The notes below the pieces were generated by a model. It was not told the origin of the DNA and searched no databases. It saw only the letters and a list, made by a program, of their open reading frames with translations. Shown here piece by piece: positions 1 through 64,000 of a stretch of 64,000 nt of DNA (position 1 is its first letter; each line of letters opens with the position of its first letter). Both the position numbers and the translations under genes were made by a program. This DNA comes from Antitrichia curtipendula (Eukaryota > Streptophyta > Bryopsida > Hypnales > Leucodontaceae): NCBI GenBank assembly GCA_951230915.1, contig OX579640.1, positions 25,564,981-25,628,980 of the forward strand, read 5' to 3'.

Positions 1-189
1 CAGTTATTGACAATCGAAAAAAGATTTGTCAAGCTATCTATTGTAATTTCAAAGAAAAATATAAATACACATACAACTCATATAATTCTCAATGACGAGG
101 AAGTATTAAAAAAAAAAAAAAATTTAATTAGTCGGTAGATACATAATCATAGAAAATTATAATAACATAAGGTACTGCAAAAACCTGAA

Positions 190-1290
190 CTAAATCCCTC
201 CTTTCTCCATGACAATCTGTTGCACTCCGCGTATTCTGTTGTTTGCCCCTTCAATACTGTTTTCTTCTTCTATAGTATTCCAGAGTCTAAAAACTAAACT
301 GCGACTGATTTGAACTGAAGTACCCAATCGGGTAAATCCCTCTGAACTTTCAGATTTTGAAGACGCGTGAAAATCCTGCTTCCCCCTCCAAATTATTTCT
401 ACAATACCATTGCACTCATTGAAATCGATGTTGATTTTGTAAGTGGGTATAAGAAATTCTCCACCCTTGCATTTAAAACCATCACTCACGGTAGCTAGAT
501 CTCCGGTCTTCGCAATCAATGGAGTCCAAATTCCATAGGAATAAGAGTTATAATCTTTATCTTTATGAAATGCATTCGAAAAATCCTGAAAGGTATACGT
601 CAAGTTACTGGCAAATACCTCTGTTATGGGCTCCAGATCAAGAAATTCGATCTGAGAGAAATCGGGAACTCCGGCTTCAATTGCTTCTTTGGATACCTTA
701 CGAAAAAGTTCCGAAGCCATATCTTCAAACCGGGTCCGGTATACATTGCTGATCTCAGCCACTTTCTTTTCCTGAGCTTCTTGCCATCTCCGTAAAGCCG
801 CTTTGGATTTTTGAACCGCGGGAACCGGTACATATCTTCCCAAGGAGAAATCTGCATCGTATCCTCCTCTCCAACCTAACGCGTACATCACGCCATCTCC
901 ATTTTTGTGACTCGCATTTCCTTTGATCTCGTTACTCGTTTTTGACAGTTCCATCAATGTCTTCATAGATCTCGCTAGATCCTTTCGATCTTTCGCCGTC
1001 ATATCCTTGAAAGGAGAGAACCGTACCATAAGAACTATTTCTTTGGTTTCTCTATCTTGAACCGCAACTCTGCCGTGGTAAATTCGGGTATAATCTTCTG
1101 GAATTCTGTCCATGTGCTCTCCCTTGAAATTTTCAAGTTGTCGTTCTTTTTCATAAATAAAAACCGGATTGGTTCCTCCAATTTGGATTTTCGCGTCTTC
1201 AATGTTTTCTTCTTTTCGCCTCTTTCGAATTTCTTTCTCATAAACATCCTTCGAACCTTTCCCTCTAGAACCTCTTCTTCTCTTTCCCAT
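190..1290 (-). CDS. TET/JBP-like Fe(II)/2-oxoglutarate dioxygenase
   Basis: Continuous minus-strand frame; the first ATG (1288-1290) gives 366 aa. The frame stays open a little upstream, so an upstream exon is possible. The N-terminus is very basic (KRRRGSRGKGSK), suggesting a nuclear signal. The C-terminal third fits a double-stranded beta-helix dioxygenase: AFHKDKD supplies the H-x-D metal pair (H242, D244), then GGEFLIP, then a distal histidine in QDFHASS (H308) and a likely 2OG-binding arginine in FTRLGTS (R321). This order and the surrounding wording resemble the 'Tet-like 2OG-Fe(II) oxygenase' proteins of rust and other basidiomycete fungi, which belong to the TET/JBP family that oxidises methylated bases in DNA. 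That is family knowledge recalled without a search. Activity on DNA is inferred. It ends just outside a tandem-repeat block, with no neighbouring gene in this window. Confidence 0.6.
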   Translation of the reverse strand: MGKRRRGSRGKGSKDVYEKEIRKRRKEENIEDAKIQIGGTNPVFIYEKERQLENFKGEHMDRIPEDYTRIYHGRVAVQDRETKEIVLMVRFSPFKDMTAKDRKDLARSMKTLMELSKTSNEIKGNASHKNGDGVMYALGWRGGYDADFSLGRYVPVPAVQKSKAALRRWQEAQEKKVAEISNVYRTRFEDMASELFRKVSKEAIEAGVPDFSQIEFLDLEPITEVFASNLTYTFQDFSNAFHKDKDYNSYSYGIWTPLIAKTGDLATVSDGFKCKGGEFLIPTYKINIDFNECNGIVEIIWRGKQDFHASSKSESSEGFTRLGTSVQISRSLVFRLWNTIEEENSIEGANNRIRGVQQIVMEKGGI

Positions 1291-1350
1291 TTTATTAACT
1301 CCTGCTACCAAAAACAAAATAATATTAATCTGCTGAAAATTTCATCTTCA

Positions 1351-2440
1351 ATGAAATCTTTCATTTTCTTTTTTTATGAAGTTAAAATCCTTAAGAAGAA
1401 ATGAATTTGAAAAGTCAGCCCGGAACCTAATTGGTTCTAAGCGCCAAATCAGTTCAATCCATCGAGGATTCTAAACTTCAAAAAAAATAAAATGGACCCC
1501 TCCATAAATCCTATACATTTGAAACATAAAAACTTCAAACATTCCAATTTAAATAAGATTCAAGGTTTAGGTGAATTTGCATACCTTCTTAAAATTGTTC
1601 AAGTTCACAGGAACATCTTGAAAATCCTCCTTTGCAGACTGCAATATCCAAAACATAAATTTCAAAATGGTATTACGCTCGAATATAATTTAATATTCAC
1701 CCAAAACAACCAAACTATGAAAGAAATCTTTCATTTTTTTTCTTTTTTGAAGTTCGAGATTCCTCAAAAAGAAATGAATTCGAAATGTCAGCCCGGAACC
1801 TGATTGGTTCTAGGCGCCAATTCACTTCAATCCATCGAGAATTCTAAACTTCAAAAAAAATGAAAAATGAAATCAATCCTTTAACGGATTCCGTACGTTT
1901 GAAACATTAAAACTTGAAGCAATTGAATTGAAACAGGATTCAAAATTGTAACACATCCGCATACCTTTGTAAATCATATGACTTCCTCAAAGCATTCCCA
2001 TTACTCTTTCTTTAGGACCTGCCATATCAAAAACATAGAATTTAGAACAACATTAGACTTCAATGCAATTCAATTTTCACCCAAAACAACCGAACTATGA
2101 AAGAAATCTTTCATTTTTTTTTTTTTTTTGAAGTTCGAGATTCCTCAAAAAGAAATGAATTCGAAATGTCAGCCCGGAACCTGATTGGTTCTAGGCGCCA
2201 ATTCACTTCAATCCATCGAGGATTCTAAACTTCAAAAAAAATGAAAAATGAAATCAATCCTTTAACGGATTCCGTACGTTTGAAACATTAAAACTTGAAG
2301 CAATTGAATTGAAACAGGATTCAAAATTGTAATACATCCGCATACCTTTGTAAATCATATGACTTCCTCAAAGCATTTCCATTACTCTTTCTTTAGGACC
2401 TGCCATATCAAAAACATAGAGTTTAGAACCTGCTCTAACT
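1351..2440. repeat. Tandem ~380-bp repeat, three copies
   Basis: A unit of about 380 bp begins near AACCGAACTATGAAAG, passes through TCAGCCCGGAACC, AATCAATCCTTTAACGG and CATATGACTTCCTC, and ends TTTTCACCCAAAAC. Copies lie at about 1351-1707 (diverged), 1708-2087 and 2088-2440 (cut short by the next satellite). The second and third are close to identical. The copy junctions at 1700-1707 and 2080-2087 are intact CCCAAAAC sites, which serve as an internal empty-site control for the hAT insertion at 3933. Confidence 0.85.
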
Positions 2441-2519
2441 CCATGCTGCAAATAGCTCTTGGATACGTTAAAATTGTACATAACATTCGCTATTATTAAA
2501 TAAAATTATAAATATGACC

Positions 2520-3665
2520 GACCTCGAGAGAAGGGTGACAATGGCACCCTCCATTCCGGACATCTACCATCAACACAACAAAATCCTGAACTTCAAAAAA
2601 CATCAACATTGAAAAAAATTGCAAATAGGACCAATCCTAATCCGAGAAGAGAGTGACAATGGCACCATCCATCTCGGACATCTGCCATCCACACAACAAA
2701 ATCCTGAACCTCAAAAAACATCAATATTGAAAAAAATCGCAAACATGACCAACTCTGACCCAAGAGGAGGGTGACAATGGCACCCTCCATCCCGGGCATC
2801 TACCATGAACACAACAAAACCCTATACCTCAAAAAACATCAACATTGAAAAAAATTGCAAATAGGACCAATCCTAATCTGAGAAGAGGGTGACAATGGCA
2901 CCCTCCATCCCGGGCATCTACCATGAACACAACAAAACCCTATACCTCAAAAAACATCAACATTGAAAAAAATTGCAAATAGGACCAATCCTAATCCGAG
3001 AAGAGAGTGACAATGGCACCATCCATCTCGGACATCTGCCATCCACACAACAAAACCCTGTACCTCAAAAAACATCAACATTGAAAAAAATTGCAAATAG
3101 GACCAATCCTAATCTGAGAAGAGGGTGACAATGGCACCCTCCATCCCGGGCATCTACCATGAACACAACAAAACCCTATACCTCAAAAAACATCAACATT
3201 GAAAAAAATTGCAAATAGGACCAATCCTAATCCGAGAAGAGAGTGACAATGGCACCATCCATCTCGGACATCTGCCATCCACACAACAAAACCCTGTACC
3301 TCAAAAAACATCAACATTGAAAAAAATTGCAAATAGGACCAATCCTAATCCGAGAAGAGAGTGACAATGGCACCATCCATCTCGGACATCTGCCATCCAC
3401 ACAACAAAATCCTGAACCTCAAAAAACATCAATATTGAAAAAAATTGCAAACATAACCAACCCTGACCCAAGAAGAGGGTGACAATGGCACCCTCCATCC
3501 CGGGCATCTACCATGAACACAACAAAATCCTATACCTCAAAAAAAAAAACGCTCTAAAAAATTGCAAATAGGACCAATCCTAATCCGAGAAGAGAGTGAC
3601 AATGGCACCATCCATCTCAGACATCTGCCATCCACACAACAAAATCCTGAACCTCAAAAAACACC
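2520..3665. repeat. 118-bp satellite array, about 10 copies
   Basis: The landmark GTGACAATGGCACC recurs about every 117-119 bp (near 2534, 2652, 2770, 2888, 3008, 3124, 3243, 3361, 3479 and 3597). The best copies carry a hairpin, GGAGGGTG-ACAATGG-CACCCTCC (8-bp stem, 7-nt loop). At least two subtypes (AGAGAGTG...CACCATCC and the perfect-stem type) are mixed through the array. Frames running through it are artefacts of the repeat. The same family recurs in the opposite orientation at 54195-55235. Confidence 0.9.
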
Positions 3666-3689
3666 AATGCTCAAAAAAATCAAGGAATC

Positions 3690-3932
3690 ATAACTTCAAA
3701 AAAAATGAAAAATGAAATCAATCCTTTAACGGATTCCGTACGTTTGAAACTCTAAGACTTGGAGCAATTGAACCAAAACAGGATTCAAGATTGTAATACA
3801 TCCGCATACCTTTGTAAATCATATGACTTCCTCAAAGCATTCCCATCACTCTTTCTTTAGGACCTGGCATATCAAAAACATAGAATTTAGAACAACATTA
3901 GACTTCAATGCAATTCAATTTTCACCCAAAAC
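3690..3932. repeat. Partial ~380-bp repeat, left flank of the hAT insertion
   Basis: A 5'-truncated copy of the 1351-2440 repeat, from CATAACTTCAAAAAAAATG to TTTTCACCCAAAAC. The final CCCAAAAC (3925-3932) is the left target-site duplication of the large hAT element; the same repeat unit resumes at 18687. Confidence 0.88.
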
Positions 3933-4000
3933 CATGGTTGTCATACTGTACGGACGTCCGGTTCGCCCGTCCGTCCGTCCGGGACGTTCGTTAGAGGTCT
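3933..4000 (+). repeat. Left terminal and subterminal repeat of the hAT element
   Basis: The terminal CATGGTTGTCATA is followed at about 3955-3990 by a GTCC/CGTCC-rich block (GTCCGGTTCGCCCGTCC, then CCGGGACGTTCG). Nearly the same block, in the same orientation, lies at about 18622-18655 (GGTCCGGTTTGCCCGTCC, then CCGGGACATCCG). The subterminal blocks are therefore direct repeats while the tips are inverted repeats. Such motifs are the usual kind of transposase binding site; that role is inferred. Confidence 0.8.
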
Positions 4001-4094
4001 CACCCGCCCAATACAGTCAACACAAAGTTGACTTTATGAAACCAAAAAAGTAGGCCACGTGGACACCACGGGGATGCCACGTGGATTTAGGAAC

Positions 4095-4412
4095 ATGCAG
4101 GGCGGGGACTCCAGAGTCAGGGCGGGGACTCCATTGAGTGGGGGCAGGGACTCCATCCAGTAGGGGCGGGGGTTCCAGACAGTGGGGGCGGGGACTCCAG
4201 TAAGTGGGGGCGGGGACTCCAGTGAGTGGGGGCGGGGACTCCAGTGAGAGGGGGCGGGGACTCCAGAGAGTGGGGCGGGGACTCCAAAGAGTGGGGCGGG
4301 GACTTCTGCGTGGGGGCGGGGATTCCAGCGACTAGGGCGGGAACGTGAGGAGGACGGGGCGTGGACGGCACGTGTCGGGGCGGGTACTTGAGGAGCGGGG
4401 GAACTATATAAA
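4095..4412 (+). promoter_or_regulatory. GC-box array and TATA box of the kinase-like gene
   Basis: About a dozen copies of GGGCGGGGACTCCAG-like units at roughly 20-25-bp spacing, written on the plus strand as GGCGGGG (so CCCCGCC lies on the minus strand). They end in a TATA box, TATATAAA (4405-4412). Downstream, CCCGCCCTCATTT resembles the start region of the RING gene (CCCGCCTCATTT). A likely leader intron runs from GTGAGTGAG (about 4486) to GAGCTTGCAG (about 4570), just before the ATG at 4597. The box orientation is opposite to the other three arrays, making this array the inverted partner of the one at 17936-18530. Confidence 0.75.
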
Positions 4413-4596
4413 GCGAGTTCCCGCCCTCATTTCTTTGCCAAGTCCGCGCCCTACGCCTCACACACTAGTTCGTCCCCACGGCCTATGTGAGTGAGTTTGG
4501 TGGGTGGTGGGCTTGGCCCTCATATGTGACCCGGTTTTTTTCAAATTTTCGGGGCTTTTGAGCTTGCAGAGGCCCATTGAACAATTTCTTTTCGTT

Positions 4597-6178
4597 ATGG
4601 CGGGGGAAGGGAGTGCATCGGCGGAGAAACGTCCTATGTTTGTAGATTTAGATGATGTCGGTGAGATGGTAATTCCATCCACGGACAACTTGATGGCCTC
4701 AGGTTCATCGAACCCTTCTTCATCAAGCCAAAAGAAACGCAAGAAAGCACTCAATCCCTATATGCCTCCACATGAATTCATAGTTGAAGGGAGAGCAATA
4801 GTTGTGGTGTTCTACACTCGTCGCAGTACGACTATATTGACCAGGGAGTATGTGGCGCTCAACGAAGAAGGGTACCACAAACTCACGAGGGACCTGCGAA
4901 CGGAGCTGGAGTCAAAGTTTGAAGCATCTGAGAAATTCAACAATTTCTCCGATTATTGGTTGCACCAAGACTGGCTGGATAAACAGGTGATTGCCTTCAC
5001 AACCAATATAGTGTCAAATTGGTGTTACCACATGGGGAAGAAAGAAGATGGTAGCGATTGGGACACACAAAATAAAGAGGTGGTTGCAAAGTTGAAAATC
5101 ATTCAAAACTTTGCTCAACAATTTTCTTCATCACGTAAGAAAAAGCAAGCACCTTGGAAAGCGACAATTGAAGACACCATAACAGCTCATTGTGTTAGTG
5201 GAACATTCAAGTGGCTTGAAAGTTCAGTAAAAGTCATCCCCATGCCGGAACAGAGTGCCGTTGGTTCATATGGGACCGTGAGGAAGGTGATGCTTACAAA
5301 ACTTCAGAGCATTCCTAGTTGGATTATTTTTTGTTGGGAAGAGCTTGAAAACCACGAATGAAAAGGAGAAGCGCCAAGGAATCATCAATGAGGCGGGCGG
5401 GTGTCCAGTGAGACATCCTGGCATCATTCGAATTGCGTACCTCCACCCTAAAACGATGGAAGGCTACACGTTATGGTGGAATGGAGGCTCTCTAATTTCT
5501 TTCTTATCCAAATACAATTCGAAAGTAAGCGAAACATTGGATGTCGATGAGATTAAGCATGAACAAGGTATAGGGTTGACAAAAGAGGAGCTTACATGGG
5601 TTGCAACTTACCGACGGAACCGAGCGAACTTGGCACTCTCTTTGCTTGTCATTGTGGGGAAATGCTACGATGCGCAGTACATGCACAACGACATCACTCC
5701 ATCCAATATTTTGCTCCATTTTGATGATTATAAAGAGCACACGGTGTATATAGGGATATGTGATTGGGGACTTTCTAGCCGAGCTGTAGAGAAGGAGCCG
5801 TCAAGGTATGGCTTTCCCAACAAGGACATCCTAGTGAAGGAGAAGAGAATGCGAAGGTTTGCAGCCCCTGAATTGTTTTATATATACGGAGAGCAAGGTT
5901 CGGCAAATTCAATTGAGGCCATGCAAAAAATGCATTTGTATTCCATGGCAGCTGATGCATATGCGGCCGGATGGATAGCAGCACAAATTTGGAAGGAAGA
6001 GTGGGACTCCAAATACTTTACAACGAAGAATCCAGAGCAGTATCAGAACCTCAAGATCAAATTGGAAAGCCTCGTAAAAGAGGATGTGAGTGAAAGGGCG
6101 TCAGTGCCAGATGTTCTCGACGCATTGAAGAAGGCCCCCCACTGTTGGACTATGCCAGAATGTTGTTATTGTATATAG
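4597..6178 (+). CDS. Divergent protein-kinase-like protein, one frameshift (hAT cargo)
   Basis: Starts at ATG 4597 (MAGEGSASAEK), the first ATG after a likely leader intron. The frame holds to about 5330, then must shift by one base inside a run of six T (5327-5332) to continue to 6178, giving about 526 aa. Kinase signatures span the break: glycine loop VGSYGTVRKV just before it, the probable lysine strand FVGKSLK just after, the catalytic loop YMHNDITPSNILL (HND for HRD, T for the usual lysine, Asp and Asn kept), CDWG in place of DFG, and FAAPELF for APE. The N-terminal ~220 aa are acidic/serine-rich, then unassigned. The key Asp, Asn and metal Asp survive, so the ancestral protein could have phosphorylated substrates; the substrate is unknown. 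The break may be a homopolymer assembly error or a real lesion. It shares its promoter design with the other two genes of the element. Confidence 0.72.
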
Positions 6179-6184
6179 TATTTA

Positions 6185-7800
6185 GTTTTTTTACTTTTTG
6201 TAGCTTAGCATATAGTTCAGGCATAGAAGGTAAATCATCCTCATAGAGGACCATGTGTATGTACTTCGCAATTGCCGAACACCTCAAATATATATGAAGT
6301 CGGATGCATTGTACATTCAAAATCTCATGTGAATATATTAACCTGCTATGTCATTGTTCTTTCTCATTGCATGTTTATGAGTTCTATGAATTGATGATAA
6401 AACTTTTATAAAAATAGTAAATGCAATAGTTTGGTATAAAAATACATACACTTTATCTTTTCACTATGTCTATGTTTTACAGTTTTAGAAGTTAATGAAG
6501 CCCCCCCAAAATAAAATAAATGATCCAACAAAAAAAAGAATAACATTGAAGTACATTGGGATAATTTTAATCATGAACACAAAAAAAGGTTCAAAAAAAT
6601 TAAAAATTATAAAACGAAAAAAAGAAAAGGAAAGGGAATGATGGAACCCAAAAATAAGATTAATGGCTTTGAGTTGAGGTGGAAGAACTTTAGTAAATTA
6701 GAAAAAAATAAAGTAGGGAAAGGAAAGATTGAACAAATAAAGCTAAACTATGAATTCGAATAAAATAGTCTTCTCACTTAATGAACGAAAACAAAATAGA
6801 AAATGGAATGTTTGAACAAAAAAAAAGAAAATAACTATGAGTTGGGATGGGAGAGTTTTAGGAATGAAGCGAACAAAAAAAGATAATCATCCAAGCCAAA
6901 AGGAATGGCATAGAGTTGACATGGGAACTCCTTTGTTCATTAATGAAAAAAAAAATAGGAAAGGAAATCATGGAACAAATCCGAAATGGCTTGGGGTTGG
7001 TATGGAATAATTTTGTGAGAGACATAGACCCACAAAAAATAGTGTGTCAAAGTGATTTCAACTAACACCCCAAAAAATTTACCATTTAGTTCGGATAGAT
7101 TTGCGTTACCACAAAAAGTAAATGGAATTTTTTTTAGATGAAAGAGCTTGGCTAATAAAAGCAAAAAAATGAAATTAATAGGAATGATCATTCAAAAATA
7201 AATGGCCTCGAGTTGGGATGGAACAATTTTGCTAATAGCGGGAAAAAAAAATCATTCCACCTTACATAAGTGGCATTGAATTCAAATAATTTTTTTTGGT
7301 AATGATGCCCACAAAATAGGGAAGAGAATGAAAACACCAGAAAAATTATGGCAATCACTTGAAATGGAAGTGTGCTTTAAAAATCAATGTCTAAAAGGGG
7401 AGATGGAGTGACCAAAGCTTTAGAAAAGCATACCAATTTATTTTAGGATTTTTAGCGGGGGGAATTATTTTTACGGACTTAAATAATCTAACATTAAGAG
7501 AAATATGAATGGTGGAGTGCTTTCTTATATGGAAATGATTTGGGTGTCACTATAAAATAATGTAACATCCAAAAAATCTATGGAATAGTGGAGTGATTTA
7601 GACATGGAAGTGGTTTGGGGGTTACAAACTTATAATGAAGCAATTTAACACCCAAAAAAAATATGGAATGGTGGATTGATTAGGATATGGAAATTATTGG
7701 GGTGTTAGAGTGATATGATCTAACATTAAATCTCAATATGGACTGCTAGAGTCACTTAGATCATGGAGTAATGTAGAAGGCTCAGAAATCACTCATCTAG
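6185..7800. repeat. AT-rich degenerate repeat spacer in the hAT element
   Basis: No gene seen. After about 6480 the sequence is a worn tandem array of blocks reading roughly GGAAAGGAATGATGGAAC, A-runs, then TGGCATTGAGTTGGGATGG and AATTTTGCTAATGAAG, with strongly variable spacing. The same word set fills 10780-12760, so the two spacers probably have a common origin. Open frames here are low-complexity artefacts. Confidence 0.6.
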
Positions 7801-7802
7801 GG

Positions 7803-8190
7803 GCTGGTTCGCATTTCTACAGTATTTCTTTACATGGGAATATTTTTAAGCTCATCCTTGAAACTAAGAAAAATTGATGAGGAATGTAGCCCAATCGGTT
7901 TCATATTTTTTTAAACATTATTGAATTAATTATAAATTTTCAAAGGAGATGTGTCCTAGGTCCCTATTTATATTCTTACGTCCTTCATATTGCAATTCTA
8001 AAGAAAAATGGGGATAGCAAAGACAATGATTGGCTCTTGTGATAAAGAATGTTTTTTTCCTTCCTTTCTTTTTGTCTTTTGAGGTCAATTTGAAAACTGC
8101 ATCATGTCCATTCTACAACCACTTATAGGGGCAGTTCTTAATGCCAAAACTCTTTTCGAGCCTTCTACCTTAGGAAATGGAAATATGTCT
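7803..8190 (-). repeat. Dispersed repeat inserted in the hAT spacer
   Basis: The stretch with CAAAGGAGATGTGTCCTAGG and TCGAGCCTTCTACCTTAGG resembles, in other orientations, blocks at about 33670-33960, 34560-34780, 24400-24650 and 51640-51900. All share 'nearly all CCTACCTTAG', a CATTAAGAACC-like edge and a patch around GGGACCTA...CATCTCCTTTG. A non-autonomous dispersed repeat is likely; its ends were not defined. Confidence 0.45.
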
Positions 8191-8217
8191 AAGCACATTA
8201 ACTTCGTATATTTAAAT

Positions 8218-8344
8218 CATGTCCGCGCCCACTCTCTGGAGTCCCCGCCCCCACTGTCTGGAGTCCCCGCCCCCACTCGGAGGAGTCCCCGCCCCAACTC
8301 GATGGAGTCCCCGCCCTGGCGTCCCCCAGCTGCAACTATATAAG
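8218..8344 (+). promoter_or_regulatory. GC-box array and TATA box of the RING gene
   Basis: About six boxes of GGAGTCCCCGCCC type at 21-24-bp spacing (8222-8330), then TATATAAG at 8337-8344, followed by CCCGCCTCATTT and another CCCCGCCC. The first ATG of the gene is at 8473, about 136 bp past the TATA box. Same box type and layout as the arrays before the transposase and kinase-like genes. Confidence 0.78.
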
Positions 8345-8472
8345 GCCGTCCCCGCCTCATTTGTCCCCGCCCTGCATACTCTCAGCCTTCCATCTCTTCA
8401 TTGAGCTGGTTGTGAGCGTTGTGCCGGGTCTACTTGATTGCCACGTGGAGGATTTCGCTTTTTTCTACAAAA

Positions 8473-10770
8473 ATGGATACACCACCAAGAATGACCAAGG
8501 AAGAACGAGATAGGACCCGACCACGAGCCGGAAACAAACATCGCAAGCGACTACATGTTCTACGAAACCTTGACAAGCTTGCATTCAGGGGGTGAGAGGG
8601 CGTGCTTGAACCATGGACATATGATGACTGCGCCAATTACATTGAGTGGTGCCACATAGACAAGTTGTTCTCGGAAGAGCGACACAACTGTCACAGACGC
8701 TTCCACGAGGCAAATTTAAAATACTGCCTGGACGAAGAGTTTACAAACCGATGCATTGAGGTGTACCAAGTGTTGTATGCTCTCTCAAACGTCATACGCA
8801 ATGAAGTGCAACTTTTCCTTGCACGAGGGGTCTATGCGGAGCTGAAGTTGAACAAGAGAGTGGATTGGTCAACTTTGAAGCAAATGGAAGAAAATGTCAA
8901 TATTCCTACTCCAGCAAATGGATTCATTCCAAGGGGGGTAAAAAGATACCCGGAAGGTGGTCTAGGGAAAACAAATACGCAGGTTCAAGCACCACGAAGA
9001 TATGACACTGAAGACTCATCTACGGACGACGACTCAGATGGATTTCGTGTACCAGTTGTAGTCAGCCATAGAACTCAACTACTACGAGCTAAAAAGAGGA
9101 GGGCTTCGCGTCAAACTGTTGAGGTTTTACACGAAAATGTTGTGGAGGAACAAGTGCCACCTATTGACGAACTAGTGGTAGGAATTGTGGATGTTACAGC
9201 TGCTACAAACCGAATCCAGGGTTTGTTGATTGAAGTGAATGAGAAGAATGAGGAATTGCATTCTTTGTATAATGATGTTAACAAAATGAGAGAAGACATG
9301 CAAGAGAAGGACAACATTATCAATCAACAACAACGTGAGATGGAGGTACTTCGGCACGCTCTTGAGGCAGCAACATTGGCCAATCGTGGTCAAGATCCAC
9401 GAGGGGAAGCGCAAGGGCCTTCAAATAATTCTCAAATTCCATTGGAACCTACAGAAGTTGGTGCAACAATGGATACTCAGGATGATTCTTTGTCCTTTGG
9501 AGAATTACCCGCAAATGTAGGTGCAGCAGGGCCAGTGGACCAAAGCATCCAACTGACGGACGCGCTTGCAATGAATTTGACATTGAAAAATCAATTGCAT
9601 GCATTGATGGAGCAGTATTACCAATGGAAGCTGGCATGTGTCTTCAGTGTTGACAGGACTAGACAAATGGTGGAGGAATTTAAAAAAATTGACCACAATT
9701 ACGGCGCACACAATCAAGAGAGGGTTTTTGGTTTAACATCGTGGGCCCTGGTGGATGATCATTTCAACATGGATGAAATGGCAACCATTGACATTGCTGG
9801 TGGACAAACAACCATCGACTGGTCCAAACATGATTGGGATTTCAAGAATGAAATTGGCTCTGTCGTGGACCATGAAGGCAATCCATTACTACTGTGGCCA
9901 AACCCTTCAACCTTCGTACACGATGGAACTACATGTCCCATTTGCCTTAATCCATTTGGCCCGGAAGGTGGAATGCACTTAGGCACATGTGAACATTTGT
10001 ACCACCCATTCTGCCTAATTAGCTTGATGATTGTCTGCCGACGTTGTTCACTATGCAAGGCTCCTTTCCATAAGCGCTTGTATGAGTTGTTTGAATTAGT
10101 TCCCTACATGCCACCGCATTGGGAATTCAATGCTGAAAATGCCCCTGATCATTCTCAGAAGTGGGGAACAGACTTGGTGTGGAGTTGAAAATTGAACATC
10201 CATTCATTGGGCAAACAACAACTTTGTACCGAATGGGGTTGGGAAAAAGATCCGGCTCAAATTGTGGAGGTGTGCCACCACTTGGTTCCATTGAAGGACA
10301 ACTTTAGCCAAGGACGATGGAATTTCTTCTTCCAATGCTTCAATGGGCATTGGAATGAGGCACAAGAATACTTCCAATTTGGACCTCATCCTCTTGGATG
10401 GTTGTGGGGCGTTGATGGAGTTCGCATTACTGACGACCAGGGGATGCGGAGGGGGGAAGACATTGACATGCCAGACCCTGCTGAACTTGCACAACTATCG
10501 GAGTCAGAGTGGCGAGAAACCTTTCGAAATGATGGGATGGACTTCTTGTTGGAACAACATAGCCCGGGAACTCTCCAATGTCTTCAAAGCCTCAAGCAAT
10601 CACAAATATTGAAGGCTCTTTTAGAGGAAGACGGACCAGCGAGGAGAACTCGATCCGCAGTTCGTAGACTTCGTTTGGGAACAGATGAAGACCTTCCAAT
10701 TCGCGCCGGGACACATGACAATGAGGCTGGACCAAGTGGCAATGCAAGTAGTCCAATGAACATGGACTAA
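8473..10770 (+). CDS. Coiled-coil RING-H2 protein with two in-frame TGA codons (hAT cargo)
   Basis: One reading frame runs from ATG 8473 (MDTPPRMTKEERD, very basic) to TAA after 10768, about 765 codons, broken only by TGA at 8593-8595 and TGA at 10186-10188. Coding quality continues smoothly across both, so they look like point stops (for example CGA to TGA and TGG to TGA) or sites of readthrough. Near 9205-9370 is a coiled coil (VNEKNEELHSLYNDVNKMRE...). At about 9930-10060 is a RING-H2: CPIC, then GTCEHLYHPFC, then CSLC. RING-H2 proteins are usually ubiquitin E3 ligases; that role here is inferred. The part after the second stop (WGWEKDPAQ..., RTRSAVRRLRLG) is unassigned and ends acidic. 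No neighbour within 2 kb except elements of the transposon. Confidence 0.75.
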
Positions 10771-10779
10771 GTATAGTTT

Positions 10780-13090
10780 TGAGTATAGTTTTGAGTGTTT
10801 TAGCTAGTGAACTTAGGTTTTCTTAGAAGACTTATTTTCCTAGCACTATAATATTATATAGGCTTATATCCTTTCCTACTTTGTATTACACTATGCATAT
10901 GAAATATATTTGATTTTGTTTTGAATGATTTTGCCCAAAGTGACTTCATTTATTTTTTGCACGTACTCATTTGAAATTTGAATGGACTTGTGGACTTCAT
11001 ACATATTAAAATTATTTATACCATGAAATGAAATGTCATTGAATTGGAGTACAATTCATTCCCAATTTCCACTCAATGAATAGAAGTAGGGAAGGTTGGA
11101 CGGACCACGAAGGCACGAAGTGGCCCGAACTTGAAATTAGGGGAAAAAACGCTTTTCAAATGTCATTAATGCCTTGATGGAAATATATATATGCAAAGGA
11201 ATGATGGAACTCCCCCCCCAAAAGGGATTGAAATAGGTAAAAATTCACTTGCAAAATAGGCAAAGGAATGATAGAGAAAAGCAAAAAATAGGGAAGTAAT
11301 TACCTACTTAAAAATGAATGGCATTTAGTTGGGATAGAATAACGTGACAAATGAAGCCCAAAAAAATTAGAATGGGTTTAGAGAATACAAAATTTAAATG
11401 GCCTTTGATTGAGAATTTTAGATGGAGCAATTTTGCTAATGAAGCACAAAAAAAGTAGGAAGGTAAACTGAATGCCAAAAATTGGCATTGAGTTGGAGAA
11501 AAATTAGGAAGAGAATAATAATGCCATTTAGTTTTTATATAACTTGGGATGTAACAATTTTGCTAATCAATCTAAAAAAAATTGGAAAAGAAATGAATCC
11601 AAAAAATTAGGAAAGGGAAAGAATCCCCCCCAAAAAGGAAAGGGAATGAATCCCAAGAAACATTTGATAAGGGAATGAATCCCAAAGAAATAGGAAAGGG
11701 AATGATATACAAAAAATAAAGGGCATTGGCCATTGGGATGGCATGGGATAATGTTGCAAATGAAGTTCAAATAAAATTAGGAAGTAAATGATATACCCAA
11801 AAAAAAGGCATCTATTTGGAATACAATAATCTTGCAAATCACTAACAAAAAATAAGAAGGGCTTAGGTAATACAAAAATTAAATTATTTAAATGGCCTTC
11901 GGGCTCATGATGGAATGGAGCCATTTTGGCATTTTGCTAATGAATTTTACAAAGATTAGGAAGGGAAAGAAATGTAAGTGCATTTTAAATGTTGCTAATA
12001 AAAACAAACAAATGTGAAACAAATATGAAACAAATATTGTTTCACATTACCTTTTATGTCATATGAAAAATGGGAAGTGAATGGATAGACTTCAATTTCG
12101 TACCATAAAAAAAAAAATTTAGGGAATCCCTTAGGATGGAATAATTGTGCTAATAAATAAAACAAATAGGAAAGGAAATAAGCAAAACAAAAATGCTTAC
12201 CATTGGATTAAACAATTTTAGGAATTAATGAAGAAAAAAAATAGGAAAGGAAGTGAGTTGGATGAATAAATATTGGCATGGAGTTCACATAAAAGAGTTC
12301 TATGAATTAATGAAGAAAAAAATGGTGAGTTTGAGTTGGGGACTTGGGGTGGGAGAACTTCAGGAAATAAGCGAAAACAAAATAGAGATGGAAATGATTC
12401 AACAAAAAAAGATGAAATGAAAATTGGGATGGAAGATTGTTAGGAACAAAATAGAAAAAGGAATGATTCAACTAAACCAAAAAAATTAAATATAATTTGG
12501 GATGGGAGAGTCTTACGAATGAAGCATCTACAGAAAAAGAAGACAAAATGATCCAACCCAAAAAGAATGCCATACAATTGACAAGTTGGGATGGGAGACC
12601 TGTGCTAATTCCTGGAAAAAAATAGGAAAGGGAATGATGCCCCCCAAAAAAGGACAGTGACTTAGAATGGAAGACTTTTAGGAATGAAGCCCGAAAAATT
12701 AGGAAAGGAAATGATGGAATTAAAAATTGCAGTTGCATATTGAAGGCCTAGAATTTTAAATAACTCCCCTACTATTTCTTTCATTTCAAATACAATGCAG
12801 TTTTATCCTTTTATCTAGTACACTACATTTCAAAAATATTGATTAAACATTTACTAAATATTTCCTCAAAGTGTCCTAAACATTTCCTAAATCAAAGAAT
12901 TTACATTGTTTTTTACAACCTAAATGATATGTTTGTTCAAAGTAGTTTGAAGTGTTAGAAGAAGTAAGGAAAAACATTTCTCACCACAACAAAGGAGACA
13001 TCCTCTTCCATGGATTTTCTTCCAAATCTTAGGCCATGGACCTCTTTATTCGGCATCTTGCTTTCATTGTCTTGTCAGAATCCAAAATAA
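10780..13090. repeat. AT-rich degenerate repeat spacer in the hAT element
   Basis: No gene seen. Same low-complexity vocabulary as 6185-7800: AGGAAAGGGAATGA, CCCAAAAAAATAGG, GAGTTGGGATGG and TTTTGCTAATGAAG. From about 11580 to 11710 a short block (AGGAAAGGGAATGAATCCCA) repeats every ~30-35 bp. The last 300 bp before 13090 are plain AT-rich DNA. Confidence 0.55.
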
Positions 13091-13184
13091 GTTGTTGAGG
13101 CTAAATTAATGCTTCCCACTCTCCAAAGAAAAGGGCGGTTCAAGGATGTCACATTTCAAAGTCTTGCTTCCTGTGCTGGACGAG

Positions 13185-13774
13185 TTAGTCCCCGCCCTGG
13201 AGTCCCCGCCCTGCCTTCGAGTCCCCGCCTTGGAGTCCCCGCCCTGACTTCGAGTCCCCGCCCTAGAGTCCCCGCCCTGCCTTTAAGTCCGCGCCCTGAC
13301 TTCGAGTTCGCGCCCTGAATTTGAGTCCATTCCATGGAGTCTGAGATTGAGCTGCGCTCTCTCAAGTTCCTCCATTTGTGTGAATTGTCCGCCCCGGAGT
13401 CCGCGCCCTGCGTCCGCGCCCTAACACAATCCATTCAGCGAAAACATTGGGGAGTGAAAGCCATTTTCTTTGCCCACGAATTTGGGGGCGTGACGACATT
13501 TAATGTTCCCCTTTTTCCATGAAAAGGAGGGACACAATCTTCCCAGACCATTAAGGATGGCGAAGGTCAACGTACTTTTCGATGCATTCCTGTGAGCACA
13601 CCTGCATTTCTGTACTGGAGTCGTGCCCTGGAGTCCGCGCGTTCGAGTCCCCGCCCTGGAGTCCGCGCCCTGCCTTCGAGTCCCCGCCCTAGAGTCCCCG
13701 CCCTGACTTCAAGTCCGCGCCCTATACTTTGGTGACGAAGACGTCCGCGCCCCCTAAACCGCTAAGTATATAAA
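13185..13774 (+). promoter_or_regulatory. Two GC-box arrays and TATA box of the transposase gene
   Basis: Array 1 (about 13185-13320) and array 2 (about 13625-13760) are built of TCGAGTCCCCGCCCTG and GGAGTCCGCGCCCTG boxes at 18-22-bp spacing. Between them are two more boxes near 13395-13420. TATATAAA lies at 13767-13774 and the transposase ATG at 14002. The alternation of CCCCGCCC and CGCGCCC boxes matches the right-end array. Confidence 0.78.
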
Positions 13775-14001
13775 GGAAAGGAAGACCTAGCATTCTCCAC
13801 ATTTGTCACTTGGCCTCTATTTCTTGGACTTCAATTCATTTTGAGCTCCTTGTGAGTCTACTTGGGTGGCAGATGGCCCTAGTTTGCTGCTGAGGTGATG
13901 TCAAAATCAGTTCAAGCAGTGGAGTAGCGCTAACTGCTGTTACTGATACTGTGTTTGGTATATCTTGGATCCTTTTAACTTCAATTTAAAGGAGGAGGAA
14001 G

Positions 14002-16140
14002 ATGGAAGAAAATATCCTTGGATCATTGAACGCAATGGCAAGTCAAAGGAAGCAGACCAAGGAATGGGAGCCGTGGCTTCAGTTTACGGAGAATGGGGTT
14101 AAAGTGACTTGTGTTTTCTGTGCTGGGACCTTCAGTTACAAACGTGAGCGTGCTTTTGCACACTTTGGATATGGCTCCAAATCGGAGAGGTCAGTTTGTC
14201 GAAGTATGCCTCGTCCAGTGCGACATAGATTTGCCAATTGTGCAGGATTTGTCCCGCTACGAATCGATGTCGGGGACATGTATGAAGGAGAACCAATTCA
14301 AAGTGCGCCATCTAGAGCAACTCCTCTTGCAAGTTCAAGTGAAGCCACTGAAAATGAGGTGACGGGTGGGATCAATGGTGGAAGAGCGGAAGAAGGGGCA
14401 AACGTTTTAGAAGGAATTGATATTCTACAAACGTCAAATAGTCTTGCTGGATCCAATTCTACGAGATCTGGATCATTACATCAACAACGCATGGCAGACG
14501 CATTCAACATTGCAAAGAGGAAGGAGTTGGATGAGAAGTGGGCAAGTTTTTTCTATGAAGCGAATGTGCCATTTAATGTGGCAAGGCATCCAGCCTTCAT
14601 TGAAGCGGTGAGGGCAACCTCAGTGGCGAAGTTTGAATACAGTCCACCTTCTTACCATCAATTTAGGATTAATTTGATTGAACCGAGGAGGTTGCAAATT
14701 GAGAAGCAGATTCAAGAGAAGGTTGGATTTGCTATCAAGCACTACGGGGTGTCGATATGCACCGATGGTTGGGATGATGTCAATCGAAGACCCCTCATGA
14801 ATGTGATGATGTCATGCCCCACAGGTGATGTATTTTTGGGGTCAATTGATACTACCTCGCAAAAGAAAACCATGCGCTACATATCGGACCAAATGAACGT
14901 GTACATTGAGAAGGTGGGTCCCAAATATGTAACACAAGTGTGCACAGATAATGCAGCAAACATGCTTGGCGCATTGAAGGACATCACTAACACATACCCG
15001 CATATTTTTGCGCAAGGCTGCATGGCACATGCACTAGATCTCATGTTGGAAGACTGGGCCAAAGTCCAAGAATTTTCCGATTTAATTGCCAGGGCAAAAA
15101 GATTGTGCCAATACATTCGAAACCATCATGCAACCATGTCGGTTTTCCGCGAGTTGAGTCCGAATCTGCAACTCGTAGTGCCTAGCGAAACCCGCTTCGC
15201 TTGTAATTTCCTCATGTTGCAGCGATTGGTGAAACTCATAGGAGTCTTGGAGCGGTTGAATAACCACCCACGTGTTCTAAATTTCTTTGATACCCTAAGG
15301 AATGAACAAAATGGACCGCAAGCAGCTACCGCTTCACGTAATGTCAAAAGAACCATTGAAGATGTGGCTTTCTGGCAACGGTGTGTGAATTACGTGTACA
15401 TGACTGAAGACGTATTGAAGGCTTTGCGTGTGTTTGATGGACGAGAACCAGCCATAGGTTGGGCGTGGCTCGTAATGCACAATTTGCGAGAGCATGTGTT
15501 TTCTTTAAGAGAACCACCTTTCAGCTTACGTGATGACATAGCAGTCATTTTGGAAGAATCTTTCAGTGCAAGATGGCACATGGTTTTTGAAGATACATAC
15601 TACGCAGCGGCCCTTTTGAATCCATACCTCTTGGATAACATGGCGCTTAGGGAAGATCGAACTGCCCTACGTGCATTGTACAGAGTCATCCGCAACATGA
15701 TGGGGAACCTGGGTGTCAATTTTGATGATGTGATGGCGGAATTAACAGAATTCGAGGAGGGTATTGGACCCTACAGTCCAGCTGAGACATCCAACATCCG
15801 TGCGACACAAATGCTTCCCCACCAATGGTGGCACAGGGTTGGAGATCGGGCTCTTTCAAAAATTGCCGTGCGTGTTTTATCCCTCACGTGTTCCGCCAGC
15901 TCCTGTGAAAGGAATTGGAGTATGTATTCCTTTGTTCACAATAAGATCCGAAATCAATTGGCCCCTGAAAAGGCAGAGTCCCTGGTATATATTTATACCA
16001 ATAGCCGTGTACTTCGCCAACGACCAGGAGCCGATCCAGTTCGTTGGTATGATGCGAATATGTACTCAGAGGATTCTAATCCAGATGCCCTTGGACCGAT
16101 CCCGGTGAATGAACGCAATCGGGAATTTGACGCACTGTAA
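14002..16140 (+). CDS. hAT transposase (BED-like finger, DUF659, dimerisation domain)
   Basis: 712 aa from ATG 14002. Near residues 15-75 is a BED-like finger start (WLQF...VTCVFC...H). The RNase-H-like core reads as the DUF659 type: CTDGWDD (D255), VCTDNAANM (D316), CMAHALDLMLEDW, a SETRF motif, and the C-terminal hAT dimerisation block with SCERNWSMYSFVHNKIRNQL (E636 and the adjacent W). All three catalytic acids are present, so this part could still be active. It cuts and re-inserts hAT elements in the nucleus, making 8-bp duplications, which matches the duplication around this element. The frame ends at TAA 16138-16140, but coding-like sequence goes on beyond. Promoter boxes and TATA box lie directly upstream. 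Confidence 0.93.
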   Translation: MEENILGSLNAMASQRKQTKEWEPWLQFTENGVKVTCVFCAGTFSYKRERAFAHFGYGSKSERSVCRSMPRPVRHRFANCAGFVPLRIDVGDMYEGEPIQSAPSRATPLASSSEATENEVTGGINGGRAEEGANVLEGIDILQTSNSLAGSNSTRSGSLHQQRMADAFNIAKRKELDEKWASFFYEANVPFNVARHPAFIEAVRATSVAKFEYSPPSYHQFRINLIEPRRLQIEKQIQEKVGFAIKHYGVSICTDGWDDVNRRPLMNVMMSCPTGDVFLGSIDTTSQKKTMRYISDQMNVYIEKVGPKYVTQVCTDNAANMLGALKDITNTYPHIFAQGCMAHALDLMLEDWAKVQEFSDLIARAKRLCQYIRNHHATMSVFRELSPNLQLVVPSETRFACNFLMLQRLVKLIGVLERLNNHPRVLNFFDTLRNEQNGPQAATASRNVKRTIEDVAFWQRCVNYVYMTEDVLKALRVFDGREPAIGWAWLVMHNLREHVFSLREPPFSLRDDIAVILEESFSARWHMVFEDTYYAAALLNPYLLDNMALREDRTALRALYRVIRNMMGNLGVNFDDVMAELTEFEEGIGPYSPAETSNIRATQMLPHQWWHRVGDRALSKIAVRVLSLTCSASSCERNWSMYSFVHNKIRNQLAPEKAESLVYIYTNSRVLRQRPGADPVRWYDANMYSEDSNPDALGPIPVNERNREFDAL

Positions 16141-17531
16141 TCAGAGGAAGAAGAAGAGGTTGATGGGGAAGCCAACCGAGGAGCTCAAGAGTATCCGGCA
16201 AACCCAGATGCACTAAGCAAGGAGCCGATCACCTCGAAGAAGCGCGGAACTACTATGGAGATGCTGATGATGGAGAGGAGGAACTCCTTCGTGGTTGTAG
16301 GGGACCACCACCACCAAATCCTCGTTGTAGTCTTTCACCTCCACTTCCTCAAAATGAAGGGGTTGTAGAAGTCCCAGCTTTGTCGTCTTCTTTGGAGACC
16401 AACAATCCAAATGACGATAACGTTGATGATGGTATTTTCCACAACAACAACGACGATGATGACAACCTCCCTCCAGGAAATGGCGGCGGAAATGGCGGTG
16501 GAAATGGAAATGGTGGTGGACATGAAAATGGCGAGAGAAACAGGGGGAGGAATGCAAATCCAAATCATGGAGGATCTTCTCACAATCGAGATGGCAATAC
16601 ACGCCCTACGGGAGTGGAACCAGCAACTCGTAACATTAGAGCTCTAGAAAGACAGCATGATAGAAACGTTAGAAATGCAAGAGTGCCACGCCCTTTTGCA
16701 AGAAATCAACCGGCTGGTAACATGAGAAGGCCTTTTGATCCAGAGCATGTGGACCATGATGATGTTTTTGCTTTTGTAGAACCATCCGAAGACATTGCCC
16801 CTGTACCGACTCCAGTTGCGGGCCATCCTGCTATTTCTGAACATGGTATACAAGTGCCACATTCCCTAGATCCATCTTCAGAAACAATTTCCAATGCCAT
16901 CCAAAGACCTTCTCAAGAAGGATTAGGCTCAATGGGAAATGTTGATTTGACTCTGCAAAGAGTTTCACGTGGTAGACCACCTGTGGCCCCTCGGCCCTCC
17001 GTTCATCATGAAGTAGGTCAATATCAACAAGCCCGTGGACGGACGAGAGGCCATGGTAGAGCTGCAGGCCGTGGAGGGAGTACAAAAGATCTGCATATTG
17101 GAGAAGCATCATCGCCAAGGCATGCTAATCGTTCACCCCTCGAAATTGGAGCAAGAGATCCAAATAGGGTGATAGAACCGTTCCTAAGTACATACGTACC
17201 AGGACCTAGCCGGTCAACTCCGGCATTTGTTGTTCGAACAATTCCAGGTGGGTCTACTATAAATTCTGATGCAGAAGACCCCAACGCACAACGACACAAG
17301 AGGTTGAAGCGCAAACGTACTCATGGCCAAACAACTATAGAGCTTCGAAATGAAAACTTGGAAGTTGAGGAACATTGGACCACCGACAGTGGTGAAGCAG
17401 AAGATGAATATGACAGCAATGAAGATGCCAATGACGAGGCACCATAGGATGATGATGTTGTTGTTCGAGATGCTAATGCAGCGAATCCAAGTGCCCAAGA
17501 AGTTCGTAGGTCGAGTCGTTTGAATAATTGA
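16141..17531 (+). CDS. C-terminal extension of the transposase, displaced by stop and frameshift
   Basis: Directly after TAA 16138-16140 the same frame continues with an acidic stretch (SEEEEEVDGEANRG). Near 16200-16245 the coding sense moves to another frame (RNYYGDADDGEEELL...), which runs to TAG 17445-17447 and then on in frame to TGA 17529-17531 (RRSSRLNN). The longest uninterrupted piece is about 355 codons (16380-17447). Composition: acidic Asn/Asp runs, a Gly/Asn block (PGNGGGNGGGNGNGG), RG-rich GRTRGHGRAAGRGG, and a basic patch RHKRLKRKR. These are typical of disordered nucleic-acid-binding tails. Most hAT transposases stop soon after the dimerisation domain, so ~450 extra residues would be unusual. 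It could instead be a separate downstream gene; the lack of its own box array argues against that. Confidence 0.55.
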
Positions 17532-17935
17532 GGTTATTGAGTTGCATCGATGGTAGATCTCGGATCTTTAAGAGTTGAAGACAATTGTAGCAATTGGAAG
17601 AAATATAGACGAGAAGCCAAAAAAATGTTTTGGATAACCTATGAGAAACAGAAAAAGTGAGCATATTTTGGAAGTATAGATTCATTGTATTGATATTGTA
17701 CTTTGCAATGCATGAATTTTATAAACTATTTTGGTTATCACAAACATTGCAGCCTACCTGTATTTTTTTTGTGTATTTTGTATTTGATGGGCCTCCTGGA
17801 AACCTTGGTGGGGAAATCATGTAAAATACATTCCAGTTACTGGTTCTTTTTAATGCAGTGGGGTCTCCTATTTGTTCCAAATTTTTTTTATACATATATA
17901 TATATATATTGTAGAACACATAAATTTAATCCACC

Positions 17936-18530
17936 ATTGCCCGTCCGCGCCCTCCCACTCACGTTCAGGTCCGCGCCGTACCTGAAGGAGTCCGCGCCCT
18001 AACGCGCTGAAGTCCGCGCCCTGCCTGAAGGAGTCCGCGCCCTACCTGTCACAGTGAAGTCCCCGCCCTGCTTGAAGGAGTCCGCGCCCTGACGCGCTGA
18101 AGTCCGCGCCTTGCCTGAAGGAGTCCGCGCCCTGCCTGTCACAGTGAAGTCCCCGCCCTTCTTGAAGGAGTCCGCGCTCTGACGCGCTGAAGTCTGCGCC
18201 CTGAATGAAGGAGTCCGCGCCCTGACTGTCACACAGAAGTCCCCGCCTTGCTTCGAGGAGTCCGCGCCCTGCTAGCTGAAGTCCGCGCCCTGCTTGAAGG
18301 AGTCCGCGCCCTGACGCTCACACTGAAGTCCCCGCCCTGATTCGATGAGTCCGTGCCCTGAAGCGTTGAAGTCCGCGCCCTGAATGAAGGAGTCCGTGCC
18401 CTGACGCTCACACTGATGTCCCCGCCTTGCTTGAAGGAGTCTGCGCCCTCACGCGCCGAAGTCCGCGCCCTGACTGAAGAAGTCCCCGCCCTAACGTCCG
18501 CGCCCTGACTGAAGAAGTCCCCGCCCCTGG
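17936..18530 (+). repeat. Right subterminal GC-box array of the hAT element
   Basis: About 25 boxes of GAAGTCCGCGCCCTG / GGAGTCCGCGCCCTG / GAAGTCCCCGCCCTG at 21-26-bp spacing, grouped in a higher-order unit of roughly 90-115 bp (with CTGTCACAGTGAAG or CGCTCACACTGAAG marking each group). It follows an AT-rich stretch (17532-17935) with a short TA run and no gene. It is the inverted counterpart of the left array at 4095-4340. No TATA box follows it. Confidence 0.85.
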
Positions 18531-18599
18531 ATCCAGCTGTCCAAGTTGACGTGTCATTGAAAAAAATTCCACAACTTTGAGAAATTGAGGCCGTCCAGT

Positions 18600-18686
18600 T
18601 GGTCCAGACCGTCCGTCCGTCCGGTCCGGTTTGCCCGTCCGTCCGGGACATCCGATGACCCTAACTCGCCCGTTATGACAACCCTG
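18600..18686 (-). repeat. Right terminal and subterminal repeat of the hAT element
   Basis: Read inward from 18686 on the minus strand: CAGGGTTGTCATAACGG, then GTCATCGG and a GGAC-rich block (plus strand: GACCGTCCGTCCGTCCGG, then TTTGCCCGTCCGTCC). The tip pairs with the left tip over 12 of 13 bases. Confidence 0.85.
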
Positions 18687-19149
18687 CCCAAAACAACCGA
18701 ACTATGAAAGAAATCTTTCATTTTTTTTTATTTTTTGGAGTTCGGGATTCCTCAAAAGGTAATAAATTCGAAATGTCAGCCCGGAACCCGATTGGTTCTA
18801 GGCGCCAAATCACATCAATCCATCGAGGAATCATAACTTCAAAAAAAATGAAAAATGAAATCAATCCTTTAACGGATTCCGTACGTTTGAAACGCTAAAA
18901 CTTGGAGCAATTGAATTGAAACAGGATTCAAGATTGTAATACATCCACATACCTTTGTAAATCATATGATTTCTTCAATGCATTCCCATGACTCTTTCTT
19001 TAGGACCTGTCATATCAAAAACATAGAATTTAGAACAACATTAGACTTCAATGTAATTCAATTTTCACCCAAAAAAACAAACTACAAAAGAAACCTTTCG
19101 TTTTCTTTTTTTTTAAAGTTTAAAATTCTTCAAAAAGAAATTCATTTCG
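18687..19149. repeat. ~380-bp repeat, right flank of the hAT insertion
   Basis: Begins with the right target-site duplication CCCAAAAC (18687-18694) and continues AACCGAACTATGAAAG as expected for the next repeat unit. One full copy runs to about 19066; a second is cut at 19149 by an LTR. Confidence 0.85.
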
Positions 19150-19400
19150 TGTTGATAGCGTGTTAAAGAAAAAGGCAAAGGTTCTAAACATAACGTATAA
19201 CACCAATGAGCAAAAGATACAACTGCCTCAATATGGAGAAGATGATAGTATATATATTATTCCAAACACCTATTCATGAGTGTGGATAAGGTAGAGAGTT
19301 TCAGATAACTAGTAGATCGCTCTATTTAATGACAATTCACTAGAAGTACTGTCACTTAAGAATATCACTCACTATTCTAATTTTAGCCACTACTTCAACA
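19150..19400 (-). mobile_element. Copia-type LTR, 3' LTR on the minus strand
   Basis: On the minus strand it begins TGTTGAAG and ends CTATCAACA (TG...CA with inverted tips TGTTGA/TCAACA). Immediately upstream on that strand is a purine tract, CGAGGAGGAG (19401-19410), the usual primer site before a 3' LTR. The next bases (ACCTCATTAAAAACTG... on the plus strand) resemble the sequence beside Copia 3' LTRs in many plants. The internal region appears lost or replaced; no second LTR seen. Confidence 0.65.
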
Positions 19401-19554
19401 CTCCTCCTCGATCAATAGTTACCTCATTAAAAACTGATCTATGATAAAAACCTAAGCTAGGAAAAAAATCTCACAGACAGAAAAGAATGTAACTTTTACT
19501 AAGGAACTAGCTCATGCGACAAACGCATGCTTAGGGTGATCCGAATAAACTGCT

Positions 19555-20045
19555 CCAAACAAACAAACCCCGAGCTAACCCTGAGCTTCAACAAACCCAA
19601 ACAAACCCGAACCTTCACCACAAACCCTGCTCCAAACAAACAAACTGCTCCAAACAAGCTCCAAATAAACTACTCCAAACAAGCTCCCAATAAACTGCTC
19701 TAAACAAACAAACCCCAAGCTTCAACAAACCCAAACAAACCCAAACCTTCAACACAAACCCTGCTCCAAACAAACTCCAAATAAACTGCTCCAAACAAAC
19801 TCCAAATAAACTGCTCCAAACAAACTCCAAATAAACTGCTCCAAACAAACTCCAAATAAACTGCTCCAAACAAACTCCAAATAAACTGCTCCAAACAAAC
19901 AATCCCCGAGCAAACCCCGAGCAAACCCCAAGCTTCAACAAACCCGAACAAACACAAACCTTCAACACAAACCCTGCTCCAAACAAACAAACCCCGAGCA
20001 AACCCCAAGCTTCAACAAAGCCAAACAAACCCGAACCTTCACCAG
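19555..20045. repeat. 25-bp tandem repeat and related minisatellite
   Basis: The 25-bp unit CTCCAAATAAACTGCTCCAAACAAA repeats about five times without change at 19770-19890. It is flanked by looser runs of CAAACCCCGAGC and CTTCAACAAACCCAAACAAACC. Long minus-strand frames over it are repeat artefacts. Confidence 0.85.
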
Positions 20046-21017
20046 AAACCCCGAGTGATGGACTTCAAGAGTAAGCGCAAGAGTAAGCAATACCTGTGGC
20101 TGACAGTAAGCTAACGGTGTTGTGAGTGAGCGATCATCACAATCGAAACACAAGGACAAGTGCAACAAAAGGACCTCACACTGCACATCCGAATAAACTT
20201 TCAATATTCTCACCAATCCCTCCACAAATCCCTTACTCCCCACTACCGTAATCAACGCCAATGAGATGACCAAGAACCGCGCGACTACACAACACACACC
20301 GCAGAAAATCTGAACTCCCGAATTCCAACCAAAATCCAACCCTGAAGTCACCACTGGAGATCCAAACTGAAACCATCAACTACGCCTCAAAAAAACGAAA
20401 TCCACACCTCGGAAACATTCTAACTCACCCGGATCGAACAATACAGAAGAACAATGATGTGGTGGAAAAACAAAGTTCTTCACACTTGCGCCACGCCTCC
20501 TCAAGCAAGCGCGCACAAATGAGAGCACCCAAACCGAAAACAACCCCTGCCACGGCGAAAACTACACCAAAATCAACAAGTAGGAAACGAGGGAGAAGCT
20601 GAGAATGCAAGAAATGCGATGGAGAGGATTAAATGTGTCCAATTAACAGGATGTCATGGTGTCAAAATTAGGTTCCCCATGATTTTAACTTTGAGAATCA
20701 GTAGAATACTATGAGTACTGAAACCATACCAAACGACTTCCGTTATGATTCTCTTGCTCAAGCGTTGATCTAATCTCTTGCCCATACCCTCATCCAAGTG
20801 GTGGGACCAAAAAAAAAATCACTTCTAGGATTGGTTACTGTCATGGAGCTGTGCAAAAACCCAAACTCAAAATACATTCGAATAACATACGCAATTTTCA
20901 GAATCCAAGAGACTAGAAGAGCAATGAACAATTTAGAAGCAGTGAAAATCGGAATGTTGTCCAAGATAGGAACGCGGCAAAGTGCAAGTTGAAAAACTAA
21001 GTCTACGAGAGTGTTAC
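20046..21017. other. No gene recognised
   Basis: Moderately GC-balanced DNA with short open stretches on the minus strand. Part of it may be exons of the SDN-like relic next door (for example around 20770-20990), but I could not match any stretch convincingly. Confidence 0.3.
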
Positions 21018-21263
21018 CTCAACGTCTTCCTTTTTGGAAAAAGTTCGTACAAAAGCAGCCAGAACATCCACAGGGTGCTTCGCAGGGTCACTATGAGTCC
21101 CACCCCGTTTTTTATTCACACTTGCCACAAAATTGTTCCAATCGCCACGCTTCCCCTTAATCTGCCTCAACTATGCTGCCTTCACAATTTTCACCGGGCA
21201 CTGTTCCACACGAATCAAGGACGGGAGTTTATCAGTAAAATCACAAACCCTTGAAATCCTCAT
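21018..21263 (-). pseudogene. First exon of an SDN-like small-RNA-degrading nuclease, with stop
   Basis: From ATG 21261-21263 on the minus strand the frame runs 82 codons to a GT donor at 21017-21016, ending exactly in phase. The sequence GDWNNFVASVNKKRGG...SDPAKHPVDVLAAFVRTFSKKEDVE resembles, from memory, the N-terminal conserved block of plant SDN exonucleases (W-x-x-F-L, DKK, SDPS, LxxFLxTFxxKEDL). Those enzymes trim mature miRNAs from the 3' end. Codon 31 (21171-21173) is TAG where CAG would restore Gln. The DEDD exonuclease core is not found nearby. A plant leader motif (TTTAGGG triplet) lies about 30-50 bp upstream. Probably a fragment of a duplicated or captured gene. Confidence 0.5.
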
Positions 21264-21292
21264 TTTCCTGAGACAAATCCTGATGTGTGCTG

Positions 21293-21370
21293 CTAAACCC
21301 TAAACCCTAAACCTGTCTAATAAAAAAAATCGTTTGGTTCGAATCCCTTCTTAGACCCTAAACCCTAAAT
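21293..21370 (-). promoter_or_regulatory. Interstitial plant telomere motifs (telo-box) in a gene leader
   Basis: CTAAACCCTAAACCCTAAACC at 21293-21313 and ACCCTAAACCCTAAAT at about 21355-21370. On the minus strand these are TTTAGGG repeats just before the SDN-like ATG. Such telo-boxes are common in leaders of plant genes. Confidence 0.6.
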
Positions 21371-22560
21371 CCTAGAAGCTCCCCATTCTGAATAAAGGGT
21401 ATTTGGAAACACACCAGGAGCCCAGGACTGGAGAACTACACTGTGCTAGAAGCTCCCCAATCTGAACTATTGCTAGAAGCTCCCTATTGCTAGCACTAAA
21501 AACCTTAACATGTCAGTAAGAAAATAGAAGTATTGATTTGCAAATTGAGTGTACTGATTTTGAAGAGGCATCTCGTCTCTCAATTATTCAGAAACCTTCA
21601 CTTCCTTTCACATTTAAGCTCTACTACTCTTTCCTCATCATTTAAGACGTCTAAATCCTTTGACAATCCAAATTCAAAAACCTAACAGATGGAGCCTCCG
21701 CAATTCAAAGGAGGCTTTGTAACATTTCAACAATGATACCATTCCGCTAATTCTCCACAAGCCTAACGAACAAATTGAGGCTCTTGCTACTCGGGGCTCT
21801 TAGTGATTCTATGAGCTTCATCAACATTGCTGAAAGAATAGGGTGTGACGATCAAATTCAAGGGACATCAGTAAAGGGGCAACTCAAATCAAGGATCGAC
21901 AACAAGGCTCAATTACTTGCCTAGTAGGACGGTCGACACCAAAAACAGAGCCACAACAATTCAACACTGCTTCATCATATCTGCAATTGGAGTTCTCCCC
22001 TGGTCTGCCGGTCAACGATCAAAAGCTTGCAATACCCCTACCACCAGCTTCGAACATCCATGTTCACCTGCACAATCCAAAAAAACACTCCATAAATCTA
22101 AAATTCGAGAGACGTTTTTGTCAACCCGACGAAGCAAATGCTAAAAGACAACAAACTACACATGGTGATTAAATCGAGACAAAAAGCACCTGACTCTGAA
22201 GATCCTTAAAAAAATTGTCTGGGATGTTTGTCAAAAGAGCTTGACAAAGGTGCGACTATTCTGCAGACACACACAAGTACAACATATTCATTAGAATCCA
22301 TTGCCAAAAGAAATAGGAACGCCAATCAGAAGGTCCATGCTTGCCAATTTTTAGCAGGATATAGATCATTGGGGACTCTCACAGAAGATAACAATGCATT
22401 GCTAAATGCTGCAAGGCATTTCTACTCATTCATGTCGCAACATGTTGCAACAACCAATTACAAACAATCGATGGAGAGGCTGAAATAATGGTTTACTGCC
22501 GGTGGCACTTACAACCCTAAAATCCGTAGCAAGAGCCTTGAAGACAAGATTGAACGCCCC
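21371..22560. other. Coding-like relics, unidentified
   Basis: Scattered plus-strand frames (for example about 22207-22486, beginning LSKELDKGATILQTHTS) have protein-like composition but no recognisable motif and no clear start. AGAAGCTCCCCA-type words repeat three to four times near 21376-21490. No function assigned. Confidence 0.3.
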
Positions 22561-22604
22561 AACCCTTATTTAAATCTGCAATAATGAAGGAAAAAGAAAC
22601 ATAC

Positions 22605-22851
22605 CGTGCAAATGCACTCTCACTCTTGTCAACCTCGACCTCACAGAAGGAACACCAAAGTTTGGTGTGAACGCGGCCTTCATATTGTAGTACTTGGGGC
22701 CCCAGTTAAGTGATGCTCTTTTATCTTGAATCTTCATCCGCAACCTGGACCTAAACTCAATCAAATACGGCTTATATTTGACACCGCACTTGTGGACTTT
22801 GCCCTTACCATGATTAATACGACAAACCTGGCATAATATAAACGGAGCCAT
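22605..22851 (-). pseudogene. TITAN-like / CCDC84-type zinc-finger exon, frameshifted
   Basis: From ATG 22849-22851 on the minus strand: CQVCRINHGKGKVHKCGVK...SRLRMKIQDKRASL, which matches the pattern CxVCxxNHxxGxxHKY...LSRFxxKLxDVR of plant TITAN-like zinc fingers (relatives of animal CCDC84/CENATAC). After a frame change the exon continues VHTKLWCSFCEVEVDKSESAFAR, fitting the second CxxC block (LWCVFCxxDxDE), and reaches a GT donor at 22604-22603. One frameshift lies between the blocks. Later exons were not found. CTAGGGTTTG, common in plant leaders, is upstream. Family assignment is from memory. Confidence 0.45.
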
Positions 22852-23570
22852 AGGGAGGATGCTTACATCAAGAATAACTAATTTCTCCCATGTGTTCAAC
22901 AAGTGCAACCAACTTCACGACGATCCAAACAACAAACCCTAGAATTTCAACCAAAAGCTCCAGCTGAAAGATCTTAATCACTTTCTACTCCAATTTCGAG
23001 ACCTCACATGTCAGCTGAATTCAAGAGCAACGAGATTGGACTCAGTAACCGCTATCGCAAGCCCTCAGAGATTGAAAATCAGCACAAAAAAACTATGCTC
23101 TATAACAACTGCAAGCGACTATAATGAAATATTAACTTGCAAATTGGACTTTCCACTTTTACCTTAAATACTGAAGTATTGTAGCTACCAAAACTAATCC
23201 TTACGAATGCAAACAAATTACCACTCTGAGGTCAAGAATTTACAGTAAGAAAATCACAAAGAGATGCAAATCATAAGAGGATGCAAAGCGCAGATTCCAA
23301 CATCTGTCAAAATGTCATATTATTTTTCTGCCAAAGTATTCAGTGTTCTTCACTGGTTCTGGCGATATAAAACTTGGCCCATCTGAAATGCATTTTTCAC
23401 AAATAAGATCATACAAGAAGGTCTTCTTAGATCTATTACTCCTTTACATGCCAATAGTTCACCGGAACAAATCTCAGTGGGGGTAATAACACAATTATGC
23501 AGCTGAAAAACAATTTCGAATCCCTACCCACAAAAGAGTTTGTTGTTCTTGCGCTCACTTGTTTAGTTGG

Positions 23571-23700
23571 TTGGAGCAGGTTACGGTGTACAGGTTAATA
23601 TGCAAAGGAACAGTTGAAGAGAAGATAACGTTGTGTGCAATTTCTTCTCCTCTAAACTCTATGGTTATTTTGTACATCAAAGAATGGCAACCCTGATTTT
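23571..23700 (+). pseudogene. SNF2/INO80-like helicase exon fragment (left arm)
   Basis: The frame at 23580-23627 reads VTVYRLICKGTVEEKI, a hallmark of the end of the SNF2-family helicase C lobe (INO80-class: DVTVYRLICKETVEEKIL). It runs on about 25 codons to a stop near 23699. No Walker, DEAH or R-finger blocks are seen nearby, so only this exon was copied or survived. Confidence 0.65.
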
Positions 23701-25255
23701 GATATGGAATGTTTGATCTATCGGTATCGCAGGACAAGCACGAGAGACGAAAGAAAGGATGGGCTGTAACAAGTACTTTGAATCAGAGAACTCGAATCCC
23801 TACCCACAACCACCTAGAATTTCCTCAAAACCCACAAAACTCATAGACCGATAATCCACGAGCAACATCTCCCACCCACACGAAACCAAATACTTACCAG
23901 CAGGAGACGCCGTCGCCGCCGCAATAGCAACAACTTGTCGCGCGTCCATGAAACTACTACGGCCTCGCTTCTTGTTGGCTACAACTCTGTGCCTTGAAGC
24001 AAGTTGCCGCAAATTTTTCTTTTTGGATTTCAAGAATGAAAATAAAAATAAAAACTAACTCACCATTTGGAGCATCCTATGGCATTTGTGATGCAGATGG
24101 AGAGCGCCGACTTGGGAGCGGAAACGAACGCGCTCGATATGGGTGTGAGCGATGCGCTCCACGCCGAGGCACTCTTTCTCCTACTCTTGATCCGTGTTCT
24201 CGGACGAGCGGATCTAAACAGCATTAGTCGACTTGAGAGCAAATTTCAACTTAAGAGCAAAGTACAAAACCGAAAAGAAATTAACCAACTCACAAGTGTC
24301 ATGAGAGAGACATTAAGGCAGCAGGTTCATAAATTGTCCACGTCACGTAAGGGCTAGAATTGAATTTCGGAGAGGTGAAACTTTTTTGAAATATTTTTCA
24401 GTAAATATTCTTTGAAAGAAAAGTGGATTTGGCATCTAACCCAAGTCATTTCATATTTTTTGGAGCTTTGTGGAATTAGCTATGAAATTTTGAAGTTGAA
24501 TTGGCATAGGGCTCCAAAAATCGTCCACCACTTAAATACAAATAGTTTGTACATGAGTGAAGGCTATGAAAAAGTAGCATGTACAAATTATATACATTTT
24601 ACAGGTGATTGGTTCTTAATGTCCGAACTATTCTTGAGCCTTCTACCTTAGGTCCTCAACCCTTACATGTCCTAGGTTTTTTTGGAATTCGTAGGAATTT
24701 GCTCCCACTTGAACAAGAAACCAACATTTTGATAAGTGGAATCAACATTTTTTTTAATGTAACCATAAAAATTTAAACGAGAAATGTTAGAGAACAATAT
24801 TACTTATAGAGTGATAGATTATAATGTTTAATCTGTCATAGAGCTTTTAGAAACTACAAAAATGATTTGAAGTCTTTCAATTTTCTTTGCACATATCAAA
24901 TTTAGAAATTTGGTCACCAAGATAACTTGAAGATAAAGGACCTAACAAGTATAACGTCAATCAATTTATAATTTTCTAAAATACATTATACCAGATTTTT
25001 TAAGTGAATTGCTAACAACATTTTTTCTCCAAGGCGTAGTATATTTGAGGCTCATTTCCAAGAGCCATCAACAATATGGAAAGTGAAGATTGCAGTGGAC
25101 ACCATTGCAAGAAAATCTTAAATTCAAGAATCATAATCAATGATTTTTTAAATCAAAATTTTGATGCTATAGAAAATTAAACTCTAAAACATTTTTATAC
25201 AAAAATACAAAACACCCTCCAAATGAAATTTGTTTAGATTTTATTTGCCTTGACT

Positions 25256-27339
25256 GCCTAAAGGACCAAGACCATTTTTCTGCCAAAAACCACTCAACAC
25301 TATCGTTTCTGCTTAGGTCATTCAAGAAAACAAAAAAACTATTTTTTTAAGAATCTAACCATAGAATCTTGGACTTTATCTATCTAAAATCATTTGATAA
25401 AAATTTCATGAAGTTTGACAACACAAATTCAAAGATATTAGCATTCCAAGTTGGATAAAAATAAAATTTGAACATTGGCTTGCAATTTCAAATGACTTTG
25501 ACCGGCATTTGTGCAAATTTTTGGCACTTTGGACTTAGATTTTTTAAATGTTATTGTGTTGACAATTGAGTTGAAAGTCTAAAAAAAATTGCAAAATAAA
25601 ATTGCTTGTTTTTTATTCTTTAAAAAATTGTTAAGTAGAAATAGGTACATGAGTGAAAGAAAAAATAAATCATTATTAGCTCTAAGATGGGATTGAAACG
25701 CAATAATCTCAGTGGTGAGATTGTTGTAGCAAGTAGTATTAACCTTGTCATTCAAACATTTTTTTTGAAAAATGATAGAAATTGCATTCAGAAATGAATC
25801 TTTTAAGTTATTTTTTCAAAAAGATGCATAAATTGCCCAAAAAACAAAATTGTTCGTTACTTTCACATTACTAATCCAAATGAAATGAATCAAAGCTTCA
25901 TGTTTAGTTAAAAATATGATATTTAAGGGAAAACAATTTAAATTTTTAATTTCATGTTTTTTAGATTTATTTCTCTGCCCGGTGACATAAAAATTAGTGT
26001 TTAGGGTGACTAACCGGATTAGGAGGGCTTCAAATATAAAGGTACATGCACTTCATGTGCACTAATTTACTCTTATAATGGTCCGGGTAACTTCTTCAAC
26101 TTTGTTTTCGGTTATTTTGAATCCAAATTTCATATAACTTTAGTCCATTTGCATAGGTAAGATTTTTTTTAGGCATTCAGTACAAAAGGAACTTTTTTAT
26201 GTTATAATTGCTAATATAAGTAGTGGAAAAAATTGTGAAGATACATAAAAAATTGTAAGTAATTGTAAAGAGAAATAAACCGGAAGTCTCCATGTTTGGG
26301 ACCCAAAGTCTCCATGTTTGGAACCAAAATTCTCCATAATTGGCCCAAACTTTTCAAGTTTAGGACCCAAAGTCTCTATGTTTGGGGCCAAATTTTCCAT
26401 GTTTGAGACTTGAATTCTCTATGTTTGGGGCTGAAACATTCTAAGTTTGGGACCCAAAGTCTCCATGTGTTGGTCCAAATTGTCCACATGTGGAATCCGA
26501 AGTCTACATATTAGTATCCAAACTCTCTTTGTTTGGGTCCAAAATCCTCCATGTTTGAGACACAAAGTTTTTATGTAAGAGAAGAAAAAAGATATAAAGG
26601 TAGGAAAAAAAATGGAGGGGAAGGGGAAAAAAAATGTGAGATTGAAAATAAGTAAGATTACCTATGGCTTGCAATTTCAGATGACTTTGACCGTCATTTG
26701 TTAAAAGTGTTTGCACTAAAGACTTTGAATTAAGAAAAATTTGCGTCAAAGAATTCAATTAAGAAAAAAAGGCTATGGAAAAAATGCTTGTTTTTCATTC
26801 TTTAAAAAATTGTTAAGTAGAAGTAGGTCCAAGATTGAAAGAAAAATTAATATCATTAATAGCTCTAAGATGGGAATGAAACACAATAATTCCAAAAATG
26901 AGTTTGTTCTAGCAAGAAATATTAGCTTTCTCAAACATTTCTTTTTGAAAAAATTACGAAAATTGTTTTCAAAAATTAATCCCGTAAATTATTTTTTCAG
27001 AAGGATGCCTAAATTGCCCGAAAAGCATAATTGTTCATAACTTTCACATTACTAATCCAAATGAAATGAATTAAAGCTTCATGTGTAGAAAGAAATATGA
27101 TTTTTAAGAAGAGAAAATTCAAAACTTAAATTTCAAGAATTTGTGGATTTATTTTTCTGCCCACTGATGTGAAAAATATGTTTAGAATGGCATAATTTGA
27201 GCTCTTAGGCACCATTTGAAAATTAAATTATATTCCCATTAAGCTCAAAAGTTTTTATATCTTACAAAATAATTTCAGAATATTTCATTAAGAAGTGCGA
27301 TCATAGGAACCTGCCCAAAATCCATTTTGTTCACCAAGG
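25256..27339 (+). mobile_element. Disrupted piggyBac-like TTAA MITE in the left arm
   Basis: From GCCTAAAGGACCAAGACC...TTTCTGCCAAAAACCACTCAA to CCATTTTGTTCACCAAGG, the same landmarks in the same order as the intact TTAA-flanked elements at 32351, 45913 and 47786. The middle is expanded: the block starting GACTTTGACCG and the block TTAAGTAGAAGTAGGTCC...GATTGAAA each occur twice (about 25490/26680 and 25625/26810). The TTAA ends are lost. Confidence 0.55.
26281..26570. repeat. ~24-bp minisatellite (TCTCCATGTTTGGGACCCAAAG)
   Basis: About ten worn copies of AGTCTCCATGTTTGGGACCCA-like units in a row, with point changes. It sits inside the expanded part of the left inverted-repeat arm and is absent from the right arm. 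Confidence 0.75.
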
Positions 27340-28029
27340 CAATGTTCACCAAGGCAGTTCACCAAGGCAGCAGGCAAGGGCATGTTCCTTTTGCTTTTTC
27401 ACGGCCAAGTTCACTTTTTGGGCTGGATGATTGACAAGTTGATGCAAATTGCTACTCTATTTCCATAATATCACATTGTATGAAAATATAATTTCTATGA
27501 TTAAAATTATTTTTAATGATTAAAATTTTTTAATATGATTAAAAAAATTTTTACAAAATATTTAGAACAATTGTTTTACAAACTTATTGAAATCATTATT
27601 ATAAATTCAATTCAAGTATATCAAAATTTTACCAATATAAGATACCGTGAATGCATAGTATATAAGTGAACACCAGCCCCTGGTATTAACGGCGGCATTT
27701 ATGATATTACAAAGGACCTTGTGATTTTAGTAGTATGATAGAGAATACCAATAAGGTAAAAGGTTTAGGATAAATTATCAATTCAAGAGTTGAAAATGGA
27801 TTTCAAGAAGTTGAAACTTCTTGATATATTTTTTAATATATTTTCCTTAAAAAAAAAAGAGAATTAACATCTAACCCGGGTCATTTCATATTTTTGGGAG
27901 ATTTACGGAATTAATTATGAAGTTGAAATGACATAGGACTTTGAAATCACTCACTTTCTTAAATGTAAATTCTCCGTATAGTACAACGCATTGTTGAAAG
28001 CCATGGAAAAGCAACAGGAACCAAACCTG

Positions 28030-28650
28030 TACACCGTTGTATTGAACTTTCTCTATTTCTATCCCGATGAATATTTTGGTCACGCTACTTTCATTTTTAT
28101 GGTTTTCATCAAGAGATCTCCGGATGATTGGACCCCATTAATTACTCAACATTTTCTATTCTTGTATTTGGGGATCTCCCAATGAACACTCCAAGTACGC
28201 GACTCTAATTTTTATCATTTCCATCGGGAGATCTCTTGATGAATCGGACCTACGCATTATTGAACTTTTTCCATTTCTATTGGAAGATCTCCCAATGAAC
28301 ATTTTGGCTACGCTGCTTTTATTTTTGTTAATTTCATCCAGAGATCCGTGGATGAATGGACCTGCTTTTTATTCAATATTTTTTATTCTTCTATCGGGGG
28401 ATTCCCAAAAGAACATTCCAAGTACGTGACCCTATTTTTTATCATTTCTATAAGGAGATCTCTCGATGAACGGAACCTATGCATCATTGAACTTCTTCTA
28501 TTTCCATCGGGCGATCTCCCGGTGAACATTTTGGTCACCCTGCTTTCATTTTTATCATTTTCATCTAGAGCCCTCTTCATAATTGGACCCTGTTAGTTAT
28601 TAAACATTTTTTATTCTTCCGTTGCGGGATCTCCCGATGCGAAAAAAAAT
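28030..28650. repeat. ~116-bp tandem repeat built on a GGGAGATCTCCC palindrome
   Basis: Alternating monomers: one with CATTTTGGTCACGCT, one with CATTCCAAGTACGTGAC, giving a higher-order unit of about 230 bp, between two and three of them. Each monomer carries a near copy of the palindrome CATCGGGAGATCTCCCGATG (BglII-type core AGATCT). No gene. Confidence 0.75.
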
Positions 28651-28659
28651 GGTACTTGT

Positions 28660-30500
28660 ATTATAAGCATTGAAGCAAATAATTGGATTGCTAAAACTTC
28701 ATTTCAACGCCTAGGATACTGAATCAAATTTTTTTTGGAAAGAACGTAAATTCAATACTCTTTTGAGCGTATTGAAGAAATATGAAAAAAAAATTTGGGA
28801 AGCAAATAATCCGATTGCTAAAACTTAATTTCAACGCCTAGGGTATCGAATCAAAAAAAATTTGGAAAGAATATAAACTCAATACTCTTTTGAGGATATT
28901 GAATCTAAGAAAAAAAATTGGGATGCAAATAATCGGATCGCTTAAACTTGATTTCAATACCTAGGGTATTGAATCAAATTTTTTTTGGAAAGAACATAGA
29001 TTCAACGCTCTTTTGAGGGTATTGAAATATAAAAAAAAAAATTGGAAAGCAAATCTTTGGATTGCTAAAACTTCATTTCAACATCTAGGGTATTGAATTA
29101 AAAAAAAAAATGGAAAGAATGTAAATTCAATACTCTTTCGAGGGTATTAAATCAAGAAAATAAAAATGGAAAGCATATAATTGGATTGCTTAAATTTGAT
29201 TTCAACACCTAGGGTATTGAATCAAATTTTTTTTGGAAAGAACATAGATTCACTACTCTTTTGAAAGTATTGAATCAAGAAAAAAAAAATCAGGATGCAA
29301 ATAATTGGATTGCTAAAACTTCATTTCAACACCTAGGATATTGAATCAAAAAAATTTTGGAAAGACCGTAAATTCAAAACTCTTTTGAGGGTAGTAAAAT
29401 AAGAAAAAAAAAGAAAAAGGAATCAAATCTCGGGATTGCTAAAACTTCATTTCAAAACCTAGGGTATTGAATCAAATTTTTTTTGGAAAGAATATAAATT
29501 CAATACTTTTTTGAGGGTATTGAAATATGAAAACTAATTTAGGAAGTAAATATTCAGATTGCTAAAACTTCATTTCAACGCCTAGGGTATTGAATCAAAA
29601 AAAATTTGAAAAAAACATAGATCCAATACTCTTTTGAGGGTATTGAAATAAGAAAAAAAAAATCGGGAAGCAAATCTTTGGATTGCTAAAACTTCATTTC
29701 AATTTTCAACACCGAGAGCATGGAATTAAAAAAAAAATCGGAAAGAATGTAAATTCAATACTCTTTCGAGGGTATTGAAATATGAAAAAAAAATCGGGGG
29801 AGCAAATCTTTGGATTGCTAAAACTTCATTTCAACACCTAGGATATTGAATCAAATTTTTTTTGGAAAGAATGTAGATTTAATACTCTTTTGAAGGTGTT
29901 GAAATACGAAAAAGAATTGGGAAGCAAAGAATTGGGTCGCTCAAACTTGATTTCAACACCTGCGGTATTGAATCAAAAAAGATTGGAAAGAACGTAGATT
30001 CAATACTCTTTTGAAAGTATTGAATCAAGAAAAAAAAATCAGGATGCAAATAATTCGATTGCTAAAACTTCATTTCAACGCCTAGGGTATTGAATAAAAA
30101 AAAATTTGGAAAGAATATAGATTCAATACTCTTCTGAGGGTATTGAAATATGAAAAAAAAAATTGGGAAGCAAATAATTGGATTGCTAAAACTCAAATTC
30201 AACGCCTAGGGTATCGAATCAAAAAAAATTTGGAAAGAATATAGATTCAACGCTCTTTTGAGGGTATTGAAATACAAAATAAAAATTGGAAAGCAAATCT
30301 TTGGATTACTAAAACTTCATTTCAACACCTAGGGTATCAAATCAAATTTTTTTTGAAAAGAATATAGATTCAACGCTCTTTTGAGGATATTGGAATATGA
30401 AAAAAAAATGGAAAGCAAATAATCGGATTGCTAAAACTTCATTTCAACACGTAGGGTATTGAATCAAATTTTTTTTGGAAAGAACATAGATTCAATACTC
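28660..30500. repeat. ~125-bp satellite array, about 14-15 copies
   Basis: The landmark CTCTTTTGAGGGTATTG recurs every ~120-130 bp (near 28878, 29006, 29130, 29255, 29378, 29502, 29633, 29755, 29887, 30008, 30135, 30248 and 30373). Each unit also has GGATTGCTAAAACTTCATTTCAAC and CCTAGGGTATTGAATC. The two half-phrases, ACTCTTTTGAGGGTATTGAA and CGCCTAGGGTATTGAATC, are themselves related. No gene. Confidence 0.88.
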
Positions 30501-31590
30501 TAAATTCAATTTGGTAGGAATATAGATTCAATACATACTACACAATTGTAAAATGTAAATCATACGCATTGTCCAATTCAACAAATATTTTAAATACAAG
30601 GGCATTTAGAGATAATAATGGTCGGCGTTGCAACCTACACTTTCTCTACATTTGCCAATGCAATTCCATGCTCTTGGTTCCTTGAAAAAATCAAATATTA
30701 TAAGAATCAACATCATTTTTATATTCGTTAAATCATTAATAGTTTAAATTTAGGGATTGTAAATTTTCTTTGATTTTTGTATACAACAAATTGAGATGAT
30801 GTATACCGAGATGCCAAGGCAGGATTTTTTTCCCCTGGAGTTCTAAAAAAGCATTGACAAAAGATAAAGTAACGCCAAATCATATCGAACAAAATCAAGT
30901 TTTAGACGCGGCATACCTTGGAATTAATTTTCTTTCAAATTGCAACTAATTTTTTCTTCAAACTTTCATAGTAACATGTGGTACGTCGCATTCTACGACT
31001 TTTGCACACGTACTTTTGGCTTCTGTCCATTGACAATTACGGTATAGTTGTTTGAACGAAAATGTTTCATATTTGTACTCATTTTTGTTTGTTGCTATAG
31101 ATGCATTTATTTTTCGGAGCGAACAATCATTAGAAATAAAGAATTCAATTAGATTAAACAACTTGCATTATTTTACTTATCAATAAAGAGTTGTATACGA
31201 GAATAATAGCGCTAAAGTAGAACCACCCGTATAACCCCGATAAATAACAATTAAAGGTATTCTAGACATGATTTGGCGTAATGCAAGGCAAAGCAAATAT
31301 TTTCAGAGGCGCAATGATAGAAATGACAAGAAACACAAAAAATTTGGTAATTTTTATCACGTAAATTGAAATGACTATGGTTTGAAATTACTATGAATTT
31401 GGAAAGCCAAAAGGTTTTGAAGATCCGTAGCTAATCTATAAACTCTTCTAATTTTGATCATTCACAAAAATACTTTTTTACTAACCGCTTCCTACCTTCT
31501 TGCTTACTGCTTTGAAATGCATGTAGTGAATTTTTAGTTCCAATCTCGAAAAGGAAAAAAACGCATTCCAGTTTTAGTTGGAAGGAGACC
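30501..31590. other. No gene recognised
   Basis: AT-rich unique-looking DNA. Short minus-strand frames near 30958-31161 have no recognisable motif. Confidence 0.4.
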
Positions 31591-31965
31591 CTCTTTCTAT
31601 TCTATCAACACTAATCAGGGAGATAGGATAGAAAGACAATTGGATTACAGATCCCAATCCCTTACGTGAAAGCGCTTCCTTATTGGGGAAATCCCAATCC
31701 CCTACATGAAATCACCTCCTCATCGGAAAAAATCTCGATGCCCTACCTGAAAAAAGCACCTTCTTATCGGGGGGAATCCTGGTCCTCTATGTGACAGCGC
31801 TTCCTCATCAGAGGAAATCCCGATCCCCTTCATCAAAGCGTCTCCTCATCGAGGGGAGATCCCAGCCCCCTACGTGATAGCGCATCCTCATCAGGAGGAG
31901 ATCCCGATGCACAGTGCTTCCTCATATGGGGAGATCCCATTCTTTTGTGTTGAAGTTTCTTCATG
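31591..31965. repeat. ~52-bp tandem repeat (GATCCCGATCCCCTACGTGAAAGCG)
   Basis: About seven worn copies of a unit reading roughly AAATCCCGATCCCCTACGTG, AAAGCGCTTCCTCATCGGGG. It shares the CATCGGG...ATCCCGAT theme of the arrays at 28030 and 45190, but with a different period. Confidence 0.7.
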
Positions 31966-32350
31966 GAATGGGTGGACAGGAGATCTTGTGAGCGGAGGAC
32001 AATATATAATAGCCATTAGGTTTGACATCATTTTATCACTTTCAAAAACGGATTATAAAGAGGTTTATAGTTTGAACAATTAGGGATACCTTTCCACTTG
32101 CTATTTTTTGACTATGCATTGTACCATACAAATTCAAATGATTCAAATAGTTTTAAGGATGTAGCTAGTTTGATTTGGAATATGACATGCGGGAAAGAAG
32201 CATGAAGATCAATTTGGACAATTTTCGATTGCAAATATAAATTTGGGAAGCCGCCTTATTTTTCACGAGGTAAAGAAAATGATTAAATTGTTGTACCAAA
32301 CGCTAATATCTTACAATCCATATTTTAAAAAATTCTTCTACAAGCTACTC

Positions 32351-33253
32351 TTAACCCCTAAAGGACCAAGGCCTTTTTTCTTTACTAAAAAACACTCAAA
32401 ATTGATACTTCTATGGCAAAGAATGAACAAACTTGAAAAAGTATAAATACGCACATCTAACCATATAATCTTACGCCTAAATAGTACGAGAATGTATGGA
32501 AACAAATTTGAAACTTTTAACCGCTTAGATTACAAGACTTTTGCATATAAAGTAAAAAACACAATTTTTTCAACACATTGTCAGACCGGATTTTGGGACT
32601 TTGAACATTTTTCAGTTAACCTTTTTGTACTATATAATTTTGAGCTTCAATCTTATAGTGGATAATTGAATCAAAGATCTAGAAAAAAAATAAAAATTCA
32701 AGAAAACTTAATTTTTCATTTTGAAAAAATTTCCTAAGTATAAGTAGATACGAAATAAGGAAAATCTAAAATATTAATCTTTTTTAGATGGAATTAAAAT
32801 GCAATAATCCCAATGGTCGGATTGTTCTAGCGAATAAACTAGACTATGAAAAGAAAAAAGAAATGCAAAAATGAAATCTATAGGTTATTTTTTTGACAAA
32901 AATATTGTGATTGCCCCCCAAACAAGAATGCCCGTAACTTTCTTATAACAAATCCAAAATAAAACAATTTAGAACAGGCAAAAATATAATCTACGAGACA
33001 AAAAATTCAATTTTTTCTTTTCAAAAATTTTCAAAATTTTTTTGGTTGCCCTCCCGCATCAATTTTGAGCTAATTTGGTCATAACTTCTGTTTTCAACTA
33101 CCAATTGTGAAAAAAATTATATTCCTATAAAACATATGAGTTTTTTTTATCTTTATAAAAAGATTCAAATTATTACAATGAAAATTGAATCTATGGATAT
33201 CTACTCGTAATCTCGTTTGTCCCTTAAAGGAACAATAGTCCTTTAAGGATTAA
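32351..33253 (+). mobile_element. piggyBac-like TTAA MITE (~0.9 kb)
   Basis: Starts TTAACCCCTAAAGGACCAAGG and ends TAGTCCTTTAAGGATTAA. TTAA lies at both ends and the terminal repeat CCCCTAAAGGACCA is degraded on the right. The interior shares CAAAAATATAATCT..., AACTTTCTTATAACAAATCC and a CTCCCGCATCAATTTTGAGC edge with the copies at 45913 and 47786. No coding capacity. Confidence 0.65.
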
Positions 33254-33269
33254 TGAGCCAATTACAAGA

Positions 33270-36200
33270 TCTTCTAGTAATACGCGTATAAAATGGGCAT
33301 TTATTCCAAAATTGGTTACTTTTACTAGGACAAAGAGTTCGCGCGCAGTTTTTTGGCAAAACCACGGGTCGGATTAAAGTAATCACATTCTCTATAATGG
33401 TTGAAAATGAATATTATACAAATTTGCAATTCACAACAAAAAAAATCCTTTCGTAGGTGAAATAACAATAGTTAGCTTTCAAAGGTACGAGATGATAAGA
33501 AAAATGGGGTGAGTTGTGTCATAAGACATGTGGCAAGAAAAAAATAAAGCAACTAAGGTAGGAGGCTTTGAAATTGAGCAAGCATTAAGAACCGTGCCTA
33601 AAAATGGCTCTAAAATGAAACGAGGTGATCCTTAAATTGATTGCTATAGTGCTATGAATGAATTAGAAAAAAGGGGTCCCGGCCAATCATTGGCTTTGTT
33701 TTTTCTCATCTTGCAAGTGAGCGATTTACGGGAGACCTAGGGTCACAAATAGGGACCTACAATACATCTCCTTTGAAACTTCATAACTAATTCAATATTG
33801 CTCCAAAAAATATAAAACCGCTTGTGCTGGATTCCTTGTCTATTTTTCTGTCTCTGAAAAATGAACTAAAAATACTACCAACCAAAGAAGCGTATGCAAA
33901 AGGCAGACCAACCCTTAGATGAGCAATTCAAGAGCCTCCTACCTTAGTTTGGGAAGACATGCATTCTACGACCAGGAAAATAGGGAAACATTCCCTTCTT
34001 CTTTTGGCATAAACTTTTTGTTTTAAATATGAGCAAGCGCTGCTTGCAACCCCGGAAGATTACAATGAAGTGATCGAAGGAATTACCATGACTATAGATG
34101 ATAATAAGGAGGTCAATTTTAAAATGTCATTGGCGAGCGTAGGAATGAATTAAGAAATTCCATGACTTCTATAGGAAGAGGTTCAAAAAGCACTCAGTCA
34201 TTAAGAACCTACTCTAGAAAGGAGCTTGAAATAGCGTACGATGTTCCGAAAATGAATATTTTTTTAAATGGTAACAAATTGGAGTTATAAGCGCATGGTA
34301 TTTACTAATTGAATGGATGGTTTAGAATCCCACCGAGTTTATTCTTAACTAAGTAGATAGGTGTCTCTTAATTACATTCAAAATAAGAATTGTTTGTGGA
34401 ACTACCTTTTTACAGGCATTGAAGAATCTGAAATAATAATTAAATCAAGCATTCATTTCAGATTTTGAAAGGGTTGCTTTTAGAAACCATTTCAATTGCT
34501 TTTTACGCAAGTCACGATGCAAGTTTTTGAACACAGCCTAATTTTTTTAAACTATGCATGGATGCGTTTCCAAGGGCCCGTAATCACAAGTAAAGACCTA
34601 CGGTACATTGCGTTTAAAAATTCTTAACTAATTTAGTAATGCTTCAAAAACTATGAAACAACTGGCGTTGGATTCCTTGTCTATTTTTCCTTCACTAAAA
34701 AATATAATAAAAATATTTCCATCTCATTACATACATAAAAAAGACAGATCGGCCCTTAGATGAATGGTTTTTGAACTTCCTCCCTTAATCACCCGTCCCA
34801 GTCACTTGTTTTTGTTGGTAATGAGTGCTACTCGTTTTTGAATTTGGCCCTTTGCCACCTAGCGTTCGCTCAATAGGTTCCATACTTCTCGCGTTGCTTT
34901 CCTTTATTTCAAGACCTCTTCTTCACCGGGGTTTCTCTCGATGTTGCGCATACTTCCGTTTCTACGGATGTCCATTGCACGCTTCCCTCAACAGCGCACT
35001 CAGTGGTTTAGGGGGACCTCGAAGCCCTAGAAGACGGTTCTCGTTGACCATGGCGCTCTTGGTACAATGCGGCGGTTTTAGGCTTTGTAGGGCTTCAAAG
35101 GTTCATAAATTGAAGACGTAACATTCTCGGGCCGTTGAAGTGAGGATGCTTTTGTGCCGGTCCATGAAGCAGGCGTTGCAGTTATAGGGGCTCCAGAGGA
35201 TTACCGAGGTGGAGAGAATGATCCGCTTCAACTTGGTGGGAGTGCAATCAAATTTACCTTCGGGGATTAATTAAAGTTGATTTACGCAGGCGGCCGTTTT
35301 CGCGCATTCAACCAGCTCACGTAAAAGGTCAGTTGTTTCTAGTTTGCCATTCTTTGATTTTTTGGTTTACGGTGGAAAAACTCAAGAATTGTCTGTAGTT
35401 CAAGAGCCACTTCACTGTAAACAGAAAGTTTAGAGCGTGTGGTTGAATGGGAATCATAATGTGTACAGAAAGAGTGTTTGAAAGCCCAACCATGTTAGAA
35501 GGTACCCATTACAATGAACAAGTCTGCGTATAGGAAACTGCCGTAGGTTCTCTTTGTGCATTTCAGTTCATATGACAAGTGACTCCGCAAACATGAGAAG
35601 AAGTTTGTAATACCGGTGGTTGTCTATGATGGCATTAGGATATAGTTTAAGTCTTGATTACTTTGAATTTAGATGTAAGTTGGAATGTGACGTTGCTCTC
35701 AAGCACTTGAAAGTTGAAGAATCCGTCCCATCCTTGCAGTAGCGCGTACGTGGACAAGTGCAAATCATCGCTTGGTGGTATGATCGAGTGAAAATGAGAT
35801 AGTCTGATTTTGGGTTTAGGGTTTAGGAATGTTCGTTGGGAATTTTCTTCAAAATTTTACAGTGATTTAAGAGGACATGATGCGTTGAACTATTATTGGC
35901 AACCGCTCAAGATTGCAATTGATACTGCAATAGTTTAAAGAGATACGGGTTGGTTTAGGATCTTATATGTTTTACAAAATACTAGCTGCTCTTTAGCAAT
36001 GCCCTTGCAGTACACAGCATGGTTGAGGTGAAGGCAAGATTCAAGGTGCTATTGTAGAGTTTCTAACCATTATAAGAGAGAACGGATGCGTGGGTTTAGG
36101 GTGCTTCTTAGGGCAAGGTCTATTCTGTCCATGTAGATTTGTGGACTTTCATTTCTTTGGGATCCGATAATGTTGACATTATCGTATATGTTTACGACAT

Positions 36201-36320
36201 CTTAAAAATAGTTTGACACAAAGCAAGAGATCGTTCATGTACCTTTGTGTTGTTCTCCTTGTACAGTAAAGTTTGAGTTGAACTCTAGAAGGGAGAGACC
36301 GCCTTCTCGACCGCAGTACT
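33270..36320. other. Mostly unassigned; dispersed repeat copies and telo-box
   Basis: Two related repeat blocks lie at about 33670-33960 and 34560-34780 (both with GGATTCCTTGTCTATTTTTC). TTTGGGTTTAGGGTTTAGG at about 35813-35828 is another plant telomere-like motif. From 34800 the base composition becomes more balanced, as expected near the gene starting at 36326, but no upstream exon could be supported. Confidence 0.4.
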
Positions 36321-36325
36321 TTGCA

Positions 36326-39300
36326 ATGGCAGCACAACTATCGGACCGAGCAGCCGACAATTTCTATTGGGATGACCCGTAAGTTAAAAACTTTGAATCT
36401 TTATTGTCTTGATTTCTTGGCATTGTAACTGTCATCCACATTGCTAGGCATTAGCAGAAGTGGTTCCAAGTTGGAGACATGGTGAGAGTAGGGTGTAGGA
36501 TTTAAGACATGGCAGTTTTAGGATCTCCCGTTTCCTAAAAAATTGCTCACACCGACGTCCTCTGCCGGAATGCTTCAGTGCAATGCAGGAAAAAATTGGG
36601 CCACTTGGAAAGTCTCCAAAGAAGCTCGCTGCTTTCATTGACGGGTACATTCCTTCCTTCCAATACCAGGGTGAACGTAATAAACTAGGAGCGGTTTTCC
36701 GTTGCCGGGATCATGTGACGGGTTGGGGCATTGCATGGAAAGAACCAAGAGCAGGGGATTCCGCGGTCATTCTCCCTATGCTTGTAAATAGGGAACAACG
36801 ACATCCGGAAGGCGGCCTACGTATTCTGGAGCTGCAAGGACTGAACAACGACACGGTGCTTCTAATTGTAGAAGAGAAGAATATCCGTTCTGGAGAGCAC
36901 ATGACATACGGATTGATCTTGGACTATACAAAAATGAAACTTGATCTATGCGAGACAGTGACGAGGAAGGGATGCCTGATGAGGAAGGAACAAACGGCGC
37001 ATCTTTGGTGGAGTCCTGAAGATATGAAGGACCAGTGGGAAATAATTGAAGATGAACTTGCCGAATTCAACCATGGCTCCCAGCTACGAGAAGTGACCCC
37101 TCCCAAGCCAACTTCAAATAAGAGAGCCGGGAAGCGGAAGACGGGCGCAAGAGCTCCCAATGATACCGAGGGAGAGGCGCCATTTGAGCCACCGGAAGGA
37201 ACCACTCCTCCGCCAAAGAAATCTAGGAAGGGAAAAAAGGAAGGGATCCGAGCTCTTGGAGATGCCAAAGAAGAAGTGCCGTTGGTGAGGAAGACAAAAG
37301 ACGGACAGGAATTGACACTGCATGCATGCGTGGACATGTCGGAGTCGCAAGTGTTGAAGCTCAATGTGGAAGACATGAAGTATATAAAAGAGTTATATGA
37401 AAATGCCTTTGGCAGCTTGTCCAAGTGGGGCAAGAGAGCAATGTGCGGCGACGATGGCAATCTCATCCATGTGCACTTTGATCATTTACATAAGGCTCCA
37501 TACGGATGGCTCATTTACAGGGGCATAGACGAGCATCGCCTCAAAGGAATCAAAAACCAGGTGCAAATCGCTCCGGACTTTGATTCAGACGTCAGGGTCA
37601 TTACCGTCTTGCCGCTCAAAGGCGTTCCGCCTACCAGCCCCGGGAATGAGGTCACACATTACAATACAGAGCCGCCCAAGGAAACCTTTGAAGACAAAGA
37701 CACGCACTACTTTATCATCGGGGGGCAGCACACAGTGGAAGCTCACAAGAACTTGGTCGAAGCCGGTGAAATTGAAGAGAAGGACAAGGAGCGCGCCTCC
37801 ACATTCAACATCATACCTGTGTGGGCCGCGGTGAACGATGCCGGCGTCGATCTCCTAATGACGCTCTCGAGGTCGTTAAATCAGAACCTTGTTGGTGAAC
37901 AAAGGGAGCAAAAATGGACACAACAACTGGTGAATGCAAGGATCAAGTGGCGGAGCATGGGATCTCCGGCCCCGGCTATAATGGGAAGAACGCACTCGGA
38001 AAAGTACCTTGTAAGATTCTAGGCCATCTTTTTAAGCCCAGTCGTGCATTCAGTCCATTCTCAAACAAGTTTGAGATCACCATGAGATCTTTTGGTCTTC
38101 TGTTAGTTGTTGTGAGGTCCTCCGCAATGCAAGTATTGTCACGTCTTCTAGTGGATTTCTATTCAAGGGCGCCATGCAGTATTCTAACTTCCTTTTTTTT
38201 GGCTATGACTAGGCATTTCTCCGGGCTTCAATGACAATATTTGCAGGAATGAAGTCCGGCAACTTGAGTGACCAAAAGTATCCGCTTGTGTTCCTAGAGA
38301 ACGATGCGGACGTAACAAGGTGGTTGGAGATTGAAGCGAATTACATGAAGGGACTCCTTCCGGATGCACGCGGCACGGTTGATAAAGAAGGGAAGTTAAA
38401 ACGTAAGCCGCTCTTACAAACCGACTTCAAACCGCTCTACGGATTACGAGTGGAGGACATCAACTATTTAGCATCACGGGTGGAGGCCCAAAACATTACC
38501 ATGAAGAAGAGCTCGCTGTCAGATGGCAAAGCTCTAATGAATTTGGAATGCGCCGCCCGCATAGAGAGATTTGTCAGGGCGATGAAGAATGAGCTCCTCC
38601 AACACTATAAGAATTACCTGCTTCCATCAAAGAGTGCTGAATATAGTCCTTATCCAGAATCCATGTGGGAAGAATTTGCGATGGAAAAAGAAATCACTTG
38701 CAGTGAACTAGAGATGTGGGTGCACATTGCCATGGCGCACCTTGTCGGCCAAGAGTGGTTCAAGGGTAGGACAAGGCCTTTGAACAAGAGCCACCAGCCG
38801 GAAGATTGTCCCCGGCTTGTCACGTATATGTGGAAGGCTTTCTTCAAAGAGAGAGGAGACGCGGAAGTTATGCGAGAATTGGAAGCAGAGTTTGCCGAGC
38901 GATACCTATGCAAGATTGTGGACAACGAAAGTTGGAACATTAGTGAAACGCTGTCAACACCGGACGTGAAAGCATGGCGGGAAGCAAAGGAGCCGTGCAT
39001 CTACTTCTGGTTCATGTTTGAGGGTACACCTTTGGGGGCTCGGGCAAAGATTCTCGAACAGGAGAAACTTGAGAGAATGTTCAGCGCTCTCGAGTCCCAC
39101 GACCCCAAAGACAACGCGGTCTCAGTCCAGTCCGGTGCCATTTTCTTTACGAATGCGGAAGGGTTTTATATGATTAAGGCGCACATGGAAAAACAAGGGA
39201 AGAAAAAGGGAACCAAAGTGTGGAATTTTCATGTTGTCAATTATATGGCAGGGTCCATGGATGGATTCCCTTCGCCAACGTCCGGAAAACAGTTCAATGT

Positions 39301-42300
39301 GTTTGTAGTATTTGTTTTTGGGACCCATTCTAACCGTGATTCCAGAGCATGCTTCAAAAGCTTCTTCCCGGGATTGGACAACCTTCAGCCACTGTACGAT
39401 GCAAAGAACATGAGCAACAATAAATACTTTTGGAGGCGGCAACACGTACCGTATTTGAAGATCAACACCCCCATGACAATATTCAAGGGGCTCAATTGCC
39501 GTGGTGGTATCCTTGTGAATGTCGATGGAGGCCCTGAAATCACGCATCTGGGACTGGTATGCCTTAGAACCAAACTCCTTTTCTGTTATTTTTAGCAAAA
39601 TCACGTTGATGTCTTGGAATTCCAGTCTCGCTAATCACCGACTGTTATATTGCAGCATTGGAAAGGAGTTAAAGTTTTAGAACTTGTAGAATCTATGGAA
39701 GCAGTATTGGAAAGTAAAGAATGGGCAAAACAAATTTGGGACGCCCAACGCACCAAATCCGGATCCCAAGCCAAAGATGCCCACGACAAGGGCGCAAATC
39801 TCCAAGAAATTGTGAACAACACGCCATTGACAACAAGCTCTTCAAAGCTCATTCCACAGCAACAAACGGCAAGGTCATCCGAGAAAGAACAGGTGAGTGT
39901 GCACATTTTTTATTGGACCTCCAAAAGATCTTCGACCCCGGGGGGTCCGAGGTGTAGGTGCAATGTGATCCAGGCATGGAAAACCCGGGTCAAGGGTGCT
40001 ATGTGCTAACGATGGCGGAAGGCGTGTCTTTGCTGTAGGAAGATGGTACGGACCAGACAGAGCCTTCGACGCTTCTAAAAGATCTTAGGCGAAAGCAATG
40101 TGTTGACTACGAAGAGCAAGCCAATCCTTTGTCGATGCAGGTGGATTCATCGGAAGACCTCAATCCATCCGCATCAAATTCTCCAATGGTTGGCATACAA
40201 CAAGAGTCGGGTGAATGGCAAGATGATATATCTCAAGCATCTAGGGCGTTGGATGCACAACACAATCTGCCGCAAGTATCCAGCCCAAACCGGGAGTCAG
40301 AAGAAGTAGTACAAGGGGTTGAGTGGGCGCAAGCGCCTGGGGATCCGTCAAGTGTACCTAAGCCAGCAACGGTGTGGGAGGGCGGTCGCGCCCTCGTGAA
40401 TGTCAATGAAGGCCTTGAAATCACACAGCTTGTATCAGTATGCCTTGTAACCAAACTTCTTGTTCGGTATTTTTGGCGAAATCATGTCCATGTCCCGGAG
40501 TTCCAGTCCCGCTGATCATTAGCTGTTGCATTTTAGCACGCAAAAAGAATTGAAGTTGCAAAAGCGTGGGAATCCGCGGAAACGGCAATGGGAGGTAAAA
40601 AATGGACAAAAGAAATTCGGGACACCCAATGTGCCAAGCCCAAATCCCAAGTGGAAGAAGCCCGCAACAAAGGCGCAAGTCTCCAAGAGATTATGGACAA
40701 TGTGCCGCCAATAGCAAGTCCCTTCGAACGCATTCCACGGCAACAAAAGACAGGGACGATCGGAAAAGACCAGATGACTGTACGTATCACTTGTTGAACC
40801 TCTAGAAGATCTCATATTTTAGGTGGTTTTAGAATGTACGTGCCGTGTGATCTTTGCATGGAAAATTTGGATTGAGGGTGCTATGTGGTGAAGATGTGCC
40901 TTTGTTGTAGGATGGTGGTATGGACTCAAGGGAGCCTTCAACACCGGCGGAGGATACCGAGCAAAGGCAATCCATCGACTACATAGAGCAAGTCATTCCC
41001 CCATCGACACGGGTGGATCCATTGAAAGACCTCAACCTGCTTGCACAAGATTCTCCAGTGGTTGGCGTATGGCAAGAGTTGGACGGAAAGCAAGAGGATG
41101 TACTTGGAGCGCCGAGGGTGTTGGAGGCGAAGTGGGATCTATCACGGATATCCGGCCCAATTGAGGTGCAAGAAGAACCGGCGCAGGAGGTTGGGTGGAC
41201 GCGCTCACGGGAGAATGAGGACGAGGTACGCACAGCGGAGCAGCCGCAACAATTGTCGAATTTGTCATCCCCGGGTGCAACGGCAAGGGTTGTCGTCCTA
41301 AATGATGATGGTGAATTGGTTTTAGAGCCGCATTTCGAACCACCATTGGAAGGATCAATGCTAGCGAAGGATCCTGAGCAAGGGCGATCCATTGACTGTA
41401 TAGAGCAAGTTTTTCCCCCATTGATGCATGTGGATCCGCTCAAAGATCTTGACCTACCTCCACCGGATTCTCCAATGGTCGGCGTACAGCAACAGTTGGA
41501 TGGATGGCAGGAGGATGTACTTGGAGCACCTCGGGCGTTGGAGGCGAAGCGGGATCCCCCTCAAGTATCCAACCCAACTCAGCCGCGAGAAGAGCTAGCA
41601 CAAGAGGTTGAGCAGACACATACACGGGAGGACAGGGATGGGACACATGGAACGCGACCATCACAGCAATTGTCAAATTCATCATTCTTGGGTGTAGCGA
41701 CAGAGATTGTTGTCCTAAGTGATGACAATGAATCGGTTTTAGAGCCGCATTTGGAGCCACCACTAGAAGGACATAGGGCGGGAGAGAATATGGCTAAGGG
41801 AGAGGAAGCCGCGGCGGGATCTAGTTGCGTGAGCATAAGGAACCACCGACGTAAGAGAGATCCAACGGCAGCTCCACGGGAGGAGGAGGAGAATAGTAAC
41901 AAGAAGAAGAACCGCGCATTGGTGGACCTACTAGATTTAGGAGCATGCAATGCAGACGAACAAGAAGTAGCCCACACATTGCAATGCATGTGGTCGCCCG
42001 GGCAAAGGAAGGAGCTCATGGGTGGGAGTACTAGCAAGAGCGAGAGCCACATTGTGACCGTGGTTTATTCACGGAAGCGTCAAAGAAAAGATGGTCAGAG
42101 CCAGGCGGTTGATGCTAAACCCCGTTTCAGCAGCCCGTCACCCTTACCCCCGAAGAAATCCGTGCGCTCGAAGAAACGCAATGCTAAACCCATAAACCCT
42201 ACACCGGATGACTCGTCATCTGCATTGCGAAGCTTATCACTAGTACAATCAAAAAACCGCAAAGCTAAACCAAAAAACCAAAAATCAAAAGTTCCTAAGC

Positions 42301-43940
42301 CAAATGGCCAATCAAGCGTACCCCATAGACCATCACTTGTATTGCTACCATCACCTGCATTGTCAAAGCCCGGGTCTCAAAAGGAGGATCATAGCATTAG
42401 AATCATGGGTGAACAGAGCAATGGGGTCATTGCTCCATCGGCAAGCCCCCCAAAGATGCCATTGCCGCCAATGGGCAGGATTGTTGGCTTGACCGGTAGC
42501 GTCCCAACATGGCTTACGGTGGACGTGATCCCCATTGATCTTGTGGAGCAGGACACAGCGTTATTAGGATTGGATGTCACCTCAAAGGCCAACGCCCCGG
42601 TTGATGTTACAGTGGCAACTTGGGGAGAAGGTGAAGGAGGCGAATACGGAGCATTGAATGTCAAAGATGATCCAGGGGCTTGGTATAGGGATTTGAATGA
42701 TTTTGTATTTGATAATGGACGGTTGAGGACACCCTTTTATGAGCATGAACCCTTACGGAATCCGCACTTGGTAATTGCTCGCAGAAAGAAACTCGGGAAA
42801 GAAAAAGAAATCCGGGGCGGGAAGAAGAAGAAGAAGGAGCTCTCTCACGAAGACGAACTTCAGAAGAAGATCGAGGCTCGTATTAAGAAAACAAAGGAAA
42901 TAGAAACCTTGAAGGAGGCGACTATGTGCATTTACGGCCCAATAATTGAGTGGGCACAAGGTTGGCAGGGGATGCAGATAGAAGTTGCCAATGACGTTGG
43001 CAGAGGAGTTGCAACTGACGCAATCATCGGCATGAGTAGGGAAAAGGAATTTGAAAGTGGGGTTGTAGATAGTGCTCTAAGTGACAAACATATGCGCCCT
43101 TATGTCACAAGCGAAGGAGTTGCAACCAATGCAAGGGCCAACACGAGTGCAGGAAATCAAGCCACAAATAGAGATGTCGCTGGTGCACCAGGTGACAACT
43201 GTATATTTCATTTCTTATATATCGCCGTTAATGTTAATGGTTATGATTTCATATCTAATTGTTCTTTTTACCTACTTCTTGCAGGTTTGGGGGATGATGT
43301 GCAGACATGTTTGTTAAGAAGGGCACCTCGACGACAGTATCACGTTGTCCTAGAACCCAGTGGAGTCTTGGTGCAATGGTACATCGATGCGGCCACCAAC
43401 CAACGGAGCTTTAAAATGCGAGAAGGCTGTATGAATTTTTTGGAATGGTTGTACGGAAATGCAAATCTGGTGTTTTGGAGTTCTATGTCGACAAGGAACG
43501 TGAACCGAGCAGTGGCATTTTTGCTACATCAATCAAAGGTAATAAACAGACAAAAGGTGATTGTTTTATCCCAAGAACATTGTATCCTATCAAAATATAG
43601 GAATCCTAGCCAACCAAGTAAGCCATTCTATCTAAAAGATTTGGCAATGCTGCTCAACATTCTTAAATTAGATTCTCTTGATAATGTTGTTCTAGTGGAT
43701 GACAGTCCAATGGAAAATCTCACAAATGATAGGTACAACACAATTTATCCTCCGCGCTGGGATGGTGTTGTACAAGACCAACATTTGCAAGCAGGGGTCT
43801 ATAGTTGGCTAAACGGTTTGTTTGAGTCCAACAAACCCGTTCGGCAATATGCGCAAAAAAATACTCTATCCGGTGCTCAGTTTTTTCGTAACCCCTCTAG
43901 ACAATTGAGGGATCAGATTTTGAATGGAATCCCCCGATAA
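36326..43940 (+). CDS. Large 8-exon nuclear gene: ParB-like region, repeats, NIF/FCP1-like pseudophosphatase domain
   Basis: Proposed exons: 36326-36378, 36579-38010, 38213-39556, 39656-39892, 40039-40437, 40537-40779, 40911-43191, 43285-43940; all junctions are GT-AG and in phase, about 2,214 aa. Exon 2 holds IIGGQHTVEAHK with flanking strands and LSRSLNQ, which faintly fits the ParB/sulfiredoxin fold (GGxHR-type loop); this is tentative. Lys-rich linkers (KKSRKGKKEG, KKKKKEL) suggest a nuclear protein. Exons 4 and 7 hold three copies of a ~100-aa module (SIDYIEQVIPP...VDPLKDL...DSPVVGV...APRVLEA). The last exon matches the FCP1/NIF phosphatase fold: MREGCMNFLEWLYGNANLVFWSS and KDLAMLLNILKLDSLDNVVLVDDSP, but the catalytic DxDGT is replaced by LEPSGVL, so it is probably a non-catalytic binder. 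No stop interrupts it. Exon 1 is the least certain. Confidence 0.72.
39500..40779 (+). repeat. Tandem duplication of an exon-intron module in the large gene
   Basis: The end of exon 3 plus intron plus exon 4 (about 39500-39892) is paralogous to the end of exon 5 plus intron plus exon 6 (about 40380-40779). Coding ends agree (ILVNVDGGPEITHL / ALVNVNEGLEITQL), intron sequences still align (GTATGCCTT...ACCAAACT...TTCCAGTC), and following exons agree (WAKQIWDAQRTKSGSQAKDA / WTKEIRDTQCAKPKSQVEEA; LQEIVNNTP / LQEIMDNVP). Intron similarity implies a fairly recent event. Confidence 0.8.
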
Positions 43941-45180
43941 TCTTGAACTTTAATAGAAGGCGAGCAAGAGGAGGGATATTGCCTTGTGAATTTTGTTACC
44001 GTATTAATATATGTACATAGCGATGAAGGTTTGTGTTTGCGATGGACTCAACTTTCTCCTTAATTTTGCTACCATGTTGTGCTTGCCAATTTCAGTTTGT
44101 ATTAAACCTCAGTGTATTTTTGTTGTTATAAATAATATGGAATATATGTAGAATGCTTGGCAATTTGGATAGGACTTTGCCGGCTCCAACGCTCGACTTA
44201 GTGTAAATATTAAGGTCCTTTGTTGATAGGCTCTTATATTGTGTAGAATGCAGATTTTGCACTGCCAATCGTCTATTCAATTGTACTCCTCTCGTCTAGC
44301 TCCTATACCAAGCATGATTATACTTTTTCTGCAGACTGTGGTTTGTAAATACGAGTCAAAAGTTAAAGCCTAATATATTATTTTTTATTGTAATCGGGTT
44401 GTCCGTGCAGATCATTTATCATTCCATATTTCCATTTTGATCATTGAGTCAAAAGTTAGGAGGATTTTTTGTTCGTAAGCAGTTATGGATTCTTTATCCT
44501 AAAATAAACTTTGAAGTTCTTTATCTTACTCAATTTTGGCTAGTTAAAAAAAAAAAAAATCTTAAGTTGTAAATTGTTTATTAAAGCATTGCTGCCATTG
44601 GGATTGGCATTTTTCAATTTTATAATTAAATTATTAACAATCTAGTATTTTGAATCATTGTCTACTACTGCCCGCTTACTATATTTTTCCTAAATGTCGT
44701 ACAATTCCATATGATTTAAAACTTTACAAGCATTTGATTGATTTGCATCGAGTAATGAATCCAGAGAGTTACTATTTTTTCGAACATATTTTCATATAAA
44801 TGTGACCTTGTGAAGTGTAGTTGTCTGGTTTTTTGTAGGGAAAAAAATGGGGATTTGTCAATTCAAATGTTTATATCTCGCAAATTTTTGAAACTCCGTC
44901 CATATCTTCTTAAACTAGTGTACTACAAGATCCTTATGGTTACATGCGTTAAAATTTATTTTTTTTCTAAAATTTGGTACTTGTTCTGAAAATGGCAATT
45001 TTTGAGCGTTTTCAATGAAGCATAGTTATAAAACTTTAGGGGTTAAAAGGATAGCCTTGACCACCGTAAATAACATATAAAGAATATGAGTGAATTTCCC
45101 GGATTTTTACGAGTGGAAAAGACTCCTTCTTTGTTAATTTCCATGAAGACATCTCTTTATGCAGTGTGTTGATATTCATT
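43941..45180. other. 3' flank of the large gene, AT-rich, no gene
   Basis: AT-rich DNA containing the 3' untranslated region of the upstream gene (polyadenylation-like AATAATATGGAATA at about 44130). Nothing else recognised. Confidence 0.4.
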
Positions 45181-45600
45181 GGATGACGCCCGGTCCCGCC
45201 GAGTGAGGGGGCATCGGGTTATCGCCCGAGTCCTGATCTTATGTAGTAAGTTTCATCGGGAGACCCCCAATCCTTTTCGTGGGGATCCTTCATGGTAAGC
45301 TTTCTCCCGATCGCGTACCTCCAGGTTCATCAGGATATCTCCCGATCCTCTGGCTCAAGGGTCTCTGATCTCTCAATCTTCCGCGTTCAGGTTCCTTTGC
45401 TCTGACTGATGTTCATCGGGACATTTCTTGATCCTCCTTGTAAAGGATTCCAATGTCTTATTCCACGGTTCACAAGGGGGTCATTCGATAACCCTTGCAA
45501 GATGACTTGGAATTTTTTTGTCCTTTGGAATATGGAGAATCAAACCCTAGAGGATCACGGGATCTCCCGATTTCCCCCGGGAACAGAAACACTCTTACAC
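45180..45600. repeat. Degenerate CATCGGGAGATCTCCCGAT repeats
   Basis: At least seven partial copies of the palindromic words CATCGGGAGACCC, TTTCTCCCGATCG, ATATCTCCCGATCC, CATCGGGACATTTCTTGATCC and GGGATCTCCCGATT over 420 bp. This is the same theme as the array at 28030-28650, at irregular spacing. Confidence 0.6.
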
Positions 45601-45912
45601 TTTCACATTGGAATTCAACAGCAATGTGCTAAAAATAACAGTAAAATGGACACAATTCTGTTCTTATGAACATAAAAATGTTGAAATGAACATCCAAATT
45701 AACAATATTGTGTTGAACCTTGTCCGGATGAACACGTCCTTTAGCATGCAAACAATCAACGCTTTTTTGCTAAATTCTTGTTCGAATGGACACCATTTTT
45801 CTAATAGTGATTGGAGGATGGAAAAAAAAAATTCTCTAACGTTTCTAGTCTTTGGTTTGCACAATGAAACTACGCTTGAAAAAAAAATACAAAATCTTTA
45901 TTTTTTCTAATT

Positions 45913-46845
45913 TTAACCCCTAAAGGACCACTTGTCCCCTCGGGGGACAAAATGGGTCCGGACAAGTACCCGTGGTTTCAATATGAAGTAAGATTTTTTG
46001 GGATTTTTGGAGGTTGCATATCTTTGCGAGAGCTTCATGGATATGTAATTTTTATTTTAATTGATGTCCGGGAGCAAAAGTTATGACAATAAGTAAAAAC
46101 AGAGTTCGGCGGTTTAGGCAAAAAAAAATCTCTAAAAGTCAAAATAATTTTTTTTTGAATTTTTTGTCTCAAAGATTATATTTTTGTCTACATGTGAAGC
46201 TTTGTTTCATTCAATTTGGACTAATAATGAGAAAGTGATGGACAATCTTAGTTTTGGGGGCAATCTAAGCATCTTCTTGAAAAAATAACTTGTAGAATTC
46301 ATTTTTGAATGCAATTTTTAGAATTTTTCAGAGAAAATTGTTAGACAAGGTTAGATTTTCTTGCTAGAACAATTTCACCATTGGGATTATTGTAATTTAA
46401 TTCCATCTAAAAGTTATTAACAATTTAGTTTTTTCTTCTATCTTAAACCCACTTCTATTTAGCAATTTTTTAATGAATGAAAATTAAGTGCTTTTTTTCC
46501 TAAATTTTCTTGGTAGATTCTCAACTCAACTACTTAATATAGATAAGTAGAAAATCAAAATCTTTAGTGTAAGAAATTTGAACTAAAACGATTCAATGCC
46601 AAAAGATCTAGTCAAACAAGGTGCCAAAAAACTTGTTTTCTACACTTTAAATGCATATATCTTACAGTCTACATGGTCAAAGTTTCTGAAATGTCTTCCA
46701 CGTATTCATATACTAGTTAAATAGAAGATCTTATGGTTGGATATGCAAAAGAAAACAATTTTTGAAGTTCTTTTCTCTTTGCAATAGAGTTGACGGTCTT
46801 GAGAGTGTTTTGATAGGAAAATCACCTTGGTCCTTTAGGGGTTAA
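45913..46845 (+). mobile_element. piggyBac-like TTAA MITE, intact ends (933 bp)
   Basis: TTAA (45913-45916) then CCCCTAAAGGACCA; the right end is the exact inverse (TGGTCCTTTAGGGG) followed by TTAA (46842-46845). TTAA duplication with short CCC-starting terminal repeats is the hallmark of piggyBac-type elements. No coding capacity; a fold-back TCCCCTCGGGGGA lies near the left end. Almost the same length as the copy at 47786. Confidence 0.78.
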
Positions 46846-47404
46846 AAATACATGACTAAATTTTATGTGATTACTAATACCGTATAATTAGAACAAATCC
46901 AAAATTTTGTAAGATGTTCCAAAAAGAATTATATTAACATCATTTGTAAAATTTCAAAAATTTACACATATACAAAAGTTTAAATTCTTTTTAGAATCCA
47001 CTTCAATGATTATTGGCTTGCTACTCCTCTTCTTTACAAAATGTATATAAAATTGAGAGAGTTTTTTATTATCATTTTTATAAACATCAAAAATACTATA
47101 ATTGCCTCGGATTCCAACATAAATTTTTTGGAAAGTAAAAAAAGCACTATTCATGTTCAAATAATTTTTTTCCTCTGGAACTACAATTTTTGCCTAAAAT
47201 AATTGATCATACAAAATCGTTATAATCTTAAAAGCCAATGGTCAAAAATTTTCACCATTAATTTTACGTATACTCGACAAATCAGTCTTTACTTTTGTAC
47301 ATTTAAGATTAAGAAATTCAAGCACATCTATGTGCAAAAACATATCGAAGTAGTTGAATTCATTGAAAAATCCCACGTTCAAGAAGTCGGCGGGCTTTGA
47401 GGGG

Positions 47405-47785
47405 TTAACCCATAAAGGACCAAGCTTTGTTTCGGGCGGCTCACTACAAATGGAGTTTTTATTTATGTTCTTTGAAATTTTTACACAATGCGGGCATAAG
47501 AAGTAGCTTTAAGGTCCAATAGTTTTCTAAACTTTTGAGTACATACCTAAAAAGTTATTGCATGATATGTGATTTTGATTATTTAGTAGTTTAGGGTGTC
47601 TCAAAAAACTTTCTTAGAAATCACTACTCTTGAAAATTAAAGTTTGAAACTGATTCTTTAGATTTATATGAAGGCAGGAAGCTTTGAATCATTCCATTTT
47701 GATCAGTGAGTCAAAAGTTATGATTTTTTTAATTTTCAGACAAATATAGAATAATTAATCTTAAATGAACTCTTAAGTTCATCAT
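47405..47785 (+). mobile_element. Truncated piggyBac-like TTAA MITE
   Basis: TTAACCCATAAAGGACCAAGC marks a left end directly abutting GAGGGGTTAA, which looks like the right end of another copy. The rest (GGCGGCTCACTACAAATGG...TTCTTTGAAATTTTTACACAA) resembles the start of the fold-back region at about 60400. It ends where the next copy begins. Confidence 0.5.
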
Positions 47786-48717
47786 TTAACCCCTAAAGTC
47801 CCAGGGTCAGTTTTCTGTCAAAAACCACTCAAAATTGCAATTTTTGCTGCATTTAGCCAAGAACACAAAAGAAATCATTTTTTTAGGATCTAATTGTAGG
47901 ATCTTGTACTTCACTTGTCCAAGATCATGCGGTAAAAATTTTCATGAAGTTTGACCAAACGGATTGGAAGATATTAGCATTTGAAGTTGGAAAAAGAAGT
48001 TTTTTTAAACTGTGGCCTGCAATTTCAAATGACTTTGACGGCCGTTTGTGGAAAATTTTTGCTCTACGGTGTTTGAATTATTTTTCTTTATATTGAAAAT
48101 GTGAGTTGAAAGTCTAGGAAAAAAATTTCAGAATTAACAACTTGATTTCCATTCTTTAAAAAATTGTTAAGTAGAAGTAGGTCCAAGATTGAGAGAAAAA
48201 CTAAATCGTTAAAATCTCTTAAATGGGATTGAAATACAATAATTCCAATGGTGAGATTGTTTTAGCAAGCAAATGCAACATTACAAAAAAAAATTTGTGA
48301 AAAACTGCAAAAATTGCATTCGGAAATGAATCCTAAAGTTATTTTTTTCAGGAAGATGCTCTAAGTGCCCAAAAACTAAATTTGTCCATAACTTTCTCAT
48401 AACAAATCCAAATGGAATGAATCAAAGCTTCGGACGTAGACAAAAATATATTCTTTCAAAGGAAAATGTCCAAATTTATTTTTTTTGACTTTTTGCAAAA
48501 AAATTTGTGCTGCCCGCCCACCTCCAATTTTGGCTTATTGTGCTATAACTTTTGGTCTTGGGCACCGATTGACACAAAATTTATATTCCCAAGAACCTTA
48601 CATGTTAGTACAGCTCCCCTAAAAGTTTCAAAAAATCACAAAAAAATTTGACCAATTAGGAGCCTACCCGAAGTTGCAAGTTGGCCCCCGCAGGGCCAAT
48701 GGGACTTTAGGGGTTAA
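47786..48717 (-). mobile_element. piggyBac-like TTAA MITE, intact ends (932 bp)
   Basis: TTAA (47786-47789) CCCCTAAAGTCCCA ... TGGGACTTTAGGGG TTAA (48714-48717): perfect 14-bp terminal inverted repeats. Its interior is the reverse complement of the 45913 element over long stretches (for example ATATTTTTGTCTACG...GAAGCTTTG, GCATCTTC.TGAAAAA), so the two copies lie in opposite orientation. Confidence 0.8.
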
Positions 48718-50280
48718 CTCGATTTTCTATATTTTTGAGGTTTAAGGGTTTAGGATGGCAGTTCCTTTTGTTTGCAAGATTGCAACAAGACTGTTTCAAA
48801 CATATCGCAATACCGTAACAAAGCCTTTTGTTGCAATACTGCTTTTGTGATATTCTTGCAACAGTATTGAAGTTGTACAAAAAATAGCAAACTATATAAA
48901 AAGACTTGTTACAATACTGAAAGCAGGATTAATATTTTCAGTACTGTTTCAATTTTGATTTTGTATAGTCTTTTAACTTTTTTCAATTATGATTTGCTAC
49001 TTAAACAATGCAAAAATAAGACTATTTCAGCATTGCAACAATTTCTAATTGATTCAAGATTGTTGCACTATTGTTGCAGTTGTTTTTTTATTACACATTG
49101 TTCTATTCTTTTAGGATTGTTTTAGTTTAGAAATTGGCTTCAATTGCAAACAATGCACTTTCTTTATTGATATTTTTAATTGAATCCAACTAGAAATTGT
49201 ATTGTTGTTATTCAAATTTTGAGACTGTTATTGTAATATTACAAAACTGTTTCAAAATTGCCATTATGTTGCTACAAAACCAAAATTTCAAGTAGAATAA
49301 ACTTATAATGAGCAAAGTACCTCATACCTCTTTTCCACACCAATTTTTATAGCTTCATCTCCTGAGACTAATTTCAATTTTGTATTTCAAATTAAATATC
49401 TTCTAATATATTATGGTGGAAAAAAAGATTGATGTTTTTAGGATGGTTCACAAATTGTCACATATTTGACATACTATATCTATGACATATAATGTGTTAA
49501 ATAAATTTATCTTTTTAGATTCCTTTTGATAGGAATATGCTTTCCTACTATGCAAATAGACCTTGAAAACTTCAGCTCCAAAAGATTAAGTTTTGGGACT
49601 GCTATTGTAGTATGAACTTTTAAATTTTATAGTGTGGCAAATTAACAAAAAAAAATTCTAAATACAATTTTTTTTCTAATTTCTAAAAAAAATGGATTAA
49701 ATTACTATCAAGTTAGACATCTCCAATAAAAAATTATAGTTCATGACATTTAGGCTTCAGAAGTTCTAGTGAATGACAATAAGATTCAACTTCATTGTGA
49801 TTTGAAATAGGATTGGTTGTTCTTGCAACGGCCTGTTGTATTTGAAGTTTTTTGTTATGATTGTTATTAACAAAATAACTTATTGGGTTTACATGTAAAA
49901 ATAACTTATATTTGCTTTCCACATATATAGAACTCTAGAAAATCAATTTCAAATTTTCATATTTGAGAACAGTGATTCTATTTGAGATGCCTACACTGTC
50001 CAAATGGAGAAACCATCTACATATTAGGCTGTAATTTATGATTCATATTTTCAAGTTTCTTAAAATGAAGTGCACATCATTGTCCACACCTTCTATTAAA
50101 GTTTAGGCTCCGCAAATGAAAAACCGTGGTCACATATACCTATCCACAATTCTTATGTTGCCTAAAATTGTGGCTTTGTCTTTTAGGGCTTATTACTTTC
50201 TCATTATCCAAACAATTAATACTTTCCAGAAAAATTGAAAATCGGTGGAGTAATACTGAATGACAGCGTTGGTTAACTTC
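48718..50280. other. AT-rich, no gene
   Basis: Low-GC DNA with several TTGCAATACTG / CAGTATTGCAAC-like words (48800-49100) but no array, gene or element that I can define. Confidence 0.4.
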
Positions 50281-50297
50281 TTAACGACCATTATCCC

Positions 50298-53128
50298 CTT
50301 GGTGAACAAAATGGATTTTGGGCAGGTTCCTATGATCGCGCTTCTTAATGAAATAATCTGAAATTATTTTGTAAGATAGAAAAACTTTTGAGCTTAATGG
50401 AAATATACTTTTATTTTCAATTGGTGCCTAAGAGCTCAAGTTATGCCATTCTAAACATATTTTTCACATTAGCGGGCAGAAAAATAAATCCACAATAATT
50501 TTTCAAAAAGAAATGTTTGAGAAAGTTAATATTTCTTGCTAGAACAAACTCATTTTCGTAATTATTGTATTTCATTCCCATCTTAGAGCTATTAATGATT
50601 TAATTTTTCTTTCAATCTTGGACCTACTTCTACTTAACAATTTTTTAAAGAATTAAAAACAAGCAATTTTATTTTGCAATTTCTTTCTTAGACTTTCAAC
50701 TCAATTTGTCAACACAATAAAATTTAAATTCTAAGTCCAAAGTGCCAAAAATTTGCACAAATGCCGGTCAAAGTCATTTGAAATTGCAAGCCAATGTTCA
50801 AATTTTATTTTTTTCCAACTTGGAATGCTAATATCTTTCAATTTGTGTTGTCAAATTGCATGAAATTTTTATCACATGATTTTAGATAGGTAAAGTACAA
50901 GTTCCTACGGTTAGATTCTTCAAAAAATAGTTTTTTTGTTTTCTTGAATGACCTAAGCAAAAACGATAGTGTTGAGTAGTTTTTGACAGAAAATTGGTCT
51001 TGGTCCTTTAGGCATTAAAGGTAAATAAAATCTAAATAAATTTCATTTGGAGGGTGTTTTGTATTTTTGCATAAAAATGTTTAAGAGTTTAATTTTAGCA
51101 TCAAAAATTTTGATTTAAAAAATCATTGATTATGATTCTTGAATTTAAGATTTTCTTGCAGTGGTGTCCACTGCAATCTTCACTTTCCATACTGTTGATG
51201 GCTCTTGGAAATGAGCCTCAAATACACTATACCTTGGAGAAAAAATGTCGTTAGCAATTTACTTTAAAAATTTGGTATAATATATTTTTTAAATTATAAT
51301 TGATTGATGTTACATTTGTTTGGTCCTTTATCTTCAAATTTTCTTGGTGACCAATTTCTCATCAAATTTCTAAATTTCATATGTGCAAAGAAAATTGAAA
51401 GACTTCAAATCACTTTTATAGTTTCTATAAGCTCCATGACAGATTAAACATTATAATCTATCACTCTATAAGTAATATTGTTCTATTTTTTTTTAGTATG
51501 TGTTTTCTGACATTTCTCATTTAAATTTTTATGGTTACATTAAAAAAAATGTTGATTCCACTTATCAGAATGTTGGTTTCTTATTCAAGTGAGAGCAAAT
51601 TCCGACAAATTCCAAAAAAACCTAGGACATGTATGGGTTGAGGGCCTAAGGTAGAAGGCTTAAGAATAGTTCGGACATTAAGAACCAATCACCTATAAAA
51701 TGCATATAATTTGTACATGCTATTTTTTCATAGCCTTCATTGATGTACAAACTGTTTATATTTCAGTGGTGGACGATTTTTGGAGCCCTATGCCAATTCA
51801 ACTTCAAAATTTCATAGCTAATTCCACAAAGCTCCAAAAAATATGAAACGACTTGGGTTAGATGCCAAATCCACTTTTCTTTCAAAGAATATTTACTGAA
51901 AAATATTTCAAAAAAGTTTCACCTCCCCGAAATTCAATTCTAGTCCTTATGTGACATGGACGATTTATGGACTTGCTGCCTTAACGGCACTCTCATGACA
52001 CTTGTGCACTGGTTAATTTCTTTTCGGTTTTGTACTTTGCTCTCAAGTCGACTTATGCTGTTTAGATCCGCTCGTCCGAGAACACGAATCAAGAGTAGGA
52101 GAAAGAGTGCCTCGGCGTGGAGCGCATCGCTCACACCCATATCGAGCACAGCCGTTTCCGCTCCCAGGTCGGCGCTCTCCATCTGCATCGCAAATTGCTT
52201 ACGCGACAAGTTGCTGCTATTGCGGCGACTACGACGTCTCCTGCTGGTAAGTATTTGGTTTCGTGTTGGTTGGAGATGTTGCCTGTGGATTATCGGTCTT
52301 GAATTTTGTGGGTTTAGGGTTTGTTGGGGGTGGTTGTGGGTAGGGATTCGAGTTGCCTGATTCAAAGTACCTGTTACAGCCCATCCTTTCTTTCGTCTCC
52401 CGTGCTTGTTCTGCGACACCGATAGATCAAACATTCCATATCAAAATCAGGGTTGCCATTCTTTGATGTACAAAATAACCATAGAGTTTAGAGGAGAAGA
52501 AATTGCACACAACGTTATCTTCTCTTCAACTGTTCCTTCGCATATTAACCTGTACACCGTAACCTGCTCCAACCAACTAAACAAGTGAGCGCAAGAACAA
52601 CAAACTCTTTTGTGGGTAGGGATTCGAAATTGTTTTTCAGCTGCATAATTGTGTTATTACCCCCACTGAGATTTGTTCCGATGAACTATTGGCATGTAAA
52701 GGAGTAATAGATCTAAGAAGACCTTCTTGTATGATCTTATTTGTGAAAAATGCATTTCAGATGGGCCAAGTTTTATATCGCCAGAACCAGTGATGAACAC
52801 TGAATACTTTGGCAGAAAAATAATATGACATTTTGACAGATGTTGGAATCTGCGCTTTGCATCCTCTTATGATTTGCATCTCTTTGTGATTTTCTTACTG
52901 TAAATTCTTGACCTCAGAGTGGTAATTTGTCTGCATTCGTAAGGATTAGTTTTGGTAGCTACAATACTTCAGTATTTAAGGTAAAAGTGGAAAGTCCAAT
53001 TTGCAAGTTAATATTTCATTATAGTCGCTTGCAGTTGTTATAGAGCATAGTTTTTTTGTGCTGATTTTCAATCTCTGAGGGCTTGCGATAGCGGTTACTC
53101 GGGCCAATCTCGTTGCTCTTGAATTCAG
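50298..53128 (-). repeat. Right arm of the long inverted repeat
   Basis: Reverse-complement partner of 23015-27339. Its inner end coincides with a worn TTAA MITE (TTAACGACCATTATCCCC at about 50281 to TGGTCCTTTAGGCATTAA at about 51000-51017). The outer end breaks sharply after CTCTTGAATTCAG at 53128. It carries the same SNF2-like exon and the same exon-like block with a GTAAGT donor (about 52050-52250). Confidence 0.85.
52440..52572 (-). pseudogene. SNF2/INO80-like helicase exon fragment (right arm)
   Basis: At 52516-52563 the minus strand reads VTVYRLIC(E)GTVEEKI, one residue different from the left-arm copy (K to E at the tenth position). Otherwise it is the mirror copy of 23571-23700 and has the same isolated nature. 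Confidence 0.62.
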
Positions 53129-53689
53129 AAAGTGACAGCCGAAAGAAAGTGACAGCCAAAAATTGCACTCACCAGGTTAAGGTGACTATAGAGCAGGTGT
53201 GATTTAAGTGCTCTTGAGCTGGAGGTTCAGGTTCTACGTGAATATAGCCCTCATAATTTCGACCGTTCCATTTTCGAGACCAAGCAGGTGTATATAGAGC
53301 AAATCTGCCTATTGCAAATCACTCTGCTTTCAAGGATTGTATAGGTCACTGCTTTCACGTCCCACATGCTCAATGTACAGAGTGTTCATCCAGATGATGA
53401 CACGGTAAATGCGAGGCAGAAATACTAGACCTAATTAATGACTATTCCACAAGCATTCGTTACAAGCAAGGATGGAACCTCATCTTTGTTTTCAGTTGTA
53501 CTTTGCTCTTAAGTCAAAATTAGTAGTGCTAATTGTTGTGAAGCTAATTGTATACTCTTTTATGATTAATCGTGTAGTATTAGCCTCCCTGTTGGATATT
53601 CCACGGGTTTGAATGACATAGTACGTCATTTTGTCGCATTTCATGGTAATGTCATGATCAGTCTTTCCTCTCCGTTGTGATTCTACAAG

Positions 53690-54142
53690 CATTGTGTGAT
53701 TACTGCAGCAGGGAACCAAGGTGTCTCCGTGGTGGTGAACAGCGCGGACTATGGGAAGGCGAGCGGGAGTACCCCTCGAGTGCATCTTTCCATTTACAAG
53801 GCGTTGAATCAGCAAGGGAATGGAAAAACTTCCGACATCGTGGCTGCCATCGACCAAGCGATCAAGGATGGCGTGGACGTGTTGAGCTTGTCGCTCAGGG
53901 GACTTTCGAACGCGGGCAAGGTCACCTTCACACTCGACTGTGGAGATTGCGTTTCTAGGGCTGTCAAGGTTGGGATTTTCGTGGTCCATGCCGCTGGAAA
54001 CCAAGGCTTGCAAATCTCCACGGTCGAGTCATTCAGCCCGTGGATCATGTCTGCAGGTGCATCCTCCACGGATCGAAGCTACCCGAACTACTTCTTCACG
54101 TCTGATAGCAAAAGCTTCTCTAGACAGGGACTTTGCTCGTAA
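53690..54142 (+). pseudogene. Plant S8 subtilase fragment
   Basis: About 150 aa from the middle of a plant subtilisin-like protease: TAAGNQG, GSTPRVHLSIYKAL, TSDIVAAIDQAIKDGVDVLSLSL, then VHAAGNQG (oxyanion Asn block) and a stretch ending SFSRQGLCS near the usual start of the PA domain. The catalytic Asp and His upstream and the catalytic Ser downstream are missing, and no signal peptide is seen. The 118-bp satellite begins directly after it. A broken fragment, not a functional protease. Confidence 0.75.
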
Positions 54143-54194
54143 GCATCAAATCCTAATCCGACTCTTGGGTCGGAGTTGGTCACGTTTGCAATTT

Positions 54195-55235
54195 TCTTGA
54201 GTGTTGATGTTTTTTGAGGTTTCGGATTTTATTGTGCGGATGACAGATGTCCGGGATGGAGGGTGCCATTGTCACCCTCCTCTTGGGTCGGAGTTGGTCA
54301 CGTTTGCAATTTTTTTGAGTGTTGGTGCTTTTTGAGGTTTCGGATTTTATTGTGCGGATGACAGATGTCCGGGATGGAGGGTGCCATTGTCACCCTCCTC
54401 TTGGGTTGGAGTTGGTCACGTTTGCAATTTTTTTGAGTATTGATGTTTTTTGAGGTTTAGGGTTTTGTTGTGTTGATGGCAGATGTCCGGGATGGAGGGT
54501 GCCATTGTCACCCTCCTCTTGGGTCACGGTTGGTCACGTTTGCAATTTTTTTGAGCATTGGTGCTTTTTGAGGTTTCGGATTTTATTGTGTGGATGGCAG
54601 ATGCCCGGGATGGAGGGCGCCATTGTCACCCTCCTCTTGGGTCAAGGTTGGTCACGTTTGTAATTTTTTTGAGTGTTGATGTTTTTTGAGGTTCAGGGTT
54701 TTGTTGTGTGGATGGCAGATGTCCGGGATGGAGGGTGCCATTGTCACCCTCCTCTTGGATCAGGGTTGGTCATGTTTGCAATTTTTTTGAGCATTGGTGC
54801 TTTTTGAGGTTTCGGATTTTATTGTGTGGATGGCAGATGCCCGGGATGGAGGGCGCCATTGTCACCCTCCTCTTGGGTCAAGGTTGGTCACGTTTGTAAT
54901 TTTTTTGAGTGTTGATGTTTTTTGAGGTTCAGGGTTTTGTTGTGTGGATGGCAGATGTCCGGGATGGAGGGTGCCATTGTCACCCTCTTCTTGGGTCATG
55001 GTTGGTCACGTTTGCAATTTTTTTGAGTGTTGATGTTTTTTGAGGTTTCGGATTTTGTTGTGTGGATGGCAGATGTCCGGGATGGAGGGTGCCATTGTCA
55101 CCCTCCTCTTGGGTCACGGTTGGTCACGTTTGCAATTTTTTTGAGCATTGGTGCTTTTTGAGGTTCAGGGTTTTGTTGTGTGGATGGCAGATGTCTGGGA
55201 TGGAGGGTGCCATTGTCACTTTTCTCTTGAGGTTG
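54195..55235. repeat. 118-bp satellite array, about 9 copies, opposite orientation
   Basis: AGATGTCCGGGATGGAGGGTGCC recurs every 116-120 bp. Reverse-complementing it gives the 2520-3665 satellite. Nearly all copies here keep the perfect GGAGGGTG-CCATTGT-CACCCTCC stem, unlike the mixed array on the left. Confidence 0.9.
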
Positions 55236-55812
55236 GTCATTTCCGTCGTTAGTGCGGATGAGCTTGATGCCGGTTTTAGAGTTTAGAGTTGTCGGTCCAA
55301 TATGATGAGTGCCCGTGTTCCGAGATTAGTACGGGCAGTTCATCTTTTAGGAGTTTGGAGAATTGCGCTACTAGGATCGGCTCTTAGGGTTACGTGTCCA
55401 TTGAAGGATAGTAGGGTTTTTCCAATGGTGACCACTTTTTGAAACGGATGTTTCACCGTTTGTTTAAGGAATTATTTGGTGCGCAATTTTGCTTAATTTT
55501 TATTTTATTTTTTATAATCCATCTTGATATTATTTGATTTTGTTGAATTTAAAAGTATGTTTAGGAGATAATAGAAAAAGACCTTTTTCTACTTTTGTGC
55601 AAAAATAGCATCAACCTATTACAAATTTTTTAAGATTAGACTTGTGAATGAGAGTTGCGAGTGCGAAATCTTTTTTGAACAATTTTCTATTACTTTTTGG
55701 TCAGGACTTATTCTGTTTATGTTGCTTTTGCAGATCAAGGACTTTTAATTTGTCGAAGTTGGAAATTTTTGCAGTTGACTTTTTTTTATAATTATCAATT
55801 TATTTATTTTCA
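55236..55812. other. 5' flank of the JmjC gene
   Basis: No gene seen. The stretch becomes AT-rich toward the JmjC start and is the likely promoter and leader; no clear TATA box stands out. Confidence 0.35.
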
Positions 55813-58148
55813 ATGGATTCAATGACACTAGAGGTAAGTTGTTGCTTGTTATCAACTTATCTTTGACTTCCGTAAGCTATTTGGTAGTTTAGGAAATCAC
55901 TTGTGTGTTTTGGATTTTTATCATTTATTTGTAATTAATGATTTATTCAAGTGATACATGATTTACAACTTCTGTAATATGGCAGGATGGTTATGTATCT
56001 TTGCCTGGTTTGAAACTCGGACATTTATATTGTCCACTGTGCGTGTCCGAATTTCCTCCTCATCAGAGAGAGAGTCATGCTTCAACGACAAAGCATAAAA
56101 GAGCAAATGACAATGGTGAAGCGCTTTACAACAAAGAACGGGACTTGAAGTGGTGTTCTATATGCCAAACTTTGGGAAAGGAAAGAGTCCATGAAAAGAA
56201 TCCAAAACATCTCAAGTGCTTGGATTTGCAACGGGTGGTTATTATTTCTAGTTTCTAATTTTGGTTCTTAATTTTTTAATGAGTATTATGTTTAAGATTA
56301 GATTGTTTATGAAAAAATCAAATGTTGATTTTATATATTAGAAGTTGAATTTTTGAAACTAATATTTGAGCTTCATCTGATGTTTTATTATTTGGAAAAT
56401 TTCTTATATTTTATATTGTATGCATCTTACATAATTGTACAGCGTTATTCCAATTATTTGATTGCGCCTACGAGCAGTAACTTGGACACAAGAGTAACTT
56501 GGAGAAAGGTGAATGTTTCTTAATTTCTTGATCTCTGTCCGTTTGATTTAGTTTTTTCTTAAAAGTATATTTGTACCTTAGATTAAATATCATACTCATC
56601 TAACTATTGATTTTCATTTTTTAACAATAGTTTTATACATTAATATATTGGTTTTTCTATTTGATGATGTAGGAGGATGCTTTTACACTGGAGAATACTG
56701 TATTGGATGATCATGAAAGAGAATTTCTTGAACCTTTTTTTGCCAAGGCTAGGGAGTTAATTTTGACCAAAGAGTGTGGCGTGGAGAACGAAGGATGTCT
56801 GGCATTGATTAAGCTCATGCATTGGATAAATGAGCTTAAAGAAGATGGTTGTAACAGTGAGATTGGAATGAGTATTTGCCAATCTTACAAAACTATCATG
56901 AAAGGCATGAGTAATCCCAAAGTGTCCGAGGTTTGGGTGGTTAAGCACAAACTTCCTTGTGCTCGCGATTTATTTGAGACACTCCGCTATGCTGATGAAA
57001 GAATGTTGATGCACGAGGGATTTTGGGTTGTTCAAGACATGAGTTTTCCCGGAAATATGAAAAATCGCATCAACGCCAACTTAAAGCGTTTATTATGGAA
57101 GAGTTCAAAGTGCTACATGAAGTTTCACGTTCAACCTTTTGGAGCTTCATTCATGCCAAGTCAAGAGGTGGATTACAATACCAATTTGCGTGATTTCATC
57201 GTTTATTCTTTCATGGTGGAAAGCGCTATTGAAGATTTACGGATGCGGTTTCTTGAACCAGGGTCAAACTCATCCGTTTTTCGTGAAGCATTGTTTTATC
57301 ATGTTCCAAACTCATTTGATATTCTTTATGAGCAGAATCTCGATATGAGTGGACATCTGAGGACCCTTCCTCTTGGTTTTCAAAGGGGCGCATCACTTAT
57401 CGATGGTCCAACGTTGCACTTGACTCCACGGACATTAGAAATTGATAACGAAGAGTGCATTGATATTTATGATTTTGCTCCACGCGATTTGGAATTTATT
57501 GAAAAAGGGAATGCAAGTATTGCTCATTCAATTCCGCTTGTGGATGACGCTTTTGGCAAGTGTGCTAAATTGTGGTGCACTAGAGAGCCAGAAAGTGAAG
57601 GCTTGTTGCGTATCATTTCTGGTGTTACCCGAGGCGCCGTTATTGCATCGACTTTTGGAACCCGGACTTCGATTCATGTGGAAGATGCACTTTTGGGCAC
57701 CTTCAATCTATTGGTGCTTGGTGCTCCGAAGATTTGGTATATTGTACCGAAGCACAAGTCCGAGGAGTTTACCAAGTTTTTGAAGAAGCGAAAATGGCTT
57801 AAGCATGTTTATCGCAAGCAATGCCATATTGATTGCTTTTCAAATCGAACCAAGACTTTATCTTCCCAAGACATGGAAAAGTATGAGATTCATCGAATGG
57901 TTCAATACCCAAGAATGACCGTGATGATGGTTCCCGGAATATTGTATCATTGGACGATATCATGTGGTTTCAATTTGGCAGACACCGTGAATTTCTATTT
58001 GAGATTCAACGGGACGGTTGACCTGAATCAACTAAAAAGAATGTGGCAGAACTATGTTGAAGATGGCATAGGCAATTCGATGTCCCACGGATCATCCACA
58101 ACGGCAAATCAATATTTTGAAGTTTGTAAAGGTTTTGGAATCATGTGA
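55813..58148 (+). CDS. JmjC-domain Fe(II)/2OG dioxygenase with two N-terminal zinc-finger-like blocks
   Basis: Four coding exons: 55813-55833 (MDSMTLE), 55986-56234, 56443-56508, 56673-58148; GT-AG junctions, all phase 0, 603 aa. N-terminal part: YCPLC...H-x5-H and WCSIC...H..H, two C2H2-like blocks. The C-terminal JmjC core keeps the metal ligands H447 and E449 (SIHVEDALLGTFN) and H538 (YHWTISCGFNLADTVNF), plus K465 in LGAPKIWYIVP, the usual 2OG contact. JmjC proteins of this build demethylate histone lysines or hydroxylate proteins in the nucleus; substrate unknown. No JmjN or PHD domain is visible, so it is not a classical KDM4/KDM5. The reading frame is clean across all exons. Nothing adjacent suggests a shared operon-like job; it lies between satellite DNA and AT-rich spacer. 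Confidence 0.85.
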
Positions 58149-60500
58149 ATCATATTTTAATAGCACTAATAATATTAGTTTGGTATCACCTTGACGTTGT
58201 TTCAAGCAGCACTAGTTTGGTAGTACTTTAGTATAGATGTCTTCTTTCAAGGCAAAGAGTCGGGCTTCTGCTAAAGAAGCGGTGTGCTACTTCTAGGCCC
58301 ATATTTTGAGAGAATGTGAAAGTTGTTTCTATTGTAACAAAAGTAAGTGCTTGCTAATGGGCGTGCATGTTCCCACTATTAAAAAATGGCATGCAAATCA
58401 ACAAAATTTTAGCAATTTTTTGTTGATTTCAGTGCTACATAGACCATTTCAATACTTTGTCAAGGGATTTCTCACGATTGTTTGGAAGGGTGACTCTTTT
58501 ATATTGATTCCAACATCAACAAGTATCGATAAGGGGATGACATTCATCCAATTGACCGATCATTCATCCGCAAAAGAAAAGATGTGAAGGAGACGAAGCC
58601 TAGTGCGTTGTTGCCCTCTTTCCTATCTTTGGCTCGTATCCTGCTTGGCAGCGTTGCCTGCGCAATCTGCCGCAAGGGTACACCATTTGGCCGATCCTGT
58701 CCCATGTCTCATTTACCTCCTTTATTCTTTCAATTTTTGTTTTGTTTTGTTATGTCATTCCATCTAGCAGGGTTTCAAAATTTAGGGTTTAAGGCGTCAG
58801 TAACAGGGAGCTTTGAAATGGTCTGCAAGCTTCGGAGAAGAAGATGCAAGAACCTTCTGCGAGACATCAAAGTTCAGAATCTAATTTTCAACATCTTCAT
58901 GGGAGAGAGTGGAGACAGAGTGACTTGTGCTTCTAAGGTACATTCTCTTGTCTTTCCCTTGTCACCTACCAAACGTTTCTCTATCTTTCACTCTATGACA
59001 AGTTTATCAAATATATAGTTCATGTTGCAAACATCACGCTCCAATTTTTTAAAAGATTTTCACAACATTAGAAATGGGAATATATCTTTCAAGCGAATAG
59101 TTAAATGGACTAACCTTACAAATTGTGCATGGACAAAAACAATCTTTTAGGCATCTAATTATAAAACTCTTTAAAAATATACTCCTATAATTAAAGGTCT
59201 CTACAATGATAAGATTGTAATATTGAAGGGGAGAATTTTCTAACACTATCTACAATAATCACTATGGTCAAACACTTACGCTTGCTCATTTACTGAGCAA
59301 TTTCGTTTGAAAACATTTATTAGAAAAAATAGAGTGTCTAATATGAAATTATCAACCTAATATAAACAAAAATTACAAATAATTTTATTGACAACTCCTA
59401 CATCTTGTAACATTCTCCATGTACTTTGCTTTTTTTTAATGAGAGGTTGAAAATTTGAACTTTGTTAATGACAAAAATATCAACATATAAATTCAGACTT
59501 TTATTGATTTCTACACTTTAAATTCAGTCCAAATAAGAGTAGAAAATTTATACTTTGGTGTACTTTGATTTGATATATTTAAAATCAATAAAATAATCTA
59601 CAAACCTTGAATGACTCTTTTAGACATTTGGAGTTTGTTGTAAAATAATCTTTTAATTAAAAAAAATTGGAATACATTTTTATTAATTCAAATGATAGAG
59701 AATAACCAACATCCATTTCAGTAATTTGAACAACCCATGCTTGTATACAAAGCCAATACTAACCAATGTATTTAATATTTGCTAAACTATACTCTATTGT
59801 ATCCAGTTTTTTTGTAATACTGTTTATGACCATTTGGTCTAAACCTTTATTAGGCAAAGTACCTTCTATTTCAATTATAAATTATATACTGCATGGAGTC
59901 TTGTGAAGGGGTTTCAGTTGCCCATGCTTCTTTCTCTGTGTTTTTTTGGATTTTTTTATATCTTTACATAATTCCAAATTTTCGTAAACACGATAAATAT
60001 TTGATATAAAGCAAGATCAAGGAATCCTCAAAGGAATCTTGATAGAGGTCCTCTTATTTGAAATTTGAGTGAGAAATAGTTTCCGTCTTGCATTTTGTAA
60101 TATTACATTGCATCCAATGAAATAGCAATAAAATGAAAATCTTTGTTATTTCTCAGAAAATCCAATTGGATTAAAGAATACATTCTTTGAGCTACACTTA
60201 TATAATCAAGACATTCTTGCATGTCATACCACACATAAGTTGTAGAAGACAACCTTGTAAAAAATCTTCTTATGTATTTGAGCATGTCTCTTTATTTTAT
60301 CTTCTATAATTTAATATTTTCTATCACTCCGAGATATCTTGATTTTGAAAGCATCCCTCCAGAAATGAAATGGAATATTTTACTACAGCATAATTTTAGG
60401 GCAGTTCACTGCAACTTGAATTTCTATATTTTGTTCTTTGAAATTTTCACACAACATGTAGACAAGGTTTTTCTTGAAGGCCCAACTATTTCCATTATGG
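58149..60500. other. AT-rich, no gene recognised
   Basis: 3' flank of the JmjC gene followed by unique AT-rich DNA. A frame at 58584-59018 has no motif and a mid-frame phase change; not supported as a gene. Confidence 0.4.
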
Positions 60501-60504
60501 GTTT

Positions 60505-61124
60505 AGGCATACCAAATTTCAATTTAAAAAAACATAACTCCATTTTTGGTGAATTTTTAAAGTCAATTTTCATGGTCTTACATAATATTTTATTGAAAAA
60601 AATCAGTGAAGAATGTTTTCAATTTGATTGCATCTACATGTAGGGAGCATCCATTTGCACATCTTTCAAATTAAAAAACACCCCCTTAAGTAACAAAGAT
60701 ATGAGCAATGAAGAATTCCATCATAAGCATTATATGATGGACCTTGAAGAAATTGATATCTATGTATTTTAATTAGATTTTGGCATTTGCCCTTCACATA
60801 GTAGCTAATTTTGTACATTTGAGCATGATGGGACAATTACTTTGCCAAAATCTAATTAAAATACATAGATATCAATTTCTTCAAGTTTCGTTATATAATG
60901 CTTGTCATGGAATTCTTCATTGTTCATATCTTTGTTACTTAAGGGGGTGTTTTTTAATTTGAAAGATGTGCATATGGATGCTTTCTACATATAGGTGCAA
61001 TCAAAATTGAAAAAATTCTTCACTGATTTTTTTCAATAAAATATTATGTAAGACCATGAAAATTGACTTTAAAAATTCACCAAAAATGGAATTTTGTGTT
61101 TTCAAAACTGAAATTTGATATGCT
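60505..61124. repeat. Fold-back inverted repeat with ~280-bp arms
   Basis: Arm 60505-60785 and arm 60843-61124 are imperfect reverse complements (for example GATTTTGGCA/TGCCAAAATC at the loop, AAACACCCCCTTAAGTAAC/GTTACTTAAGGGGGTGTTT, AAGTCAATTTTCATGG/CCATGAAAATTGACTT), with a loop of about 57 bp. A transcript would form one long hairpin. Its left shoulder resembles the TTAA MITE remnant at 47405. Confidence 0.85.
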
Positions 61125-61129
61125 TGGTT

Positions 61130-62620
61130 GGGATTGGGTAGGGATTGAGTATTAATTATGCAAAACAGAAAATAACAATTTTATTTATAAGTTATGTACA
61201 GATTTTTGAATGGCTAAAGAAGGCGGTTCGGTACATGATTGAACCATAGCTCACTCTCACTCACTGTACTACGCAATGATAACTTAACTTAACCCCTTTT
61301 GCATGTAACAGGCACAATTAGCCTACGGTTCACAGACTCATGGTATTTCGGTGTGGTTTTGCATTCTGAATGGAAATACACTTGAATAAAAAATTGGTGG
61401 CAAGGTAACGAAGAAAATTTAGAAGAAAAATAAATAAATATTTAGGTCAATATACATCAGCTCTGCCTCACCAAATGGGTGTTTTGGCGTATTGCCCTGA
61501 ATACAAGGCATTATACGAGGCGCTCTACTATATGGAATAGCCCTTAGAGTATGGTTTTTTGTGAAGTCACGTGAAACCGCCTCAGCCGGTTCATGGCAGT
61601 TTAGAGGTACGAAGTCTGGTGAGTGGATGAAGGAGACGTTTCCTCGAATTCTAAACCAACTCTTCTTTCAAGGGATTAGTGAAGAAGGTGATCTTCACAG
61701 CTGCTGTGGAACGCAATGGATGTTTGTATTGCCGTGCGGGAATATATAACGTAACCCAGCCCATTGTGGTCAAATGACCCATAGTGGACACCTACCTCAT
61801 GACCCCATCGTGGTTTTCTCAGTTTTTTCAGATTTTGCCTTCAATGCATGTCTTACATGATCGTAATGAAGTAGTTACTGACCTCATTAGGAACTTCTAA
61901 TTTTTCAGTGAAAATTCGTCGTGAGAATTGACTTTTAAGGCTTTCCATGTTAGAAAAGATTTTGACTGCTTTAGGTGAGCCAAATGAGCATGATGGATTC
62001 AGATTTTGTTCGATAAAAGGTAGTCTACAGACTCTTATGGGCAAAAATGCATTGAACACTTCAAAAATTCATAGCAAATTCACATTTTGTCAGAAGAAGA
62101 TAATTTTAATTGCTCTCATTGTTTCTTGCACTTGTACTGTTGTGGGAAAAAAATTAAAAAATTTCAGTTACCACATGATGTCAAGCTCCTTATTTTGACC
62201 ACTATGGGCTGGTTTACCTTAGACCGGAAGTTCTTCGCTTCAAATTGCCGATCAATGCGGGTGAGGTGCTGCACAGAGCGGGAGAGTTGTGTTGCTGCGA
62301 TTGAGGGTTTAGGTTATCAAAATCTGTTCATGGCGGGCGGAGATTTCTTGAAGACAGAATTGGAGAGTGATCTTGGAGGCTAGTGCATGCTGGAGCGGTG
62401 GTTTATTGAAGAGCCCATATTAGATTCCAAATGGCCAATTTGAATAATACCAAGGCTACATTTCTTTACGGAAAGTGAGACTTTATACTAATTGAATTAT
62501 ATTTGAGAAGGGAGGGAGGATAGGTTGATGGTGTTATTAATTTAACCCAGATCCTATAGATCTTATATTCAATCTCTCGGCTTTCCTATTGACATTTGAA
62601 TTTTCTATTTGGATACTGCT
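61130..62620. other. No gene supported
   Basis: Mixed-composition DNA. Short frames near 61561-61749 and 62087-62383 have protein-like patches but no defensible start, splice site or domain. Confidence 0.35.
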
Positions 62621-62629
62621 GATCTCTCA

Positions 62630-63340
62630 CGCTATTGATTCTTCACATTCTTGATCACTCTGATCACTCCTGGCTCTTTCCATTGGCCGGATTCAACTCC
62701 TCATTATCGATTCTCACAATCGATACGGGTTCGCTTCACAGCTGGTTCTCTCAATTGACTAGTCACTCTGCACTATCGATCTCCTCTATCGATACGCACT
62801 CAGTTCGACCCTGGTCCACTCCATTGGCCAAATCAGATCCTTTCAATGGATTAGCTCAGCCCTTTGCTATCGATTCTCACAATCGATGCAAGTTCACAAT
62901 GGCCTGGTCTTCTCGACCAGCCAGATTAACAACTCTCTCAATCAATTTTTGCTATTGATTTCCTTCATATCGATCCTGGCATTCTTCCATGGATCGGAAT
63001 CACTCTCAATTGATCACTCTCAATTGGCATACACAATTCTTCATTCACAATTAATCAAGCTCACAAATACACCAGCAAACGCACAACACATACACACAAT
63101 AGCAAAAGCAATTATTTATTAACTCAATCGATTACAAACTCGCATTCCCATAGATTCACCGACCAGGAACAGGAGCTCTGGCTTTCTTCCAGACTGAAGA
63201 AGCTATCGATTCTCTCTATAGATATACTGCCTCTTCCTATCGGTTCACTAAACGGCCATGCCCCTATAGATCTCTCCTATGTACCCGATAGAGATCAAGA
63301 GCTATAGCTATTCACCAAAAAGGTGTATTTACACTATGTT
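62630..63340. repeat. Field of short stem-loops (ATCGAT, GATCACTC, CCATTGGCC words)
   Basis: Repeated dyads with tiny loops: ATCGATTCTCACAATCGAT (62697 and 62870 regions), CTATCGATCTCCTCTATCGATAC, TGATCACTCTGATCACTCC, GGTCTTCTCGACC, CAATTGATCACTCTCAATTG. The stems are 5-7 bp, loops 5-9 nt, and the phrase order 'dyad, GGTT/GGTC phrase, CCATTGGCC' recurs with about 60-bp spacing. Confidence 0.55.
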
Positions 63341-63500
63341 TATTGTTCCAGCTATAGAAAATCGAAAAGTAGTCCTGAAATTTCTACTATAGCAAAACTA
63401 TTATCCAATAGTGTGACTACATAGCCCTCTCTCTAGCTGGTTGCATCCCCGCAACCCAAAAATAGATCTATAGACACACTATAGCGACATCCACCATTGA

Positions 63501-64000
63501 TCACTTCTTTTTTGATAGTCTTGGAGACAATCGCACTGCTGAAGGTGTCGCTATCGCTAGGGTGCGGTCGATCACGCATGTTGTATCAGGCCCACGCCAT
63601 TCTATCAGCATCCGCCATAGATCACCAACGCCCGCCACCAACACTTGTGCATTATGCGCCTCCATGCGCTTGTACAATTGTTGATAACCTGCACGGCGCC
63701 TATCGAGGTCTCCCGATCGCTGCATTTTATGGAAATTCTCTATAGCTGCGTACCTACTCCCCTTATATTCATCCATAATCACGTTATATGCTCCCTGGAG
63801 AAAGTGCGTAATACACATCAGCTCAAACAATCGTAATCTCCGCGAAGCCATGTACTTAATCTTCGTGAAAATATGGCCGTCTTGCCCCTGCCGGCCACCA
63901 ATCCGCGGATCGATGATCATATCGAATTCACAGCACCAATGGGCCAGAGTGTTGCAGAAGATCGCTTGTCGATAGCACACCGGATCCTTGTGATCACGGT
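63501..64000 (-). CDS. Unidentified protein, C-terminal part, runs off the right edge
   Basis: Minus-strand frame with no stop from the window edge to the stop at 63501, at least 166 codons. It is fairly GC-rich compared with its surroundings and has even, protein-like composition (CYRQAIFCNTLAHWCCEFD, DPRIGGRQGQDG, RRLRLFELMC, YKRMEAHNAQVLVAGVGDLWRMLIEW), ending in a basic tail. I do not recognise the family. No start codon is visible because the 5' part lies outside. Confidence 0.45.
   Translation of the reverse strand, partial: RDHKDPVCYRQAIFCNTLAHWCCEFDMIIDPRIGGRQGQDGHIFTKIKYMASRRLRLFELMCITHFLQGAYNVIMDEYKGSRYAAIENFHKMQRSGDLDRRRAGYQQLYKRMEAHNAQVLVAGVGDLWRMLIEWRGPDTTCVIDRTLAIATPSAVRLSPRLSKKK

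Follow-up and report, generated by a model that had tools for sequence, protein, structure and literature searches.

Cut-and-paste transposons are usually pictured as a transposase gene within a few kilobases. In the moss Antitrichia curtipendula, a 64-kb stretch of DNA (assembly GCA_951230915.1, contig OX579640.1, forward-strand positions 25,564,981 to 25,628,980; hereafter the window, to which coordinates refer) holds a hAT transposase gene, a protein kinase gene and a gene for a RING-H2-type protein between what an earlier note on this DNA took to be the tips of a single 14.75-kb transposon. This raises the question of whether the unit is indeed one element and, if so, whether the additional genes are passengers or parts of it.

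The hAT element occupies positions 3933-18686 (14,754 bp). Identical 8-bp target-site duplications, CCCAAAAC, flank it at 3925-3932 and 18687-18694, and its inverted tips (CATGGTTGTCATA at 3933-3945 on the plus strand and CAGGGTTGTCATA at 18674-18686 on the minus strand) match at 12 of 13 positions. When 250 nt of each flank are joined with a single CCCAAAAC, the product gives a gap-free 491-nt alignment (94.5%) with the host unit at 1847-2337, that is, the host repeat resumes in register across the insertion. The four remaining matches of the joined flanks in the window are shorter (75.5-92.9%, 0-11 gaps). Intact host repeat units at about 1698-1700 and 2078-2080 carry one CACCCAAAACAACC each, i.e. 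a single CCCAAAAC, and a third unit, at 19066, is diverged at the target site (CACCCAAAAAAAC). Since the intact units hold only one copy of the site and the joined flanks align without gaps, the 8-bp duplication is not a product of the phase of the host repeat. The duplication, the tips and the register described in the earlier note all hold.

A search of the whole assembly with the 148-bp left end gave 194 first-look candidates, and the 40 that were scored, including that of the window, match at 96-100%. Ten of the 39 other scored copies were read through to their right ends, and all ten close with the same 13 bases as the window element. Nine measure 13.85-18.4 kb and contain the same genes (kinase and RING full in all nine; transposase full in eight, with 69% coverage in the other), in line with the earlier proposal that these ends bracket the genes as a unit; the tenth is a 795-bp derivative. 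Target-site duplications are exact in six of the ten, match at 7/8 in one and do not match in three (3/8, 4/8 and 1/8), and the sole copy in which kinase, RING and transposase frames are all open is among these three. Moreover, a genome search for the RING gene gave 2,387 first-look candidates, 53 of them scored. Among the window-type RING matches listed, 10 of 34 are preceded at 5.5-5.7 kb, in the same orientation, by one of the 40 left ends scored out of the 194 candidates. The chance of such a pairing is about 0.00075 for each.

Macrotransposons are described for maize Ac, and a macrotransposon or chance composite, in which two separate hAT ends around host genes were moved together once, would be another way of obtaining such a structure. 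Internal ends of two elements would then be expected, but no tips with two or fewer mismatches lie within the element; elsewhere in the window there are none with up to one mismatch and four with two, all outside the element. The common layout of the nine long copies, of which five carry their own exact duplications and one its own 7/8 match, and the gene set common to two diverged elements (see below) also make this explanation extremely improbable. The copies very probably make up a multi-copy hAT family whose giant members carry three genes; the unit would move by hAT cut-and-paste, as judged from its sequence.

The transposase gene (14002-17531, plus strand; start at 14002 or 14035) encodes 1184 aa in the sole open copy. 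Its product matches the Pfam families DUF659 (3.3e-36) and Dimer_Tnp_hAT (6.7e-8), and the residues D255, D316 and E636 identified in the earlier note are correct when numbered from the ATG at 14002. An N-terminal C-x2-C...C stretch is present, with no BED match in Pfam at E 0.1, and PDB sequence searches with the transposase gave no matches. The 8-bp duplication, the short CAGGG-type tips and the combination of DUF659 and a dimerisation domain with D, D and E are found as in plant hATs (Ac, Tam3 and the like); unlike the usual plant hATs, the moss element is about three times as long and has two extra genes and motif arrays shared by ends and genes.

The kinase gene (4597-6178, plus strand; 526 aa in open copies) passes the Pfam cut-off for Pkinase (6.6e-8). 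A word-based search found at least 41 homologues, and the AlphaFold model of one relative, P0103 (pLDDT 83), resembles solved kinases. The RING gene (8473-10770, plus strand; 765 aa in open copies) matches RING Pfam profiles under the curated cut-off, and the AlphaFold model of a relative is poor (pLDDT 56). A profile from 14 of 30 RING homologues matched solved RING fingers (best 1.4e-7); seven of the eight zinc-ligand columns are invariant in those 14, the exception being one His column. The 30 RING and 41 kinase matches listed are metagenome proteins, save one entry labelled as a Bacilli MAG, and no relatives turned up in IMG/VR with alignments of the RING protein, the kinase or the transposase as queries. 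A locus under the record title Halorubrum MAG, the only one from bacterial and archaeal genome contigs, contains a distant hAT piece with zero copies of the motif described below and was not used.

The window copy is now inactivated, all three genes being broken. One frame change disrupts the kinase gene near 5340, and two in-frame TGA codons, at 8593 and 10186, interrupt the RING gene; the transposase gene has a TAA at 16138, a frame change further on and a TAG at 17445. The extra genes had been called full length, which is true of their extent, but their frames are not open here; intact kinase, RING and transposase frames are found in other copies. Pairwise coding identity within the family is 97.8-99.3%, with 486 singleton versus 59 shared variants, and we infer that the window element inserted during a recent burst. 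C>T or G>A changes make up 391 of the 486 singletons, a biased decay which suggests that copies are methylated. Within-family pN/pS is 0.55-1.05 in a site-based table, nearer to neutral than between lineages. Values against one reference copy (kinase 0.30, RING 1.11, hAT 0.83) were set aside; that of the kinase was rejected as a signal of selection because private changes of the reference copy recur in every comparison. The extra 2.3-2.9 kb of the 17.8-18.4-kb copies contains no Met-start frame of 200 aa that could represent a fourth gene. Read in six frames in one copy, this segment looks like spacer and a relic which, from its motif, we take to be Tc1-like.

Two diverged lineages, both in the same genome and each represented by one locus, carry the kinase, RING and hAT genes. 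Diverged element 1 is 22,766 bp long, with TTCCCAAG on both sides and tips matching at 13/13; diverged element 2 is 18,225 bp long, with CCTCATAG on both sides and tips matching at 12/13. The dN/dS values are 0.24 (kinase) and 0.29 (hAT) for the first lineage, in which RING is saturated (pN/pS 0.36), and 0.10 (kinase), 0.18 (RING) and 0.24 (hAT) for the second. Between lineages, the genes thus look constrained (dN/dS 0.10-0.29). The orientation of the kinase relative to the RING gene is not the same across lineages. A decayed relative at about 19.140-19.145 Mb of C9 retains RING and kinase, with no hAT within the 28 kb read.

The more nearly neutral variation within the family could suggest passive cargo, two host genes captured by a hAT and carried as functionless riders, as in the fungal hATs with captured genes discussed below. 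Kinase and RING nevertheless show between-lineage dN/dS of 0.10-0.24 where measurable, both adjoin the private motif of the element, and no named plant proteins occur among the 30 RING and 41 kinase matches listed in the word-based search, so that passive cargo appears highly improbable. Since the gene set recurs, constrained, in diverged lineages, kinase and RING are better regarded as element genes than as captured passengers, and they seem to have been functional components of the transposon for a long time. The label cargo, applied in the earlier note, correctly registers the presence of extra genes but is too weak for genes that recur in this way.

Arrays of a 10-bp motif, GTCC[C/G]CGCCC, occupy both subterminal regions of the element and stand before each gene. 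The left array (4100-4451, minus strand; 15 motifs, 13 reversed) doubles as the kinase upstream region and contains a TATA word at 4405. Plus-strand arrays lie at the RING gene (8221-8372; 7 motifs, TATA word at 8337), before the transposase gene (13188-13752; 16 motifs, TATA word at 13767) and at the right end (17943-18526; 27 motifs, TRF period of 90 bp). All 65 motif copies of the window are within the element, and so are 80/80 and 38/38 of those at the two diverged loci; across the stretches read, the motif is confined to elements. Exact 9-base cores number 53, compared with a mean of 0.085. In the window and in diverged element 1, each of the three genes is preceded by an array that has a TATA word inside it or at its edge; in diverged element 2 this holds for RING and hAT, and a kinase-side TATA was not found there. 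This positional association suggests that the arrays may act as a shared switch for the three genes, at slightly less than even probability. Four TATA words beside motifs away from gene starts, at the two diverged loci, count against such a switch.

Subterminal repeats of known hAT elements bind transposase, and the arrays could be only such repeats, which were copied beside genes inside the element and play no part in their control. Array sizes vary among the long copies (9-17 motifs at the left, 20-35 at the right), as this would allow; the recurrence of array and TATA word before all three genes, or before RING and hAT in diverged element 2, is less easily accommodated, and we consider this explanation rather unlikely. 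A different possibility is suggested by VANDAL elements, which are Mutator-like and not hAT. VANC of VANDAL21 in Arabidopsis is described as targeting short motifs that stand, in one orientation, in dense tandem arrays within the non-coding portions of its own elements, where repeats have been gained and lost (PMC5735166). The moss element likewise has accessory genes and a private short motif in dense, mostly same-orientation, non-coding arrays. By analogy, the RING protein or the transposase tail might be an array-binding anti-silencing factor, and the C>T-biased decay, with the methylation that it suggests, would be consistent with this. The moss transposase is nevertheless a hAT, no Pfam match in the six window frames indicates VANC or a Mutator transposase, and one array of diverged element 1 is of mixed orientation; this reading, too, seems rather unlikely.

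Regarding novelty, the earlier note knew of no described family of this kind, and its interpretation is supported overall, but large hATs with cargo are described in fungi. The closest published systems found are ToxhAT of fungal wheat pathogens, compared by its description, a 14-kb hAT with cargo said to spread an effector gene between species (PMC9594970), and the high-copy histone-H3 hATs of Pseudocercospora fijiensis, full-length at 9.5-9.9 kb with a DUF659 transposase and an extra gene (PMC6710886). In the latter, unlike in the moss element, the additional gene was captured from the host and is mostly truncated, and the description mentions no further domains. A 2018 survey of Viridiplantae hATs gives as its longest consensus the 7,144-bp Gulliver of Chlamydomonas and found none in Physcomitrella (PMC6027215). 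No plant hAT with kinase and RING genes appeared among the matches listed from titles and abstract openings in open-access PMC. Starships and Teratorn are also large, many-gene eukaryotic elements, but they are bigger and use a tyrosine recombinase or are a piggyBac fused to a herpesvirus (PMC10175614).

How could so large a unit remain mobile? The arrays would serve as end-recognition sites and as the common switch of the three genes, read by an element-encoded protein, which could be the RING protein or the transposase, whose tail is long and variable. The kinase and RING protein might modify the transposase itself, or the host's repair or silencing, keeping the element expressed and mobile; a role in mobility or anti-silencing is put forward tentatively for both. 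Taken together, and equally tentatively, a self-contained transposon regulon can be envisaged: a long-kept three-gene hAT clade in which an element protein reads a private motif at the ends and at its own promoters, and a kinase and a RING ubiquitin ligase act on the transposase or on host silencing, allowing even a very large element to burst.

According to a 2019 review, the efficacy of DNA transposition falls above 6 kb of cargo (PMC6431247). The hAT clade described here has elements of 14-23 kb, shows signs of having burst recently and carries two apparently selected accessory genes. The use by transposons of their own kinase and ubiquitin ligase in controlling mobility or silencing becomes directly testable, and transposon genes may account for some of the kinase- and RING-like frames of moss genomes and metagenomes.

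A kinase gene, a RING-H2-type gene and a hAT transposase gene recur together in a multi-copy transposon that has defined ends, low dN/dS between lineages and a private sequence motif. The window copy spans 3933-18686 (14,754 bp) and is flanked on either side by CCCAAAAC. Its tips (13-bp terminal inverted repeats) agree at 12 of 13 positions, and no further tip with one mismatch or fewer occurs elsewhere in the 64-kb window. The host sequence at the insertion is a tandem repeat with a 381-bp unit. When the flanks are joined with a single CCCAAAAC (500 nt), 491 nt align without gaps to unit 1847-2337 at 94.5%. Since the intact host units at 1698 and 2078 carry one CCCAAAAC each, the duplication was produced by the insertion. 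The exact boundaries, 8-bp duplication and in-register host repeat proposed in the earlier note are thus confirmed.

Among 21 aligned of 41 matches to the kinase (4597-6178; Pfam Pkinase, 6.6e-8), K, HN, A and E of the K / HND / DWG / APE motifs are invariant and the other residues at least 90% conserved. The predicted model of its relative P0103 (pLDDT 83) resembles solved kinases. For the RING-H2-type protein (8473-10770), RING profiles in Pfam fall below their cut-offs; a profile built from 14 of 30 matches finds solved RING fingers (best 1.4e-7). Seven of the eight zinc-ligand columns are invariant in these 14 sequences, one His column being variable, and an open copy shows the complete C-x2-C...C-x-H-x2-H-x2-C...C-x2-C pattern. 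The transposase (14002-17531; DUF659, 3.3e-36; Dimer_Tnp_hAT, 6.7e-8) has long relatives of about 1,000-1,200 aa with a weakly conserved tail. Among named transposases the closest belongs to Ceratodon purpureus, a moss (38% across 72% of the query). In a midpoint-rooted tree of 34 hand-chosen rows it groups within a 25-row clade of the window protein (support 100/100), separate from the flowering-plant rows and from Chara, which points to a moss as the probable host. The extra genes reported earlier are the kinase and RING genes; they span their full length in the window copy without being open, all three genes there being broken: the kinase by one frame change, the RING gene by two TGA codons at positions that are tryptophan in its relative P0002, and the transposase by a TAA and a frame change.

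Several other features share the window. A 118-bp tandem repeat lies near both sides (2514-3577 and 54176-55240; inverted, about 84% identical), and a 200-bp dispersed repeat in the element's first spacer (7769-7969) is reversed relative to an outside copy at 33747-33946 (75%). Long inverted arms (23015-25776 and 50495-53128; 928 nt at 96.6%, 1731 nt at 89.7%), spanning about 30 kb from end to end, enclose frames at 36499-43940, one with a NIF-phosphatase domain; they possibly represent a second large unit, and no duplication was seen by eye next to the arm edges. Right of the element are a JmjC-domain frame (56673-58148; 1.1e-16) and a subtilase fragment (53681-54142; 1.5e-9).

In the assembly (400 Mb, 303 contigs), the 148-bp left end gave 194 first-look candidates, of which 40, window included, were scored, all at 96-100% identity. 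Of the 39 scored rows besides the window, the first ten were read to 20 kb. Nine are 13,851-18,415 bp long; the tenth, an internally deleted derivative of 795 bp, is flanked on both sides by ATAGAGGA. As the single-unit reading anticipated, the ends bracket the same genes: kinase and RING are covered in full in all nine long copies, and hAT in eight (0.69 covered in the ninth). Duplications are exact in six of the ten, match at 7 of 8 bases in one and are without match in three. Two of the unmatched copies, at C6 3.69 Mb (stretch L010) and C8 3.9 Mb (L028/L029), agree crosswise at 7 of 8 bases, with AAGAAATT to the left of the former and AAGAAATC to the right of the latter, the opposite pair being unmatched; ectopic recombination between copies could be the source. 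Four long copies (17.75-18.4 kb) share a pattern in which additional sequence sits near element position 9,400. In L026/L027 (joined stretch, about 9998-12339) this long subfamily has an extra 2.3-kb AT-rich segment next to a repeat of part of the transposase promoter region, with an apparent Tc1-like relic. A RING protein search gave 2,387 first-look candidates and 53 scored loci: by open-frame length, 34 of window type, 13 near 832 aa, five near 828 aa and one of 823 aa. For at least ten of the 34, the matches listed include a left end in the same orientation, 5.5-5.7 kb upstream.

Across ten long copies, window included, the frame is open in five for kinase, three for RING and one for hAT; the sole copy with all three open is without a matching duplication. 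Their coding regions are 97.8-99.3% identical pairwise, with 486 singleton variants versus 59 shared. C>T or G>A changes account for 391 singletons, as would be expected of probably methylated sequence decaying since a putative recent burst. Singleton pN/pS is 0.55 (kinase), 0.76 (RING) and 0.98 (hAT); for the few shared variants it is 1.05, 1.02 and 0.86.

One locus was fetched for each of two other RING classes. The first diverged element (C2 35.887-35.909 Mb; 22,766 bp) has TTCCCAAG at both flanks and tips identical over 13 bp; its kinase, in two frames, and an additional RING piece are on the minus strand, and its RING and hAT genes on the plus strand. The second (C3 32.572-32.590 Mb; 18,225 bp) has CCTCATAG at both flanks, tips agreeing at 12 of 13, kinase pieces on the minus strand (residues 1-150 unmatched) and plus-strand RING and hAT, in pieces. 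Amino-acid identity over compared codons is 57.5-58.6% and 64.4-77.4%, respectively. The dN/dS values, 0.24 (kinase) and 0.29 (hAT) for the C2 element (RING not computable; pS 0.758, pN/pS 0.36) and 0.10, 0.18 and 0.24 (kinase, RING, hAT) for the C3 element, are rough, with synonymous sites near saturation, stops skipped and hAT overlaps counted twice (1,199-1,200 codons versus 1,184), yet well under 1. Kinase and RING are head-to-head in both diverged elements and run in the same direction in the window family. A decayed head-to-head RING-kinase pair is found close to one window-family copy on C9, with no hAT in the 28 kb read.

With no more than one mismatch allowed, the window holds 65 copies of the motif GTCC[C/G]CGCCC, all of them within the element. 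They form four clusters, at the left end (15), RING (7), hAT (16) and the right end (27). Exact 9-base cores number 53 in the element and zero outside it in the window; 200 sequences generated from the element under a first-order Markov model gave a mean of 0.085 and a maximum of 2. Around the ten other fetched copies, outside motifs number zero in eight, two in one and seven in one, five of these seven sitting in a decayed relative, between its RING and kinase pieces. All 80 copies at C2 and all 38 at C3 are likewise within the elements. TATA words at 4405, 8337 and 13767 lie within the arrays preceding the three genes or at their downstream edge; the same search found nine more elsewhere in the element. 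Such words lie within or adjoin arrays ahead of kinase, RING and hAT in the C2 element and ahead of RING and hAT in the C3 element, and four additional ones in the diverged elements are near motif copies, away from gene starts.

The target-site duplication, the tips and the transposase domains with their D, D, E residues are those of the hAT superfamily; as to an N-terminal BED finger, a C-x2-C...C stretch is present and Pfam gives no BED match at E 0.1. The earlier note knew of no described family like it. An open-access literature search returned nothing comparable among the matches listed, and a giant-transposon review contains no word starting with hAT. Large hATs with cargo are described in fungi (PMC9594970, PMC6710886). 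A 2018 survey of Viridiplantae hATs reports a longest consensus of 7,144 bp and no hAT in Physcomitrella (PMC6027215). VANC is the nearest described analogy to the arrays (PMC5735166).

Movement would be cut-and-paste by the hAT transposase. The arrays may serve both as end-recognition sites and as a common promoter switch, and the kinase and RING proteins may regulate the transposase, repair or silencing.
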